In this document: positions 1-64,000 of the stretch, in pieces
How the letters are laid out: each line of letters starts with the position of its first letter
Numbering within the stretch: the stretch's first letter is position 1
Source of the DNA: Porodaedalea pini
Lineage: Eukaryota > Basidiomycota > Agaricomycetes > Hymenochaetales > Hymenochaetaceae
Assembly: GCA_002794775.1 (NCBI GenBank)
Contig: NBAY01000002.1
Span: 434,001-498,000 of the forward strand
DNA: 64,000 nt
Reading direction: 5' to 3'
Notes under the pieces: model-generated
Database searches by the model: none
Told to the model about the DNA's origin: nothing
What the model saw: the letters and a program-made list of their open reading frames with translations, nothing else
Position numbers and translations under genes: made by a program

Positions 1-245
1 GTCTACCTCCCTCACTTCACCTTTCACACTGTGTCCGACGTTCAGGAGAAGGTCCAGCTGGCGTCCGCCAGTTCCTCTCATGAACAACTGCTCGTACCCT
101 TCACTTCTTTTCACACCGGTGGGGACTTCATACTCCGGAAAACCATCGACGTCGTTCGCATCTACGTGTTGTACAGACGGTTGGTTATATTTTAACGAGT
201 CCGGATTCAAAGTCCCTTGTTCTTCCCGGTCAGTCGCCCCGATGG

Positions 246-1325
246 CTACGCCTGACCACTCGCAAAACCCTGCGAGTCGACGACCTCTTCGTCATTCTCT
301 TCTTCTTCCACATAGTCCTCCACCGTCGACCTCCGAGTGTCTACGACTTCCTCGAAGGCTGATTCCTTCATCGCGCCGAGCTCGTCCGCAAGGATGCGAC
401 GCTCGCCTGGTGCCATTAGCTCCAGCATGCGCTGGATGATCGGCTTCCCCTGCGGGCACTTGTCCTTGAAATGTCCCAGCCCGCCGCAGATCCAGCACGC
501 GCGTCGTCGTTGCGCCTCGTTCATTGAGACGTCCATCGGTTGACCAGCGCCTCCGAACGTGACGCCGGTCGCGTCGCGTTTGTCGACGTGCGGGGCTGCA
601 ACTTGGCGCCGAGCGGGGGGTGCCTGTTGTTGTTGACGAGGTTGAGGTATGAACGGACGGCCTCGTTGGATCGCTCGGATCTGTTGTTCGCCACGATCGA
701 TCTCGATAGCCTTGTTCTTCCATGCCTCATACGTTGTTGGCACGGGCGTCGACCTCAGCACGCCGCGGACTACCTCGATGTTCATTGCTCGCTTGAGACG
801 ATCGCAGATGACGCTGTCGTCCTTCAGTTCCGCCCGCTTGATGATGACGTCGAGTTGTTGGAAGAACTTATCCGCGGTGAGGTCCTTCTGAACCTTCTCC
901 CGGAAATCCTTCAGCGCCGCTTCCTTTCGATTCGGGTCGTCGAACGAGGCGTCGAGTCGTTCCTGGAATCTATCCCAGCTGTCCGTGAAGGTGACAACTC
1001 CCGACGTTGTCGATTCCTCGACGTAGTTCTGCGCCCACGTTGCCGCATTACCACCCTTCAGGTAGGAGAGAGCTACGTAAATTTTGCTTTCCGACGTAGG
1101 GTATCGGTTTGGGTTCGCGGACACGAAAAGGAGGACTTCTCGTCTGAAGTCGAGGTAATCGTCGCCGCCAGTGAATTCACGTGGCCGGGCGACGTCTATG
1201 TTGGGGGTCGGGGGGTTAGCGGCTGCGACCGGTGCTGGGGCGTTGTTCGCCTGATGGGCGAAGGCATTCGCAACGATGGCCGCGATCTGCGCCATTTGCT
1301 GTTGGCTGAAACCTTCTGCTGACAT
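246..1325 (-). CDS. Gag polyprotein of the partial chromovirus
   Basis: This encodes a 359-residue Gag, nearly identical along its length to the Gag at 17021-18100. A retrotransposon capsid region fills about residues 45-230. A single zinc knuckle CWICGGLGHFKDKC (CX2CX4HX4C) near residue 280 is followed by an acidic C-terminus. The first ATG (1325) is used here, but the same frame is open well upstream and is conserved between the two copies, so the true N-terminus may be longer. The G GGT TTT heptamer near the end (264-270) is conserved with the other copy and would carry ribosomes into pol. Confidence 0.88.
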   Translation of the reverse strand: MSAEGFSQQQMAQIAAIVANAFAHQANNAPAPVAAANPPTPNIDVARPREFTGGDDYLDFRREVLLFVSANPNRYPTSESKIYVALSYLKGGNAATWAQNYVEESTTSGVVTFTDSWDRFQERLDASFDDPNRKEAALKDFREKVQKDLTADKFFQQLDVIIKRAELKDDSVICDRLKRAMNIEVVRGVLRSTPVPTTYEAWKNKAIEIDRGEQQIRAIQRGRPFIPQPRQQQQAPPARRQVAAPHVDKRDATGVTFGGAGQPMDVSMNEAQRRRACWICGGLGHFKDKCPQGKPIIQRMLELMAPGERRILADELGAMKESAFEEVVDTRRSTVEDYVEEEENDEEVVDSQGFASGQA

Positions 1326-2029
1326 CGCGGGTTCGGGTGTCGAAGGTTCTGGGGGAGTCGGCGGTGAGGGGTCTCTGTTGGTCTCGCGGTAAGGGCCTGG
1401 GGTCGGTGGTAGGTTGACCGTAGATGTTGACGGTGCGGGTGACGACGGAGCGGCTGGGGGCCACCTTGCTCTCCTTCCTCGTTCGTCTGATGAATACCAG
1501 CTGCGCCGGATTTCACTCCACCAGATGTCGTGAGTGACGCCGCTATTATTGGTCGCGACGTAGCCTGGTCGGTCTGGATCCCAACGGGCTGAAGCAGGAA
1601 GGGCCCGTTGCTGTTCGTCGGTGAGATCTATCTTGACGTTGGCGGAGGGACAGGGATCGGTTGCGCGTTCGATCCGGGGTTACGCCAACGTTGAGCGGGT
1701 TCATCAGCGAAGTTGATGACGAGGCGGTAGGATCCGAGTGAGATTACAAACGAGATCGTCGTTGAAGTTTGGACTCGTCTAGTTACCCACGTCCACGTCA
1801 GGTGCGTGCTCCACCAGAGGCTAATTCGTAGAGCCAGGGTCGGGAGATGTCGGTTGATATGTTTACGTAATACACGAACGTCCGAAAACGTCCGGGCAGG
1901 GTTGAGGGTTGTCGTTCAGGGGGTTTACACGTCAAATCCTTCGAGGGGAGCGCTCCTCTAGACTGAGTGAAGGCGAGTCGACAGCGACGACGTACGCTGG
2001 GGATGAGCCTGGGTGGGGTTCTGCTTTTA

Positions 2030-2452
2030 TGTTAGGCGGGAGTCCGGGAGACGACTCGGACTGGGCAGGCCTCGGCTGACTGTCGTCTGGGACGTGCTAT
2101 ACTCGAGTGTAGACTCGGGACACGCTTTCTCAGGCTAGGTCGACGCGGAGGTAAGAGGATTAATACAAGACTAGACTAATACAAGGGGGACGAGTCTCAC
2201 CTAGGTCGACGCGGAGGTAAGAGGAAAAGCAGAACAAGGAGTTCATGCGATTCCTGAGACCTTATATAGCGACGACCGTGAGACTATATTACCTAACATT
2301 ACATAACGAGTGGGAATGGAACGAATGAAGGTCGTGTAGAGGGAGTGTGGGAAGTGATTGGAAAGATGATTAAAGATAATGAAAAGGAGCAATTAACAGA
2401 AACGAAAAAGGAAAAGGGGAAATAAAGAAAAGGGGAAGTTCGAGTCCTGACA
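2030..2452 (-). repeat. 5' LTR of the partial chromovirus
   Basis: The repeat is 423 bp and reads TG...CA on the minus strand (TGTCAG start, CCTAACA end). It shares the TATATAAGG box, the GTTCTGCTTTT block and the duplicated CCTCTTACCTCCGCG segment with the LTR at 15898-16310, but its first 100 bp or so are diverged. Confidence 0.9.
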
Positions 2453-2517
2453 TTTGGCTCTGACGCGGCTCACTTCACGTGACATGCACGTGTCACAGGA
2501 CTTATGAAAAAGGCTGT
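2453..2517 (+). repeat. Terminal fragment of a foldback (long inverted repeat) element
   Basis: About 65 bp ending in GGCTGTAA match the right end of the inverted-repeat element at 58490-59344, including the TGACGCGGCTCACTTCA block, with a few differences. The retrotransposon LTR abuts its inner side, so the chromovirus inserted in this element and the remainder would lie to the left of the window. Confidence 0.75.
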
Positions 2518-3382
2518 AATAGTAAAAAATGAAAGGTCTTACTTGTCTCTTCTTTGTTTACGTTCAATGAGGCCGTGCTGCTGCTATTCAACTTCGGAGG
2601 TCGTATTTCTTCCCTTGAATACGCCTTTGAAAACTTTGGGTATGGAGTTCTTTCCCTCTCATTTGCCATGCTTGTGGTTCTACGTGTGCTTGTTGGTATG
2701 CGCTGAGGTTCATATAGCCGGCTTTTATTCTGTTCTCAAGTTTGCGTGCATCGATGGCTACATCAAAGCATCATTAATATCAAGAATAACGTAGGCTTTA
2801 GGCCATCTAATTGGCTGACGACCTGCTTAGACGTGCGAGCAAAGGTGCAATGGCAAAGGATACTTTGTGTGCATTTATACATATTCAGTTTCCATTTAGG
2901 AACGCGTTTGCACGAAGGTCAGGCATGGCAATGACCTAAACCATTTCTGGCTATATATGTGTTCTGAGTTGGAGACTAGATTTCAGCGCTTTGAAATGAT
3001 CGTGAGACTCATAGGGTTCCATACCGAGCATTGCATAATATTTGCTATGCTCTTGCAATGTCCTGGTTGCATGGCCGGAAAATCACGTGGATCAAGAATC
3101 AAGTCGAAGATCCCAATTCCCGGCGTCGATCACGTTCAGTACCTAGCGCACGATAAGATTGATACGACAAACGGGTCAGGTTCCACGTCAGAAACGTTGC
3201 CACTATTAAAAGCCTTCCTCATGACATCTGCAGCCAACTCTTCACGATCAAGCTAGGCCTTGCCATGGAGCAGCTCGATTTACGTTTTCTAAGAGTTCAT
3301 GTGAATAAACGGCAGCATTTACCATTTACTAGTAGACCACCCAGTCTCAGATTTTCTGAAAGACTGGATGTTTACAGGCACC
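2518..3382. other. No recognisable gene
   Basis: Only short unrelated open frames occur here (longest under 100 codons, none with a recognisable domain). It lies between the foldback fragment and the left edge of the proposed KDZ element. Confidence 0.5.
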
Positions 3383-3409
3383 ATAGCTTATTCGTTGAAC
3401 AAACAACTC

Positions 3410-3710
3410 ATAATGAGTTGAACGGTTTATTCTAAGTAATTCTACTTTACACGGATAGATACTACATAAAGACATACCATAAGAGCCGTTCAAAATGACC
3501 GGATCAGCAAAACATAAGATAAAATGTAAGTCCATGAACGGTTCACAAACGAACCGAACAGATTAAGAACAAAGCAAGGTGAAAATAATATGAACCGTTC
3601 TAGGCGGCCTGAAATTATAAGACAAACCAGCGTACAGAAAAACCATTGAACCTGAACGGTTCAATGATTTTGGACCAGCCAGGAGCAAAGCACACACTGG
3701 TTCACCGTCT
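3410..3710. repeat. Left subterminal GAACGGTTCA repeats
   Basis: The palindromic decamer or close variants occur at about 3418, 3484, 3535, 3591, 3653 and 3699, in both orientations. The same motif clusters at the opposite edge (15603-15785) and was not noticed as a cluster elsewhere in the window. Such repeats often serve as transposase binding sites; that role is inferred. Confidence 0.6.
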
Positions 3711-3811
3711 TTTGTGCGTCGTTTGTTTCTTCTTTGGTGTAGGGAAGTCAGCGTCAGGTCTAGGACTAGAAGGAAGTTAGATATAGCAAATATAAATGAG
3801 ACGGAGGCAAC

Positions 3812-5399
3812 TCACGGGAGAATCAGCTTTCGACGGCTTTTTCGTAACTCTTCACCTTCCATTGTAATTCGTCTACGTTTTCTTGCATTTCTGACTGGCT
3901 CCGATCTTGGGATATCTTCCTCCTGGAGTGGAACAGCGTTGGCAGGCTGTGTCATCAACAAGTCAACTTGCATGCCACACTGAGACTGCTGAGGATTACG
4001 CTCTGATTCGGGCTCAGGGACATCTTCATGCAGTTCAGGGTTGTTTGTCGTGCTGCAGCCATCTTCAAGACTGAAGGTTTCAATATCAGGGCCAAAATAA
4101 TCACTTTCACTAGGGATAGGCGCCATCGTAACATTGTCTGATGAGTGCAGGATATCGTCAGCCGCATCTTCAATCAAGGGCTTTTGCTGATATGAAAGTA
4201 GCGGTGATGATTGCGCTTCATCACTGCCATGGAGAGGGGTAGCGAGAGGCTGGCCACATGGATCAGTTGGCTCGGAGTGTCCGCTACATGTCTCCATATA
4301 TGGAGACCCAGACCGTGACTGCTCCGACTCGGGGGTTTGCGCAGAAGGTGGTGAGGGAACCACATCACATTTGACGGGTGAGACATCGTCGAAGAACTCG
4401 TGATTTGACTTCAATAGAGTCTCTCTGGCAAATGCTTTCCAGGATTTTTTTACGCGACTCTTCTCATAGTACCTGCTTTCTTCAAAAGAAGCACCATTAA
4501 ACACTGTGTGAACACTTATAATATTGTTAGCGGCGGTTTTGAGAGCTTGAATACAATTATACGTACGCATCGGCCTTAAGCTTCCCATCTGGTATAGATA
4601 TGAATGCGTATTGGACTGTAAAAACAGCATCTCCAACAGAAAACAAGTTCTTTCGCCCGCCAAGCGAAGATACAAAGGTAGATAGCGCATCCCTGAGCTT
4701 GGACTGGTTTCTATGGTACGTTTTAGCTTTTTTAGTCCACTTCGTTAGTTTGAATAACTTACTCAGCTACCGTCTCATCACCCAAGCCTTCCATGAGCAC
4801 CTTCGAGCTCTGCCCATTCTCCTGCTTTGCGCGACGGTTGTATTCGGCCTTCTCCTCCTCAGATAGGGCATCATAGACATTCTTCTTCACGATGGCGTCA
4901 AGCCCTCTCTTACTTCCTTCTGTAGACTCCTTGATGTCTGTAGCACGCCTTTCGACAATGTCCTTGTTTTCGCGCAAGAATATATCCTTCCCACTGAGCT
5001 TGCGTGGTGCGTGTTTCTCAAAGAAGTCAGCCAATACAGCTGTGTCTTTCTTGTCGACCGTAGTGCAAGGTGTGAGACCCTTGCCCTTGTAGTCCCTCTT
5101 GACGTTAGAAAGTCTTCGAATAACCCTCTGTAACATGTCAGGCTTTGATTGGAATGATAACAAAAAAAAAATACCTTTCTAATACGGTCCAAATCCGTTG
5201 TAAAGCCAAAGTGTTTGATAAAGTCCTCTGCTAAGTTCTGCTTGAAAGCGATGACTTGCGCATGCCTATGTTGCTCATGAGGGAGGGCAAAGAACTCGGC
5301 CTCGCGAGCTGATATAAAAGCCAGTTCGTCCTTCTTGAAGTTCTCTCGCTTCTTCTCTTTTACTTGGGAGACGGTCAAGTCAGCAGTCAGAGATGCCAT
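3812..5399 (-). CDS. HMG-like nuclear protein (cargo of the KDZ region)
   Basis: Four exons (5399-5175, 5127-4763, 4710-4567, 4514-3812) join in phase to 478 residues. Residues about 120-182 resemble the helical part of an HMG box or a related fungal module (RENKDIVERRA near its start, ALSEEEKAEYNRRAKQEN at its end). A Lys/Arg-rich helix (KSRVKKSWK) follows near residue 270, then an acidic Ser/Pro-rich tail and a basic C-terminal cluster (ARKRRR) that looks like a nuclear localisation signal. Introns are 47-52 nt with GT-AG ends. DNA or chromatin binding is inferred from the HMG-like segment and the basic clusters; I cannot name the family. The splice phases agree throughout, so the model is probably right, but a further 3' exon cannot be excluded. 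Confidence 0.65.
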
Positions 5400-5975
5400 A
5401 GTAGAGAGTTTGTAGTCTAGTAGTAGAGGGGCGTCAGCGCAGTATATGAAGCAATTTATAGGCCACTCACATTGTTATGCTCGGCAGAAACAAATGTGAG
5501 CCACATGAGCAAGGCCATGATAAACAAATGTGCACTTGGGCATCTACAGGCCTCATCCAAGCGCAGAAATGTGGTCGCCGGTCTTGAGGCCAAACTCTGC
5601 AGGCCACTCAAGAATCATCTAAGCGCTCGAGAATAAGAGGACAGCCGGCTTATCGGAGAGCATGTCGGAGAGCTTGGAGACGGCCCAGTTATTTATTGTG
5701 GCCCTGATAATCCCATTTTAGCAAGCCCTCCTATTGATATAACGGTAGTTACGCACCTCAAGCCCAGTGGCACTGGCGCAAGAATAAACGATCGATCAAA
5801 CGAACGGATGCCTTATGATGGCTCTTCAAATGACAAGCTTAAGGAGTGCTATTTCCTTACGAATACACATGGACGCGCTTCTAAGGTATAAGAAGCGCTT
5901 TCCCTATGGGTATATTGACGCGCTCCAGGCGCTTCGTACATAATTGAAAATACATGATATCAAGTTGACATAGAT
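5400..5975. promoter_or_regulatory. Intergenic region upstream of the HMG-like gene
   Basis: No gene is seen. A short hairpin-forming sequence (GCGCTTCT ... AGAAGCGC) lies near 5876-5900, and GACGCGCT recurs about 40 bp downstream. The 5' flank of the HMG-like gene must lie here. Confidence 0.3.
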
Positions 5976-7445
5976 TTAATTATATCCAACCTTCCGCGCG
6001 CGTTTCACATTTCCCTTGGAGTCACCTTCGGCAGAGCGGACACGTTTCCCAGTAACTGATCTGGTCGACATACTGGCTTCATTATCTTCGTGATCAGATG
6101 AGGGGACCAGTATTTTCGGCCCATATGCATGCTTCAAGGACACTGGTCGTTTAGCCAAAGGCACGTTCTTGCGCGCAACCCTCTGAAGAGTAGGACTGGA
6201 AGCCTCGTTAGGCGTTCCGTCATCGGAATCGGATGTGATGTCAATGACCGGGATCATATGACATGATGTTGGTTGAGCGGGGGGCTTGTGCCTAAATGCT
6301 TCGAGGATCTCGCGGCCGAAGGTTCCTGGTGAAACCGGCGAGGAGCTAGGACGGCTCCCAGGCGAAGAGACGCCAGAACTGGCTGGTACAGCGCGCGAGG
6401 ACGCGTTTCGGGGACGTGGCTTTGGCTGCAACTTCACTGGGGTAGTCGTGACTGTTGCCTGTGAAGAACTAAAAGACGTCTCGTTCTTGATGGATCCCTT
6501 GCGCGACGAAATTAACGATGACGAGGTCGATTTCCCCCGCATGTCGACCCGTGGATTCGGCGGCGTTGACTCCATCGGGGGGACACGAAGGGGGTCCTCA
6601 TCCTTGACAACTGACATCCTCGGTGAGGGGCGCGATAAAGAGTACGGAAAAGGTTGTGTACGCATATCGCTCACATCACCCGTCTGTCCTCTATTCCGCC
6701 TGCGTTGCACCTCCTCTATGCGTCGCATCGCGGTCGGGCTACGATTCTTGAAGCCACTCGGGAGTAAAGACTTCCAATTCGCCTCGTTGCCGGCGCGAAT
6801 CGAGACCCCTAGAAGAGCGGGTGGGTTCAAGTCCAGACACTCCCGGACAACAGTCACTTTCTCTGCATCGCTAAGTTGGACTTTCTCCAATGGCAGTTGC
6901 TTGGAGTAATCTTTCTTACACTGCTTAGTTTCATTAGAAAATCTCGTAGTATGCACAAATTGAATATCAGCGTACCACGAATAGTAACTTTCCGTATGAA
7001 GATAATGTCTTACCCTCTCCTAATCCCAGCTGAATTTCGTGTTCGCCCTCGCAGCCTGGGACAGCGCATTTCTCAGACATCTCGAGAAAAGTCTCTTCGC
7101 ATTTGTCCGACGAAGGAAGATAAGCCAAGAGGATATCGAGCTTGCGTGCATCGAAGCCTACAGGTGGCTTCCCTATAACCGGATAGTAGAGCATGTCGAG
7201 TAACTCGATAGAATAATTCTTGAACTTTTTGCAGAGCAACGTACATCTTAAATACATGCGAGACATGAGGCCCCAGAGCATAACGATTTGCCGCTTAGGC
7301 CAGTATACGCGCGAGTAGCATGTGTTTTGCAACATAAGATCACGACAAACACAATTACAAATGAGTACTCACCAATGAATGAGGCATAGACCATGGCCGC
7401 TTTAGACAAGAGCACCAATGTCAGCCAAACCTTGATTGGCTCCAC
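5976..7445 (-). CDS. Unrecognised cargo gene, exon structure uncertain
   Basis: The 3' exon (about 6920-5976) encodes some 310 residues, rich in Ser/Pro with several basic patches and ending KGNVKRARKVGYN, typical of a disordered nuclear protein. A preceding exon (about 7285-7014) encodes a more ordered segment with a hydrophobic helix (YSIELLDMLYYPVI) and CAVPGCEGEHE, a possible metal-binding turn. A short upstream reading frame to 7445 may be the first exon, but an in-frame TGA lies just above it and the phases of the first and last introns could not both be fixed. I do not recognise the family. Its position between the HMG-like and SPT5-like genes, on the same strand, makes it part of the proposed element. 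Confidence 0.4.
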
Positions 7446-7671
7446 TCAACGTATTGTGAACGACCAGGTGGTCAGTACATTGTCCAAGCACGTCTCCTTC
7501 ACGCGATCAGGTCTTACGACAGGGTCACAGAACGCATATAAATTAAGTAATAATGATAATTCTACAGGGGAATGTTAAGTCCCGCGCTCTTGCGCTCTCA
7601 TAAAAGAACGTAAAAAATCTGCAGAACAGATACATTAGGAAGTCGTGTAGTGGAAAACAATGGTTTACTTA

Positions 7672-10527
7672 CTAACGCTGGATCTGCTCGACCATTGTCA
7701 AGTTATTTGCAAGCTCATCCCAAAGCCGAAACTTGTCTCCCGGAACAGAAACCGTAACCTTCTTTGGTCCACCTCTCGCTCGGGGCAACGCTACGACACG
7801 GAGCAGCCTGCCGACGTTTCCTTGAACCAAGGCTCTGATCTGTATAACAAGCTCGCCTTTTTTCGTAGGTTGGCGAGGCTCCAAGTCAGAGACGGCGACA
7901 AGCGAGGCGGATACGCCGTGGCCTGTATCGACATTGACTTTCATGTAACAACGCTCGTGGGATGCGGTGCAGCTGGCGTGATCGCTGAAAGGGTCGTCTG
8001 AGAGAAGGATACCGCATCTGTCTTTTGACGAGACCTTGACGTGTATTTTGTAATGAGTGAATAAAGCCTGGACGGCAGGCAAGAATATCCACATTCCAGG
8101 TCCCGAAAAGTCTATTAAGTGTGTATTGTATAATTAAGTATGTAAGCTAATATGCAATGAATCTCACCAGATGGCGGCGGCGGGGGGTTATTGAGCATCT
8201 CGTCGGCGGTCAGTTGCCAATCAGTAGAAGAGGGCGGCGGCGGCGGCGGAGTCGACTCACGCAAGGGAGGATCGGTAGGCTTGAAGCGTTTGAACTTCTC
8301 GCCATACTCGAGCTTCTCTGCGGTCGACAAATGGTGGCGGTCATCTAGACATGCTACGTCGTTGCTACAAAATCAAATAGTTAGATTGTGAAATATTAAG
8401 ACGGACAAAAACACACATAGAGATAAGATTCTTCAGAGGGAAGATCTCTACCGTATTGTTGCTGCCGTAGGCGACCTCCGCAGTTTTCTTCGTCTCATCG
8501 ACACTCTGCACGTAGCCGCGGAATCCCTTCGCAAACTTTGCACTTCCGTCGACGCCGCGAATGAAGACATATGCGCCAAGATAAGGGTTTCTACGCTGAG
8601 CTTCGTACGCATGTAGATCACGCTGCTTGCCCTTCACATCGTCGTCGACCGAGCATTCGACGACTCCAGCCACGGGCAAATCGAGCTAATAATTTAGTAA
8701 TAACATTAAATACGTCTAATGTACAATAGTTGCATCCCTTACCATTTTTTTTACGCGGTCGAAGATGCAGACGCGCACCCTATCATTGTGAACCGCGAAA
8801 ACGAACGCTCTGTGTCCTTTGCGTGGACCTTCCAATATCATGACGCTGGCACCCAAAGAGAGCTTGGAGCGATGGATTTTATGTGTGACGGCACTATTGC
8901 CTTGATCGGTCGCAACCCAGCCCCTTCGAATGCTCAGCTACATTTTTATTGCACAAAAAGAACTGAAAGTCAGTAGGGCGACATAAAAGCGGAAAATATG
9001 ACGTACAAATTCCTCATTTTCGTCGACGAACAGCGATATATAATTTTTTTCCAACGCCATTATGTTACCGGTAGAACCGCTTCGTGGTCCAGCCTTCACA
9101 ATGACGTTATCTCCGAGATGGAGAAGTCGACGGATAGCACTTCGCGGCACGGGAATGTTCTGTAATAGCGGATCCGTCTCTTGAAGTTCACGGACCTTAT
9201 GCCGAGAAAGTAAACAATGCAGTCCGACATCGTCAATCTCCTGGTCCGAAAGCCCTACAAGTGCACTATCTATGCGACAGACTTGATCCAGAACAACAGA
9301 GTTGTCGTTAACAGTCATAACTAAGCCGGCCATCATTTGATACGTTCCAGAAAGTACAACTGCCGTATCGCCATGTTGCACAAAATGCTCTATTCCTTCC
9401 AGATTGCCCATGTCCGTGTGAGAAAATAAAAATACTTGATGAAGAGAGGGTGATGCTGCTTTAACAGAATGAAGTCCAGGAACCGTAAGAATGCGTAAGT
9501 AATCAATATAATCCGCTTTGCGAAATCGAAATTTGTTGTCCGATAGTTGCTTGATTGTTTCGTTCGGAAACTCTTCGGCCAGAAGTCTTGGAATTGCGAG
9601 TTTAGGCGGAGCGCGTTTCGCCGGTATACTGCTCGTTGCTGATATGCGCGGAACGACTGCCACCTTCATTGCGTCGCCATCCAGGAGCTCCCGAACTATG
9701 CCGAAATCTCCACGATACGTACCCCGACGCACGACAACCCAATTCCCGACTTCGTACTTCATAGAGTGCAGTCCATTCAAACAATCAAAGACCGAATTAA
9801 CCTCGTCCCGAGGGACGAAGGACAGCGAGCGTGCCGGAAGGGAGATGCCGCGAGCAACGTAAGATTGGCGGACAGTCGACGCATTCGGTGTCCACACGTA
9901 TATTCGACCGGGGAGAATGTCCACAGAAAACACTAAGCAAAAATTTGGTAGCCAGTCCAAGGCGATGGAAACACCAGTTTTTTCTTTTCCAGGCTTTATA
10001 CTGTGGTTAGTTTATTTCGTGAAATGAAGATATAATGTACTCACTGCAACGCGTATCATCACCAACTCGTATTTTGAGTCGTCTATGCCAGCGTCGGGAG
10101 GAAAGCGGCCGCACTGCACAAAGGACTGGACAGCTGGATGATACCCGACGTCGTTGTCGTGGGGGGCTGGTCCAATGCGCGCACGCTTCCTATACCTCTC
10201 AGCAACGGCCTCGAGATCTTCAGCGTCGACCATTTCAAGTGTAACGCGCGACGAGGAAGCCTGCGGCTCAGCTGGCCGAACGTCGTCATCGATGAACTCT
10301 CGGTCTGCGTAATTATACTTCAATGACAAGGAATATAAGAGAAACCGGACACATACCTTCATCGTCGTCAGCAAACTGATCGTCGTCGTCGTCGTCGAAC
10401 ACCTGGGCCTCCGTGTCAAAATATCTCAGCACCTCTGCGCGGATGCCTGCCGTGATCTGATATCAACATTTTAGTTTTATTTTGGTTACATTCTCTCAAT
10501 GCTTTGGTATAAAATCACCTCAGCCAT
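7672..10527 (-). CDS. SPT5-like transcription elongation factor paralogue
   Basis: Eight exons (10527-10519, 10456-10357, 10304-10045, 9993-9007, 8937-8743, 8685-8417, 8364-8168, 8111-7672) join in phase to 818 residues. An Asp-rich N-terminus (residues about 20-45, including a run of six Asp) is followed by a NusG/NGN-like region (PGRIYVWTP near 150) and at least five KOW-like segments, each with a G-x-x-V-x-V pattern: VGNWVVVRRGTYRGDFG near 205, HGDTAVVLSG near 335, LGDNVIVKAG near 415, LGASVMILEG near 482 and LGAYVFIRG near 552. SPT5 with SPT4 binds RNA polymerase II during elongation. This protein lacks an obvious heptad C-terminal repeat region and carries a Pro-rich patch instead. Its position beside a transposase suggests a mobile cargo paralogue rather than the housekeeping gene. 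Confidence 0.8.
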
Positions 10528-11023
10528 GTCGTATTTCAAAAATTTCCGACGTCCCGCTCGCAATTTAACTAATTTTGTACAGGAAAAGCTCGCAAACTAC
10601 GTATCTAAGCCTATGTACTTACATTCAAATATCACCAATTATATTGAGGGCGGTTTCTAACAGAATGAAGGAAAGAAAGTGGACGCACGATCTGTTTGGC
10701 AATCCAACGCAGCCAATGTAAGAGCAATCGGATGCACGATCTGCTTGACGATCTCGCTCAAGCACTATCGATGACGCTTTTGTGGATTCTGAGCTCGAAA
10801 CGTCCAACCTGAAATGCAAACCGTGCTCATTGCAAAGAGAATATTGTTCAGCTGTGACGCTTACCGGCTGTAGGGGGTAAATCCGGCGGGATTTCAGCAG
10901 AAGAGACAAGAGCAGACAACGCACTCACCAAGACCAATCCCTGCAAAAGAGGCAACAAGAATGTATGGAGGAGAGTAGATGGCCACAGAACGAACAAAAA
11001 AAATGAGGTGGATGACGGACAAT
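10528..11023. other. Intergenic region upstream of the SPT5-like gene
   Basis: No supported gene. Short open frames are present but none has a start with good context or recognisable sequence. Confidence 0.4.
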
Positions 11024-11317
11024 GCCACAGCAGCGAGCGGCCACAGCAGTGATGATAGTGGAAGAGCTGAAAGGCGCGACCCGGTGTTCGCCGAGCGCTT
11101 TTGTTCGCGTCGATTGTGGGAATTTCCTGCCTTGCTGAAGCGTACGAAAGGTTAACATAAGCTTAACCGTAGATCAGCTTCTGTAAGCTTACATGAAACA
11201 CTTTCAGAAGGCAGTGAGTCCCCACAATCGACGCGAACAAAAGCACTCGGCGAACACCGGGTCGCGCCTTTCAGCTCTTCCACTATCATCACTGCCGTGG
11301 CCGCTCGCTGCTGTGGC
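11024..11317. repeat. Inverted repeat, about 97-bp arms with 100-bp spacer
   Basis: Arms 11024-11120 and 11221-11317 are near-perfect reverse complements. The right arm contains CGACGCGAACAAAAGC and ends with GCTCGCTGCTGTGGC. It lies between the SPT5-like and KDZ transcription units, which diverge from it. It could be a small foldback insertion or part of a shared promoter; neither reading is proven. Confidence 0.85.
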
Positions 11318-11939
11318 CACTCGCCGACGGTCTGTCCGCCGCCAAGACCATGCCTTAAAAGTGATCGACATTCCTCCGCTGTCTATTGCTTCCAGTTAGG
11401 CTTTTCGCGGATATGGCATCCGTGCTCCTCATTTGATGAACTGTGAACTACTGATTGGGCTGGCTAACATTCTGGCATGCGCAGGGACATGATTCCAAAA
11501 CTGTACATCAAAATTGCAATGTGAGACCAAACCAGTTTTTCTATTCGCTGTTCATACTGATGTATCGCATCGATCTATAGACAATAGTCGTCATATATTC
11601 AGTTTTGGGTTTTAATTTTATTTGTTTTAATTTCATGACTTGTATGTACGTAGAATAGATGTCCGAACTTTATCGTAAAAGTCCTGCATGATAGCAGGCG
11701 AACAATGAGATTGCTATCGTAAAATGTACCTAGCACGCATGAAAGGAAATGCAGAGGAGCCATGCGCGCTCTTGTTCAGAATGAACACGGTGTAGTCTAC
11801 CAAGGCATGGAGATTCACGACGGTGAGTACGATCATAGCAATTGTTTAGCATGATCTTGTTATTCTGACTGGTTTTCTTGCGCGATGAACCGGAAATCCT
11901 GCGTGTGCTTCGAGCCAACGAATTGTCCTCATACTTTGC
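11318..11939. other. Region upstream of the KDZ transposase gene
   Basis: No supported gene. A short ATG reading frame at 11763-11821 ending at a possible GT donor could be an upstream exon of the transposase gene, but no in-phase acceptor was found. Confidence 0.35.
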
Positions 11940-14900
11940 ATGGTCCGCAAGCGCAATTACACGGTTGGTCTACACAGGACAGAGGTCCGGTACGACTCCA
12001 GTAGCGACGACTACAGCAGCGATGAGTCGAACAGTTGTTTGTCCAGCAGCGGCGGTGAGGACATAGAGGAAACTAAAGGTAGAATGCGCAGCTCCAGTGA
12101 CGAAAATAGGGTCCGAGTACTGGTGAGCGACTCTATGACATTCTTACAACTAATTAATGACTGCAGTCTATGTAGGCCGTCTCGGTCAAAGATACGTCCG
12201 CGAAGACCGACTCAATGATGGAGGAGGGGGATCCTTATTCAATGGTGCATTTGTTCTCCTTCCCTGTCGTATCGATCTGACGCAATGTCTTAGCCTCAAT
12301 CTGCTGAAGCATTTCTGGCCGAGTTTACGGCCTTCCACGATCAAATCCAGGCAGCATTAATTGATTTCGAGTACGATGCCATGGTCTTGACACCATGCGA
12401 ATGCAAGAGACGAGGAAACGTTCGACAATTTCGCTGTTTCGACTGCGCTCGAATCGAGGTCGTTTGTGAGGAATGCCTGAAGGAACGTCACCGCCTTCTT
12501 CCATTTCATTGGGCAGAGAAGTGGACCGGAGAATACTTCGAACGTATCGATCTGAGCTCCCTCGGGCTTTTGATTCATCTCGGTCACAGAGGGCGCCGTT
12601 GCGAATCAGTTGCTGCGCCCACGACTCACCTTCTTACTGTAGCTGACATCAATGGCATTCATAAATGTAAAGTAATTTATTGTGGATGCGCAGGGAAGGA
12701 GCACGAAGTCCTGCAGTTAGTAAAGTACGGGTTGTTTCCTGCTTCCGCCAAGTTCCCTCACATTGCGTTTACGCAAAACGCGCTGCGTGATTTTCACGTT
12801 CATACTACAGTATCGAAGAAGTCGGCATATGACTATGTCGAAGCTCTTCGGAAGAAGACTAATAATTTTAATCCGTCCTCTGTGAGTATAGGCACCAAAT
12901 TACTGAAGAATTATCATTAACTGCGTTCTAGGTACCGACCGCGCAATTTATCCGCATAGCACACTACTGGCGCCTGCTTTCCGCTGAACGCAGGAGCGGT
13001 CAACTTCATGGGTTTAACGACGAGACAATCCGGCGTCCTCGGGGATCTTTTGCAATACCTTGCCTCGCATGTCCACTCCCCGGGTTTAATACCAATGAAG
13101 TTCTTTCCGATGAGTATGTTTCGTATTTGTTTGTGAGACCTGAGTTTACGTTTCTGTCTAGATTTAAAAACTCAAAATTCTTGTCGGTCGATGCGAACTT
13201 TCATCTTATCGGGTTGAATAAAAGGAACAATCTATGTGAGAAGGCAATGTGGGATGGGCGGGGGTATGTGAGGAAACAAGAAGACCTGGATGCTCACATC
13301 AACGAATTCGGCGACATAAGAGAAGAGGTATGGTTCCTTTCATAAGAATAGAAACCTCTCTCATTTCGATCAGAAAAGTAGCTGTTCCAATTTTGCTGCA
13401 ATTCAGAACGCAAACAATACGTTGAAGCATCGTGGCCAGAATGCCAGCGGATTAGTCGTTGTCTTATGTAGACACGGGCTCTGCGAACCAGAAGGCGCCG
13501 TGAATTTGCAGAAGGGCGAAAGGTATGTCCTTATGTCTCCATCGAAGTCGAGGACTGAGATAGCAACTTACAGACACATCAACGTCGATTATGCGCTCTC
13601 GGGCGCATTGAAGTGTACAGAGTCGATCCCCAGAATCAACCTCTCTTATGATATTAACTGCCAATATTCTGTTAATATCGTAAAAAGATTTCAGAAATGC
13701 TTCCCCCAGCAAACTGATATTGTCCGTGATGTCGTGAAGTATTTTATTGGCACGTTTCATGCCAATGGCCATAAGCATTCATGTCAATATGGGTACTCTT
13801 TACCTTTCACGCATGGTGTCGGCCGCACAGATGGCGAAGAAGTGGAGCGATATTGGGCAGAAATGAACCAGGTGGCAGGCAGTACGAAACAGATGGGGCC
13901 CGGCCACCGCTGTGACACCCTAGACGACTTCAATGCAGCTTCTAACTGGTCGAAAATCCAGACCATGGGTATGATTTTTTTTTTTTTGCTTCGGAACTGA
14001 TTGCATACGATCTCGTAGGTGTCACTCTTTATGAAAGACGTAAATTGGCTGTCAATATGGAAGATGAGTTCAAGAAATCTTTTAATGATTTAGATACGAG
14101 AATTCGAAGGCTTTACTCTGACAAATGCGTTCGCGACTGGGAGATCGCAGACACGAAGCCTACGAAGGATCAAAATGGCGAATGGACAAGTGTTTATCAG
14201 CTGCAGCTCTCCTGTATGTATCGAGTCGTACCTATTTTATCGTTGTCTATTGCTCATCAGTCTGCAGCTATCCCATCGTTACAAAACCTTCCCAAGGCGA
14301 AGCATCGAGCAACGCGAAGCACCAGCAAATCTGCTATGGATGTAGAAGATTTCATTTACGAGGCAATATCAATTCAAAGGAGACAGTAAGTCATTTGAAT
14401 TTAATTCCTAAATATATTACGACGCTGACATGCTTCACACAGGCTTTACGTGAAATCAAAATCACAAGAAAATAGTTCAACGGTTTCGCTCAACACTTTG
14501 ATGCAGGACATAAAGAAGTGGGAAACGAGAAGTCCAAGCTTCATGCCTAACGTTACGCAGCCTGCCCCGGATGACCCCCGTGGAGATGTAGAAGAAATTC
14601 AGTTACGCCTTCCTTCATCCTTCACAGATGACGAGCGACGAGTCCTCGGGCTTCAAGAAATAGCAAAGGTTGAGTATAAACTACGCGAAGGCCAGGCTTA
14701 TGACGCTCTTTCCGAGCTCAGAGAAGCTATCCGTGGCTTGCAATATCTTACAAAGTTGAAGCAGAAATATGGGCACGGAAAGCAAGCCAACACGCGAACC
14801 TCGCATGCGAAATCTCACGAAGCGGATATAAAGCACAAGTCAATGATGGAATATCAAGCGGCTCGTCAATATCTGCTTGCGCTTGGCATGCACGAAAGCA

Positions 14901-15551
14901 ATGCCAAACTACGTCCTCTCTCAGAAGCAGATACGTACCGTCCTGCAGTCTCCGAACCTCACGAACTTGGCTCTGGAACTAAAGCACTTGGGTGGATTTG
15001 GACTGTCGGAGGAGATGAATTGGACATCGAAATTTTGCCTGGTACCTTAGAAGGTATTGTTGATTTTGTAGTTTGTTTTTTGCCTTTGCTCTTTTCTTAT
15101 GACCTTCTAGAAAACCGTGTTTTGTGGTTCCGGACTCGTGCGCTGAGGGATCGTTGGCGAGAGGAGCGCATTATTGTTGAAGAGGAATGCAGGCGATTGG
15201 TGAGAGGGTTTGATGCGTGGTCAGCATTGTGGGGATCAGTGTCGAAGGATCTATGTGAGCGTAATGATTTTGGGTCTTCAGCATTTGCCGCACGCAAAAA
15301 TGCCGTATACAGCGCAATGGCCAATAACGTCCGTTTGGTGCTCGGCGATTTCAAAGTTGATGACAAGCCAGCTCAGGGAACTTCACCTCAGCGTCGAAAG
15401 CGCAAGCATACAAGTACAGAAGTGTTGGAGAAGCGCAGTAAGCCTGGCATTCATGTGTTTGATATATTCATCCTAATTCTAAGGCTTTCAGAGCGGTACG
15501 CGATTTGAGCCTATTCAATCAATCGAGGAAGAACTTGGACGTTTCAAATAG
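11940..15551 (+). CDS. KDZ-family transposase with N-terminal Cys cluster
   Basis: Eleven exons (11940-12122, 12176-12244, 12294-12881, 12932-13113, 13162-13327, 13407-13968, 14019-14213, 14268-14385, 14443-15053, 15111-15437, 15484-15551) join in phase to 1022 residues without a stop. A Ser/Asp-rich N-terminus precedes a cysteine cluster (CECKRRG, CFDCARIEVVCEEC; residues about 120-150) of the kind found with KDZ transposases. The catalytic-type motifs are all present: FLSVDANF, LSYDINCQY and EEVERYWAEMN followed by STKQMGPGHRCDTLDDF, giving an Asp-Asp-Glu set. KDZ transposases are RNase H-fold enzymes that move large DNA elements in basidiomycetes. Because the frame is uninterrupted, the gene may still be functional. 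The start at 11940 fits the usual short basic N-terminus but is not proven. Confidence 0.85.
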
Positions 15552-15602
15552 ATCATTACTCCAGTAGAATGAGCTTATCGCTATGCCTGTAGTTTTGCAT
15601 CA

Positions 15603-15822
15603 TGAACAGTTCAATGTTTTTATTTGTGACACTCCAATTGCGCACGCCACAATAAGAACGGTTCAGTTGCTATATTCCGGGTTCTACAGGAATGGGTATG
15701 TATGTAATATAATAAAGAACAGTTCAGGTCTAAGAGCACCGGGCCAGTTGACGTTATGTAAGATGAACAATTAATGAACGGATAGACTCACAAAGGAGTT
15801 ATCTGTTGAACAAATAAGCTAT
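15603..15822. repeat. Right subterminal repeats and inverted edge
   Basis: TGAACAGTTCA or AGAACGGTTCA-like motifs occur at 15603, 15656, 15717 and 15775, matching the left cluster. Bases 15795-15822 are the inverted counterpart of 3383-3410. The chromovirus inserted 75 bp further right. Confidence 0.6.
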
Positions 15823-15897
15823 TATGTTACATGTTTATTACTCGAGTCCTTAGTCCACTAACGCCCACAGTATGTGTTAATTGACTTTCCAGAGTAG

Positions 15898-16310
15898 TGT
15901 TAGAACCTGAACTTTCACCTTTTCCTTTATTTTCCCTTTTACCATTTCCTCTATTATATTCGTCCTTTTCATTATATTTACCCATCTTACACAATCATTC
16001 CCACACTACCTTCATTCGTTCCATTCCCACTCGTTATGTAGTGTTAGGTAATATAGTCTCACGGTCGTCGCTATATAAGGTCTCAGGAATCGCATGAACT
16101 CCTTGTTCTGCTTTTCCTCTTACCTCCGCGACGACCTAGGTGAGACTCGTCCCCCTTGTATTAGTTTAGACTTGTATTAATCCTCTTACCTCCGCGACGA
16201 CCTAGCCTGAGTAAGCGTGTCCCGAGTCTACGCTCGAGTATAGCACGTCCCAGACGACAGTCAGCCGAGGCCTGCCCAGTCCGAGTCGTCTCCCGGGCTC
16301 CCGCCTAACA
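15898..16310 (+). repeat. 5' LTR of complete chromovirus
   Basis: 413 bp, TGTTAG...CTAACA. It contains a TATA box at 16072 and a direct repeat of about 23 bp (CCTCTTACCTCCGCGACG...) at 16116 and 16181. Confidence 0.97.
16072..16080 (+). promoter_or_regulatory. LTR TATA box
   Basis: TATATAAGG lies 33 bp before GTTCTGCTTTT (16105-16115), the block complementary to the priming site. This is a normal TATA-to-start distance and places the RNA 5' end at that block. The 3' LTR has the same box at 21901. Confidence 0.7.
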
Positions 16311-16311
16311 T

Positions 16312-16322
16312 AAAAGCAGAAC
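16312..16322 (+). other. Self-priming primer binding site
   Basis: AAAAGCAGAAC begins two bases after the 5' LTR and is the exact reverse complement of GTTCTGCTTTT at 16105-16115, the predicted 5' end of the transcript. There is no TGG-type tRNA site here. This matches the Tf1/sushi mode, in which the RNA 5' end primes its own reverse transcription. The pairing is seen directly; the mechanism is inferred from that group. Confidence 0.75.
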
Positions 16323-17020
16323 CTCACCCAGGCTCATCCCCAGCGAAAGTCGTCGCTGTCGACTCGCCTTCACTCGGTCTAGAGGAGCGCTCCCCTCGAC
16401 GGACTTGACGTGTAAACCCCCTAAACGACAACCCTCAACCCTGCCTGGACGTTTTTGGACGTTCGTGTATTACGTAAACATATCAACCGACATTTCCCGA
16501 CCCTGGCTCTACGAATTAGCCTCTGGTGGAGCACGCACCTAACGTGGACGTGGGTAACAAGACGAGTCCAAACTTCGACGACAATCTCGTTTGTAATCTC
16601 ACTTGGATCCTACCGCCTCGTCATCAACTTCGCTGATGAACCCGCTCAACGTTGGCGTAACCCCGGATCGAATGCGCAACCGATCCCTGTCCCTCCGCCA
16701 ACGTCAAGATAGATCTCACCGACGAACAGCAACGGGCCCTTCCTGCTTCAGCCCGTTGGGATCCAGACCGACCAGGCTACGTCGCGACCAATAATAGCGG
16801 CGTCACTCACGACATCTGGTGGAGTGAAATCCGGCGCAGCTGGTATTCATCAGACGAACGAGGGAGGAGAGCAAGGTGGCCCCCAGCCGCTCCGTCGTCA
16901 CCTGCACCGTCAACGTCTACGGTCAACCTACCACCGACGCCAGGTCCTTACCGCGAAACCAACAGAGACCCCTCACCGCCGACTCCTCCAGAACCTTCAA
17001 CACCCGCACCCGAACCCGCG

Positions 17021-18100
17021 ATGTCAGCAGAAGGTTTCAGCCAACAGCAAATGGCACAGATCGCGGCCATCGTTGCGAATGCCTTCGCCCATCAGGCGAA
17101 CAACGCCCCAGCACCGGTCGCGGCCGCTAACCCCCCGACCCCCAACATAGATGTCGCCCGGCCACGAGAATTCACTGGTGGCGACGATTACCTCGACTTC
17201 AGACGTGAAGTCCTCCTTTTTGTATCCGCAAATCCAAGTCGATACCCTACGTCAGAGAGTAAGATTTATGTAGCTCTCTCCTACCTGAAGGGTGGTAATG
17301 CGGCAATGTGGGCGCAGAACTACGTCAAGGAGTCGACAACGTCGGGGATCGTCACCTTCACTGACAGCTGGGAAAGATTCCAGGAACGACTCGACGCCTC
17401 GTTCGACGACCCAAATCGCAAGGAGAAAGCGCTGAAGGATTTCCGAGATAAGGTTCAGAAGGACCTAACCGCAGACGAGTTCTTCCAGAAGTTCGACGTG
17501 ATAATTAAGCGCGCCGAGTTGAAAGACGACAGCGTCATCTGCGATCGCCTCAAGCGGGCGATGAACATCGAGGTGGTCCGTGGAGTGCTAAGGTCGACGC
17601 CAGTCCCAACGAAATACGAGGATTGGAAGAACAAGGCGATTGAAATAGACCGCGGCGAACAGCAGATTCGCGCTATCCAACGAGGACGCGCCTTTCTTCC
17701 CCCTCCTCGCCTACCACAACAAGCGCCCCCAGCTCGCCGTCAGGTAGCGGCCCCTCACGTCGACAGACGTGATGCGACCGGTGTCACCTTTGGAGGCGCT
17801 GGTCAACCGATGGACGTCTCGATGAACGAGGCACAACGACGACGTGCGTGCTGGATCTGTGGTGGGCTGGGCCACTTTAAAGACAAGTGCCCACAGGCGA
17901 AACCGATCATCCAGCGCATGCTGGAACTGATGGCGCCAGGCGAACGTCGTGTCCTCGCCGACGAGCTCGGAGCGATGAAGGAGTCGGCCTTCGAGGAAGT
18001 CGTAGACACTCGGAGGTCGACGGTGGAAGACTATGTGGAGGAAGAAGGTGATAACGAAGAGGTCGTCGACTCGCAGGGTTTTGCGAATGGTCAGGTGTAG
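17021..18100 (+). CDS. Gag polyprotein of complete chromovirus
   Basis: 359 residues from the first ATG. A capsid-type retrotransposon gag region (about residues 45-230) precedes a basic Gln/Pro-rich linker and one zinc knuckle, CWICGGLGHFKDKC, near residue 280, then an acidic tail. Gag forms the virus-like particle and packages the RNA. The frame is open without an ATG back to about 16664, and differences from the copy at 1326 onward in that stretch are almost all at third positions, so Gag probably starts further upstream. The last codons contain the heptamer G GGT TTT (18076-18082) in phase, ahead of the TAG stop. Confidence 0.93.
   Translation: MSAEGFSQQQMAQIAAIVANAFAHQANNAPAPVAAANPPTPNIDVARPREFTGGDDYLDFRREVLLFVSANPSRYPTSESKIYVALSYLKGGNAAMWAQNYVKESTTSGIVTFTDSWERFQERLDASFDDPNRKEKALKDFRDKVQKDLTADEFFQKFDVIIKRAELKDDSVICDRLKRAMNIEVVRGVLRSTPVPTKYEDWKNKAIEIDRGEQQIRAIQRGRAFLPPPRLPQQAPPARRQVAAPHVDRRDATGVTFGGAGQPMDVSMNEAQRRRACWICGGLGHFKDKCPQAKPIIQRMLELMAPGERRVLADELGAMKESAFEEVVDTRRSTVEDYVEEEGDNEEVVDSQGFANGQV
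18076..18082 (+). promoter_or_regulatory. Putative -1 ribosomal frameshift site between gag and pol
   Basis: The heptamer G GGT TTT is in the gag reading phase (codons CAG GGT TTT), 16 bases before the gag stop. A -1 slip here enters exactly the pol frame, which is open from this point. It is kept in the other copy (264-270, minus). Confidence 0.65.
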
Positions 18101-18231
18101 CCATCGGGGCGACTGACCGAGAAGAACAAGAGACTTCGAATCCGGATCCGCTAAAATATAACCAACCGTTTGTACAATACGTAGATGCGAACAACGTCGA
18201 TGGTTTTCCTGATTACGAAGTCTCCACCGGT

Positions 18232-21200
18232 GTGAACAAGAATGAAGAGTACGAACAACTGTTCATGAGAGGAACTGGCGGACGCCAGCTGGACCTTCTC
18301 CTGACCGTCGAGCATGAAGTAGCTGGGGAGGCGAGAGAGGTAGATGCGCATGCCCTTGTGGATTCGGGATGCACGGGATCCTGCATCGACGTCAGGTTCG
18401 TCGAGAGGTACGGGTTGGAAACGAAACGCTACATTCGACCCCTCGCGGTGCTGAACGCCGATGGCACGCACAATGAGGCCGGATTGATCGAGGAGTACGT
18501 TGACGTCGAACTCATGATCGGCCGTCATTGGGAGAAGATCGTCCTCGCGGTAACGTCCCTAGCGTCATCGAACATCTTCCTGGGGTACGACTGGCTTCGA
18601 CGTCACAATCCGGAGGTCGACTGGAAAACGGGCTCGATCGAATTCACCCGCTGTCCAGAAGAATGTGCGATCGAGAGAGAGCCGGTGGAGGACCTAGGCG
18701 AGGTGAAGAAGGTGGTGGAGCAGATGAGGAGGGTGAGTGAGATGCGAATGGACAAGACGTCCTGGCCCGCATACCTCAACGACTACGCCGACGTTTTCAG
18801 CGAAAAAGGTTTCGAGAAGCTGCCGGAACACCGACCCTGGGACCATGTCATTGACTTGAAGCCCGACTTCAAACCGAGCGACTGTAAGATCTACCCGCTC
18901 ACGCCGACTGAGCAGCAGTCACTCAAGGACTTCCTTGATGAGAACCTGAAGTCGGGTCGCATTCGACGGTCGATATCGCCCATGGCGTCGCCCTTCTTCT
19001 TCATTAAGAAGGCCGACAAATCGCTACGCCCGATCCAGGATTACCGTAAGCTCAATGACGGTACGATCAAGAACAAGTATCCCCTCCCTCTCATTGACAA
19101 ACTCGTCGACAAGGTCAAGAAAGCGAAATACATCACTAAGCTTGACCTTCGCTGGGGGTACTACAATATCCGGATCCGCGAGGGTGACGAATGGAAAGCA
19201 GCGTTTCGCACGAACATGGGCCTCTTCGAACCGACGGTCATGTTTTTTGGCCTTTGCAACGCGCCGGCCACGTTCCAGGCCTTTGTCAACCACATCTTTA
19301 AGGACCTAATCTATGCGAACTTGATCATCGTATACCTCGACGACATCCTGATCCTCTTGGAAACCATTGAGGAGCATATCGACACGTCGAGGCGCGTACT
19401 CCAGATCCTCCGAGAGAATGGCCTGTACCTGAAGCCGGAGAAGTGCGAGTTTGACGCCAAGGTCGTCAAATACCTCGGCCACATCATCGGCAATGGAGAG
19501 ATCAGGGCTGACCCGACAAAGACGGAGGCGATTGCGAACTGGCCAGTCCCACGGAACCTCAAGGAGCTGCAACAGTTCCTCGGCATGGGAAACTGGCTGA
19601 GACGGTTTATTAAGGACTACAGCAAGGTGGTCCGACCGTTGACGTCGTTAACGGGCAAGAAGGACTGGGTATGGGAGACCGAACAGCAGGAAGCGTTCGA
19701 GGAGCTGAGACGACGTCTCTGCTCACCTCCAGTCCTAGCCATTGCCAATGACGAGGGCCCTTTCCGCGTAGAAGCGGACTCGTCGAACTTTGCGCTCGGT
19801 GGTGTGTTGTTGCAGAAGCAGGAAGGGAAGTGGAGGGTGATCGCCTACAGGTCAGAGGCGCTTGAACCGGCGGAACGAAACTACGAGATCTACGACAAGG
19901 AGATGCTCGCGATCGTTTCGGCGCTCAAGGAGTGGCGGCAATACCTCCTTGGCGCTCGCCACAAAATTGAAATCTGGTCCGACCACGCCAACCTCACCTA
20001 CTTCAGGTCAGCGCAGAAGCTGAGCTACCGTCAAGCTCGCTGGCGAACCGAACTCGAGGAATTCGACTTCCACCTCGAACACAAGTCGGGGAAGACAATG
20101 GGCAAGGCCGACTTGCTGTCACGCAAGGCGGGCTATGATCAGGGCAAGGATGACAATGACGGCGTCGTGTTCATCAAGGAGAAATGGCTGAACCGTGGGG
20201 TGGTAAGGACGTCGCGTGATGAAATGTTGGAACGAGTGGGTGAGGCGCAGAGAGCGCAAGACGAGTCGGAGAGGCCGACGAATATGGTGAAGGTCGACGG
20301 GTTGTGGTGGATGAAAGGCAAGGTGTACGTGCCGTCGACGATGAAGGAAGCGGTATTGCGGGAGTACCACGACTCGACCCTGGCAGGACATCCTGGATCA
20401 TCGAAGACGGTCGAACTGGTACGTCGAGACTTCTGGTGGGCGTCAATGTTCTCCGATGTCCGAACATACGTCCGAGGATGCAACCGTTGCCAACGGACGA
20501 AAGCCTTAAGAACGTCGAGGTCGAGACCGCTTCATCCTAACGCGATCCCTGAAGGTCCCTGGGAGATCGTCACGGTCGACCTAATCGGAGAACTCCCGGA
20601 CTCTAAGGGACACAATGCAATCTGCGTCTTCGTGGACAGATTCTCGAAACAGATGCATGCCATCCCGACGACGACGAAACTGTCAGCGGAAGGCATGGCT
20701 CAGTTATACCGAGACCACGTCTTCCGCCTCCATGGCCTACCGAAGAAGATCATCCACGACCGAGGCACACAGTTCGATGCGTCGATGATGAAGGAGCTAT
20801 ACAAACTCCTACACATCGAAGGCAACCCGTCAACGGCATACCACCCACAAACGGACGGTCAGACGGAACGCGTCAATCAAGAGCTCGAACAGTACCTCCG
20901 GCTCTTCGTCGATCATCGGCAATCGGACTGGAAGGACTGGCTCCCCCTCGCAGAGTTCGCCTACAACAACCACGAACATTCAGCGACAAGGATGTCACCC
21001 TTCTACGCAAACACCGGACGTCACCCTATGAGCTTCGACACCGTACGAACTTCCTCTGCCAACATGTCGGCGGAAGAATTCGCCAAGCACATCAAGGAGA
21101 CTCATCGCGTTGCTAAGGACAATCTAGTCAAGGCAGCAGAGGACATGAAGCGCTACCATGACCGGACAGCAGGAGCTTCGGTGGAGTACAAGGCTGGAGA

Positions 21201-21726
21201 CAAAGTCTTCCTTGACGGGCGAAACATCAGTACGGACTCGCCGACGAAGAAACTCGCAGACAAATGGTACGGCCCCTTTGACATCGTCGACAAGGTAGGA
21301 GCGAGCGCGTACAAGCTCAAACTCCCGAAGCGATGGAAAAAGGTCCACCCTGTCTTCAACGAAGCCCTGTTGAAACCCGCCGTCGAACCGTCCTTTGAAA
21401 GCCAGAAGCAACCGCCGCCGCCGCCGCCAGACATCGTCGACAACGAGGAGGAATACGAACTCGAGGAAGTCTTAGACTCACGTCTGCACCGAGGGAAACT
21501 ACAGTACCTTGTCAAGTGGGTCGGCTACAATGAACCTACTTGGCAGCCTGAGACGGACTTCGGCGAGAACGCGAAGGAGGCGATCGCTGAGTTCTACCTC
21601 AAACATCCCGGTGCACCTCGGAAACTCGACATCCCTCGTCAACGACTCCGTCCGCTCTTCGTCGACACCGAGCCTGACGACCGCGATCATGGTTGGTCGG
21701 GACGCCCAACCTTGAAGGGGGAGTAA
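18232..21726 (+). CDS. Pol polyprotein of complete chromovirus
   Basis: 1164 residues as drawn; the frame is actually open from about 18077 and is probably entered by -1 frameshifting from gag. Domains in order: aspartic protease (DSGCTGSCID, residues about 43-52); reverse transcriptase (IQDYRKLND, YLDDILIL near 370); RNase H (EADSSNFALGG near 515, then SDHANLTYF); integrase with an HHCC zinc finger (CNRCQRTK) and the core motifs VDLIGELP, HDRGTQF and AYHPQTDGQTERVN; and a C-terminal chromodomain (LEEVLDSRLHRGKLQYLVKW). The chromodomain marks it as a chromovirus, which may direct insertion to particular chromatin. The TAA stop abuts the 3' LTR. Confidence 0.95.
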   Translation: MNKNEEYEQLFMRGTGGRQLDLLLTVEHEVAGEAREVDAHALVDSGCTGSCIDVRFVERYGLETKRYIRPLAVLNADGTHNEAGLIEEYVDVELMIGRHWEKIVLAVTSLASSNIFLGYDWLRRHNPEVDWKTGSIEFTRCPEECAIEREPVEDLGEVKKVVEQMRRVSEMRMDKTSWPAYLNDYADVFSEKGFEKLPEHRPWDHVIDLKPDFKPSDCKIYPLTPTEQQSLKDFLDENLKSGRIRRSISPMASPFFFIKKADKSLRPIQDYRKLNDGTIKNKYPLPLIDKLVDKVKKAKYITKLDLRWGYYNIRIREGDEWKAAFRTNMGLFEPTVMFFGLCNAPATFQAFVNHIFKDLIYANLIIVYLDDILILLETIEEHIDTSRRVLQILRENGLYLKPEKCEFDAKVVKYLGHIIGNGEIRADPTKTEAIANWPVPRNLKELQQFLGMGNWLRRFIKDYSKVVRPLTSLTGKKDWVWETEQQEAFEELRRRLCSPPVLAIANDEGPFRVEADSSNFALGGVLLQKQEGKWRVIAYRSEALEPAERNYEIYDKEMLAIVSALKEWRQYLLGARHKIEIWSDHANLTYFRSAQKLSYRQARWRTELEEFDFHLEHKSGKTMGKADLLSRKAGYDQGKDDNDGVVFIKEKWLNRGVVRTSRDEMLERVGEAQRAQDESERPTNMVKVDGLWWMKGKVYVPSTMKEAVLREYHDSTLAGHPGSSKTVELVRRDFWWASMFSDVRTYVRGCNRCQRTKALRTSRSRPLHPNAIPEGPWEIVTVDLIGELPDSKGHNAICVFVDRFSKQMHAIPTTTKLSAEGMAQLYRDHVFRLHGLPKKIIHDRGTQFDASMMKELYKLLHIEGNPSTAYHPQTDGQTERVNQELEQYLRLFVDHRQSDWKDWLPLAEFAYNNHEHSATRMSPFYANTGRHPMSFDTVRTSSANMSAEEFAKHIKETHRVAKDNLVKAAEDMKRYHDRTAGASVEYKAGDKVFLDGRNISTDSPTKKLADKWYGPFDIVDKVGASAYKLKLPKRWKKVHPVFNEALLKPAVEPSFESQKQPPPPPPDIVDNEEEYELEEVLDSRLHRGKLQYLVKWVGYNEPTWQPETDFGENAKEAIAEFYLKHPGAPRKLDIPRQRLRPLFVDTEPDDRDHGWSGRPTLKGE
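21713..21723 (+). other. Polypurine tract
   Basis: GAAGGGGGAG lies immediately before the pol stop codon and the 3' LTR, the expected position of the plus-strand primer. Confidence 0.8.
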
Positions 21727-22139
21727 TGTTAGAACCTGAACTTTCACCTTTTCCTTTATTTTCCCTTTTACCATTTCCTCTATTATATTCGTCCTTTTCA
21801 TTATATTTACCCATCTTACACAATCATTCCCACACTACCTTCATTCGTTCCATTCCCACTCGTTATGTAGTGTTAGGTAATATAGTCTCACGGTCGTCGC
21901 TATATAAGGTCTCAGGAATCGCATGAACTCCTTGTTCTGCTTTTCCTCTTACCTCCGCGACGACCTAGGTGAGACTCGTCCCCCTTGTATTAGTTTAGAC
22001 TTGTATTAATCCTCTTACCTCCGCGACGACCTAGCCTGAGTAAGCGTGTCCCGAGTCTACGCTCGAGTATAGCACGTCCCAGACGACAGTCAGCCGAGGC
22101 CTGCCCAGTCCGAGTCGTCTCCCGGGCTCCCGCCTAACA
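21727..22139 (+). repeat. 3' LTR of complete chromovirus
   Basis: 413 bp, identical to the 5' LTR, followed by the second AGTAG target duplication. Confidence 0.97.
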
Positions 22140-22156
22140 AGTAGATTCCGATTTCA

Positions 22157-22677
22157 TGTTAGAGTACGACCACGTACTCAACAATCACTTAACCATCATA
22201 CCCGAATACGACGCGGGCAGAGGTCGAGCGACGTGGGAGAACGATAGTGGGTGCCATTCAGGCAACCACCACGCCCACAGACACAAGAGCGAAGAGGGGA
22301 GGAGTCAAACGCACGAGCGTTGCAGATGACGTTGTCAAGAGCAAGCAGTAGTGAATTCCAAGAATACTGAGGTGAGGGATAATACAGGCGAACGAGCTAC
22401 CTATATACTCAGTGCTTGTGAGACCTAACTACTATAAAGAGGACGACATTCCTGGGAAATGGAATGTGATGGAACGTCATGGAATGTTCTTTATTAAGTG
22501 AGTGGACGACGTCGCCCGCGACCATGTGCAAGGGTCACGCGATTGATAAGTGGGTGACATTAGTGAAGGGAGCAACGACGGACAGAGTCCAGTGGGGAGA
22601 GGGAGGAAGGGGATGTTGGAGATGATGAAGACAATGAAGGAAGGGGGAAGGGAGAATGCGCACTTGGGGTCCTAACA
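22157..22677 (-). repeat. Solo LTR of a second retrotransposon family
   Basis: 521 bp beginning TGTTAG and ending CTAACA, flanked on both sides by TTTCA (22152-22156 and 22678-22682). It does not match the chromovirus LTRs apart from the terminal hexamers. The minus orientation is preferred because it starts with a pyrimidine-rich stretch and then has TATA-like sequences, as in the other family. It lies only 17 bp from the chromovirus. Confidence 0.85.
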
Positions 22678-22682
22678 TTTCA

Positions 22683-23270
22683 CTTCCATTCAGCTCTTCA
22701 GTTGTGAATTCCATTCTTGTCAGTGAAGGACACAGCCGAGATGCCCACAGGGCTTGCGTGCATGCCCAATTATTTGATCTGCCCTGACCGGGTAGGTTAT
22801 TGCAGAGCCCTTCCAATGCCAACAGTCCTGACTTGTTCCACCTATCCCTTCCCTTACGCAGGAACTACTGGCAATTTTGCCGCCCCAGGTTCTCCGGTCT
22901 CCAGCGCCATTCCTTGGCACTCCCTCGCTGATGTGACGACGAAAGCGTGCGTCTTAACCGGAATCAGATCCACCTCTGAGCTTTTACCAAAGTTCATCAT
23001 TGCCGTGAGCCGATGCTCTTTCTTGTCATGTTGACTCCGAGCTTACCGACATCGTTCACGTACGCTACTATGCATGTCGTATATGCGCATACACATCCAA
23101 CGCAAGCCAACACTAGAAATCATAAGACGTGCTGGCCATGGTATAAAAGCTTTCCGAACAGCTTTCACTGGGGGGAAAGTTTCATTGTCTATCAAGACCT
23201 GAGGGTATATGAGTCCGGATACCAGTCTTACTGAATGAAGAGCAAAAATTGCATGTCCAACGGTATGTAT
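22683..23270. other. No recognised gene
   Basis: A plus-strand frame (22717-22790 joined across a GT-AG gap to about 22860-23000) could be the remains of a small gene interrupted by the LTR, but the product is not recognisable. Confidence 0.3.
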
Positions 23271-23564
23271 ATGTTCTAATATAGGAATGTTTATTATAGA
23301 AAGCGGGGTCATAAGTGTCATATGTATACACGGTTACGTAGTTAGACATCGTATAAATATACACAATGGAACAAGCTCTGCAGGACTCGGAGGCTTTCTT
23401 GTCGGTTTGTGACTATAATCATCACCACTTCCATTGCCTCTGATTGGAGACATAGCCGTAGATTACCTCCTGCTCACCTTTCCTCCGTCCCTCAGAATGT
23501 TTCCGTTCCGTGTCCTTCATTTGCTAGACGTTCTTTGTATAAAAAGTTCGAAGATTCTATTGAT

Positions 23565-25798
23565 TCATTCTATTGACATTCTGCCTTTTTTATCGAGAAC
23601 AAGCTTCTTCTTCTTCTTCTTACCATCCCTTTTCTTACCTGTGGAATCCGAAGGAGGGGCCCTTGTAATGATTTCTGGTTCATCACCTATAAACACGAGT
23701 CAGCTTTCGCATGCGTTGGAGATAACGTGAACCCGCCGCTGTCATACTCACAATAATCTCCATGACCAGTAGTATATGACTGACGGATAGTATAAGCACT
23801 GCTGAATTCTGAAGTAGGCCCGCCCGCTCTTCTTTGACCTATATACGTCGAAGATCGCGGAATCCCCGAAACTACTTCATAGTACCTTTCCGCAGGGATT
23901 GCCGCCGGCACAATCCTAGGTGTCTGATCGCGAACATGTTCGTCAACCATGTGTTCCCGATACGCCCCCGAAGAAGGGGTGTTGCCTTTGAGATCCTGGC
24001 GGACAGCAGCCTCAGGATAGGTAAAGTGCCCGGCTCCTGAAGTAGACTTCCGTACAGGAGAATTCCATCTAGGGCCTATGCAATACAAGTTGGCTTGCGT
24101 CCCATGATTTGAAGATACCAGTTACCCACCTTTCTCGGTTCTATCACCGGAACCCTCAAATGCATTCTTGCCGTTACGATGGCTATCGGTGTGTGACTTA
24201 TGGAGAGGAGCATCCCTGGGCCTTGAAGTAGGCCATCCTGTAGTAGTTTTTCTTCTTTCAAACCTATGATCTATATAAATAAAAGTCAGCTTGCATCTCA
24301 TGCTTTGAAAATGTCAGAAACCCGCCTCTCTCATACTCGTCATCTAAATCCCTGTGGCCCTGATACGGATGAGTACGTGCCTCAAACTCGCTTCCTTGAC
24401 CACCATACTCATAAGGAGTTGTGAACCGCCTGGAAGAAGGGGCATTTTCAGCAGTCCTTGTTTTTCCGCCTCTAGGAGCTATAGAAACGCGAGTTAACTT
24501 GGGTCCCATGCGTCGGAGGTGACGATGAATACTCACCATCCTTATATTTCCGATCATAGAAATCACTTTCATCCGTGTCTTCCCTTTCGGTACGTGTTCT
24601 CTCTATGTTCATCAACGGGTTGCGTTTATGTTAAGCAGACACCCTAAGTCGGCGAGAGTACTTCGAGTAGAGTGAAACAAGCTCTCACCTGACTGCTCTC
24701 GCCAGTAATTTGCGCTTTTTCCCTGATTTACTGGGCTATGTCGGCCTGCATGCCTGTCTCTCACTTTTCCTTTCACACTTGGTTCCTCTGCTTGATTTCC
24801 AACGGAGAATTTACCATCGACAGGATTAGGTTGTGCATATGGCATTGAAGCGCGCTTTCTAAATTCTGGCGGAAGTTCCGTGTTTCCGCTCTTCTGTTCA
24901 TCTTTTGGTTTTCCTCTATAATCTATATAAAGCGAGTTAGCTTGCGTCCCATGCTTTGCATATGCCGGTTACCCACTTCCATCAGACTCATCGTCGGAGA
25001 TATCAGAGGCAGGTCGGTATTTATGATGATGGTAAGCATGCGATTTAGGAGGATAAGTCTGTTTGGGTTCTGAAGGAGGCCTCCCTGCTTGAGTTCGCTC
25101 TCTATGACCTACATAATGTGAGTTAGCTTGTGCCTATGCTTTGATGGTGCCAGAAACACACTATAATAGTCGTGATATCCATGCCTAGGATCTCGATCAT
25201 ATCTAGTGCCTGACCTAGGGGGAGGGGCGTACTTGGGCCGTGTATATGACTCCCCTGCAGTAGTTTTTCTTCTTTCAAATCCATGGCCTGTATAAACGCG
25301 AGTCAAACTACTTTCATAATTTGAAGATACGGAAACCTACCTCCTGCAAAGGAATCATCATAGTAACTGCGACTTCGGGGAACACGCTCCTCAAAATTGT
25401 ACTGATATGATGGGTTGGCTGTTTGCTGGCTTTTCCTTAAATACTCTTTACAAATGTTTTGATAATCTTCGAGCTTGAAGGAATACATTAGCATTGTGAG
25501 TTTAGTTCATGGTAAAATACAAGAAACTTTGTTTACTTTCTTGAAATTTTCTGCCTTTTCTGCCTTTTCTGATTCATCTTTGAATCTGTCTGGATGACAT
25601 TTGAGCGCCTTTTTCAGTTTTTTTTTCCCCAGACATCAGAGAAGGAAATATTCAATGCGATAAAGTGCATACCGCTTTCCTATATGCCTTCCTAATAGAT
25701 TCCTCAGTAAGAGTATCTGTCTTTTCTAGTTCCAAGATTTCGAATGCCTCCGTCACTTTCTTTTCCTCCTCCTCCTCCTCCTCCTCAGGGGCAAACAT
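23565..25798 (-). CDS. J-domain protein with multi-exon Tyr/Pro/Arg-rich tail (copy A)
   Basis: The gene starts MFAPEEEE (25798), with a run of eight Glu encoded by a GAG microsatellite. A J-domain is split over the first two exons: helix II ESIRKAYRKA, then ALKCHPDRF with the HPD tripeptide that stimulates Hsp70 ATPase. The third exon (KLEDYQNICKEYL) matches copies B and C. After this come about eight small exons encoding disordered Tyr/Pro/Arg/Ser-rich sequence, all bounded by phase-1 introns of about 54 nt. The last exon is Lys-rich (KKRDGKKKKKKLVLDKKGRM). One intron (donor at about 24316) begins GCGGGT and would be a GC-AG intron. It is one of two tandem copies, and the exact joining of the middle exons is my reconstruction. 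A co-chaperone role rests only on the J-domain. Confidence 0.6.
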
Positions 25799-25861
25799 GA
25801 TGGCGAAAGATGATAGCAGGTGGAGATCGAGGGCTGTATATGATGATGCAAGGGGAGGGCA

Positions 25862-25890
25862 CTAAGTTTATATATCTTCGAGGTGCAAAA
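25862..25890 (-). promoter_or_regulatory. Conserved promoter block of the J-domain genes (copy A)
   Basis: Read on the minus strand, TTGCACCTCGAAG is followed by ATATATAAACTT, about 65 bp before the start codon. The same CACCTCGAA plus TATA arrangement precedes copies B (about 30445-30475) and C (40397-40435). Confidence 0.55.
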
Positions 25891-26018
25891 TTTAGGCAAT
25901 GAACGAAAAGCAGCAAAGTGCTTGATATCTGATGTGAGTGATGTGATCTCGCAAGTTGCATAGTAGGCACACTCTCAGCCTGGGCTCAACATGATACAAA
26001 TCTCACACTTCTGCGAGG

Positions 26019-26429
26019 TGTTAGGCGGGAGCCCGGGAGACGACTCGGACTGGGCAGGCCTCGGCTGACTGTCGTCTGGGACGTGCTATACTCGAGCGTA
26101 GACTCGGGACACGCTTACTCAGGCTAGGTCGTCGCGGAGGTAAGAGGATTAATACAAGTCTAAACTAATACAAGGGGACGAGTCTCACCTAGGTCGTCGC
26201 GGAGGTAAGAGGAAAAGCAGAACAAGGAGTTCATGCGATTCCTGAGACCTTATATAGCGACGACCGTGAGACTATATTACCTAACACTACATAACGAGTG
26301 GGAATGGAACGAATGAAGGTAGTGTGGGAATGATTGTGTAAGATGGGTAAATATAATGAAAAGGACGAATATAATAGAGGAAATGGTAAAAGGAAAATAA
26401 AGGAAAAGGTGAAAGTTCAGGTTCTAACA
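26019..26429 (-). repeat. Solo LTR of the chromovirus family
   Basis: 411 bp, very close to the LTRs of the complete element, with 5-bp duplications CGAGG on both sides (26014-26018 and 26430-26434). The duplicated segment B keeps the empty site (TTCTGCGAGGCAAAATAAAT at about 30590), which shows exactly where the element inserted. Its internal part was lost by LTR-LTR recombination. Confidence 0.95.
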
Positions 26430-26679
26430 CGAGGCAAAAAATAAATGTACTCATTGATTGTCGAGACAATGGTTCAGAGCACGGTGTCGCTCCACTCCTT
26501 ACAATATGATGCCAGTTTGGAACGGACTCATGTTGGACCTTCTACATCCAGAGTCTTAGAAAGGGCTTCAATAAAATAGTTTTAAGCATTACCTTAGGGA
26601 CCGGAGTATGGGAAACGGGCGATTTGGCAGACAACATATACAGAGTTCGGTCCGGGTTTCCACGTTTCGGGTATCAGTT

Positions 26680-27415
26680 GCAAAATGTTTGCCCAAGCTC
26701 ACGATCACATGATTTCGTCATTTGAGCCTCAAAACACAAATAAAATTAAGTCTATAACTCACCGAGACCTCCTTGACACAGACACTCTTCAAAAAAGTTG
26801 CTAAACTCACATTTAATATTATGTTTTGTAACTATAGGCTGATACTGAGAAGTTCTGCAGAAAATATCAGAAGTTATGAGAATGGGTACAGCAAAATTCA
26901 GTGGGCACCCGGGCCCTCGGTTTGCTCGACATCCTCATTGGTACAGCCAGGCCTACCAGCCGGTCAGGGCTTAGATAATCCCTGTCACCGCGGTGTGCAA
27001 AGTCATTGTTTACGAGTACATCCACGATAAATGAGAAGTTGTGCTCGTCTCGACCATGCTCCAAGTCATCAACAGGCCAGCAATGTGCAGGATAGGCTAG
27101 TTTGTAAAGCTTGTATCTCCACAACTGCCGAACCATTTTCTGTGATCTAACATGCATTATGTAGAGGCTATCCAGGCCTACATATCCCTGCCATTAAGAC
27201 CAGGAATAAAAACATATCTGAAGTTTGCCATGTTCAAAGCACACCATAATTTAGGTCTATTACTTGCATTTATCATTGTATTGACTCTTGCATTTCAGTT
27301 GAGGTACTGACACTAGCTACTAATGTCTTTTGCAATTATATCGAAAATGTGGAGCTAGGATAGAGAAACATGGTACTTTTCTTGCTCACAGTATGTGCTC
27401 CAACTAACTTGCAGT
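26680..27415. other. Spacer between the two duplicated J-gene segments
   Basis: A minus-strand frame of 96 codons (26867-27157) has protein-like composition but no recognisable family and no clear splice context. Nothing else is supported. Confidence 0.3.
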
Positions 27416-27770
27416 ATATAGGAAGGTTCATTGTATTGAAGAAGGGCAGGGTCACAGGCATTATATATGTGGTTCAGCAGTCAGACTATATATAAATGTA
27501 CATGAATTAAGCTCTGCAGGACTCAAAGGTCTCCCAGTCAAATTATGACTACAATTATCACTACTTCCACAATTCTGTAGTGCCTCTGATTGAAGACCTA
27601 ATCATAGATTACCTTCTATTTGCTTTTCCTCCGTGCTGAGAAGGATTCCGTTCTGTGTCCTTTCTATCATCGTATGCTAAATGTTCTGCACATAAAAAGT
27701 TCGAATGCTCTGTTGACCCATCTCGGTGATCTACATGATTCCCAACTTTCCCATTTAGAACTAGCGTTTT

Positions 27771-30389
27771 GCGGGGCGTGTCATAGACATCCTCCCCCAT
27801 TTGTCCTTCTCGAATTTAAGCTCCTGGATCTGAGCAGGTGCAGTAGTTTCTGTTTTATCTGCCGCATAAACACGAGTTAGCTTTCGCATGAGTTGAAAAT
27901 GACGGAAACCCCACGTGGATGTCTATGTTTGTGATGACGTGTAGGCGTGTCCTCAGTAGTCCGCCTTTTTGGATCCTTAGTAGTCCGCCTTTTCGGATCC
28001 TTATGCGTCGGAGGTCTCTCAACTTCCTCGTGCCTATGAGCGCTAATAGGTCTCTGATCGCTTGGAACACGTCCGTCAACCGTGTATCTCCAACTCGCCT
28101 CCGAAGAGGAAGAAGCGGGTCTGGCTCCTGCAGTAGGCATCCGTTCAGGAGAACTTCCTCCAGGACCTATGTGATACGAGTTTACTTGCGTCTCATGATT
28201 TAAAGATACCGGTTACACACCTCTCTCGCTACTGTTATTGGTATCATTCGGTTTGTTTCTAACGGAGAATTGACGATCAGCAGGATTGGGTGGCGGATAT
28301 GGCATTGAATCGCGTTTTCCAAATATCGGCAGTGTACCCGATTTCCTCTTCTGTTCACCTTGAGACTCCCCCCCAGGATCTATATAGTTCGAGTTAGCTT
28401 GCGTCTCATGTTCGATCATACCGGTTATCCACCTTTCTCGCTACTGTTATTGGTATCATTCGGTTTGTTTCTAACGGAGAATTGACGATCAGCAGGATTG
28501 GGTGGCGGATATGGCATTGAATCGCGTTTTCCAAATATCGGCAGTGTACCCGATTTCCTCTTCTGTTCACCTTGAGATCCCCCCCAGAATCTATATAGTT
28601 CGAGTTAACTCGCGCCCTGTGCTTTGCAAATGCCAATTACCCACTTCTCTCGCTTGTAAAACCGGAAACCTTCTCTCCGCCTCCAGATGAAAATTTCTCA
28701 CCAGCAGAATTGGTATATGGCATTCGAGTGCGCTCTCTCAAATCCGGCGGAATACCCGTGTTCTTCTTCTTCTGTTCAGCTTTTGATTCCCCTTCAGGCT
28801 CTATATAGTGAGTTAGTTAGCTTGCGTCCCATGCTTTTGAAAATGCCGGCTACCCACTTCTATCAGACCCACTACCGCGCGTGCGATCCGGAGGAGCAGT
28901 TTGGTTGGATCTTGAAGAAGGATTCCCTGCCTGAGTTGGTACTCTAGGACCTATATAGTGCGAATTAGCTTGCGCCCTATGCTTTCGAAATGCCAGTCAC
29001 CCGCCGCTATCATACTCACTATCGTGCGTGCGATCCTGAGGAGGGGTGGCACGCGACCCAGAGGGAGCGGTTCGGTTTGGTCTTGAAGAAGGCGTCCCTG
29101 CTTGAGTCGGTCCTCTATGACCTATATAGTGCGAGTTAGATTGCCCCCTATGCTTTGCAAATGCCGGATACCCACCTCTACCAGACCCACTATCATGCTT
29201 GCTATCCTGAGGAGGAGCAGTATACGATTCGGTATACATTTGTTCGTTTCCTGAACGATACCTCCTTGCTCGAGCCCGTCCTCTATGACCTATATAATAC
29301 CAGTTAGCTTGCGTCCCGTGCTTTGCAAATGCCAGTTACCCACCTCCATCAGACTCATCATCGGAAACAGACGGAGGTTTGTAATTCTGATGATTGTGAG
29401 TTTGAGATTCAAAATGATAAGCTTGTTTGCGTCCTGAGGGAGGCATCCGTCCTCCACTCGGTCCACTAGGATCTATATAATGCGAGTTAGCTTGCGTCCA
29501 CGCTTTTCAAATGTCGGTTACCCACTTCTAAGATCCTCAGTATCGTCCGCGCGATGCTGACGGTAAGTAGTATGTGGTTCAGAGTAATAAGGATGTTCGT
29601 GTCCTGAAGGAGGCATATATGCCCTATACGGTCCTCTAGGATCCATATTAGGATCTATATAATGCGAGTTAGCTTGCGCCCTACGCTTTGATGATACCAG
29701 AAACCCACCATAAGGCTTGCGAGCTCTATACGTAGGACCGGGAGCGTATTGGGGAACTCTAGGATAGGCTGGATACGTATAGGACGGATCGGAATAATTG
29801 GCATACCGAGGCCGAGAATACGAACCGTAAGCAGTGCCTGACCTACGGGGAGGGGCGTACTCGGTCTGTGGATATGCATATGCATATGACTCCCTTGTAG
29901 TAGTACTTCTTTCAGATCCATGGCCTGTATAAACGCGAGTCAGACCACTTTCATAATTTGAAGATACGGAAACCCACCTGCATAGAAATCGTCAGGGGGA
30001 ACACGCACCTCAAAGTCGTGCTCATTTGTGTTGGCTGTTTCCCGAATTATCCTTAAATACTCCTTCGGATCCTTAATGTACTCTTTACAAATTTTCTGAT
30101 AATCTTCGAGCTTGAAGGAATATGTTAGCATTGTGAATTTAGTTCATGGCGAGATACGAGAAACTTCGTTACCTTCTTGAAAGTTTCTGAATTTCCTTTA
30201 TTTTTGTCTGGATGATATTTGAGCGCCTTTTCAGAGTTTAGACATCAGAGAAGGAGATGTTCAGTGGGATAAAGTGCATACCGCTTTCTTATATGCCTTC
30301 CTGATTGATTCCTCAGTAAGAGTTGTATCTGTCATATTCAATTCCAAGACTTCGAATGCCTTGACCAGCTCGTTTACAGGGACAAACAT
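27771..30389 (-). CDS. J-domain protein with multi-exon Tyr/Pro/Arg-rich tail (copy B)
   Basis: Exon 1 (30389-30282) encodes MFVPVNELVKAFEVLELN and helix II (ESIRKAYKKA). Exon 2 (30226-30173) encodes ALKYHPDKNK with intact HPD. Exon 3 (30110-29978) matches the other copies. Exon 4 is Tyr/Pro/Arg-rich (YAYAYPQTEYAPPRRSG). About nine further small phase 1-1 exons follow, separated by introns of about 53 nt that are almost the same sequence; the end is KWGRMSMTRPAKR. Two consecutive exons (28221-28384 and 28433-28582) are near-identical, and the second, at about 28575, lacks one base, which would shift the frame unless that exon is skipped. The J-domain predicts interaction with an Hsp70; nothing else is known of the tail. 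It may be functional or recently damaged. Confidence 0.55.
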
Positions 30390-30589
30390 GACGGTGAAGG
30401 ATGATAGCAGGCGGAGATCGAGGGCCGTGTATGAGGCGACGCCAAGTTTATATGTCTTCGAGGTGCGAAATTTATGCAATGAACGAAAAGCGGCATATTT
30501 GACGTGAGTGATGTTTTGTTGCCTTGCATGGTGGGTACACTCTCAGCCTGAGCTCTAACATGCATATGATGCAAAGCTCTCACACTTCT

Positions 30590-30605
30590 GCGAGGCAAAA
30601 TAAAT
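30590..30605. other. Empty target site paralogous to the solo LTR insertion
   Basis: TTCTGCGAGGCAAAA in unit B carries a single CGAGG where unit A has CGAGG-LTR-CGAGG. It is the unoccupied pre-insertion state. Confidence 0.85.
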
Positions 30606-30815
30606 ACGCGGATCGATTGCAAGCCGAGACGACGGTGAAGAGCACGGTGTCGCTCCACTCCTTCCAATAGGACGCCAATTTGGGACGGACTCGCATTGGA
30701 CCGTTCACATTCAGAGTCTTAAGAAGGGCTTTAACAATTCTTATGGACTAAACGAGCGGCTTGGTAGACAACATAGAGCTCGGCCCGGGTTTCCACGTTT
30801 CGGATAGCGTCCCGG

Positions 30816-31749
30816 TTAAGTGATCCTTTCTAAGTAAATATTAAAGCGTACTGTTGCTTGCAAAGTCCTTTCTATAAGTTATTTAGAATGGTTTAAAACA
30901 TGTACAATTAGTGGGACGCAAAGCATTAATTAATTAATTAGCTATGCTCGCAATCCTCATGGCTCACCGGAAGAACAGACACGGCCGCCGCGCGGCGAGG
31001 TCACTGTCTCCACCTACGACGTGGCAGTTGATGACGATGCATGCAAATGAGAGCGAGTTCGCTACAAACTGTGCGCTGCCAGCGATTTGATCATCGGACG
31101 AAGCGAAGGAGCTGAAAGAAGCGGCCTGCGTCACAACGTCTTATGCCCAGGACTCGGCTTTCGCCGACGCGCGCCTCACAGGTCTGCCTCTTTGTGGAGT
31201 CATCGTATTTCGGTGCTTCTGGATGAAATACGGAATTCGTCAAATTAGATGATGTGCGCGTCGACCCAACGCATTCAATGACCCACTCTTCCTTCCTGAT
31301 CCCGATCCTGTACGAGACTTCTCTCGCTCGCGCAGTATCGATCATTGTCCCACCTTTCCTCCATCAGGAACAGCCAGCTTGCGAGTCTTATTTGCACCAC
31401 GACGTACAGTCGCTCACCAAACATCACGTTCAAGGATCGCTCACATGTGTTCGTCTGCATTCTTGGTTTGAACAATTATATTACGGCTCACAGACCCACA
31501 TCTGACAGCGTCTATACTCTCAAGGAATGTACATATGTACTGCTGTCAGCGGGCGGCTCAACGCACAGTTTATTATTTTCTTAAAGAGAATCCAAGCACC
31601 TAAATCTGTCTCCGTTGCCGACTTTCACTCACTCGGACAATTCAGAGCGTGGACTTCGGCTGGGGTAAATTGCAGGTTCGTGAATGCGGGTGCGTCGCAT
31701 CCCAATCAAAGTTGACAAATTGATATAGCCTTTGGAGTCCCGTCCGCGT
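30816..31749. other. No recognised gene
   Basis: Contains a short (TTAA)n-like run near 30930 and only shadow-length open frames. Confidence 0.4.
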
Positions 31750-32470
31750 ATCCGCTAGGTTGAAGACGAGCCGGGAAGGCCGCGGACGACAATTAGCCCA
31801 CGCTCGTTTCTTTGCGGAAAGAGATTGATTGCGCAATCCATGTAGGCGATCCACTCGACCCACTCGCGCAACGCAAGTTGCTTCGGTTCAATAAGGGGAT
31901 ACTTCCGATGCTCTTGTCTGCTATATTGGGCCACCATTGAGGGCGACGCCTGCTGAAGACATGAGATTCTATACCACGGCGGCTTTCGACAGCCGTGAAA
32001 TAGTAAGCGTTTTCAGTTTCTATAGGGCTTCATTCCGGAGAAACAGGAAAGCGAACATCCCATCTCTAATAACGAGCTTTAAGGCCTGGAGTATAAGTTC
32101 TAAAAGCGCAGCTTCTCGCCTTTCCGGTGTCCGAGGCGTTTACACCGCTGACCTTTGCGAAGCAACGAATCGAAAAAATATACTGGTGTACTTGCAAAGT
32201 ATAGGAGCAAACACGCCCGCTAGCATTGCACATCTGTCACCACTCTGCCTGTGAAGTAAAATAAGACCCACTTTGCCTTGGAGGTGTTCTGGACGAAGTC
32301 GCACTCGAATTCTGGAGGGCTTGACCCAGATGGGTCGTGATGCATCCAAGGTACGGGGACAAAGACGGCTTCGGATAACGGCTCCGGATAACGGCTCGCT
32401 GCTGGCGAAGCTCAGAGGGAGCAGCTTGTTGATCTCAAATGCAGCAACGTCATGCCACAGAAGCAAGCTC
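31750..32470 (-). pseudogene. Decayed DUF6533-like membrane protein fragment
   Basis: On the minus strand, FAPILCKYTSIFFRFVA (about 32170-32220) and, after a gap, LKLVIRDGMFAFLF (about 32040-32090) correspond to FALILYKYILSIRTFA and SLFLRDGTFAFL of the DUF6533 gene at 56125-58227. Stop codons interrupt the frame and the N-terminal half is not seen. I infer a broken relative. The match is by eye over about 35 residues. Confidence 0.45.
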
Positions 32471-33101
32471 CCATGACTTATAAAGGCGTCACGTTCCCCA
32501 AGGCCACGCGCCTTTATATGCAGAGCAGGATGATGGTAAGAGACCTTGGGAGATAGAGCGGATTTAAATTAAAAACAGCAGTATCCCCTTTCCACCGATC
32601 TTGGAAGAGGGTCGAATCCATGGAGCACGCTGCTCATTGGCTGATCTTGGCTGCTTTGTGCTTGCTTCCGCAATTCGGAGTGTTGTATGGGATGATTTCA
32701 CACATATTCAGTTGCTGAAACGCCTCTTGGAACATTAACATTGCACGGCTGAAGTTCAGAAGTTCGGCTTCAAGCATAAGATGAGAAGTCGGACAAACAA
32801 TGCTAGCTCACTGCAAGCAGTGAATCATGAACAATGAGAATTCCGATTATACTTCCATTCGTGCCTACATGTATAGATACTATCATCAGCGAAAAAAAAT
32901 AATCAGCTATCGTGCCATATCTACGTTGGTCCTCCTCTCGTCCCTCGACTGGAGGCTGGCATTGACAGAGAAAGACAATTAACAATACAGGCATCGAAGT
33001 ACGCGGCGACCGTTTGGTCCGATCCTGGAGCATACAGATAGTGTTTGGGACGCGCCGAGAACAAATGATATATCTGGTCGATGCAAAGATCGTGCTACAA
33101 A

Positions 33102-35085
33102 TTATATGAGCTTTCGATGCTCCTGTGTACAGAGTTGAACCAAACGATCAGACAAAAGAATAGTGAATGAGGTTGGGAACGCACTGGTGTATGAGTTGCT
33201 TCATGGTCAACATGCACAAACGCGCGTCCGACGTTCGGAAGGACCTCAATCTTATCCTGCAGCTGCTGGCTCAGATCGTGCGCTTTCCACAATGGTGTCT
33301 CTGCGGACATCACAACATCGATCTCAACATAGTATTCCGGGCCACTCTGTCCATACACCTTAGCATCTTCTGACGAGAGCCGCTGTAGAAAGAAGAAAAC
33401 TGACATGGTACGCCCGAATCGTATCAATCTGCTCTATCACGTCGCTGAAGGTCATTGCCTTGTACGTGATGAGCTTGATGAAGTCAGGCGGTGCGCTCTT
33501 GCCCGCAAGCAGCTCGAACTGCTTATAGATAGTCCTCCCCCATGCCACAATCACGCCGGCTGCAATCTGTTGAAAGTATGAATATTTTAGATCATATTTC
33601 TGACGCTATATAACAAAAGTTACTCACAAGGATGGCCCCCGTCGGATCCAGCCCTAAGGATGTAACCACATCAGACTCAGGATACACGCGAGAAGAGTAA
33701 TAGCATTCATACACCACCGCCATTTACTCCCACCCGCTGACATGAGCAAACCTAAAAGGTATCCATATTAATAACTCATCAAATACAAAAGCCAACGTGA
33801 AACACCGCGTACCGAACCCATTAATGAACAAATCATTTCGATGATCTTCCCATAGAACATGTACTTGGCTTGATTTTTTCCGCAAGCTGAAGCAGTAAAA
33901 GAAAAGCAGTAGCTTCACACCTGAATAGTCCGGAAAGACAGATAAGAGTCGCGTAATGAAGTAGCTGTGAGTACGTGATGAAGAGCAAAGAAGTTTAGAC
34001 GCACCAAGAGCAGCTCCGACAGCGATGAGTGACGGGACGTGAAACTCCTTCAGCGCATCAGAACCATGGTCGATAATAGAGCGCATGGATTCGACGATGA
34101 CGACAAGGTTCACCGAGCCCATCCTTATCAAACTTATCAATACTGGCCTTCACCTCCACACAACTATACTTTGCACCCACATGAACCCTGTGATAGAAAT
34201 GAAGTTAATGATCGGTGTGCAAATTAGGCTAAAGTGTTTCGCTATACGAACCATAAACGATGTTTCCTATGGTTTCAAGGCGCGAGCCACCCACGGGCCA
34301 CTTGCTCACGTCAAGAGAGTGGGCTTTTCGATGCAGCCAGACAAGCATGACGTTTGAGCCGATATCAAATACGGAGTCAATGCCAGTCGCAAGTAACGAC
34401 AACGAGCCGGACGAGATCGCGGCATACACTGGATAGAAAGAACGTGAAGGAAGTTGAGACAAGGAACACGCCCAGCCTCACATTGTAGGACGCATAGCGC
34501 AAAGTTAGCAACGAGACTCGCCCAGACGGCAATTTTGACCTGGCTTGAATGGTGAGAAACAGGCCGAGAAAACGTGTTATTGGAAGACAACGCGTACGGG
34601 CAAGCGTGCCGCCTCTTCCACCTCCTTTGCTTCCTCCGTGTGCTCGTCCATCGACTTGAGCAGAGAGTCTATAAGCTATATCCATCCGTACCATTAACAC
34701 TTGAGGTAAGATACAACAAAATACGCATCGAGCCAATAACTCACGTCATTTTGCTCGCGGTGGTATCGCTCGAGCCTCTTTCCCTTCTTGCGTCGGCGTA
34801 TCTCACCGAGCTCTTCCTCTGTCTTAATCCCGCTCTTGAACATCAGTGGGTCTTGCTCTCGATCCTTTCCGCGCCCAATCCCACTCTCGATGTCGAGAGA
34901 CGCGAACTGGCTGCCTGATGTGTCCGACGAACTCGAAGGCCTAAGGGTGTCTAAGCGCTGCTGGGGTGCAAGGAACAATGACTAAGATCGATGACGCGGC
35001 GACAACATGACGAGGAACAAGGACTTACCTTGTCAGTGTCGAGGCGAGGCGTACAGGAGGGCTGGCCGTCGTCAGCAGCAGACAT
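33102..35085 (-). CDS. Cation diffusion facilitator (CDF) metal transporter
   Basis: Thirteen exons join in phase to 416 residues (35085-35029, 34981-34745, 34675-34598, 34539-34482, 34428-34252, a 7-base exon 34187-34181, 34123-34005, 33920-33813, 33751-33713, 33653-33628, 33566-33405, 33346-33185, 33122-33102). A polar N-terminus precedes the membrane domain: SLSLLATGIDSVFDIG (second helix, D-S-V-F-D), GGSRLETIGNIVYG, and WEDHRNDLFING (fifth helix, D-H-R-N-D). The cytosolic C-terminal domain has the family signature ending LPNVGRAFVHVDHEATHTPEHRK. CDF proteins export divalent metals from the cytosol, usually into an organelle, in exchange for protons. A DxxxD motif in both helices is the pattern of the manganese-type subgroup; that specificity is inferred. 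Confidence 0.92.
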
Positions 35086-36678
35086 GGACGCGGTAAGCAG
35101 AGGCGTGAATGCGCGAGGCCCAGAGTAACGGAGAAGAAACTTGAACCAGGGACTTGGAGCCTTTTTATTGTTGTGACGTGTTGTACCAAAGCATCGGCAG
35201 CCTCCTTTCCGGGCTCTGCCGAATTATTCAATTTTATATTCTCATTTTCTTATGTTTTACACAATTTTTCTTTTTAATTTACTTGCATACTCTGTAATGG
35301 ACGGAAAATCCAGTCAATATCTATCACTTCTTCTCATCCATGATGCATCATCATCAGGATCCCACGATAGATTATCCAAAAATCTGCACGCTCCTCGGAG
35401 GAATCAAGGGAAAAGTGCGATAGAGGCACTTTAGGGGGAGGTTAGACCAGGCCCTGACAGTCTTTTACGCACTGGGAAGGGACATAGTAATGGTACGAGA
35501 GTCGATTGGTAGGTACTCGCGATGTCACTGGGACCGGTGTGAACTACGGTTTTAAGGGAGCCTATCACGTCTCAGGAAGTTCGCCCAACTTGTCCGCTCG
35601 ATAGACGCGCTGTTCTTAAATCACAGTGACGTCTCCCTGCTGACCAGGAAAGAAGGCTGCGGTATTTAATAGCACAGGTACTCATCGTTCAGAGACAGAC
35701 GGAGTTTTTAAGAGCTCGACTGCTACGTCCTTAAAATTCAATAGTTCCAGCGTGCGAGAAAGGTACACCAGAAACTCAAGGCAGGGCCGAGCAGCTAGTA
35801 ACATATCGTCTTCAGTGGACGTACAACAGTCGTTTCATCTTTGAGAGAAGCTGAAGGATATGTACCGTCCGCAAAAATAAAAAGTAAAAAGCTTTAGGCC
35901 TGGAGAACAACGCCGCCTTCGCATCTCATAGTCATAGAGAAGTCCTCACACGCCGGACCGAAATAGCGTCATATTTAAAGAGAATAATAACATCGGACTC
36001 TTTGAAGATGTCGCTCCGTGAGCTTATCATGCAGACGACGTTCTCACTTCATCAGATCAGATAAAATGTCCGGATTCCAGGCTAATATCTTTCTGAGTTC
36101 TGGGGTACGATGGAGTAAGTTAAACCCATCTCGAGTTCGCGGGACTGAAACGAGGAACGGCGCATTGTTCACCGAGGATACAGCAAGCTGTGCAGACGAG
36201 CTTGACGACGGAGACTGACACAGGTATAGCTTACACTTGTCTTGCAGGATTCTTTACCTTTGAATATAATCATTCTCCTTGTCAAGGGAATGGTGTTTGC
36301 TTCAAGAGCACGCCCTTCTATCATAGGAAGAGATAAGGCGGACGGGAGGTTCGTCTGAAAAGATACCCGGTAAAACCGCTTGCTCCGGGGGGTGTACAGC
36401 AGTACGAACTAAGCCTATGCAAGTAAATTTTCATTAGCGACTCTCAGGAATGTCAGTCAACACGTACCAGTGCGAGTTGCTCGCGCCAAGCCTCAAGCGG
36501 GAAGTGAAGCATTCTCTAGGACACTGACGCCACATTCGAGTCCCGACGCACTGGCACTTCTAAACACCCGCGCGTCTGTTCCCACTCCAATGAGCTCACG
36601 TCGCCAGGCCGCCGGCGCCCACGTCTAACTGTGTAAATACCTCCCAGCTCTGCACTCGTACCAAGTCCGCTCTCATGC
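35086..36678. other. Intergenic, no recognised gene
   Basis: Mostly AT-rich with scattered short frames. The 5' flank of the CDF gene lies at its left end. No repeat family from the rest of the window was recognised here. Confidence 0.4.
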
Positions 36679-37025
36679 TCAACCACCGCGCCGTACTCCC
36701 ATCGTCTCCATTTCCCAGAGATCGAGCTCTGCCTCGCTGAACCCGAGCTCACGTCGGCGTCGTGCTCCTGCTGATCGCACCCCGCGCGGGCCCGCGCTAT
36801 CGTCCAAGCGCGCAGCACGTATCGCAGCATCCCATAGCTCACGCAGTGGCCGAGAGATGCTGACGCCTAGGCAGGAGGAAAGAAGAAGCCACGCGAAGAA
36901 ACAGATGCTAAAGTGATATCAGAATTTTGTTGATAGTTTCAATGGTAGCTTGAGAGGGAAACATACATTATGACTGAGACGATCAGCACAAACAGTGCCA
37001 ATGACCCTCTACTAGAATCACTCAT
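36679..37025 (-). CDS. Small single-pass membrane protein, hypothetical
   Basis: Two exons (37025-36967 and 36907-36679) join in phase to 95 residues. The N-terminus MSDSSRGS is followed by a long hydrophobic segment across the splice site (LALFVLIVSVI then CFFAWLLLSSCLGV), enough for one transmembrane helix or signal anchor. A basic Arg-rich linker and an acidic helix (SEAELDLWEMETMG) end the protein. The intron is 59 nt with GT-AG ends. I do not recognise a family. The intact frame across the intron and the clear membrane segment are the support. Confidence 0.5.
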
Positions 37026-37373
37026 GTCCACGTCGCAGGGCCTGAGTTGTGATTGCAGTTTGAGTTCAAGATTGGGAATTAAGAACTACACGTGACCGAC
37101 GCGTCGTAACTCCAGGCGGAGCTCGAAATCATTTTGATGCTCGAACGTTGCAGCTACTCGTCAAATATTACTCTTGAGCAAATCCCACCTCTTGCGTATC
37201 AAAAGAGTTCATTAATGTACTTTAATGCTATAGAAAAGTTGACGAACGTGTGTTTCCATATTTTTAATGTGTTGAAAAATCAGTCTCAACCTGAATTTGA
37301 GCTGACCATCTGGCAGGCTGACGCCAGTTTCAGACCGCTATATCATATAGCTGGGCTGGCACGTCCGATAGTC

Positions 37374-37382
37374 TATATAATC
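37374..37382 (+). promoter_or_regulatory. Probable TATA box of the secreted-protein gene
   Basis: CTATATAATC lies about 160 bp before the ATG at 37534, followed by a pyrimidine-rich leader typical of fungal core promoters. Confidence 0.45.
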
Positions 37383-37533
37383 CCAGCCGCTCCTTTCTCG
37401 TCCCTCACAGAACCTAAGTTCGAACACCCACCTCCCCTGTTGCAAGAGTTGAACTCCTGCACGCCCTCCTCTCCTGGTTCTATCCCTCCCTACTCCGCAC
37501 TGAACCGTACTTCGCCCTCTGTCACGAAGCACG

Positions 37534-39774
37534 ATGAAGATCCCTACGTCTACCTCTTTCGTCATGGCTGCAACTGCGTCCCTCGCGCTCCAGTCGTCTG
37601 CGCTCGCCGTGCCGCTCCCTGACTCTCCAGACCTCGGCGGTGTCTCGTCGCATTCTGCGCACGCCGCTCCGGCTGCGCAGTTCTCCGGTCGTGAACCTGC
37701 GGTTCGCACTAATTCTGGAAGCCGCAGGTCGCTGCGTGAGTACCTTCCATACCTGCCTCTGAATGAACGTTTCGATGCTGACTCTTCCACAGCGGGTCAC
37801 GGCATCAAGTTGCGCGAAACAGACGACGCAGATGCTGCGAGTTCAGATTCGCTCAATGCATTGATGCAGGATGTGTCGGGAACAATGGATGGCCTCGGGC
37901 TCCGTATCCGCGAGGCCGAGAAGGACGCAGACGCTTCATCTACAGATTCCGATATGGCGGCTCTCGCTGCACGACAGGCCCCCGTGCCCCCACCTGGTGT
38001 CCCTGGGGCTACAGGCTCGGTGACCAACGTGCCTGCCCAGATGGCGGGCGGCGTCGCCCAGGAAGGAACGCACGGTATCCCCTCTGCGGTTACCGGCCTC
38101 GTCAATAACACGCTCCCCCAGGATGCGCCCAAGCCCCAGCTTTCTCCTGGCATCTCTCTACCTCAGCTCCCTGGCGCATTGCCTAAGATGGCCGAGGGCG
38201 CCCCCGCTCCGGTTCCTAACACAATCGGGCAGACTGCCGGCGGCGTCGTTAATGGCACGCCCGCTGGTCCGGTCGCCGGGCTTCCTGGCCAAGTCATTGG
38301 AGGTACACCGCTCTCTAGCAGTGTCGCGGGCCCGGGACAGAACATCCCTAACCCTATCGGGACGGTGGGAGGCATTGTCAGTGGACTCCCAGTCGCCGGA
38401 GGTACTGTCGGCGGCGTGGTTCAGGGAGTTTCGAACCCGCTTTCCACAGTTCAAGGTGCTGCTGGAGCTCTCCCTCTTTCTCAAGTCACTGGGGCAACTA
38501 GCAACGTGCGCCTTAGACGGGACGTTCCCAACACCGCTGGGACGACAGGAGACATTGCCGGTGGAGTCCCAGCCGTTATAGGTACCGCCGGCGGCATGGT
38601 TCAGGGAGTTCCGAACCCGCTTACCACAATTGAAAGTACTACTGGAGTCCCCCCTCTTCCTGCAGTCACTGGCACCGCAGGCCAAGCACTAGACAATATT
38701 CCCGTGGCAGTAATCCTTCCCGGCGAGCTTGCAAACCCTCTCGCCGCGGTGCAGAACGTTCCCAGCGCGGTCACCCAGCAGCTCGGGAACACGACTGCTA
38801 CTGCGCCTAATGTGATATCAAATAGCACAGCGAGCGGCCCAGCTGCGCCTGCATTGAGTAACCTCCCCGCAGGAATGTTGGAGTTAGACAAGATGCCAAA
38901 GGGTGGAACATCCCTTCGTGCTCTGCAACGCCGGACAGAACCTAGTGGCAATGACGACGATGAAGGAATCGAGGATGGGTCGGCATCACCTTCGTCGACG
39001 ATTGCTACGCCGTCCTCTTCGCCTGTTTTCACGAGCTCTGCAGACGACTTTCCACCGTCGCCATCTAACTCTGCTTCTGCCGCGCCCACGCCCGTTATGG
39101 ACATCGACATTCCGGCCGCGCTAGGTAGTGCCCCGGTTTCAGCTCCAGGTGTACCAGTCGGCAGCCTTCCAATCCCGAGCAGTGTACCGACACCCAGCCT
39201 CCCTGTCGCGGCGCCTATTCCGAGCGCTGCGGTACCACTTCAGGTTTTCCAGGCCGCAGGCACACCTGAACATGCTGCACCTAGCCTGCCGGTCAGCCTG
39301 CCGGTCAGCGTTCCTAGCGGCGCACCCGTAAACCCGCCTCTCGCTTCCAGCCCTCTTTCCGGCTTGCCGATCTCTGCCCCTGTTCCAGGTGCTTCGAGTC
39401 TCCCGGTGTTCATCCGGGCGAGGCGTACGTTGGGAGTTCGCGCCGAGCCGCAGCCGCCGAGTCCACCGACGAGTGACCTTCCTCTCCCGAGTGGCTTCGC
39501 TGCACCGAGCGCACCACTCCCGAATGACACGCCTCCACTGCTACAGCCAACGGGTGTCGGTGCCAAGGACGCCGTGAGCGCGGACGTTTACACCGTCTCC
39601 TCCGCTTCATTTGATGGTCAAGTCTCTGTCACCAGCTCCGCGCAGCCTGAATCGGGTACATTATCAATGCCGCCGACAATGACTTCGACATCGTCAATGG
39701 AGGCAGCCACGACGGCGTCCTCGCTGTCCAGCCGCCGCCGTTTCTTCCGGTTCAACCGCGAGGAGAATGTTTAG
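37534..39774 (+). CDS. Secreted or wall-associated Gly/Pro/Val-rich protein
   Basis: One 746-residue intronless frame. A signal peptide is evident (MKIPTSTSFVMAATASLALQ, probable cleavage after ALA near residue 25). The mature part is low-complexity, rich in Gly, Pro, Val, Ala and Ser, with an internal repeat: GGVVQGVSNPLSTVQ near residue 290 and GGMVQGVPNPLTTIE near residue 355 lie in related blocks of about 65 residues. A second half rich in PSLPVSLPVSVP-type proline repeats leads to an Arg-rich C-terminus (SRRRFFRFNREENV). No catalytic motif, transmembrane helix or GPI-type tail is seen. An extracellular structural role is inferred from composition only. The absence of introns is unusual beside its neighbours. 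Confidence 0.75.
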   Translation: MKIPTSTSFVMAATASLALQSSALAVPLPDSPDLGGVSSHSAHAAPAAQFSGREPAVRTNSGSRRSLREYLPYLPLNERFDADSSTAGHGIKLRETDDADAASSDSLNALMQDVSGTMDGLGLRIREAEKDADASSTDSDMAALAARQAPVPPPGVPGATGSVTNVPAQMAGGVAQEGTHGIPSAVTGLVNNTLPQDAPKPQLSPGISLPQLPGALPKMAEGAPAPVPNTIGQTAGGVVNGTPAGPVAGLPGQVIGGTPLSSSVAGPGQNIPNPIGTVGGIVSGLPVAGGTVGGVVQGVSNPLSTVQGAAGALPLSQVTGATSNVRLRRDVPNTAGTTGDIAGGVPAVIGTAGGMVQGVPNPLTTIESTTGVPPLPAVTGTAGQALDNIPVAVILPGELANPLAAVQNVPSAVTQQLGNTTATAPNVISNSTASGPAAPALSNLPAGMLELDKMPKGGTSLRALQRRTEPSGNDDDEGIEDGSASPSSTIATPSSSPVFTSSADDFPPSPSNSASAAPTPVMDIDIPAALGSAPVSAPGVPVGSLPIPSSVPTPSLPVAAPIPSAAVPLQVFQAAGTPEHAAPSLPVSLPVSVPSGAPVNPPLASSPLSGLPISAPVPGASSLPVFIRARRTLGVRAEPQPPSPPTSDLPLPSGFAAPSAPLPNDTPPLLQPTGVGAKDAVSADVYTVSSASFDGQVSVTSSAQPESGTLSMPPTMTSTSSMEAATTASSLSSRRRFFRFNREENV

Positions 39775-40396
39775 TCGATTTGCTGTTCGCGGCCGTACAC
39801 TCCATGTGGTCCTGTAGATAGTGCTGGTTGCCGTTTGTTGTTTTGCGTCTTGCCTCGCTGATCTATGTTGTCCATAGACTCCTGAGAATCTAGATATCCG
39901 TAATTCCGCTTATTTAGCGATGACAGTGAGACTCGGATGATATGAGTTTGGAAGAGGCGCTTGCAGTACGTTACACAGGCGCAGATGCATTGTCACGGTA
40001 CTGTAAAAACAGGGACGATCGGCGTGGGTCCACTCCATACGAATTTGGAAGGAGTAAGAAGTCGACTTTTCATCAGCGTCACGAACCTTCCTGCTATTAA
40101 TATTGTCATCCGCCCTCGCTCAACCGGTGTTTATGCTTAGGCTCTCAAATACCCAAGTCGTATTTCATATAAATCGACTTCATTAAGTCCAAACCTCCAG
40201 GAGAGGGACATACGGCTAGGGCAATTTCAGTAAGGAGTCCGCCCGACAACCGGCGCCGTCAACGCTCAAACGGGGTTCCCGGCTGCAGTCTCATGCAAAT
40301 GTCAACAATTGCTTGTGGTCTTACTGTTTTTATTGCAAGTGTTATGTAAATACTCTAGTCCACTTGCGCGCTTTACACAGGTTGCCTCGCAAACTT
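39775..40396. other. Intergenic between secreted-protein gene and J-domain copy C
   Basis: No gene seen. A stretch at about 40030-40070 (GGTCCACTCCATACGAATTTGGAA) faintly resembles the upstream flank of J-gene copies A and B. Confidence 0.4.
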
Positions 40397-40435
40397 CACA
40401 CCTCGAAAATACATGGGCAGGGTATATAAACTTGA
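40397..40435 (+). promoter_or_regulatory. Conserved promoter block of the J-domain genes (copy C)
   Basis: CACACCTCGAAAAT followed by GGGTATATAAACTT, about 70 bp before the ATG, matches the blocks upstream of copies A and B although copy C is 10 kb away and on the opposite strand. Confidence 0.55.
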
Positions 40436-40501
40436 TGGCACTTCCTCGCACCTTCACATACGACCGTCACACTCAAGTTCCGCCTGCTATCAACTTTCAT
40501 C

Positions 40502-41878
40502 ATGTCTGCTCCAAATGCGGAAGAAGTAATAAAAGCGTTTGAATTCTTCGGACTGAAGAGTTCAGATGCTTCTGAGAAAGACGTCCAAAAGGAATTTAAG
40601 AAAAAGGTATGCATTCTAACGCCCTAGACATCTCCTTTGATGCTAAACTCTGACAAGGCTTTGAAAGATCACTCAGACAGAAATCTCGCAGACACGAAAG
40701 TAGCAACAGAAAGGTTCAAGAAAGTAAAGTGTTCATCATGGAATAGGCTCATAATGCTCATGTATTCCTCCTAGGCGCAACAAAATCTAATAATATGCAA
40801 AAATTATATTAAAAAGCGCGATCAAGGTGGACAGAGGAGTAAGAACACTGATATTCCGCATGAATCTACAAATCTCGGAGAAAAAGCTAATCCTAGCGAA
40901 AGAACATCTCACCCACCAAATAAGCCTACAGACCAAGAAAATCCAGTGAATCGGGGAAGCACATATCATGGGCAAGACAAGTCAGGTGAGAGCTTGCTTT
41001 TCTCGATTCCAGGCTTTCTTGGTAGCTTATAGTGTATGCTTAACAAACTACACTGATGAAAATAGAGAGAACACGTCCTACAGGCAAAAAAAGGATGCCC
41101 TCTGGACATGTACCTACTATGGAGCCCAGATATGGCAGTGGTCAGGCGCATAGCGGTGCCGAAAGTGCGTATCTTCAGTCTCCACTGAATGAAGCATAAG
41201 ACAAAGCTGACTTTTCATCGATTAGTACCTACATCCAAGGGAGAGCCATCCCAGGCCTCTGGCAGCAGATCTAGAGGGATCCCGAGACAGCCCGCTCCGC
41301 CACCGAGTGGGTTTAAGTTTTTTTCTATTTCCATGTAGCGGACTTGAGCTGATGCGGGAGTAAACTCCTGGAGGTGTATATGCGGAACAGTCAACACCTC
41401 AAGCTGCAAGGGGTAATAATACGTGGTTCGGGAAGCTTCAAAGTGGAAAGGAGGTCCTTTCCAGTGGCAGAGGACAGGTGCCACCCGGTGCATACAGTGG
41501 ACATTTGCTCTGACACATTGTCTGAGGCTCCATCATCATGTAGGTACCGGACCATCACAGGCTCCTTTTGTGAAACATGAGACTTACAGTCCAGGTAGAC
41601 CAAGGTGATATCCGACTAAGACAAAGTATATCGAGAATCTAGGTGTTGAATTCCTCTTCGACGATGATGCAAAGGAGAAGCGTGGAATGGCATATGGTCC
41701 GTACCAACGACAATTTACGGCTCACTCTTTAAAGCAGAAGAAGATCGTGACCTACACTGGAGACCGGGGAAGTATTCTGATACTGAAAACCGAGTGGGGG
41801 AGCCCAGGCCCACATGAGCTCACTCTAGAGGTTCCGGAGAGGGATTGGACACCTAGCTTTGTATGTGGCGCTTCGTGA
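40502..41878 (+). CDS. J-domain paralogue with altered HPD motif (copy C)
   Basis: Exon 1 (40502-40606) encodes MSAPNAEEVIKAFEFFGLK and helix II KDVQKEFKKK. Exon 2 (40658-40723) encodes ALKDHSDRNLADTKVATERF, where HPD has become HSD. Exon 3 (40775-40985) matches exon 3 of the other copies (CKNYIKKRD). A GT-AG intron similar to one in copy A precedes GERTRPTGKKRMPSG. Later exons are uncertain; the final stretch (about 41609-41878) encodes FLFDDDAKEKRGMAYGPYQR and ends ERDWTPSFVCGAS. Because the Pro of HPD is needed for Hsp70 stimulation in known J-proteins, this copy may no longer act as a co-chaperone. The middle of the model (41220-41600) shows possible frame breaks, so a decaying gene is also possible. 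Confidence 0.5.
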
Positions 41879-42935
41879 ACGACGTCGAGTATATTGAGAC
41901 TGAAAGATAAAAACCTAGGTCTTCCATAAGGACGATTACAAAATTGCGGAAATTACAGTAGATGTTCCTCGCCATGCCAGAAAAGGAGCGAGGCTCGCAG
42001 ATTTCATTGAAGAATGAGATTTCATCAAATTCCGTCGATAAATATTTAGGATTTGGTATATAGCATCTTGCATCGCATTCGACACCACCTATCAGAATTT
42101 CAGGATTACACATTCCAAAGGATGTGTTTCGGACTCGCGTATATTGAGCCTACCTCGAGTCTCGAAAACCAATGCATTGTCCCTTATATCACGAAATAAC
42201 TATAAGGACTCTGCTTCAATACGAACTGTCTTACTATCGAAGTGATCAAATAGTTCTTTTCCACAGAACTAGTATCAGTAAGCCACATACACATACTGTA
42301 GTTTGCATCGCATCTTCTTTCGTAAATTTGCTTGCTTGCACCCTGTCGCGTTATTACAAACGGGTCCTCAGGCTTCGACTATCCCTAGCTATAAGTTCTT
42401 CGTAATGCTGCACATTGAAACTCGTAGGAGACTTCCTGGCCGCGGCTGGTCCTCAATCCAATGTACCGGGGGTAGCTGGACTTAGTTGTCATTTCAACTT
42501 CAAGCGACGGTCGAATTGAGCGCCTTCTCAGGGCGATCGGCCCATGCATCGACGTCGCTGAACAGGACTTTGAATGGGGTGATGAGCAGGGGTCGACGAG
42601 CAGACACGATCGACTCTGTTCTCAACCAATATACTATCGGTAGCCTAGGCGTTGCGTTCAGAATGGCACAAGAACGGAGTTCCGAGTTGTATGACTACAG
42701 TAGACTGAGCTAACGTATAACTGAGACGATCGTCGACGTCGAGTGAAAGGCAGTGACTTTTGAGAGGCTGCTGAGTGTAATACATATATAGAGTAAGTAT
42801 GAAAGGATATGTCAACAGAGATTGAGGCTCGTTACGGTGGGAAAAGTCACGGTGAAGAATGATCGGCGCATGCATTTCATTTCCACTTTCTCTTGCATGA
42901 GCACTTCACCTTGAACTTCTGCAACATCGCTTACG
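41879..42935. other. Intergenic, no supported gene
   Basis: Short open frames only. A 75-codon plus-strand frame at 42486-42713 has plausible composition but no recognisable features. The ipi1 promoter must lie at the right end. Confidence 0.35.
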
Positions 42936-45900
42936 ATGACAAAAAGCACAAAAAGAAAGAAAGAGAGAGCCTCTGACTTCACGGTAAGCCATGGTTGCGT
43001 CTCCTGCAAATAAGGGTCTCTGAACGATTCCGCGCAGAAAAGGAAGTTGAAGCTCGGGAAGGGCAAGCAACCCGCAACCAATGCCATAGACACCTCATTC
43101 AAGTCGCGATGTGAGTGCCACATTGACCAAGCTAGGATGCAGCTGTGAATCGAGCTTCTCAGCGATTGCTCTACCTCAACAGACCATTACTATCACGAAG
43201 GAGACGTCCACGCCGACCACGAAACGAAAACTTACTCTGGATGCCTTGCTGGCGCATTTGAAACACTATGGCGCAGGTGTACGCAAAGGTGCGCACTACC
43301 TCGATTTTCTTCATACTTAGTGCGAAGCTCTTGGCGTGTAGATGCATTGCAAGGATTGCATGAACTACTCAATGAGCATCGTGTGCTCATCGAGCAAAAC
43401 TTGTCAAAGCTGGTGAATGGTTGCATTCGCTTGATAAGTGACGAGGTCCGTGCTATCTCTATTTTTCATCTACTCGTATCTGAAACCATATCTAGGATGC
43501 TTCTGTTCGTAAAGCGCTTCATTCGTTCCTTGCATGGCTTCTTCCGCGAATACCACGAGTGTGTATGATGATCTATATCCAAGGCAGCTAATCTAAGTCA
43601 TTTGCATAGGAACATCTTGTTCCATACGCTCCAGATCTCCTCCTTTTCACTGCCTCCGCCCAGTCTCATATCTTCCCGGAAATCAGGATTGATGCAATAC
43701 GCGTCCTAGACCTCCTACTCGAGTTCATTCCAGAACAAGTTGCTGCTGGATTTTCGAGCAATGGCTCTGTCGGAAATCAGGGTGGTCATGGGCGAAAGGT
43801 ATTAGATGGCTATCTTGGGCTCCTGAATGTGGGCACGAGATTTAGCGAGGATGCGAGCAAAGCCGTCGGGCCGTCACATGGTACTGGAGGGCAATCGATG
43901 ACCCTTGTAACGTTATCAGCTACGGTGTGTTTAAATCGAATTGGCGATACTTTTTGAGCCGCTGAATACGAACTTCTGTAGTCAAAGGCATCTGTCTTGA
44001 GATCTTTCTCAAAATTTCTGTTGCATGCGGCTGAGCAAGCGCCTCGGATAACCTCAGCCGTCAACCGTCGACCCGAAGAATCGGTTCCTCTCTGGTACCT
44101 TTCTCCAGCGTTTGGTTCGCATGATGCGTTTGCTTCATTTGTCGATATCCTTTCTCTGCAACGTTCTGTTAGGCCTTTACAGCGCCAAGCCCGTTTCTGG
44201 GTATCTTCAGAAGAGTTTGGAGCTGACGATGATGACTTTACCGGCCGATTCCCACTTAGCGATGCTTTCGACAATTCAGGCGCAGCGGAGAGCCTTCTTG
44301 ACTTGGAAAACGTACTGACAGAGATCGACCATCTTGCTCGTGAAGAAAGGTCACCAGATGAGCTCAATCCTTCGATTGGTCCCCTGCTAGCCGTGAGTCT
44401 GCAGCCTAATATCTCTGACATATAGCTTACGATGATACCTTGAAGTCTCTCTGTAGAACCGTCGGCCCCGTTCTGGTATCAACATTCCTCGATTGTGCCC
44501 CATCCGTCTTCTCTCCGACGCAAGCAAGTCCGGAAGCCGAACTTGAATTAATCCACTCACTCATGGAGATCGCCCGCTGCTTGTATGGCCGTCTGCTTCG
44601 AGATACTGGTACCGTGAGCGTCTGTTCTACTGGTATGTGTAGCAATAAACCGATTTCTTCATGTATAGGCATGGGATCAGAAAGAGGCCGCACGTGAAGA
44701 TCTCAAGACTCTCATTGGTCATATGTCAGCCTACTTCCCCTTCGGCGAGGATCGGATGATTGCGCAAGATATGAAGGTGAGACCAGGTCTTTAATGACTC
44801 GGGTGGTCGTCATTAACTCTATGATTCTCCTTTCTTACCGTGCACAGTCGGAGAATACGTTTCAACAAATGAATCTAATCTATTGCGAGTTGTTTTCGCT
44901 GCAGTCCCTTAATTACGCTTCCAGCTTAGATAGTCGGGAAGAGAGTTGTGGTCCAACGGCGAAACGGCAAAAATTAAACCATCCGCAAGCGAAAAAAGCG
45001 AAGGCGACGGCGAGATCAGGCACGGGAACGGCAAAACAAGCGGAAAGGGTGCGGGAGTATGTCGTTCGGTGCCTCTGCGGTACAACAGGGTCGGGTGTGA
45101 GCGCGACTACGCATCCTTTAGGCCAATCAATCACGGCTCAGGCGTACGTCGCGCTTTTGCCCACGCTTTGGTGGTTGCTCAACCACCAAGGCAACCAAGA
45201 TCATCCCTCCGAGGTCTTTGGAGCTGTGTTGCAACACGCTACGAAAGCGGGCTCTTCGAATGGTGTGAAGCTGGCCGCAACGGACTTTGTTGGACGGCTG
45301 ATTTTGGTTGGTATTTCTGCTTTTTTTTGCATGTCATCGATTTTGCTTGATTATCACTTTAGCTGCAGAGCGAGCATTCGTACAGAGGGTCACTCAGGAT
45401 CGGCTGCTTCACGTCTGACGACTTGCAAAGAGCATTACGAGACTGGCTTTCTCATTTGCCTAAAGTGCTCTGGGAACTTGGCGATAAGAATCCAGCTGCC
45501 ACTGAAGTACGTCCGGCGTAATATTTTGTTGGAATCGAGAAATTGCACTCATCGACCTGCAGCTGATTTTACTTTTCATGCTCCGGTTGACGCAGCGCCG
45601 GTCGTGGCTGAACGATGTCGAGGTAACTGGAATGCAGATAACGATAACAGAAAACCACACTGACGTCCATGTCATCTGTCGTTCATAGACCTCAACGGTG
45701 CTATGTATGCGTTTCGCGCCCTTCTTTACGATGCAGCATGCGACGCGCGGTGAGCTTCACGGGCCGTATGCGCGGTTGAACAAGTACCCGGTAGAAGCAG
45801 AAGTGTCTTCTGCAGCATCGGAACCGAACAATGCGGGGAAGCACTCCGTACCGGCTCCGATGAAGAGGCTCGCCCTCGATGTCGCAGCCTTGATGGTCTC

Positions 45901-46135
45901 GACCACACGGAGCACCGGCCAAGCGCACCCGTCTGCACCCCGAAGAATACCTCCGCGCGCGGGTTGGCGGGCCGGAGATGATGGCCGCTCTATCGGATTG
46001 GGTTCTGATCCGGTTTCGGCGCGGGGATCTTCGGCATCAGTGGTGGATGCACGAGCTGGTCTGCGCCGTGCTGTGGATAAGGCGGTTTCGGGCACGGTGG
46101 AGGAGGCGTATTGGCTTGGCGTGTCGCAGATATAA
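42936..46135 (+). CDS. ipi1: Pre-rRNA processing protein Ipi1 (Rix1 complex, TEX10 homologue)
   Basis: Thirteen exons join in phase to 841 residues: 42936-42983, 43038-43110, 43163-43288, 43342-43445, 43496-43558, 43610-43924, 43982-44392, 44446-44613, 44669-44776, 44848-45306, 45363-45506, 45563-45622, 45689-46135. The N-terminus has the family hallmark: a basic start, LKLGKGKQPATNAIDTSFKS, then ALLAHLKHYGAGVRKDA and ISDEDASVRKALHSFLAWLL, a HEAT-like helical repeat region. The C-terminal part AYVALLPTLWWLL and DFVGRLILL also matches the family. Ipi1 with Rix1 and Ipi3 acts in ITS2 processing and late maturation of pre-60S ribosomes in the nucleus. The human relative TEX10 is about this size. 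The exon 7 to exon 8 junction is the least certain. Confidence 0.92.
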
Positions 46136-48924
46136 CAAACTTTGATTCTCAGTTGGTCAAGGGTGGTTGGGGATGAGGGATATTTGTTCTTACGGAAGTC
46201 CGAAAAGTGATGACTGGACGCCACTTGCGCAGATGCGAGTGCACGATGAGGCCTTCCATTCAGCAGGATACTCACCGAACTCTCTCAGCTTTCTGTTCGC
46301 CAAGCATGCCGCCTGAGTGATCAGCTGCGTTTTATCGCCTCCAAATCATTTGTTTTCTGCGAGACACGCGCTGATGGCTTCAGTGATCCGGAGATGATAT
46401 GCTATGCTCGTAGGTTTCGGAGACTTTACGCTAGGCATACCCTTCCAGTATACCGTGAACAATCTGTGCTGCGCTGATGCGCTTGCGCGACGAAATGATG
46501 TCGATTGGCTCTGCATTTCATCGACTATACGCGAAGTCTCCGCTAGGAAGCCCTTACGTCGTGCACTCTAGGTCTACTCTACGTTCTCATCACGCTTTCT
46601 GATTCGCTTGCAGCAAATTCACTGCGTCTGCTTCGCTGGATCTTCTTCAGAGTCTTCTCTCTGTCTATCATGATCCATGATCACTTTATTTGCCAGCTGT
46701 CGACTTGAAACCGCGCGTACGCTCCACTTGGAATCAGCTTCTGTGTCTTAAATGCCTCTCGCGGGCGTGAGTGCAACGGTCCCGCTCAATGAGTTTCTCA
46801 GGTCTCAGGACGTGGGCGTGTGCGTCCGCGCGTCCGCGCGAGAGCAAAGTGCATTCGTGATCGTGTTTCACTTCTCTTCGATCGTGATGCAGAGGAGGAA
46901 GGCGATGGCGCTGCCACCCGTTCCTGGCTGGATCGATCCCAAATATCTTCGGAGAGACTCGTCTGACGAGAGTTCGAGTGCCCGTGGCCACCCCTCCGCC
47001 ATTCGAGTCTGTTCAACATTCAAGCATGATCTGGTCGATCCGAGTTGTTGCGAGCGTGCTATTACTGTAAGTACAAGTAAATCTTTCTGGACGCAACATC
47101 AGATACACGGTCGATCCTCGCATCCGTCCAACGCGCTCATTTGGGCATTGAATTCAAACCACGATCATTATATAATTAGACTTTACTTTGGTTGAAGCGT
47201 TGATGGTTACTGGAGCAACGTAAAGCCTATTCAACGGCCCTTCAAACTGTGTTACAGTGTGTATCATTCTACTTGATTTCCCTGCGCTTCCGAATCTGCA
47301 TCTGAATCTTAATTCATCGGTGGTTCGTTTGGTGCTATTCTATCTCTGGCTTCGTAAGAGTGGTCTGGACTATAATCTGTATCTGTTCTACAAGCTCCTC
47401 GGACACTAGAGTTTGGAGCCTTGAGATGCAAACCCCGTCTTCTCTTCTGAATCTTCCAAATGACATTCCGTGTCTGCATATGATATGCCGTTTCTCCTTT
47501 TTTTGTGCGGTGGAGCGAGCATTTTGGCGAGGTCCTGCCGCATGCGAGTGGGGGACGCAGTTCTTCTCATTCGTTCTTCCGAAACCGAGTCTTTTGCGTG
47601 CTCGATCGTGAGTCTATCTGGCTTGCTTCAGCTAAATGAGCATGGAAGATAGCTTGGATACAGCTATGCTAAGCTTTCGGCATGGGTTCGCTTGGCTTGT
47701 CTGACACGCTCTGCAACAGCAAAGAGCCGACATGTTAGTTTGCGTCGCGAGATAAAAGGTAGATGGGGAGTTCTACATCCACATTTCGCGTCCAAGCTTC
47801 CGAGCTGTTGTAAGTTTCACGACCTGACGACTCGGACCCTGCGGCTGAGAGGTCTTACTCAGGCTCTTTGCTAAGCAGGCACTTCGGTTTCCCATGCACA
47901 GGGCGCGCGGGACTGTGGCGTACGCGCTCTCGGTTAACTGCGGCGGGTAGCGGGCGTCCTGGAACCGTGAACTCCAGTAAAGATATTGTTTGCTTTCCGA
48001 GAGATGGGCGGGTAGAGAGTGCCTGAATTGCCTACGGGGGCCGAGTCGGGCTTCGGATGCTCTGAGCCGCATTCCAGTACATACCTCCGTGCAGCATCCC
48101 GATAATTGAGATCGTCCTTAGGCCTGGCCGTCCCATATCGTGCCGATGGCGTTGTCGCTCCATCCGCGAATTGTCGTCAACTTTAAACGCTATAGCCAAT
48201 CTATCACGCTTAGCAACATAATGCAGCCCAGGCTCTCGCGGGCGGTAGAAGGGGAGGGGGAATTCAGCGGCAGGAGAAGCGGACGAAAAGGGTAAGCAGC
48301 CCGCAGAGAGTGCGCAAAAGCTCAGGGTCCTGCTGTGCACGGTGCACACCGCCCCTACGCTCGACCCGGGAAATGAAGGTTCACAGCGAAAAAGATCGAA
48401 CGCCGTATGTACATAATTTGGTATGATGTCTTTTTAGTCGTGATTTGCAAATACAATAAAGAAACGGCTGCCCCGAGCGTCGCGTTAGCTCCCTTCGGTT
48501 AACCTCTCCCTTTTCTGCTCTTTCGTTCGCTGTTATTCCCGTCTCTTCTTCTCTTGTCTTCCGTGTCCTTTTTCCTTTTTTTCCGCTCTCCGATTGAGTA
48601 CTGAGCTTGACTGCTCGTGATTCTCCTGCTCTAACGTGCATTGCCTTTGACTCTCGACGTCAAGGCTAAAGCCTATCTTCTATTGCCTTTCTGACAGGAA
48701 CACGCACGCACTCGAGGCCGTGCTGAAGAACACACGATCGAAAAGCGGAGAATTACGAAGGTTTCTGGTGGATTGCGATTGTACCCAATTCGACGATTGG
48801 CTGGTTCCGGACGAGCTTCGGGGTTGGTGAATTCGCGTGATTAATATTGAGAGCAGGGTTCGCGGGATAGATTCGAACGGAAATTGGTGTGCTTCGTGAT
48901 TCTTGCATCTGGATTCTGGATCAA
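46136..48924. other. Long intergenic region without a recognised gene
   Basis: Several frames of 80-150 codons exist on both strands (for example 46752-47195 plus, 48032-48349 minus), but none shows a recognisable domain or a consistent splice pattern. A small uncharacterised gene here is possible. Confidence 0.4.
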
Positions 48925-51900
48925 ATGTCATTTGCTGTCGACGCCGGGCGCGCGAACGCAAATGCGTCTACAAGTACCGACGTCCTGAGTGCAGGACGGC
49001 ATCAAACGGTGCGTAAACCCTTCCTGCGGTATTAGAGCTGCTCAGAGAACTTTCTGCTGACTCTTGATCGTCTCATCCTCCCCCTCCCTCCCCTCGTTCC
49101 CTCCCCGTACCTTCGTCCCTCGTCTTGCTTTCGGTCCTCCTCTCTGAACGTCATCGCCGTCGCTGTCACTGCGCAGCTGTACGTGCCGACGCCCTATCGC
49201 CGCCACGTGCATAACAAGTCGCTCGGCACGCCTCCGACGTTCGCTGCCGCTGCTGACTTCGTCTTCGGCGCAGATTCAGACACACACACGAACGGAAGTC
49301 AGCCGGTTGCGCTCACACACTCCTTTGCATACGAAGGCCCGCAGCGGGCACGTACAATCTCTTATCCCGGCCCGAGTCACCGTCCGACACGCTCGCTCTG
49401 TGCTGCTCCGCCTCAGTCCCAGGCTCAATCCTACCGAAAACTCGATCAGGACAAGCCTCTCCCACTACCACCTCCGCAGTCGCCTGTGCACGAAGACGAG
49501 GAGCCAACGCCGGAACCGGAAGAAAAAAGCGGAGGTAGAAGCATGAGTGTGAGTGTACGCGAACGAGCGGATGGGAACATGGACACGCTGCGCAGAAGCC
49601 GGCGCGCGGACGATGAGAACGCAGAGCGGGCGGACATGTCGCTCGGGTCGTGGCTGGACGACGAGGGCGCGTACGCGTACATCGAGCGGGACAATTTCCT
49701 CGGGAATACGGTACCTTTCGGTGAGTTTATACTCAACAAACGTCTCTCACGTCGTCTCCCGCCATCTTTCCGTTATATCGTGATCGGAAATAATATTAAA
49801 AAAACCAAAAAAAGAGAGAAAAGGGGTCTGATCGTATGTGGGAAAATAGACATGTGACGCTGAGATCATTTCTTGTCACGTCTAATTTCCTGCCTGTTGC
49901 CTCGCTTAATTTACGCAAGGAGGGGACAGAGGCTTTTTACCTCTTACTCTCTTGCCATCGTCGTGCACACCACTGCACTGACGACTGTCACGACACTGGG
50001 CGCATTTCTCTGCGTGCTGCTCATCATCATAGACGGTGCCGACGACACCGACGACGACGTGTGGTTCTGACATCTGTTATTTAGCTGTCTGCTTACACCT
50101 CGCGTTCTCCTCAGATCTCGACGACTATCTACACCGCCCGCCGCCGACCTCGCCTTCCCCTCAGCTATCAACAACAACTGAGCGGCCTCCAAGACATCCA
50201 CGAGCTTTCACGCCATCGCCGTTCCTCGTACAGTCAATAGAGCACATCCGAGACCAGCTAGAGTTCTTCGGTAACCCGACACCGACACCATCCCTGCCGT
50301 CTGCCAACCCAAGCATGACATCCTTCAAGCCTCAGCCGATCCACACAGACTCAGGCTCACTCGCGAAAACAGTGCTAGCGCGTCCTGGATCAGAAGGCGA
50401 TGGTCTTTATGATATCTCGCCTCCGCACTTCGCGCGGCAGCCAAAGGTCGACCCCTCCAACTTCCCCGACCCATATCCGCACGGTATTTCTTACCACCAA
50501 CCGTCCTCAGCGACACCTGCGCTCTCCTCTGCAGGCTCGTCGTCCGCGTCGACGCGTTCCTCTGCATACACGAACCCTGGAAGTACCATTTCCGCAAGCG
50601 GCTACTCGGGTGACTACAGCCACGTGCGCGTCGTGTCCGGGGACGATTTCGATGGTGCCGGTGGGATAGGCGGTCTGGGTAGCGCGATAGGCATGAGCAT
50701 GCCCGGTACGGCGTGTGCTGCCGACTCCGTCGTGGAGATGCTCGCGCGCACGTCGACGGGCTCCTCACTCTCATCGGGTTCGCGTAAATCGCACGGACTC
50801 ACGCACGCCGCGCACGTGCCGCTCCCGCGTATGCGACATGCGGACTACATGCGCAGCTCGCGCTCGCCATCCCAGTCACAGCCGGAGGACTTTGCCGCGC
50901 CACCCGTCCCGTACGAGCGCGCTGAGCACCCGCTGCGCTCGCAGCCGAGTTACGACACGTCGTGGCAACGTGACCATGATGATTTCGGCACGAGCGAGGA
51001 AGAATTTGATTACGAGCAACCGGAGGATGACGAAGACGAAGAAAAGGAGGAGGACGAGCAGCCGAGTTCGGCCCTCTCTGTTGTTGAGGAAGGCCGAGGC
51101 CTCATTGTGCACGGAGAAGGAATGCCCGTCCAGGCACTGAGCATACAGCCAGGTATGTTTACTTCTGCTCCCGCGCACGTTGTTTGCCTTTACTCGCCCA
51201 ATGAACAATAGAAGATTGACCGTCGTCTTTGTTTCAGGCATTACGCATCTTCTCGTCGGAGGATCGAGCACACCTAATTCTGTCCCAGCCTTCTTAACGG
51301 CGATGCTTCCTCAAATAAGTACGACGCTTCTGGCACTCGATATCTCTGCCAACTTTCTCGTCTCCCTTTCCCCCGCTTTGGCTTCATGTAGCTCTCTCGA
51401 AGAACTCAATATCTCCGCGAATCCGCTTCGGGTGCTCCCCGAGTTCCTGGCGCATCTGACGTCGCTCCGTCTGCTGCTCGCGGACTCTACAGGTATTTCA
51501 ACGATTCCGGCATCCCTTTCGGCACTCGAAAAACTACACACGCTGAGCGTCAGACGAAATAAAATGCACGCCCTCCCCAGCTGGCTGTGCACCCTGCCAT
51601 GTTTGGAAAGCCTCCTGGTTGATGGCAACCCGTTCCAAGGACCATGGAAAGCCTTGGTCGAGCCCCTTTTGGCGAAAACACCGATGACGCCCGCATACCC
51701 CCCTTCGACGCCCATGATATCACAGCTCTCGGCTACGTTCAGTACAACATCGAACGCAACCACCGTTGAAACAACTGACATATCGGATACGGAGGACTAT
51801 ACAGACCAGGACGAGACCAACCAGAACGGGCCTTCCGCACATACTTCTTCCTCCCTTGCCATACCAGCTTCGGGCGAAGAGAACTTGGAAGAAGACACTA

Positions 51901-54900
51901 TCACGCCCGCTCACGCGCGCCTGCTCGAGCGATCTGCAACGTCGCCGTCCCCGCTCAGCCCGTCCTTCTCGCCACCGCTGTCGCGTCCACTCTCGCGCAC
52001 GCGGACCACGCCCAACCGCAGCTATTACGATCGCGCAAAGCAGTCGCGTACTGAACAGGACGGTGGCCTGTCCTCCCCAGCGCTCGTCGGGTCTGCGGAC
52101 CGTGTTAACGACCTGAACTCACCGTACGCGAACACGATGGCTCCCAGTTCACCGAACCTCATGTCCAACCCGACCCGTGATCTGCGCCGCATGCGGAGTG
52201 CCGATGAGCTGCGGCGCGCGTTATCACCTGGCGGTGGCGCACAGGCGGAAAATTCCTTATTGTCGCCGCCCACCTCGCCGCCTCGCCCGGGACTCAAGCA
52301 TTACGCCACGAGCGTCTCGTCGGCGTCCGGTTTTTCTGAGAACACGGAGGGGCTTTCCCAGCAAAGACGCTTTGCGAGCTTGAATATGCATGCACGGGCA
52401 CCATCGCGTGGCTCTATGCGGCCGCTCGCGCAAACCCTTTTCGGTGAGTCGCCGCAGGAGGAGGATGGCGATGCAGACGTGGAAAGTCCGCCGCGTACGA
52501 TATCACGTGCGCGCGCTGCGACGTCGGTGAGCATGTCTCGTGAAGCGCGTGACGAGGAGTACGAACGGTCCATACGTCAGTCGCTCGCGAAGCCGCGCAA
52601 GGAGAAGGAGAAGTCAGGCCGGAAGTGGGGGTTCCTGAAGAAGATGTCGATGGGCAAGCTCAGATCGGCGGATGGCGCATCAGGATTTACGTCTGCGCCG
52701 TCGTCTACGAGACCGTCGACTTCCTCAGGCATGGCTGGTCCCAGTCTGGGAAGGCCGGCGCCGACATCCGCATCTGCTTCCGCAACTCCGCGACAGCTCA
52801 GTCCCCCCCAAGTCGAGGTCGCACTACTTCCATCAGATCCAATAAACGCGTCGCCTTCTATCGGGTCGCCGCCACCGTCTTCGTTCGCAACTTCCAATTT
52901 ATCACGCAATACTTCTACGGACAAGCTAAAAATCACTTCGTCGTCGACACCTTCGTTCACAGGTCTTCTCGCCCCTCCATCCCCCATGTCCAAGTCCGCA
53001 AAGCGACGGAGCTTTCTCCCCATTGATGGCCCTCCGGCGCTCAACATTCCGATTCCCAGTACCAGCCCATTCCTTGGTGGACTCACAGCGACCAACGGTT
53101 CCGAGGATCAGGACGACGCCTCGCGATTACAAAGCCCAAGCCCTGTTGTTGATAGTCCGCTGGAGATGCAACGCCGGGAAGAAGACCGCAACCGAGACGC
53201 CAACGCACGCGCCCTGCGATCCGTGATGGCTTACCTAAAGGACATGAACGATCTCACGCTGCTCAGTCAGGGGAGCGTTCTCAGCATGTACGGCGGCTCT
53301 GCTCCCTTGATGGACCGCTCACGGAGGCCTACGCTCGTTGACGGCCAGCGCTTGCCCTCGGAAACGTCTATCGACTCGATTGACACGGCATCATCTGCGC
53401 CAACGACGGCCTCCAGCCATCTGCGCTCGCTAGATTCGCTTAGTGGGAACAGGAGTGGGTCGCTGAACACGATGAGCATTGCTACCTCGGACAGCAGCGG
53501 GTCCGGCGGGGAGGAACGGAAATGCAAAGACGATCGTGGAAAGCGGCTCATGATCGTTCGAGAGATCGTAGAGTGAGTGGGCGCCCTCTTTCTATTTTTG
53601 AGAACGTCTCATTAACTGTGATTGCATCCGTTTATCGCCCTCTCAGGACTGAGCGCACCTACGTGAAAAATCTGCAAGATCTCGTTGATATATACGTCCG
53701 CCCTGCGGCGGCCCCCGTTAATTCAATCGGAAACGTCGCATCATCAAGCAAGGAAACTGTGGTCCCGGCAGCAGAGCGCAAAATTGTTTTTGGCGGTTTA
53801 GAGGCGCTCTTCACCTTTCACAAAGAGAGCTTCTTCCCTGCATTAGAAGCAGCAGCGGCCCCGTTGCTCACCCCGCAAGGTGCGGCTGCTGATGCTGATA
53901 GCGACGGCAAGCTCTCGTCGGAGGTTGCCATGTCAGTCGGGCGCACTTTCGTCGCGCATGCCGCGTTCATGAAGATGTACTCTTCATACATCAAGTGCGT
54001 TTATTATTACTCTTGTCGCGTATTAGAAGTGGGCTGATTATGCGGCCTTTGTAGCAATTTCGAAAATTCTGTCTCAAGGATCCGTCAATGGGTTTCAGAT
54101 CGTTCAGGTCCAGGATCGCCAGGCTCCTCTCTCACGCCCTCGTCGAGTACTGCTCAGCTCGCTAATGTCGGTTTGACAATGTCGGCGATAGCACCCAACT
54201 CAATGGCACACGACAATGCGCCGGGAAAAGCCCAACTATCATCAAGCCAGCGAAAACGCATCAAGCATTACTTGAAGCGGTGTCGGATGAACCCTAAACA
54301 CTCACAGCTGAACTTGGAGGGGTATCTGCTACTTCCTGTGCAGCGGATACCTCGATATCGCCTTCTGGTGCGTGTATTGTTTTACTTGTTTTGTTAAGAA
54401 GCCGGCGCTAATGCCCGTCTGCAGTTGGAGGACCTTACAAGGAGCACCCCGCCCCCAGAAACGTTTGATGATCCTCTTGATCGGGCCTTGACCGAGATTT
54501 CCTCACTGGCGACGAACATGAACGAAGGCAAGCGCGAGGCAGAGTCACGGAAAAAACTGGTGATGTGGCAAGCTAGGATACGCGGCAAATTCCCTAGCCC
54601 GCTTGTCCAGCCTCATCGGTATGTTTACGCTCTTCCGACGCGCGTCTTCGTAAATCGTCATTCTGACGGAATCTTCTCATCAGACGGTTGATCATGGATG
54701 GCAAACTTCTTTTAACCCGGATTGTCCGCAAGCAGACGATGGCATTCGAAGTGCTCGACTCCCACGGTGACGCCTCGAGTGTCGCAGTTGACTGTTTGGC
54801 GCCTGAACTGACGCCGCGCCCGCTTTACGGTGTCCTGTGCAATGATCTATTTGTGCTCTGCCGGGATCCCTCAAACGGGCAGGATCCTAATGCCGCGGTT

Positions 54901-55200
54901 GATCTGTGGGCTGTGCTTCGTATGCAGACGATGCCACAGCCAACTAGTATTGTACATGGCAACAGTGCGTCCTGTCATTATCTTTTAATTATACATCGCT
55001 TACATATCACGGCGTTACAGCTTTACGGATTGTTGATACAAAGGCGATTCTGTATTTGGAAGCACCGTCCACGTCGGAAGCGTTGACATGGTTTAGAGGT
55101 AAATTTTTCTCCTTCGGTTTAATTAAAACTGTTTCTGATATTTATTTGATATTCGTTAGCCATAAACATGCATGTCCCGGCGCAGAAGTTCGATACATGA
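48925..55200 (+). CDS. Rho-type guanine nucleotide exchange factor with leucine-rich repeats (LRR-DH-PH)
   Basis: Ten exons (48925-49008, 49177-49720, 50115-51152, 51238-53572, 53647-53994, 54055-54367, 54425-54618, 54684-54964, 55021-55098, 55160-55200) join in phase to 1751 residues. A long disordered N-terminus precedes about five leucine-rich repeats at residues roughly 575-700 (LLALDISANFLVSL, LEELNISANPLRVLP, LHTLSVRRNKMHALP). After a Ser/Pro-rich linker comes a DH domain at about 1320-1560 (REIVETERTYVKNLQDLV; LEGYLLLPVQRIPRYRLLLEDL) and a PH domain at about 1580-1735 (LIMDGKLLLTR, CNDLFVLCRD). DH-PH proteins activate Rho or Cdc42 GTPases, controlling polarity and wall growth. The LRR-DH order is unusual. 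A 394-nt intron 2 might hide a further small exon. Confidence 0.88.
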
Positions 55201-56124
55201 ATGTCTTTTGTCGCTTCCTTATTTCTTTTTTCTCTCCATTCGTCTGTTTCCCCTTTTTTGTGTCAGCCACTCCTTTACGGTTTCCTCTTCATCTCACATG
55301 TAACGACTCGCCGCATTTGCTCTTTTCAATCTCTTTTCTGCATATCTGCATGAGGGCAAATCGCCCGGACCGACCGCTCCTTCCCCACTCTCGTTTACAT
55401 CCACGCTCGCTCAAATCCTTTCTCTTTTCTCTTCCGTTCCACTCTCATTGACCCTTGAACTCCTCCCGCTCTTGGCTGTATTCGCTTCTCCTCATTTATC
55501 CTTGTCTTCTCTTCATTACCTCATTTCCGTTCCTTCGCACTCGCATTCGCGTTATTCGGTACATTAGAAATCATTCGACTCTTCGACTTTTATTGTTTAG
55601 ACTGATTAGCTATTACGCTAGCCGTAATTCCTTCCCTCTTTCCCCCTCCTGCATTCATCTCAAGTCGCATATGGTGGCGAATGCGCACTGTATGGTCCTT
55701 TTATATGTATTAAATTAAGAAAATATAGGAACCTTGTTTACTTCTCTATTATTTGCTACGGCGTGCAATAACTCTGCGTTAGAAGTCTCTGGTCGTCGTG
55801 ATCGTCACTAACATCAACCATCGTCATGAAGAGAGTTCTCATTAACAAGCATATTGAGGCGAGCTGCAGGACCAAGCAAGCCCGAGCCTCACCTTCACCT
55901 TAGCTTCCTTGCATTATTGAGGTTGTATAATCGCATTCAAGTTGCTGATCTCGCACCTTACTCTGGTACGTAATAACTCAAACCCTTCACACAATAATAT
56001 AGCATGTATTGCTCTCAGCAACGGGTACAGAACAAAGATCGTCTCCTCTGCCTTTCTTCGATCTCGATCACTGCCTCGTTGATCCCCCACTTTATATCAG
56101 TTGTGCTACTCAGACCTCTACGAT
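55201..56124. other. Pyrimidine-rich intergenic region, 3' ends of convergent genes
   Basis: The plus strand is strongly C/T-rich from about 55200 to 55640. The RhoGEF and DUF6533 genes converge here. No gene seen. Confidence 0.5.
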
Positions 56125-58227
56125 CTACACCTGCTCATGTAGGGCCTCAGAGATCGACTCTGCCTGCCTTTCTGGCTCCTGCTCATCACCGTTTGGGCGA
56201 CCAGCATTCATCGAGGTTGATTGCCCGGGCCGATCGCTCTGAGAGGTAAAGTGCAGAGTTGATAAGGCAGTTGAGTCGTCGTACGTATGAGGACCTCCCA
56301 CCCAGCTCGAAGTGTTGACAACTGGAGTCGCGCCGATGTAGCCGCCTAGATCGAGGACAAGTCGGGAAGCCTATACCAAGAATGACGATTAGAGTCAGCG
56401 GACAATTTTGCGGCCAATTTTGCGGGAAAGGATAATATTAATGTAGCCCATGTAGAAGACTCACTAAGACTGATTCTGCAGCAAAGAGCCATCTATGAAT
56501 TTAAAATAGTAACAAAGCGCAAGGTGAGTCATACTGGATCCCTGCTTTTTGAAACAAGCCATGCTTACGGTGTACCCATCTGCTGTATAGGGCCGCTATT
56601 CAGTGCGTCGTCTGCCGAGAAGATCAAGTTCAACATGACAATAGCTTCCGACAAGAACGAAGTAAGAAATGTGTCAGTTTCTGTTTTACAAAAGAATAGG
56701 TCGATTCTCGATTTACCGACTATGCTAATATCCAACGTTCGTGCGTTAGTCGTGGAGGCCACTTTTACGATAGACTTGAGCACCTACGCAAGGAAAGCAA
56801 ACGTTCCATCCCTGAGGAAGAGAGACAATAGGGGGAGGAGCTTCCTTGTCTGACGGAAGGTCCCCAAAATGCCTCCACTCGCTTTTGCGTCCGAATTGTT
56901 TGCAGTGCCTACCGTTGCGAAGGTTCGAATCGAAAGGATGTACTTGTAAAGTATAAGAGCAAACAGGACCGCTTGGTGACGCATGATTGTCATTGTTCAT
57001 TAGGTTTTATTTACCTGTTGAGAGGACTCACTTTGGTTGATAAGAGCTACTGCCCAAGCTATAATAGTCTTGTCGAAAATTTGGCTGGGATGACTCATAG
57101 TACAACCAGGGAATGGTAAGGAAGGCGGCTTTGGGACAGCTGTGATTTCATGGACGCTGATCACTGCGTAGGCCGTGGATACCTGAAAAGGCTTCGATGA
57201 GTCCAACTCATGGCTTGGGATCAAAGAGAAATGGCAAGTCCAGAAACTGGGGAAAAAAAAAGACGTACAGAAAAGCTCGCTTTCCGAGCCGATATCAATC
57301 TTAGGAGCTCGCAAAATACATTCGCTAATCTTGTACTTACCGGTGTACAGCAATAAAAGGATCACTAAAACTAGATGGTCGTTCAAGCCAGATATATTCG
57401 CGATAATACTTAGATTCACTCACGCAGCTTGCTGCGATTATACACAGCATACACGCGCATCATGAGTAGTAAGTCAACCGTGAAAGCGACCACAAGGGGT
57501 CCACTAAAGTACAGGAATAGGTCAGATTTCATTCGTTTTTGAGTAGATGATCAGGACGCGTACGAGCCAGCCAAATTGATCCATGCATTACATCTTGATG
57601 AAAAAGGCCCTTCGTCAGTCCGGGCTCAAGCCAAAGCGGCAGCGATGAAGTACTCACAACTTGATGTATAATCATTAGACTCGTTATCAGATCTGTATTC
57701 CAGAAAAATAAAAAGCACTCACATTGTCACTTCGAACAGCTCTGTTTGTAGAAACAGCTATAGTCTCTCTGTATTGAAAAATCAGACTTCTAAGCACATG
57801 GGCCGCTCAGAGCTGATATGCTTACATTAACATGGCAAGTGTGTAGTATCTTGCGATCACATAGCAAAGCCTGGCAAGTGAGGGCTTTCCTCTAGAAAGT
57901 TGTCTGTGCATGAACGAGGGTGCTGATGAGCAAAGGATCAAGTAAACGCGCCTCCAGATGACATCTATCTAGAACAGTTCCGACTGAGGTTAGCATCTGA
58001 ACAAATGACTAGAGAATCAGTCTCATACCTCTTGAGATAATGTCAGAAGAATCTCATATGACACCAAAGTGCAAGCCGCAACTGTTCGGACCAGTTAATA
58101 CCAACACGTTGATTAAAATGGACAGCAGGCCTAGGATAGGAAATTCTTGCCTTAGACGTATGCGACTTCGCGCTGCTGATAAAGTGCAACGAGCAGCTCG
58201 TTGATTTCGTTCTGAGATGAAGCCATG
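56125..58227 (-). CDS. DUF6533-family multi-pass membrane protein
   Basis: The gene begins MASSQNEINELLVALYQQ at 58227 and ends EALHEQV at 56125. Conserved landmarks of this basidiomycete family follow in order over many small exons: AACTLVSYEILLTLSQE and IDVIWRR (the YDxLLTxxxE-IW signature), RLCYVIARYYTLAM, a segment ending LLMMRVYAVYNRSK, PFPGCTM, VLFALILYKY, SLFLRDGTFAFL and ASRLVLDLGGYIG. Five to seven transmembrane helices are expected. The function of DUF6533 proteins is not known to me; they are strongly expanded in mushrooms. Several splice junctions, notably the first, were not fixed, so only the span and order of conserved blocks are given. Confidence 0.75.
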
Positions 58228-58489
58228 CTGAAGGAATTGGGTCCTGAACCCGGCAATTCTGTAGGAGCTTACATCTTTATAGTCGTGAAAGAGTGACAAC
58301 AAGATGCGCTGGGGAAGTCTAGTTCCAGCAGCTAAGAATAATGCAGGCATCTTTACGATCCGAACAACCATCTGCTCCACGTTCGTGTAGACGGGAACAA
58401 ACGGGGATGGCTAAATATCATGTTTCGCATGCTTGAATCAGTTCTTTTTTTTGCAGAAGTTCATCAGTGTGATCGAATCAACAGCTGGA

Positions 58490-59344
58490 TTACAGCCATT
58501 TTCATAAGTCCTGCGACACGTGCATGTCACGTGAAGTGAGCCGCGTCAGAGCCAAAATGTTGAAAAATTAGAATGAATGCCTATTTTCTCTGTAAATTCT
58601 GCACAGTACCTGCTCATTAAGTACTCAAAAAGAAGGCATGGTTCTCAGGAGCAGAAATATGTAAAATAGGGAGCAATAAATTGACTGTGTAGGTGGGTGG
58701 AGATCAAACAAGTGCAGCTGGTCTGTTCTCTCACCCATTTCCACTGAGATTCAAAAATTATGGCTCCCCTACATCTATCTATAAAATTCTTTCCTGTGAC
58801 TGTAAATTAAGTATATGACTATACCAACAGCTCCTGAAAGTTTGAAGCCAATCCATTCAGTATTTATGGTGCAGCAGCAACATTTGTGTTCTACTCTGCA
58901 AGACCTGTTGTGAGAAAAGGAGGGTGGAAAGAGCTTGAAGTGGAACACAAATGTTGCTGCTGCACCATGAATACTGAATGGATTGGCTTCAAACTTTCAG
59001 GAGCTGTTGGTATAGTCATATACTTAATTTACAGTCACAGGAAAGAATTTTATAGATAGATGTAGGGGAGCCATAATTTTTGAATCTCAGTGGAAATGGG
59101 TGAGAGAACAGACCAGCTGCACTTGTTTGATCTCCACCCACCTACACAGTCAATTTATTGCTCCCTATTTTACATATTTCTGCTCCTGAGAACCATGCCT
59201 TCTTTTTGAGTACTTAATGAGCAGGTACTGTGCAGAATTTACAGAGAAAATAGGCATTCATTCTAATTTTTCAACATTTTGGCTCTGACGCGGCTCACTT
59301 CATGTGACATGCACGTGTCGCAGGACTTATGAAAATGGCTGTAA
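58490..59344. mobile_element. Foldback element with 399-bp inverted repeats
   Basis: Arms 58490-58890 and 58944-59344 are reverse complements with about two mismatches noticed and no gaps, separated by a 53-bp loop. The ends read TTACAGCC...GGCTGTAA. A TA next to a CAGCC terminus on both sides would fit a TA target duplication, but this is not certain. No coding frame is present, so it would be non-autonomous. The end of a second copy lies at 2453-2517. Confidence 0.92.
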
Positions 59345-60037
59345 GCTTACGAGTGCTTCAAGTTCATGGTTCAGTCTTCCTGCGCCACACTGTGGGTCGA
59401 GGTTTTCTATTCCTGCTATTCCTTGAGTAGTATTGGATCCATGTTTGATGCTCGAGCACTTGCAATAGTCTAAGTTGGGAGCAATATCAAAAGAAACGCA
59501 GTACTAGTATCATTATTCCTAGACAAGCTAAAGCTCATGGAGTTTTAAATACAAAGGTTTTGTGTGCGAGAAAAAATGTTTGAACACTTCACAATCCAGT
59601 CCTGTCACGATATATGTGGTGGATTCTTGCCTTCAAAGGGCTTACGTTCAGGATGGTGCGCTCTCGAGTCCCGAGGGCAAGAAAAGCTAGAATCGTCACT
59701 GTGTGGCGGAGTGCACGTGCAGTTCAGTTTATAATCTTCTGCTATCTACTACTGGCAGACACCCAACCGCTACGGAAAGAGAAAGAAACCAGACAAAACT
59801 ACGTAGTGCGCTAGAAATGTGATGTACTGAATGTGGAAGAGTTGGTGCGATTGTTAAAAGGGAAGGTATAGAGAATGACTAAAGATCAAATGAGGGTGGT
59901 AATTCAGATAAAAGAGGCATACTATCAGGAGGTCGCCGGAAAGAAAAATATGCAAATTTTAGAAGTAAAAGGAAGTTGTTCGGGCGGAACCACTCCAAAA
60001 ACGATAATGGGAGAGAGCGTTGATGAAAAAGGCCTTT
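59345..60037. other. Region between foldback element and LINE
   Basis: No gene recognised. It may contain the 3' untranslated part of the LINE; no clear poly(A) tract or target duplication was found. Confidence 0.4.
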
Positions 60038-63000
60038 TCAAACAAGGGAAAAGAAAGGACAACAGTTAAGAATATGACAGACATCATGTTTAGAGCACGA
60101 TGGGTCTGGGCACCGTGGTTCGAGGTCTCGGTAATGCAGGTCGAGCACGTTCAGCATTAAGCTGGCGGCGCGAGAAAGAACTGAGCGATGTATCTTCTTC
60201 CTTGGGGAAAGCTTCAGAAACGGACGAAAGGATCGCGTTGGGTTAAGGATGAATGAGGACGGTTCGAGGATTGAACGATGTCCACAAAGATTGACGATGT
60301 CGCTTTTCCAGTCTTGAAGGAGATCGAGCTGTACTTGAGCATTCAGATTGGGTAAGGAATCTGGTATCGTTTCACGATCGGGTTTGGTAGCGGCGTCTTT
60401 TGCAAGTTTGTCAGCTTTAGAGTTACCCAGTACTCCCCTATGAGAAGGGAGCCACTGTATGGTGATATGTGAGGCCTCGTGATGGAGGGCAAGAAAGATG
60501 CTGCAAAGACGACGGAATGTTATGATGAATTCCGCGTGTCGAGTGTTGTTAGAAAAGATGAGTTTGACGCAATTGAGCAAGTCTGTAATGATATGAATGT
60601 GGATAGGGGTGAAGCATTTCGCCAATAGGAGAGAGATACGATGCATAGCTGCGATGAGCGCTTCCCGCTCCTCAAACAAGATGTTCGAGCGAGAGTGCGC
60701 TGCTGAAGAAAAGACAGCGAGTTATTTGTGATCGTGCATGATAACGAATCCGTGGCCACCTGTGCTAGAGCCGTCGGCCTGAGGTATGATGGAGCCGTCT
60801 GTGAAGATGAAGTATTGATAAGGAGGAGGGTGTAAAAAGAAAGAATTGAAGTCGCGAATGGCGCAGTTGCATTGGACTGAAGAGGGAATTGGAGTCATAA
60901 TGAGACGGGAATGGATTTGAGTGAAAGTAGGAAAGGGGCGAGATTTCAGAATTTTGACATCAGGAAGAAGGATGACATTAAATATTGTTTCGGTGTAGGG
61001 TTGTTTTTTGAGTAGGAGAAATATGATAATAGGAAGCGTTGAGAAAGGGAACGAATGAAAAGATGAAGTGGTGGACATGATAAGAAAGATTCTGCGACGG
61101 CTGAATTAATGTTTTTGTGAAAAATGTGTTCGAAGAAACGTCTTTGAGTTGGCTGAAGGATAGTGGAAATAAGAATGGAGTCTGGGAAGAGAACGGCACC
61201 ATAGATGGCAACCGAACGTATCAAACCGAAATATAACTGCCTGGCATATTGAAAGTAAGCACCGTTTGCACGATGAAACAAGAAGGAGCGCTGGTGGATG
61301 GTAGATAGGGCTTTGTATGCCCGGGCTGTGAAATGGAGATTGGGTGAAAGATCGTAAGAAAGAATTATGCCTAACCAAGTTAAATGCAATGAAGGGGAAA
61401 TGACGTGATTGTTGGGTAATGACAAGGACGCGTCGGAAGAAGATGGAGAGCCTTGAAGAAAGGAGCAGAAGGTGATGGCGGCGGCGCGATGATTTGGAAG
61501 AATATGAAGGAGTTCAATGGAATCAGGGTCGATAGAAAGACTGAGACTTTGAAATTGAAGGGATAAGAATTGGAACTGGTTGCAGAGACGTGTTAAGTTG
61601 GTCCGAATACTAAGGGATCGTGAATAAAGAAGGTGATCGTCCATATATGCAAGCAAAGGACGATGGGGACCAAAGCGAGAATTGTAAGCTGAAATGACGT
61701 CCGCGGCGGCAAATACTGAAATGAGAGGAGATAGTGGAGACCCTTGAGGAACACCTCTGTTGGGTTTAATAAAAGGGGTAGAGAAGAAATCATTGAAATG
61801 GAATGAAATTGGCCTGTTCCGGAGCCAGCCTGACAGGACGCGAATAATGTTCGGATGGACATTGGAAAGAATGAGTTTCTGAAGGAGGCGATTGTGTGAA
61901 ATGTTATCAAAGAAACCTTGGATATCCACAGTAAGGATGGAAGTGATAAGATAGCGATGACGCTTGAAAACAGCGTTAAAATTATCGCCGGAGTTGAAGA
62001 TGAATGGTTGGGATAGGATAGAAGAAAGGAGTTCATAACAGGCCGTAAGGGAAGAACGGTGTTTCCTGCACCCATGCTGGGCATCAGGGAGAAGGTTATT
62101 AGTTTCGAAAAAGGGTTGTAAGAAATTGAAAAGGACGTGTTCGAAGAGTTTACTGATCGTATCGACCAGGGTAATGGGACAGTATGCCCGTGGGACTGAA
62201 AAATCAGAACGTTTGGGTTTAGGAATGAAGGTAACAAGAGATGTTTTAAAGGACAGTGGAAAATGACTGAGCTGAAGGCATAGAGAAAAAAGGTCAATGA
62301 AAAATTGGCCACGGTGTTCAATAAGTAACGTGAGGTGTTTGTACGAGATGTGGTTGTTACCAGGACTCGTTTCTTGGTCGATGCCTTTGATCGCATCATG
62401 GATGTCGTTCATTGTGAAAGGTGGGAAGTCGCAGAGGGCTGGGAGTTGGATAACATCTGGTTGAGACGATAAAGGAGGAAAAAATGTCTCACGAAAAAGA
62501 GTTGCTTTGTCGTCTTCCGAAAGGGTGAATGAACCGTTAGCCATGCGCAGTGCCCCAATAGGGGAGCAACGGCGAGCAGTACCCAGATGTTGATTGTGCC
62601 AAATAGATCGGGTGTCGGATTGCTGAAGGCGAGCGCCAAAAAAGGCATTTTTGGCATGAGTAATCTCGATGTCAAGGCGTCTATGCGATTCAGGATGAGG
62701 GTTTCGACAGTGTTCGCGATACAGTTTTGAACATGCTTCGGACCACCAAGAATTGGGGCCAAAGTATGACCATGGTTTTCGTTTTTTGAGAAAGAGGGTA
62801 GCGAAGTTGGAAAAGGAAGTCTGGAATGACAAAAGGAGGTCGTCCAGCGCCTCCGGTGTATGAATGTCTGATAATGAAAAGGAGAAATTGTTAGAATCGC
62901 AAAATTCCGCAACGAACATGGGTAGGTCTTGAGATCGGATAGAACGAAGGGCTGGTTTTGTAGAGGAAGGGATTAGGTCCAAACGGAATGAAAAAAGAAG

Positions 63001-63705
63001 TGGTCGGTGGTCCGACGAAATGTCCAAAGAGTTATTTGAAACAGAAATATGATCCAAAAGAGAAGGAGCGAAGTCTTCTGAAGTGAGGACGAGGTCAATG
63101 ATGGATTTGGAATTGTTGGAGCGATTGAAATAAGTGTACTGGTTGGAAGGGTTACAAACGGTTAGGCCGCTGTCGTTGATCCAGTCAACGAGGGCTCTTG
63201 ACTTTGAAAATTCGTGCGATTGAGCCGGAAACGACCACAAATCGCAATGTCTGTTAAAATCCCCAGTGAAAATATTAGAGGGAAAACAACATGAAGGAAA
63301 AGGGTTTTCGAATTCATGAAGAGTGGGGGAGTTGTAAACGTTCCATAATAAAAGAGGGGATGCGTCATCCTGAGAAATGGAGATTACGCAAATATTAGGA
63401 GACGGGGGGTCGGAATCATATAATGAGACCCGGTGGATGATTCGCGGGTGTACCAAGGTGAAACACCGCGGCTTAGATGAAGGAGATGGCCTAAAGATTG
63501 TATAAGGATTGGAGTTGCGAATTTGAAAAATTTGAGAACCGGAAGGGGATGTTTTAGAAGGGACTGTAGAAGAAATGGTAGGAATTTCCTGAAAGCAAAT
63601 GATATCAGGAGTGTAATCGGAGGATGAAAAGGAACGTAAGAGGTAGTCGAAAGTGGGTTCTGAATTTCGGATGTTAAGAGAAAAACACAGAGATCGTGTC
63701 CATCA
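60038..63705 (-). pseudogene. LINE ORF2: endonuclease, reverse transcriptase, RNase H (disrupted)
   Basis: Endonuclease motifs: DIICFQEIP, FTGDFNRHCDLW and ISSDHRPLL. Reverse transcriptase motifs: DIQGFFDNISHN, NRGVPQGSPLSPLIS and the active-site box LLAYMDDHLLYS. RNase H: FTDGSIIPQADG, EEREALIAA, IITDLLN and KADKLAKDAA, followed by a Cys/His tail (CPDPSCSKHDVCHILNCCP). The frame is open from about 63705 to 60946, but continuation into RNase H needs a frame change near 60985, and an in-frame TAA interrupts RNase H near 60722. The catalytic residues are otherwise kept, so the damage is recent. Confidence 0.88.
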
Positions 63706-63711
63706 TAAGAA

Positions 63712-64000
63712 TTAAAAGGGAGACCTATAGTTGTGGCGAGCTGGACACTCCGATGACCTGGCGCTATGATTACCCTGGCAGTTAATGCAGCGGGCGAAGT
63801 GTTTGCATTGGAGGTTATTGGAAGCCGTGCATGGAGCGCATTTAGCGACATGCACGGCAGTCCGGTGGGGCTCAGAGCAAATTGCGCAGCGTGCTACTGA
63901 GCGACATTTCGATGCGGTGTGTCCCAAGCGATGGCAGTTGTTGCATTGGTTGATGGTAGGACGGGCTTTCATCTCTTCAAGGCAGCGGATGACGTCAAAG
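63712..64000 (-). CDS. LINE ORF1 C-terminus with three zinc knuckles (partial)
   Basis: About 95 residues are visible, entering from beyond the right edge. Three Cys/His knuckles follow each other: CNNCHRLGHTASKC, CAICSEPHRTAVHVAKC and CINCQGNHSARSSEC, the usual nucleic-acid binding end of a LINE ORF1 protein. It ends immediately before ORF2. Confidence 0.85.
   Translation of the reverse strand, partial: FDVIRCLEEMKARPTINQCNNCHRLGHTASKCRSVARCAICSEPHRTAVHVAKCAPCTASNNLQCKHFARCINCQGNHSARSSECPARHNYRSPF

What the first reader, a model, noticed from the sequence alone, without database searches (positions are those of the whole stretch)
3383..15822. Putative 12.4-kb KDZ element carrying SPT5-like, HMG-like and unknown genes
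Seen: a KDZ transposase gene with its D-D-E motifs and no stops, three other genes, inverted edges matching at 23 of 28 positions, and clusters of a palindromic GAACGGTTCA motif at both ends and not elsewhere. Known: KDZ elements in basidiomycetes are large and can carry extra genes. Inferred: the block moves as one unit, and the SPT5-like and HMG-like proteins help expression or targeting of the element or modify host transcription. I know of no description of this cargo combination.
Basis: partly seen in the sequence, partly recalled or inferred. Interest (0 to 1): 0.85.

Follow-up and report, generated by a model that had tools for sequence, protein, structure and literature searches.

The report
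Jumping gene carrying an SPT5-like gene
A 12.5-kb fungal DNA transposon carries, besides its transposase, an intact gene for a distinct SPT5-like transcription-elongation protein that recurs with at least two unrelated transposase types in the same genome, hinting that some eukaryotic jumping genes bring their own helper for being transcribed.

Summary
Contig C131 of the same assembly holds the empty site with one ATGTTTA. Three more full-length copies share both ends, gene order and strands. All 26 GAACNGTTC sites of the four copies lie in the terminal 400 bp. The element encodes a KDZ transposase, an SPT5-like protein (818 aa, 8 exons, open), an unknown protein and a weakly HMG-like protein; 39 of 39 exon comparisons between copies show purifying selection. 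SPT5-like genes lie within 20 kb of 33 of 53 KDZ loci, and a related family has Plavaka transposases nearby. Cargo proteins share a C-terminal domain not found at the host SPT5 locus and lack its repeat tail. A 294-bp palindrome marks the 5' side of the SPT5-like gene at 19 of 19 matching loci. Most likely role, inferred: sustaining transcription through silenced, CpG-methylated element DNA. New variant of a known kind; no description found in the held library, but the key 2014 paper is not held.

The parts
3375..15830 (.). Complete KDZ-type DNA transposon, 12,456 bp, from 5'-CAGGCACC to TATGTTAC-3'
   Evidence: Empty site on G000:C131; copy alignment and end comparison
3368..3374 (.). Left copy of the 7-bp target site duplication ATGTTTA
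   Evidence: Single ATGTTTA at the empty site
15831..15837 (.). Right copy of the 7-bp target site duplication ATGTTTA
3375..3410 (+). Left terminal sequence, imperfect inverted match to the right end (25 of 36)
15795..15830 (-). Right terminal sequence
3536..3662 (.). Left cluster of subterminal GAACNGTTC sites (3536, 3592, 3654)
   Evidence: 26 of 26 sites of four copies lie within 400 bp of an end
15604..15725 (.). Right cluster of subterminal GAACNGTTC sites (15604, 15656, 15717)
3812..5402 (-). HMG-like gene (approximate; exons near 5402-5186, 5139-4765, 4700-3812), resembling an HMG box only weakly
5976..7276 (-). Unknown conserved gene (approximate; two or more exons)
7672..10527 (-). 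SPT5-like gene, 8 exons, 818 aa: acidic N-terminus, NGN-like region, KOW motifs, cargo-specific C-terminal domain
11024..11317 (.). 294-bp palindrome (86% identity to its own reverse complement) between the SPT5-like gene and the transposase gene; putative shared control region
11942..15508 (+). KDZ transposase gene (start and first exon approximate, not fully modelled), with CxC2 and KDZ domains, D, D and E motifs open

Best explanation
SHOWN: window 3375-15830 is a complete 12,456-bp DNA transposon of the KDZ superfamily that inserted as one unit with a 7-bp target duplication; it carries a transposase and three further genes whose exons show purifying selection between copies. INFERRED: the transposase binds the subterminal GAACNGTTC repeats and cuts and pastes the element; the 294-bp palindrome is a two-way control region for the SPT5-like gene and its divergent neighbour. 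INFERRED, the functional claim: the SPT5-like protein binds elongating RNA polymerase II through its NGN/KOW region but, lacking the host SPT5 repeat tail and a glutamate recalled to contact Spt4, escapes part of the normal control, and keeps polymerase moving through the element's long genes when the host silences them by CpG methylation. It would work like bacterial NusG paralogs of foreign DNA (RfaH type) and be an alternative to the TET/JBP dioxygenase cargo of other Kyakuja and Plavaka transposons.
For: Unit: empty site, 98.3% over 858 bp of left flank and 97.0% over 67 bp of right flank; second perfect 7-bp duplication at copy C23, 6 of 7 at C67, 5 of 7 at C46 (read by hand). Selection: in 39 of 39 exon-by-copy comparisons dN is below dS (36 with finite dS: ratio 0.03-0.43; 3 saturated). 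Association: SPT5-like within 20 kb of 33 of 53 merged KDZ loci, and KDZ within 20 kb of 34 of 49 merged SPT5-like loci; a related SPT5-like family with Plavaka nearby. Divergence from host SPT5: the cargo C-terminal domain is found at the one locus each of KDZ-A, B, C and Plavaka type that was examined (E 6e-15 to 2e-78) and not at the host locus at E 0.1, where the gene has TPGWG-type repeats; the residue aligned to yeast E338 is W in 20 of 20 readable KDZ-A/B and Plavaka rows, I in the one KDZ-C row, E in the host. Methylation pressure: in 21 KDZ-A/B loci in-frame stops of the main exon are TGA in 39 of 43 and fall at a window Arg in 26 of 43; CpG o/e is 1.11 in the window copy against 0.79-0.93 in three other copies; cytosine-methyltransferase matches at 3 places.
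Against: No expression, binding or methylation data. Pfam's Spt5-NGN model rings only in the host gene, so the NGN of the cargo rests on profile alignment. dN/dS shows that the cargo was useful to the element, not for what; the comparison used exon parts, left out the first and two middle transposase exons, and many dS values are near saturation. 20 of 53 KDZ loci have no SPT5-like match within 20 kb, so it is not indispensable. Both predicted structures were too poor to use. The role of E338 is recalled; a search found no paper. The CpG signal is moderate: the GpC control is also lopsided (window to C67 190, back 111, against 361 and 121 for CpG), and 10-kb blocks of the window have CpG o/e of 0.92-1.20. 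CpG decay suggests that old copies were methylated, not that the SPT5-like protein counters it.
Confidence: 0.5

Rival explanations
1. The SPT5-like protein is a targeting or integration adaptor: by riding on elongating polymerase II it steers the transposase to transcribed or open DNA, as Ty1 and Ty3 integrases use polymerase III factors (recalled).
For: A KDZ match lies within 20 kb of 34 of 49 SPT5-like loci, and in arrangement A the SPT5-like gene shares the palindrome region with the transposase gene; SPT5 family assignment.
Against: In arrangement B the palindrome lies between the SPT5-like and the unknown gene, away from the transposase; insertion sites were not compared with gene positions; related cargo sits near an unrelated transposase, Plavaka.
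Confidence: 0.17
2. The SPT5-like protein is a decoy that blocks a host silencing pathway that itself needs an SPT5-type factor (small-RNA or heterochromatin transcription, as with the plant Pol V partner, recalled, and the Paramecium meiotic Spt5).
For: The cargo profile also matches the plant protein RNA-directed DNA methylation 3 (E 9.6e-6), though less well than ordinary SPT5; Paramecium uses a specialised Spt5/Spt4 complex for germline transcription that yields scnRNAs (passage in PMC11724296); loss of the host-like tail and of the glutamate would suit a competitor.
Against: No evidence that this fungus uses such a pathway; the best matches are ordinary Pol II SPT5 proteins.
Confidence: 0.2
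3. The cargo genes are passengers: host genes caught by chance, with no use to the element.
For: Other copies carry stops, and 20 of 53 KDZ loci have no SPT5-like match nearby.
Against: dN below dS in exons of all four genes, with dS often near 1; gene order conserved at 21 loci; presence near two transposase superfamilies.
Confidence: 0.05
4. The block is not an element but a chance or conserved cluster of genes next to a transposase.
For: None found; related genomes were not available to look for the cluster without the transposase.
Against: Empty site with exact ends and a single target; three other full-length copies at other places.
Confidence: 0.01

Closest known systems
Kyakuja transposons of Agaricomycetes (KDZ superfamily), Kojima 2025, PMC12730594
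   Same: KDZ transposase; 7-bp target duplication; 5'-CA start; no long inverted repeats; element with an accessory gene (abstract, passages and sections 3.2 and 4.2 read)
   Different: Those families carry a TET/JBP dioxygenase and end in CA..TG; this element ends in CA..AC, the genome has no Tet_JBP match over cut-off, and the cargo is SPT5-like. SPT5, KOW and HMG have 0 occurrences in that paper's main text.
KDZ elements with divergent HMG cargo, Iyer et al. 2014 PNAS (recalled, not held)
   Same: KDZ transposase with accessory genes including a divergent HMG protein (recalled)
   Different: Whether that paper mentions an SPT5-like gene could not be checked.
Plavaka transposons (CMC supergroup)
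   Same: A family of five SPT5-like loci, 91-96% identical DNA in the six pairs compared, has a Plavaka match 6.29 kb away at two loci and 15 kb away at a third
   Different: Unrelated transposase; no palindrome within the 1.5-kb flanks held at 4 of 4 such loci examined; ends of that element not determined.
KDZ1-3 of Cryptococcus neoformans, PMC12810828 (passages)
   Same: KDZ transposase of the same superfamily with a CxC domain; elements of about 9.2-11 kb; shown to be mobile
   Different: 4-8-bp duplications (8 bp for KDZ1), 139-241-bp inverted repeats, CxC1 not CxC2, no SPT5-like cargo mentioned in the passages seen.
NusG paralogs of bacterial foreign DNA (RfaH type), PMC7819879 (passages), PMC2871177 (abstract start in listing)
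   Same: Works-like comparison only: a NusG/SPT5-family factor tied to foreign DNA that must be transcribed against silencing
   Different: Bacterial, acting against Rho-dependent silencing; no equivalent recruitment signal is shown here.

Membership tests
KDZ superfamily | KDZ transposase domain (PF18758) over cut-off | tested here: met
   153.5 bits against cut-off 26.6
KDZ superfamily | CxC-type zinc cluster before the transposase core | tested here: met
   CxC2 PF18803 102.7 bits against 27
KDZ superfamily | Acidic D, D and E motifs open and conserved | tested here: met
   DANFHL, YDINCQ and DGEEVE in 4 of 4 copies; that these are the catalytic residues is recalled
Kyakuja lineage | 7-bp target site duplication | tested here: met
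   ATGTTTA, empty site; GCCCTAA at C23, 7 of 7; 6 of 7 at C67 and 5 of 7 at C46
Kyakuja lineage | CA..TG termini | tested here: not met
   CA..AC in three copies and CA..AT in C23; element therefore not filed as Kyakuja
Kyakuja lineage | Transposase groups with Kyakuja in a tree | not tested
   No reference transposases were held
SPT5 | NGN domain | tested here: inconclusive
   Profile of eight cargo rows aligns over yeast SPT5 326-527, E 8.2e-18; Pfam Spt5-NGN finds only the host gene
SPT5 | KOW motifs | tested here: met
   PF00467 31 bits against cut-off 22.3
SPT5 | C-terminal repeat tail as in the host gene | tested here: not met
   Host locus has TPGWG-type repeats; the 818-aa cargo model has another C-terminal domain; so SPT5-like, not SPT5 proper
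HMG box proteins | HMG-box domain by profile | tested here: inconclusive
   No Pfam HMG match; Nhp6A E 0.26 and 0.29; structure model pLDDT 47
TET/JBP-carrying transposons | TET/JBP dioxygenase gene in the element | tested here: not met
   Pfam Tet_JBP: 0 matches over cut-off in the genome; one sub-threshold match on C6, not near any KDZ match. A divergent or intron-split fungal TET could be missed

The most novel reading that the evidence does not exclude
SPT5-like elongation factors form a mobile cargo family of eukaryotic DNA transposons, passed between KDZ and Plavaka elements, that counters host silencing at the elongation step: a eukaryotic counterpart of bacterial NusG paralogs of foreign DNA, interchangeable with TET/JBP dioxygenase cargo on the same transposon types.
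Probability: 0.3. Interest if true: 0.92.

Novelty: new variant of a known kind. Interest (0 to 1): 0.8.

Why it matters
If the reading holds, fungal transposons do not only alter silencing marks (TET/JBP cargo) but also bring a dedicated form of the one universally conserved elongation-factor family. That would make a long-standing question, at which step of transcription fungal DNA methylation silences repeats and how repeats escape, directly testable by removing one gene, and would supply a natural set of divergent SPT5 proteins without the usual tail.

Tried and rejected
Host-gene cluster or chance neighbourhood: rejected by the empty site. Passenger cargo: disfavoured by dN/dS. TET/JBP cargo: no match over cut-off in the genome. 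Relatives in other species: the protein database gave none at E 1e-3 for the spliced protein (7,994 candidates scored) or for the main exon (2,509 candidates), and viral contigs gave none (one stretch matched a pattern, none confirmed); these collections may hold few fungi, so nothing follows about spread. Structure prediction without an alignment gave mean pLDDT 47.1 for the HMG-like exon and 30.9 for the SPT5-like exon, and no fold search was made. NCBIfam gave nothing useful. The six weakest SPT5-like matches (E 5e-4 to 1e-3; 438-767-aa frames) were treated as unrelated after one was read; they are kept in the 49 of the counts. The target duplication of the arrangement-B elements could not be fixed: KDZ-side border exact, but the HMG-side flank is shared by both copies compared. 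The SPT5-like tree puts Plavaka cargo between KDZ-C and KDZ-A/B with only 80/81 support and a long-branch warning, so the direction of transfer is open. Papers on E338 and on KDZ or fungal transposons with SPT5: none found; the two papers are about Paramecium.
Full report
The observation. All are there. The transposase matches PF18758 (E 8.8e-45) and CxC2 (1.5e-29). The motif search with one mismatch gives 15 hits against 4.8 expected, 0 of 100 shuffles reaching 15; 10 of the 15 are at the ends.

Exact ends and proof of movement. Aligning other copies moved each edge out by 8 bp: the element is 3375-15830, 12,456 bp. The left flank 2517-3374 is 98.3% identical to a stretch of contig C131, and the match stops exactly at 3374; there the sequence runs on into the right flank (15831-15897, 97.0% over 67 bp) with a single ATGTTTA, while the window has ATGTTTA on both sides. 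Whether C131 is the other haplotype or a duplicated region was not settled. Three more full-length copies hold both ends: C23 (duplication GCCCTAA, 7 of 7), C67 (6 of 7) and C46 (5 of 7); their aligned pieces are about 69-89% identical to the window copy. A fourth, C25, keeps the left 2.3 kb only.

Terminal structure. The outer 36 bases match inverted at 25 positions. Inside lie GAACNGTTC sites, two to four per end: 6, 8, 5 and 7 sites in the window, C23, C67 and C46 copies, 26 of 26 within 400 bp of an end. Such repeats are a usual kind of transposase-binding site (recalled); binding here is inference.

Genes. The SPT5-like gene was modelled with eight exons, 10527 to 7672 on the minus strand, 818 aa without a stop. 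Its main exon matches SPT5 chains in the PDB (best E 1.1e-6); a profile of eight cargo rows reaches 8.2e-18 over the NGN-KOW1 stretch of yeast SPT5 and also finds the plant RNA-directed DNA methylation 3 protein at 9.6e-6. The unknown gene has no Pfam match for its main exon. The HMG-like exon is only weakly like Nhp6A (E 0.26-0.29), so that label stays open. The transposase start and first exon were not fully modelled.

Selection. For 13 exons or exon parts and three other copies, 39 comparisons in all, dN is below dS in 39; 36 with finite dS give ratios of 0.03-0.43 and three are saturated. The first and two middle transposase exons were not included. The compared codons hold 10 stops in C67, 3 in C23 and 2 in C46 (summed by hand). 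So the cargo was useful while the lineages spread, and these three copies are now decaying.

How common the combination is. In the same genome the SPT5-like exon has 58 matches, 49 after merging; KDZ has 77, 53 after merging; the HMG-like exon 22; the unknown exon 21, 19 after merging. In one search, 33 of 53 KDZ loci have an SPT5-like match within 20 kb and 20 do not; counted by hand, 34 of 49 SPT5-like loci have a KDZ match within 20 kb. The 49 fall into: arrangement A (4 loci, this element's kind; SPT5-like on the opposite strand to KDZ); arrangement B (17 loci; same order HMG, unknown, SPT5-like, KDZ, but SPT5-like on the KDZ strand; the unknown gene is detected at 14 of the 17); arrangement C (12 loci; 35-41% identical SPT5-like, opposite in strand to KDZ, no HMG-like or unknown match of their own, 5 of the 12 at a spacing of 4,175-4,181 bp); one KDZ-linked fragment; and 15 without KDZ. 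Those 15 are the host SPT5 gene, one decayed A-type copy on C25, six very weak matches, two on C106 and five that form a family of 91-96% DNA identity in the six pairs compared. Of the 22 HMG-like loci, 21 lie within 20 kb of an SPT5-like locus; the exception is the truncated copy on C25. The search tool calls such counts lower bounds.

A second transposon superfamily. Beside one of the five KDZ-less copies (C1:2296630) lies an open frame matching Plavaka (PF18759, 51.1 bits against cut-off 26.3). In the whole genome, two of the five loci (C1:2296630, C107:34672) have a Plavaka match at the same distance, 6.29 kb, and orientation, and a third (C1:2568350) has one 15 kb away in matching orientation; the other two have none within 20 kb. 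The ends of that element were not determined, so its unity is inferred from the repeated spacing.

One cargo family, distinct from host SPT5. The only Spt5-NGN match of the genome is the host gene on C24. The cargo C-terminal domain is found at the one locus of each type examined: KDZ-A C46, KDZ-B C76, KDZ-C C5 and Plavaka-type C1 (E 2e-78, 4e-64, 6e-15, 8e-22), and not at the host locus at E 0.1, where the gene instead carries TPGWG-type repeats. At the position aligned to yeast E338 (numbering from the alignment; its role in Spt4 contact is recalled and one search found no paper) the host has E, 20 of 20 readable KDZ-A/B and Plavaka rows have W, the one KDZ-C row has I, and one row (L036) does not cover it. 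The tree groups A, B and Plavaka cargo each on one side of a branch (94/91, 92/91 and 100/100), with Plavaka joining A+B before C at 80/81 support and a long-branch warning.

The palindrome. Window 11024-11317 is a 294-bp palindrome, 86% identical to its own reverse complement. Searched as DNA it has 19 distinct places in the genome, all 19 on the 5' side of an SPT5-like locus (compared by hand). Among loci L018-L031 a self-complementary stretch was detected at 13 of 14 (L031 does not reach that far), and at 0 of 4 Plavaka-type loci. In A it lies between SPT5-like and transposase, in B between SPT5-like and the unknown gene: the SPT5-like gene and the palindrome appear to have been inverted together. 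A two-way promoter is the simplest reading; it is inference.

Silencing pressure. In the SPT5-like main exon of 21 KDZ-A/B loci, 39 of 43 in-frame stops are TGA and 26 of 43 fall where the window has arginine, the mark of C-to-T change at CpG; some of these stops may lie in introns or frameshifted ends. CpG o/e is 1.11 in the window copy and 0.93, 0.79 and 0.92 in C23, C67 and C46; four 10-kb blocks of the window give 0.92-1.20. CpG of the window copy reads TG, CA or TA in C67 at 361 places against 121 the other way; the GpC control is also lopsided but less, 190 against 111. Cytosine-methyltransferase matches occur at three places. No Tet_JBP match passes the cut-off. [quoted passage not shown]

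Mechanism and rivals. The reading that I commit to is that the SPT5-like protein helps polymerase II through silenced element DNA. It fits the SPT5 family, the loss of the host-type tail and of the glutamate, the CpG decay of old copies, and the parallel with TET/JBP cargo on Kyakuja and Plavaka elements (Kojima 2025, PMC12730594: abstract, passages and sections 3.2 and 4.2 read). It is not shown. A targeting adaptor and a silencing decoy are live rivals.

Known and new. Membership in KDZ is met on three of three tested features; membership in Kyakuja is not claimed because the CA..TG ending is not met. HMG cargo on KDZ elements is recalled from Iyer et al. 2014, which is not held. No paper linking KDZ or fungal transposons with SPT5 was found in the held library; only 20 of 186 papers were listed and only 40 of 68, and most subscription papers are absent, so prior description cannot be excluded.

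Noticed in passing
window 15892-22139: LTR retrotransposon with 419-bp LTRs 99.8% identical and a Ty3-type gag frame, inserted about 60 bp right of the KDZ element; absent from the empty site on C131. The empty site also lacks window 22140-22676, not explained.
   Followed up: partly
window 1800-2453: Repeat with at least 39 further matches elsewhere in the genome, 38 of them at 97-100% identity (40 of 2,259 candidates scored); kind not determined.
   Followed up: no
window 3812-5402 against 12294-15505: The HMG-like module of the window copy is closest to C67 and C46 (dS 0.3-0.7) and far from C23 (1.1-2.9), whereas three of four transposase exons have their lowest dS to C23: the element looks mosaic.
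   Followed up: partly
L058-L061 (C76 and C38): Arrangement-B elements start GTAAATTCACAGGAGCTTCG at an exact border on the KDZ side and probably end CAGGCATCACAGG on the other; no target duplication found, and the HMG-side flank is shared by both for about 2 kb or more.
   Followed up: partly
L049 (G000:C8:382300-384800) and five other places: A repeated long open frame (438-767 aa) with a marginal match to the SPT5-like exon (E 5e-4 to 1e-3), kind unknown.
   Followed up: partly
G000:C25:235712-240994: Decayed arrangement-A copy with unknown gene, SPT5-like gene and palindrome but no KDZ match within 20 kb.
   Followed up: no
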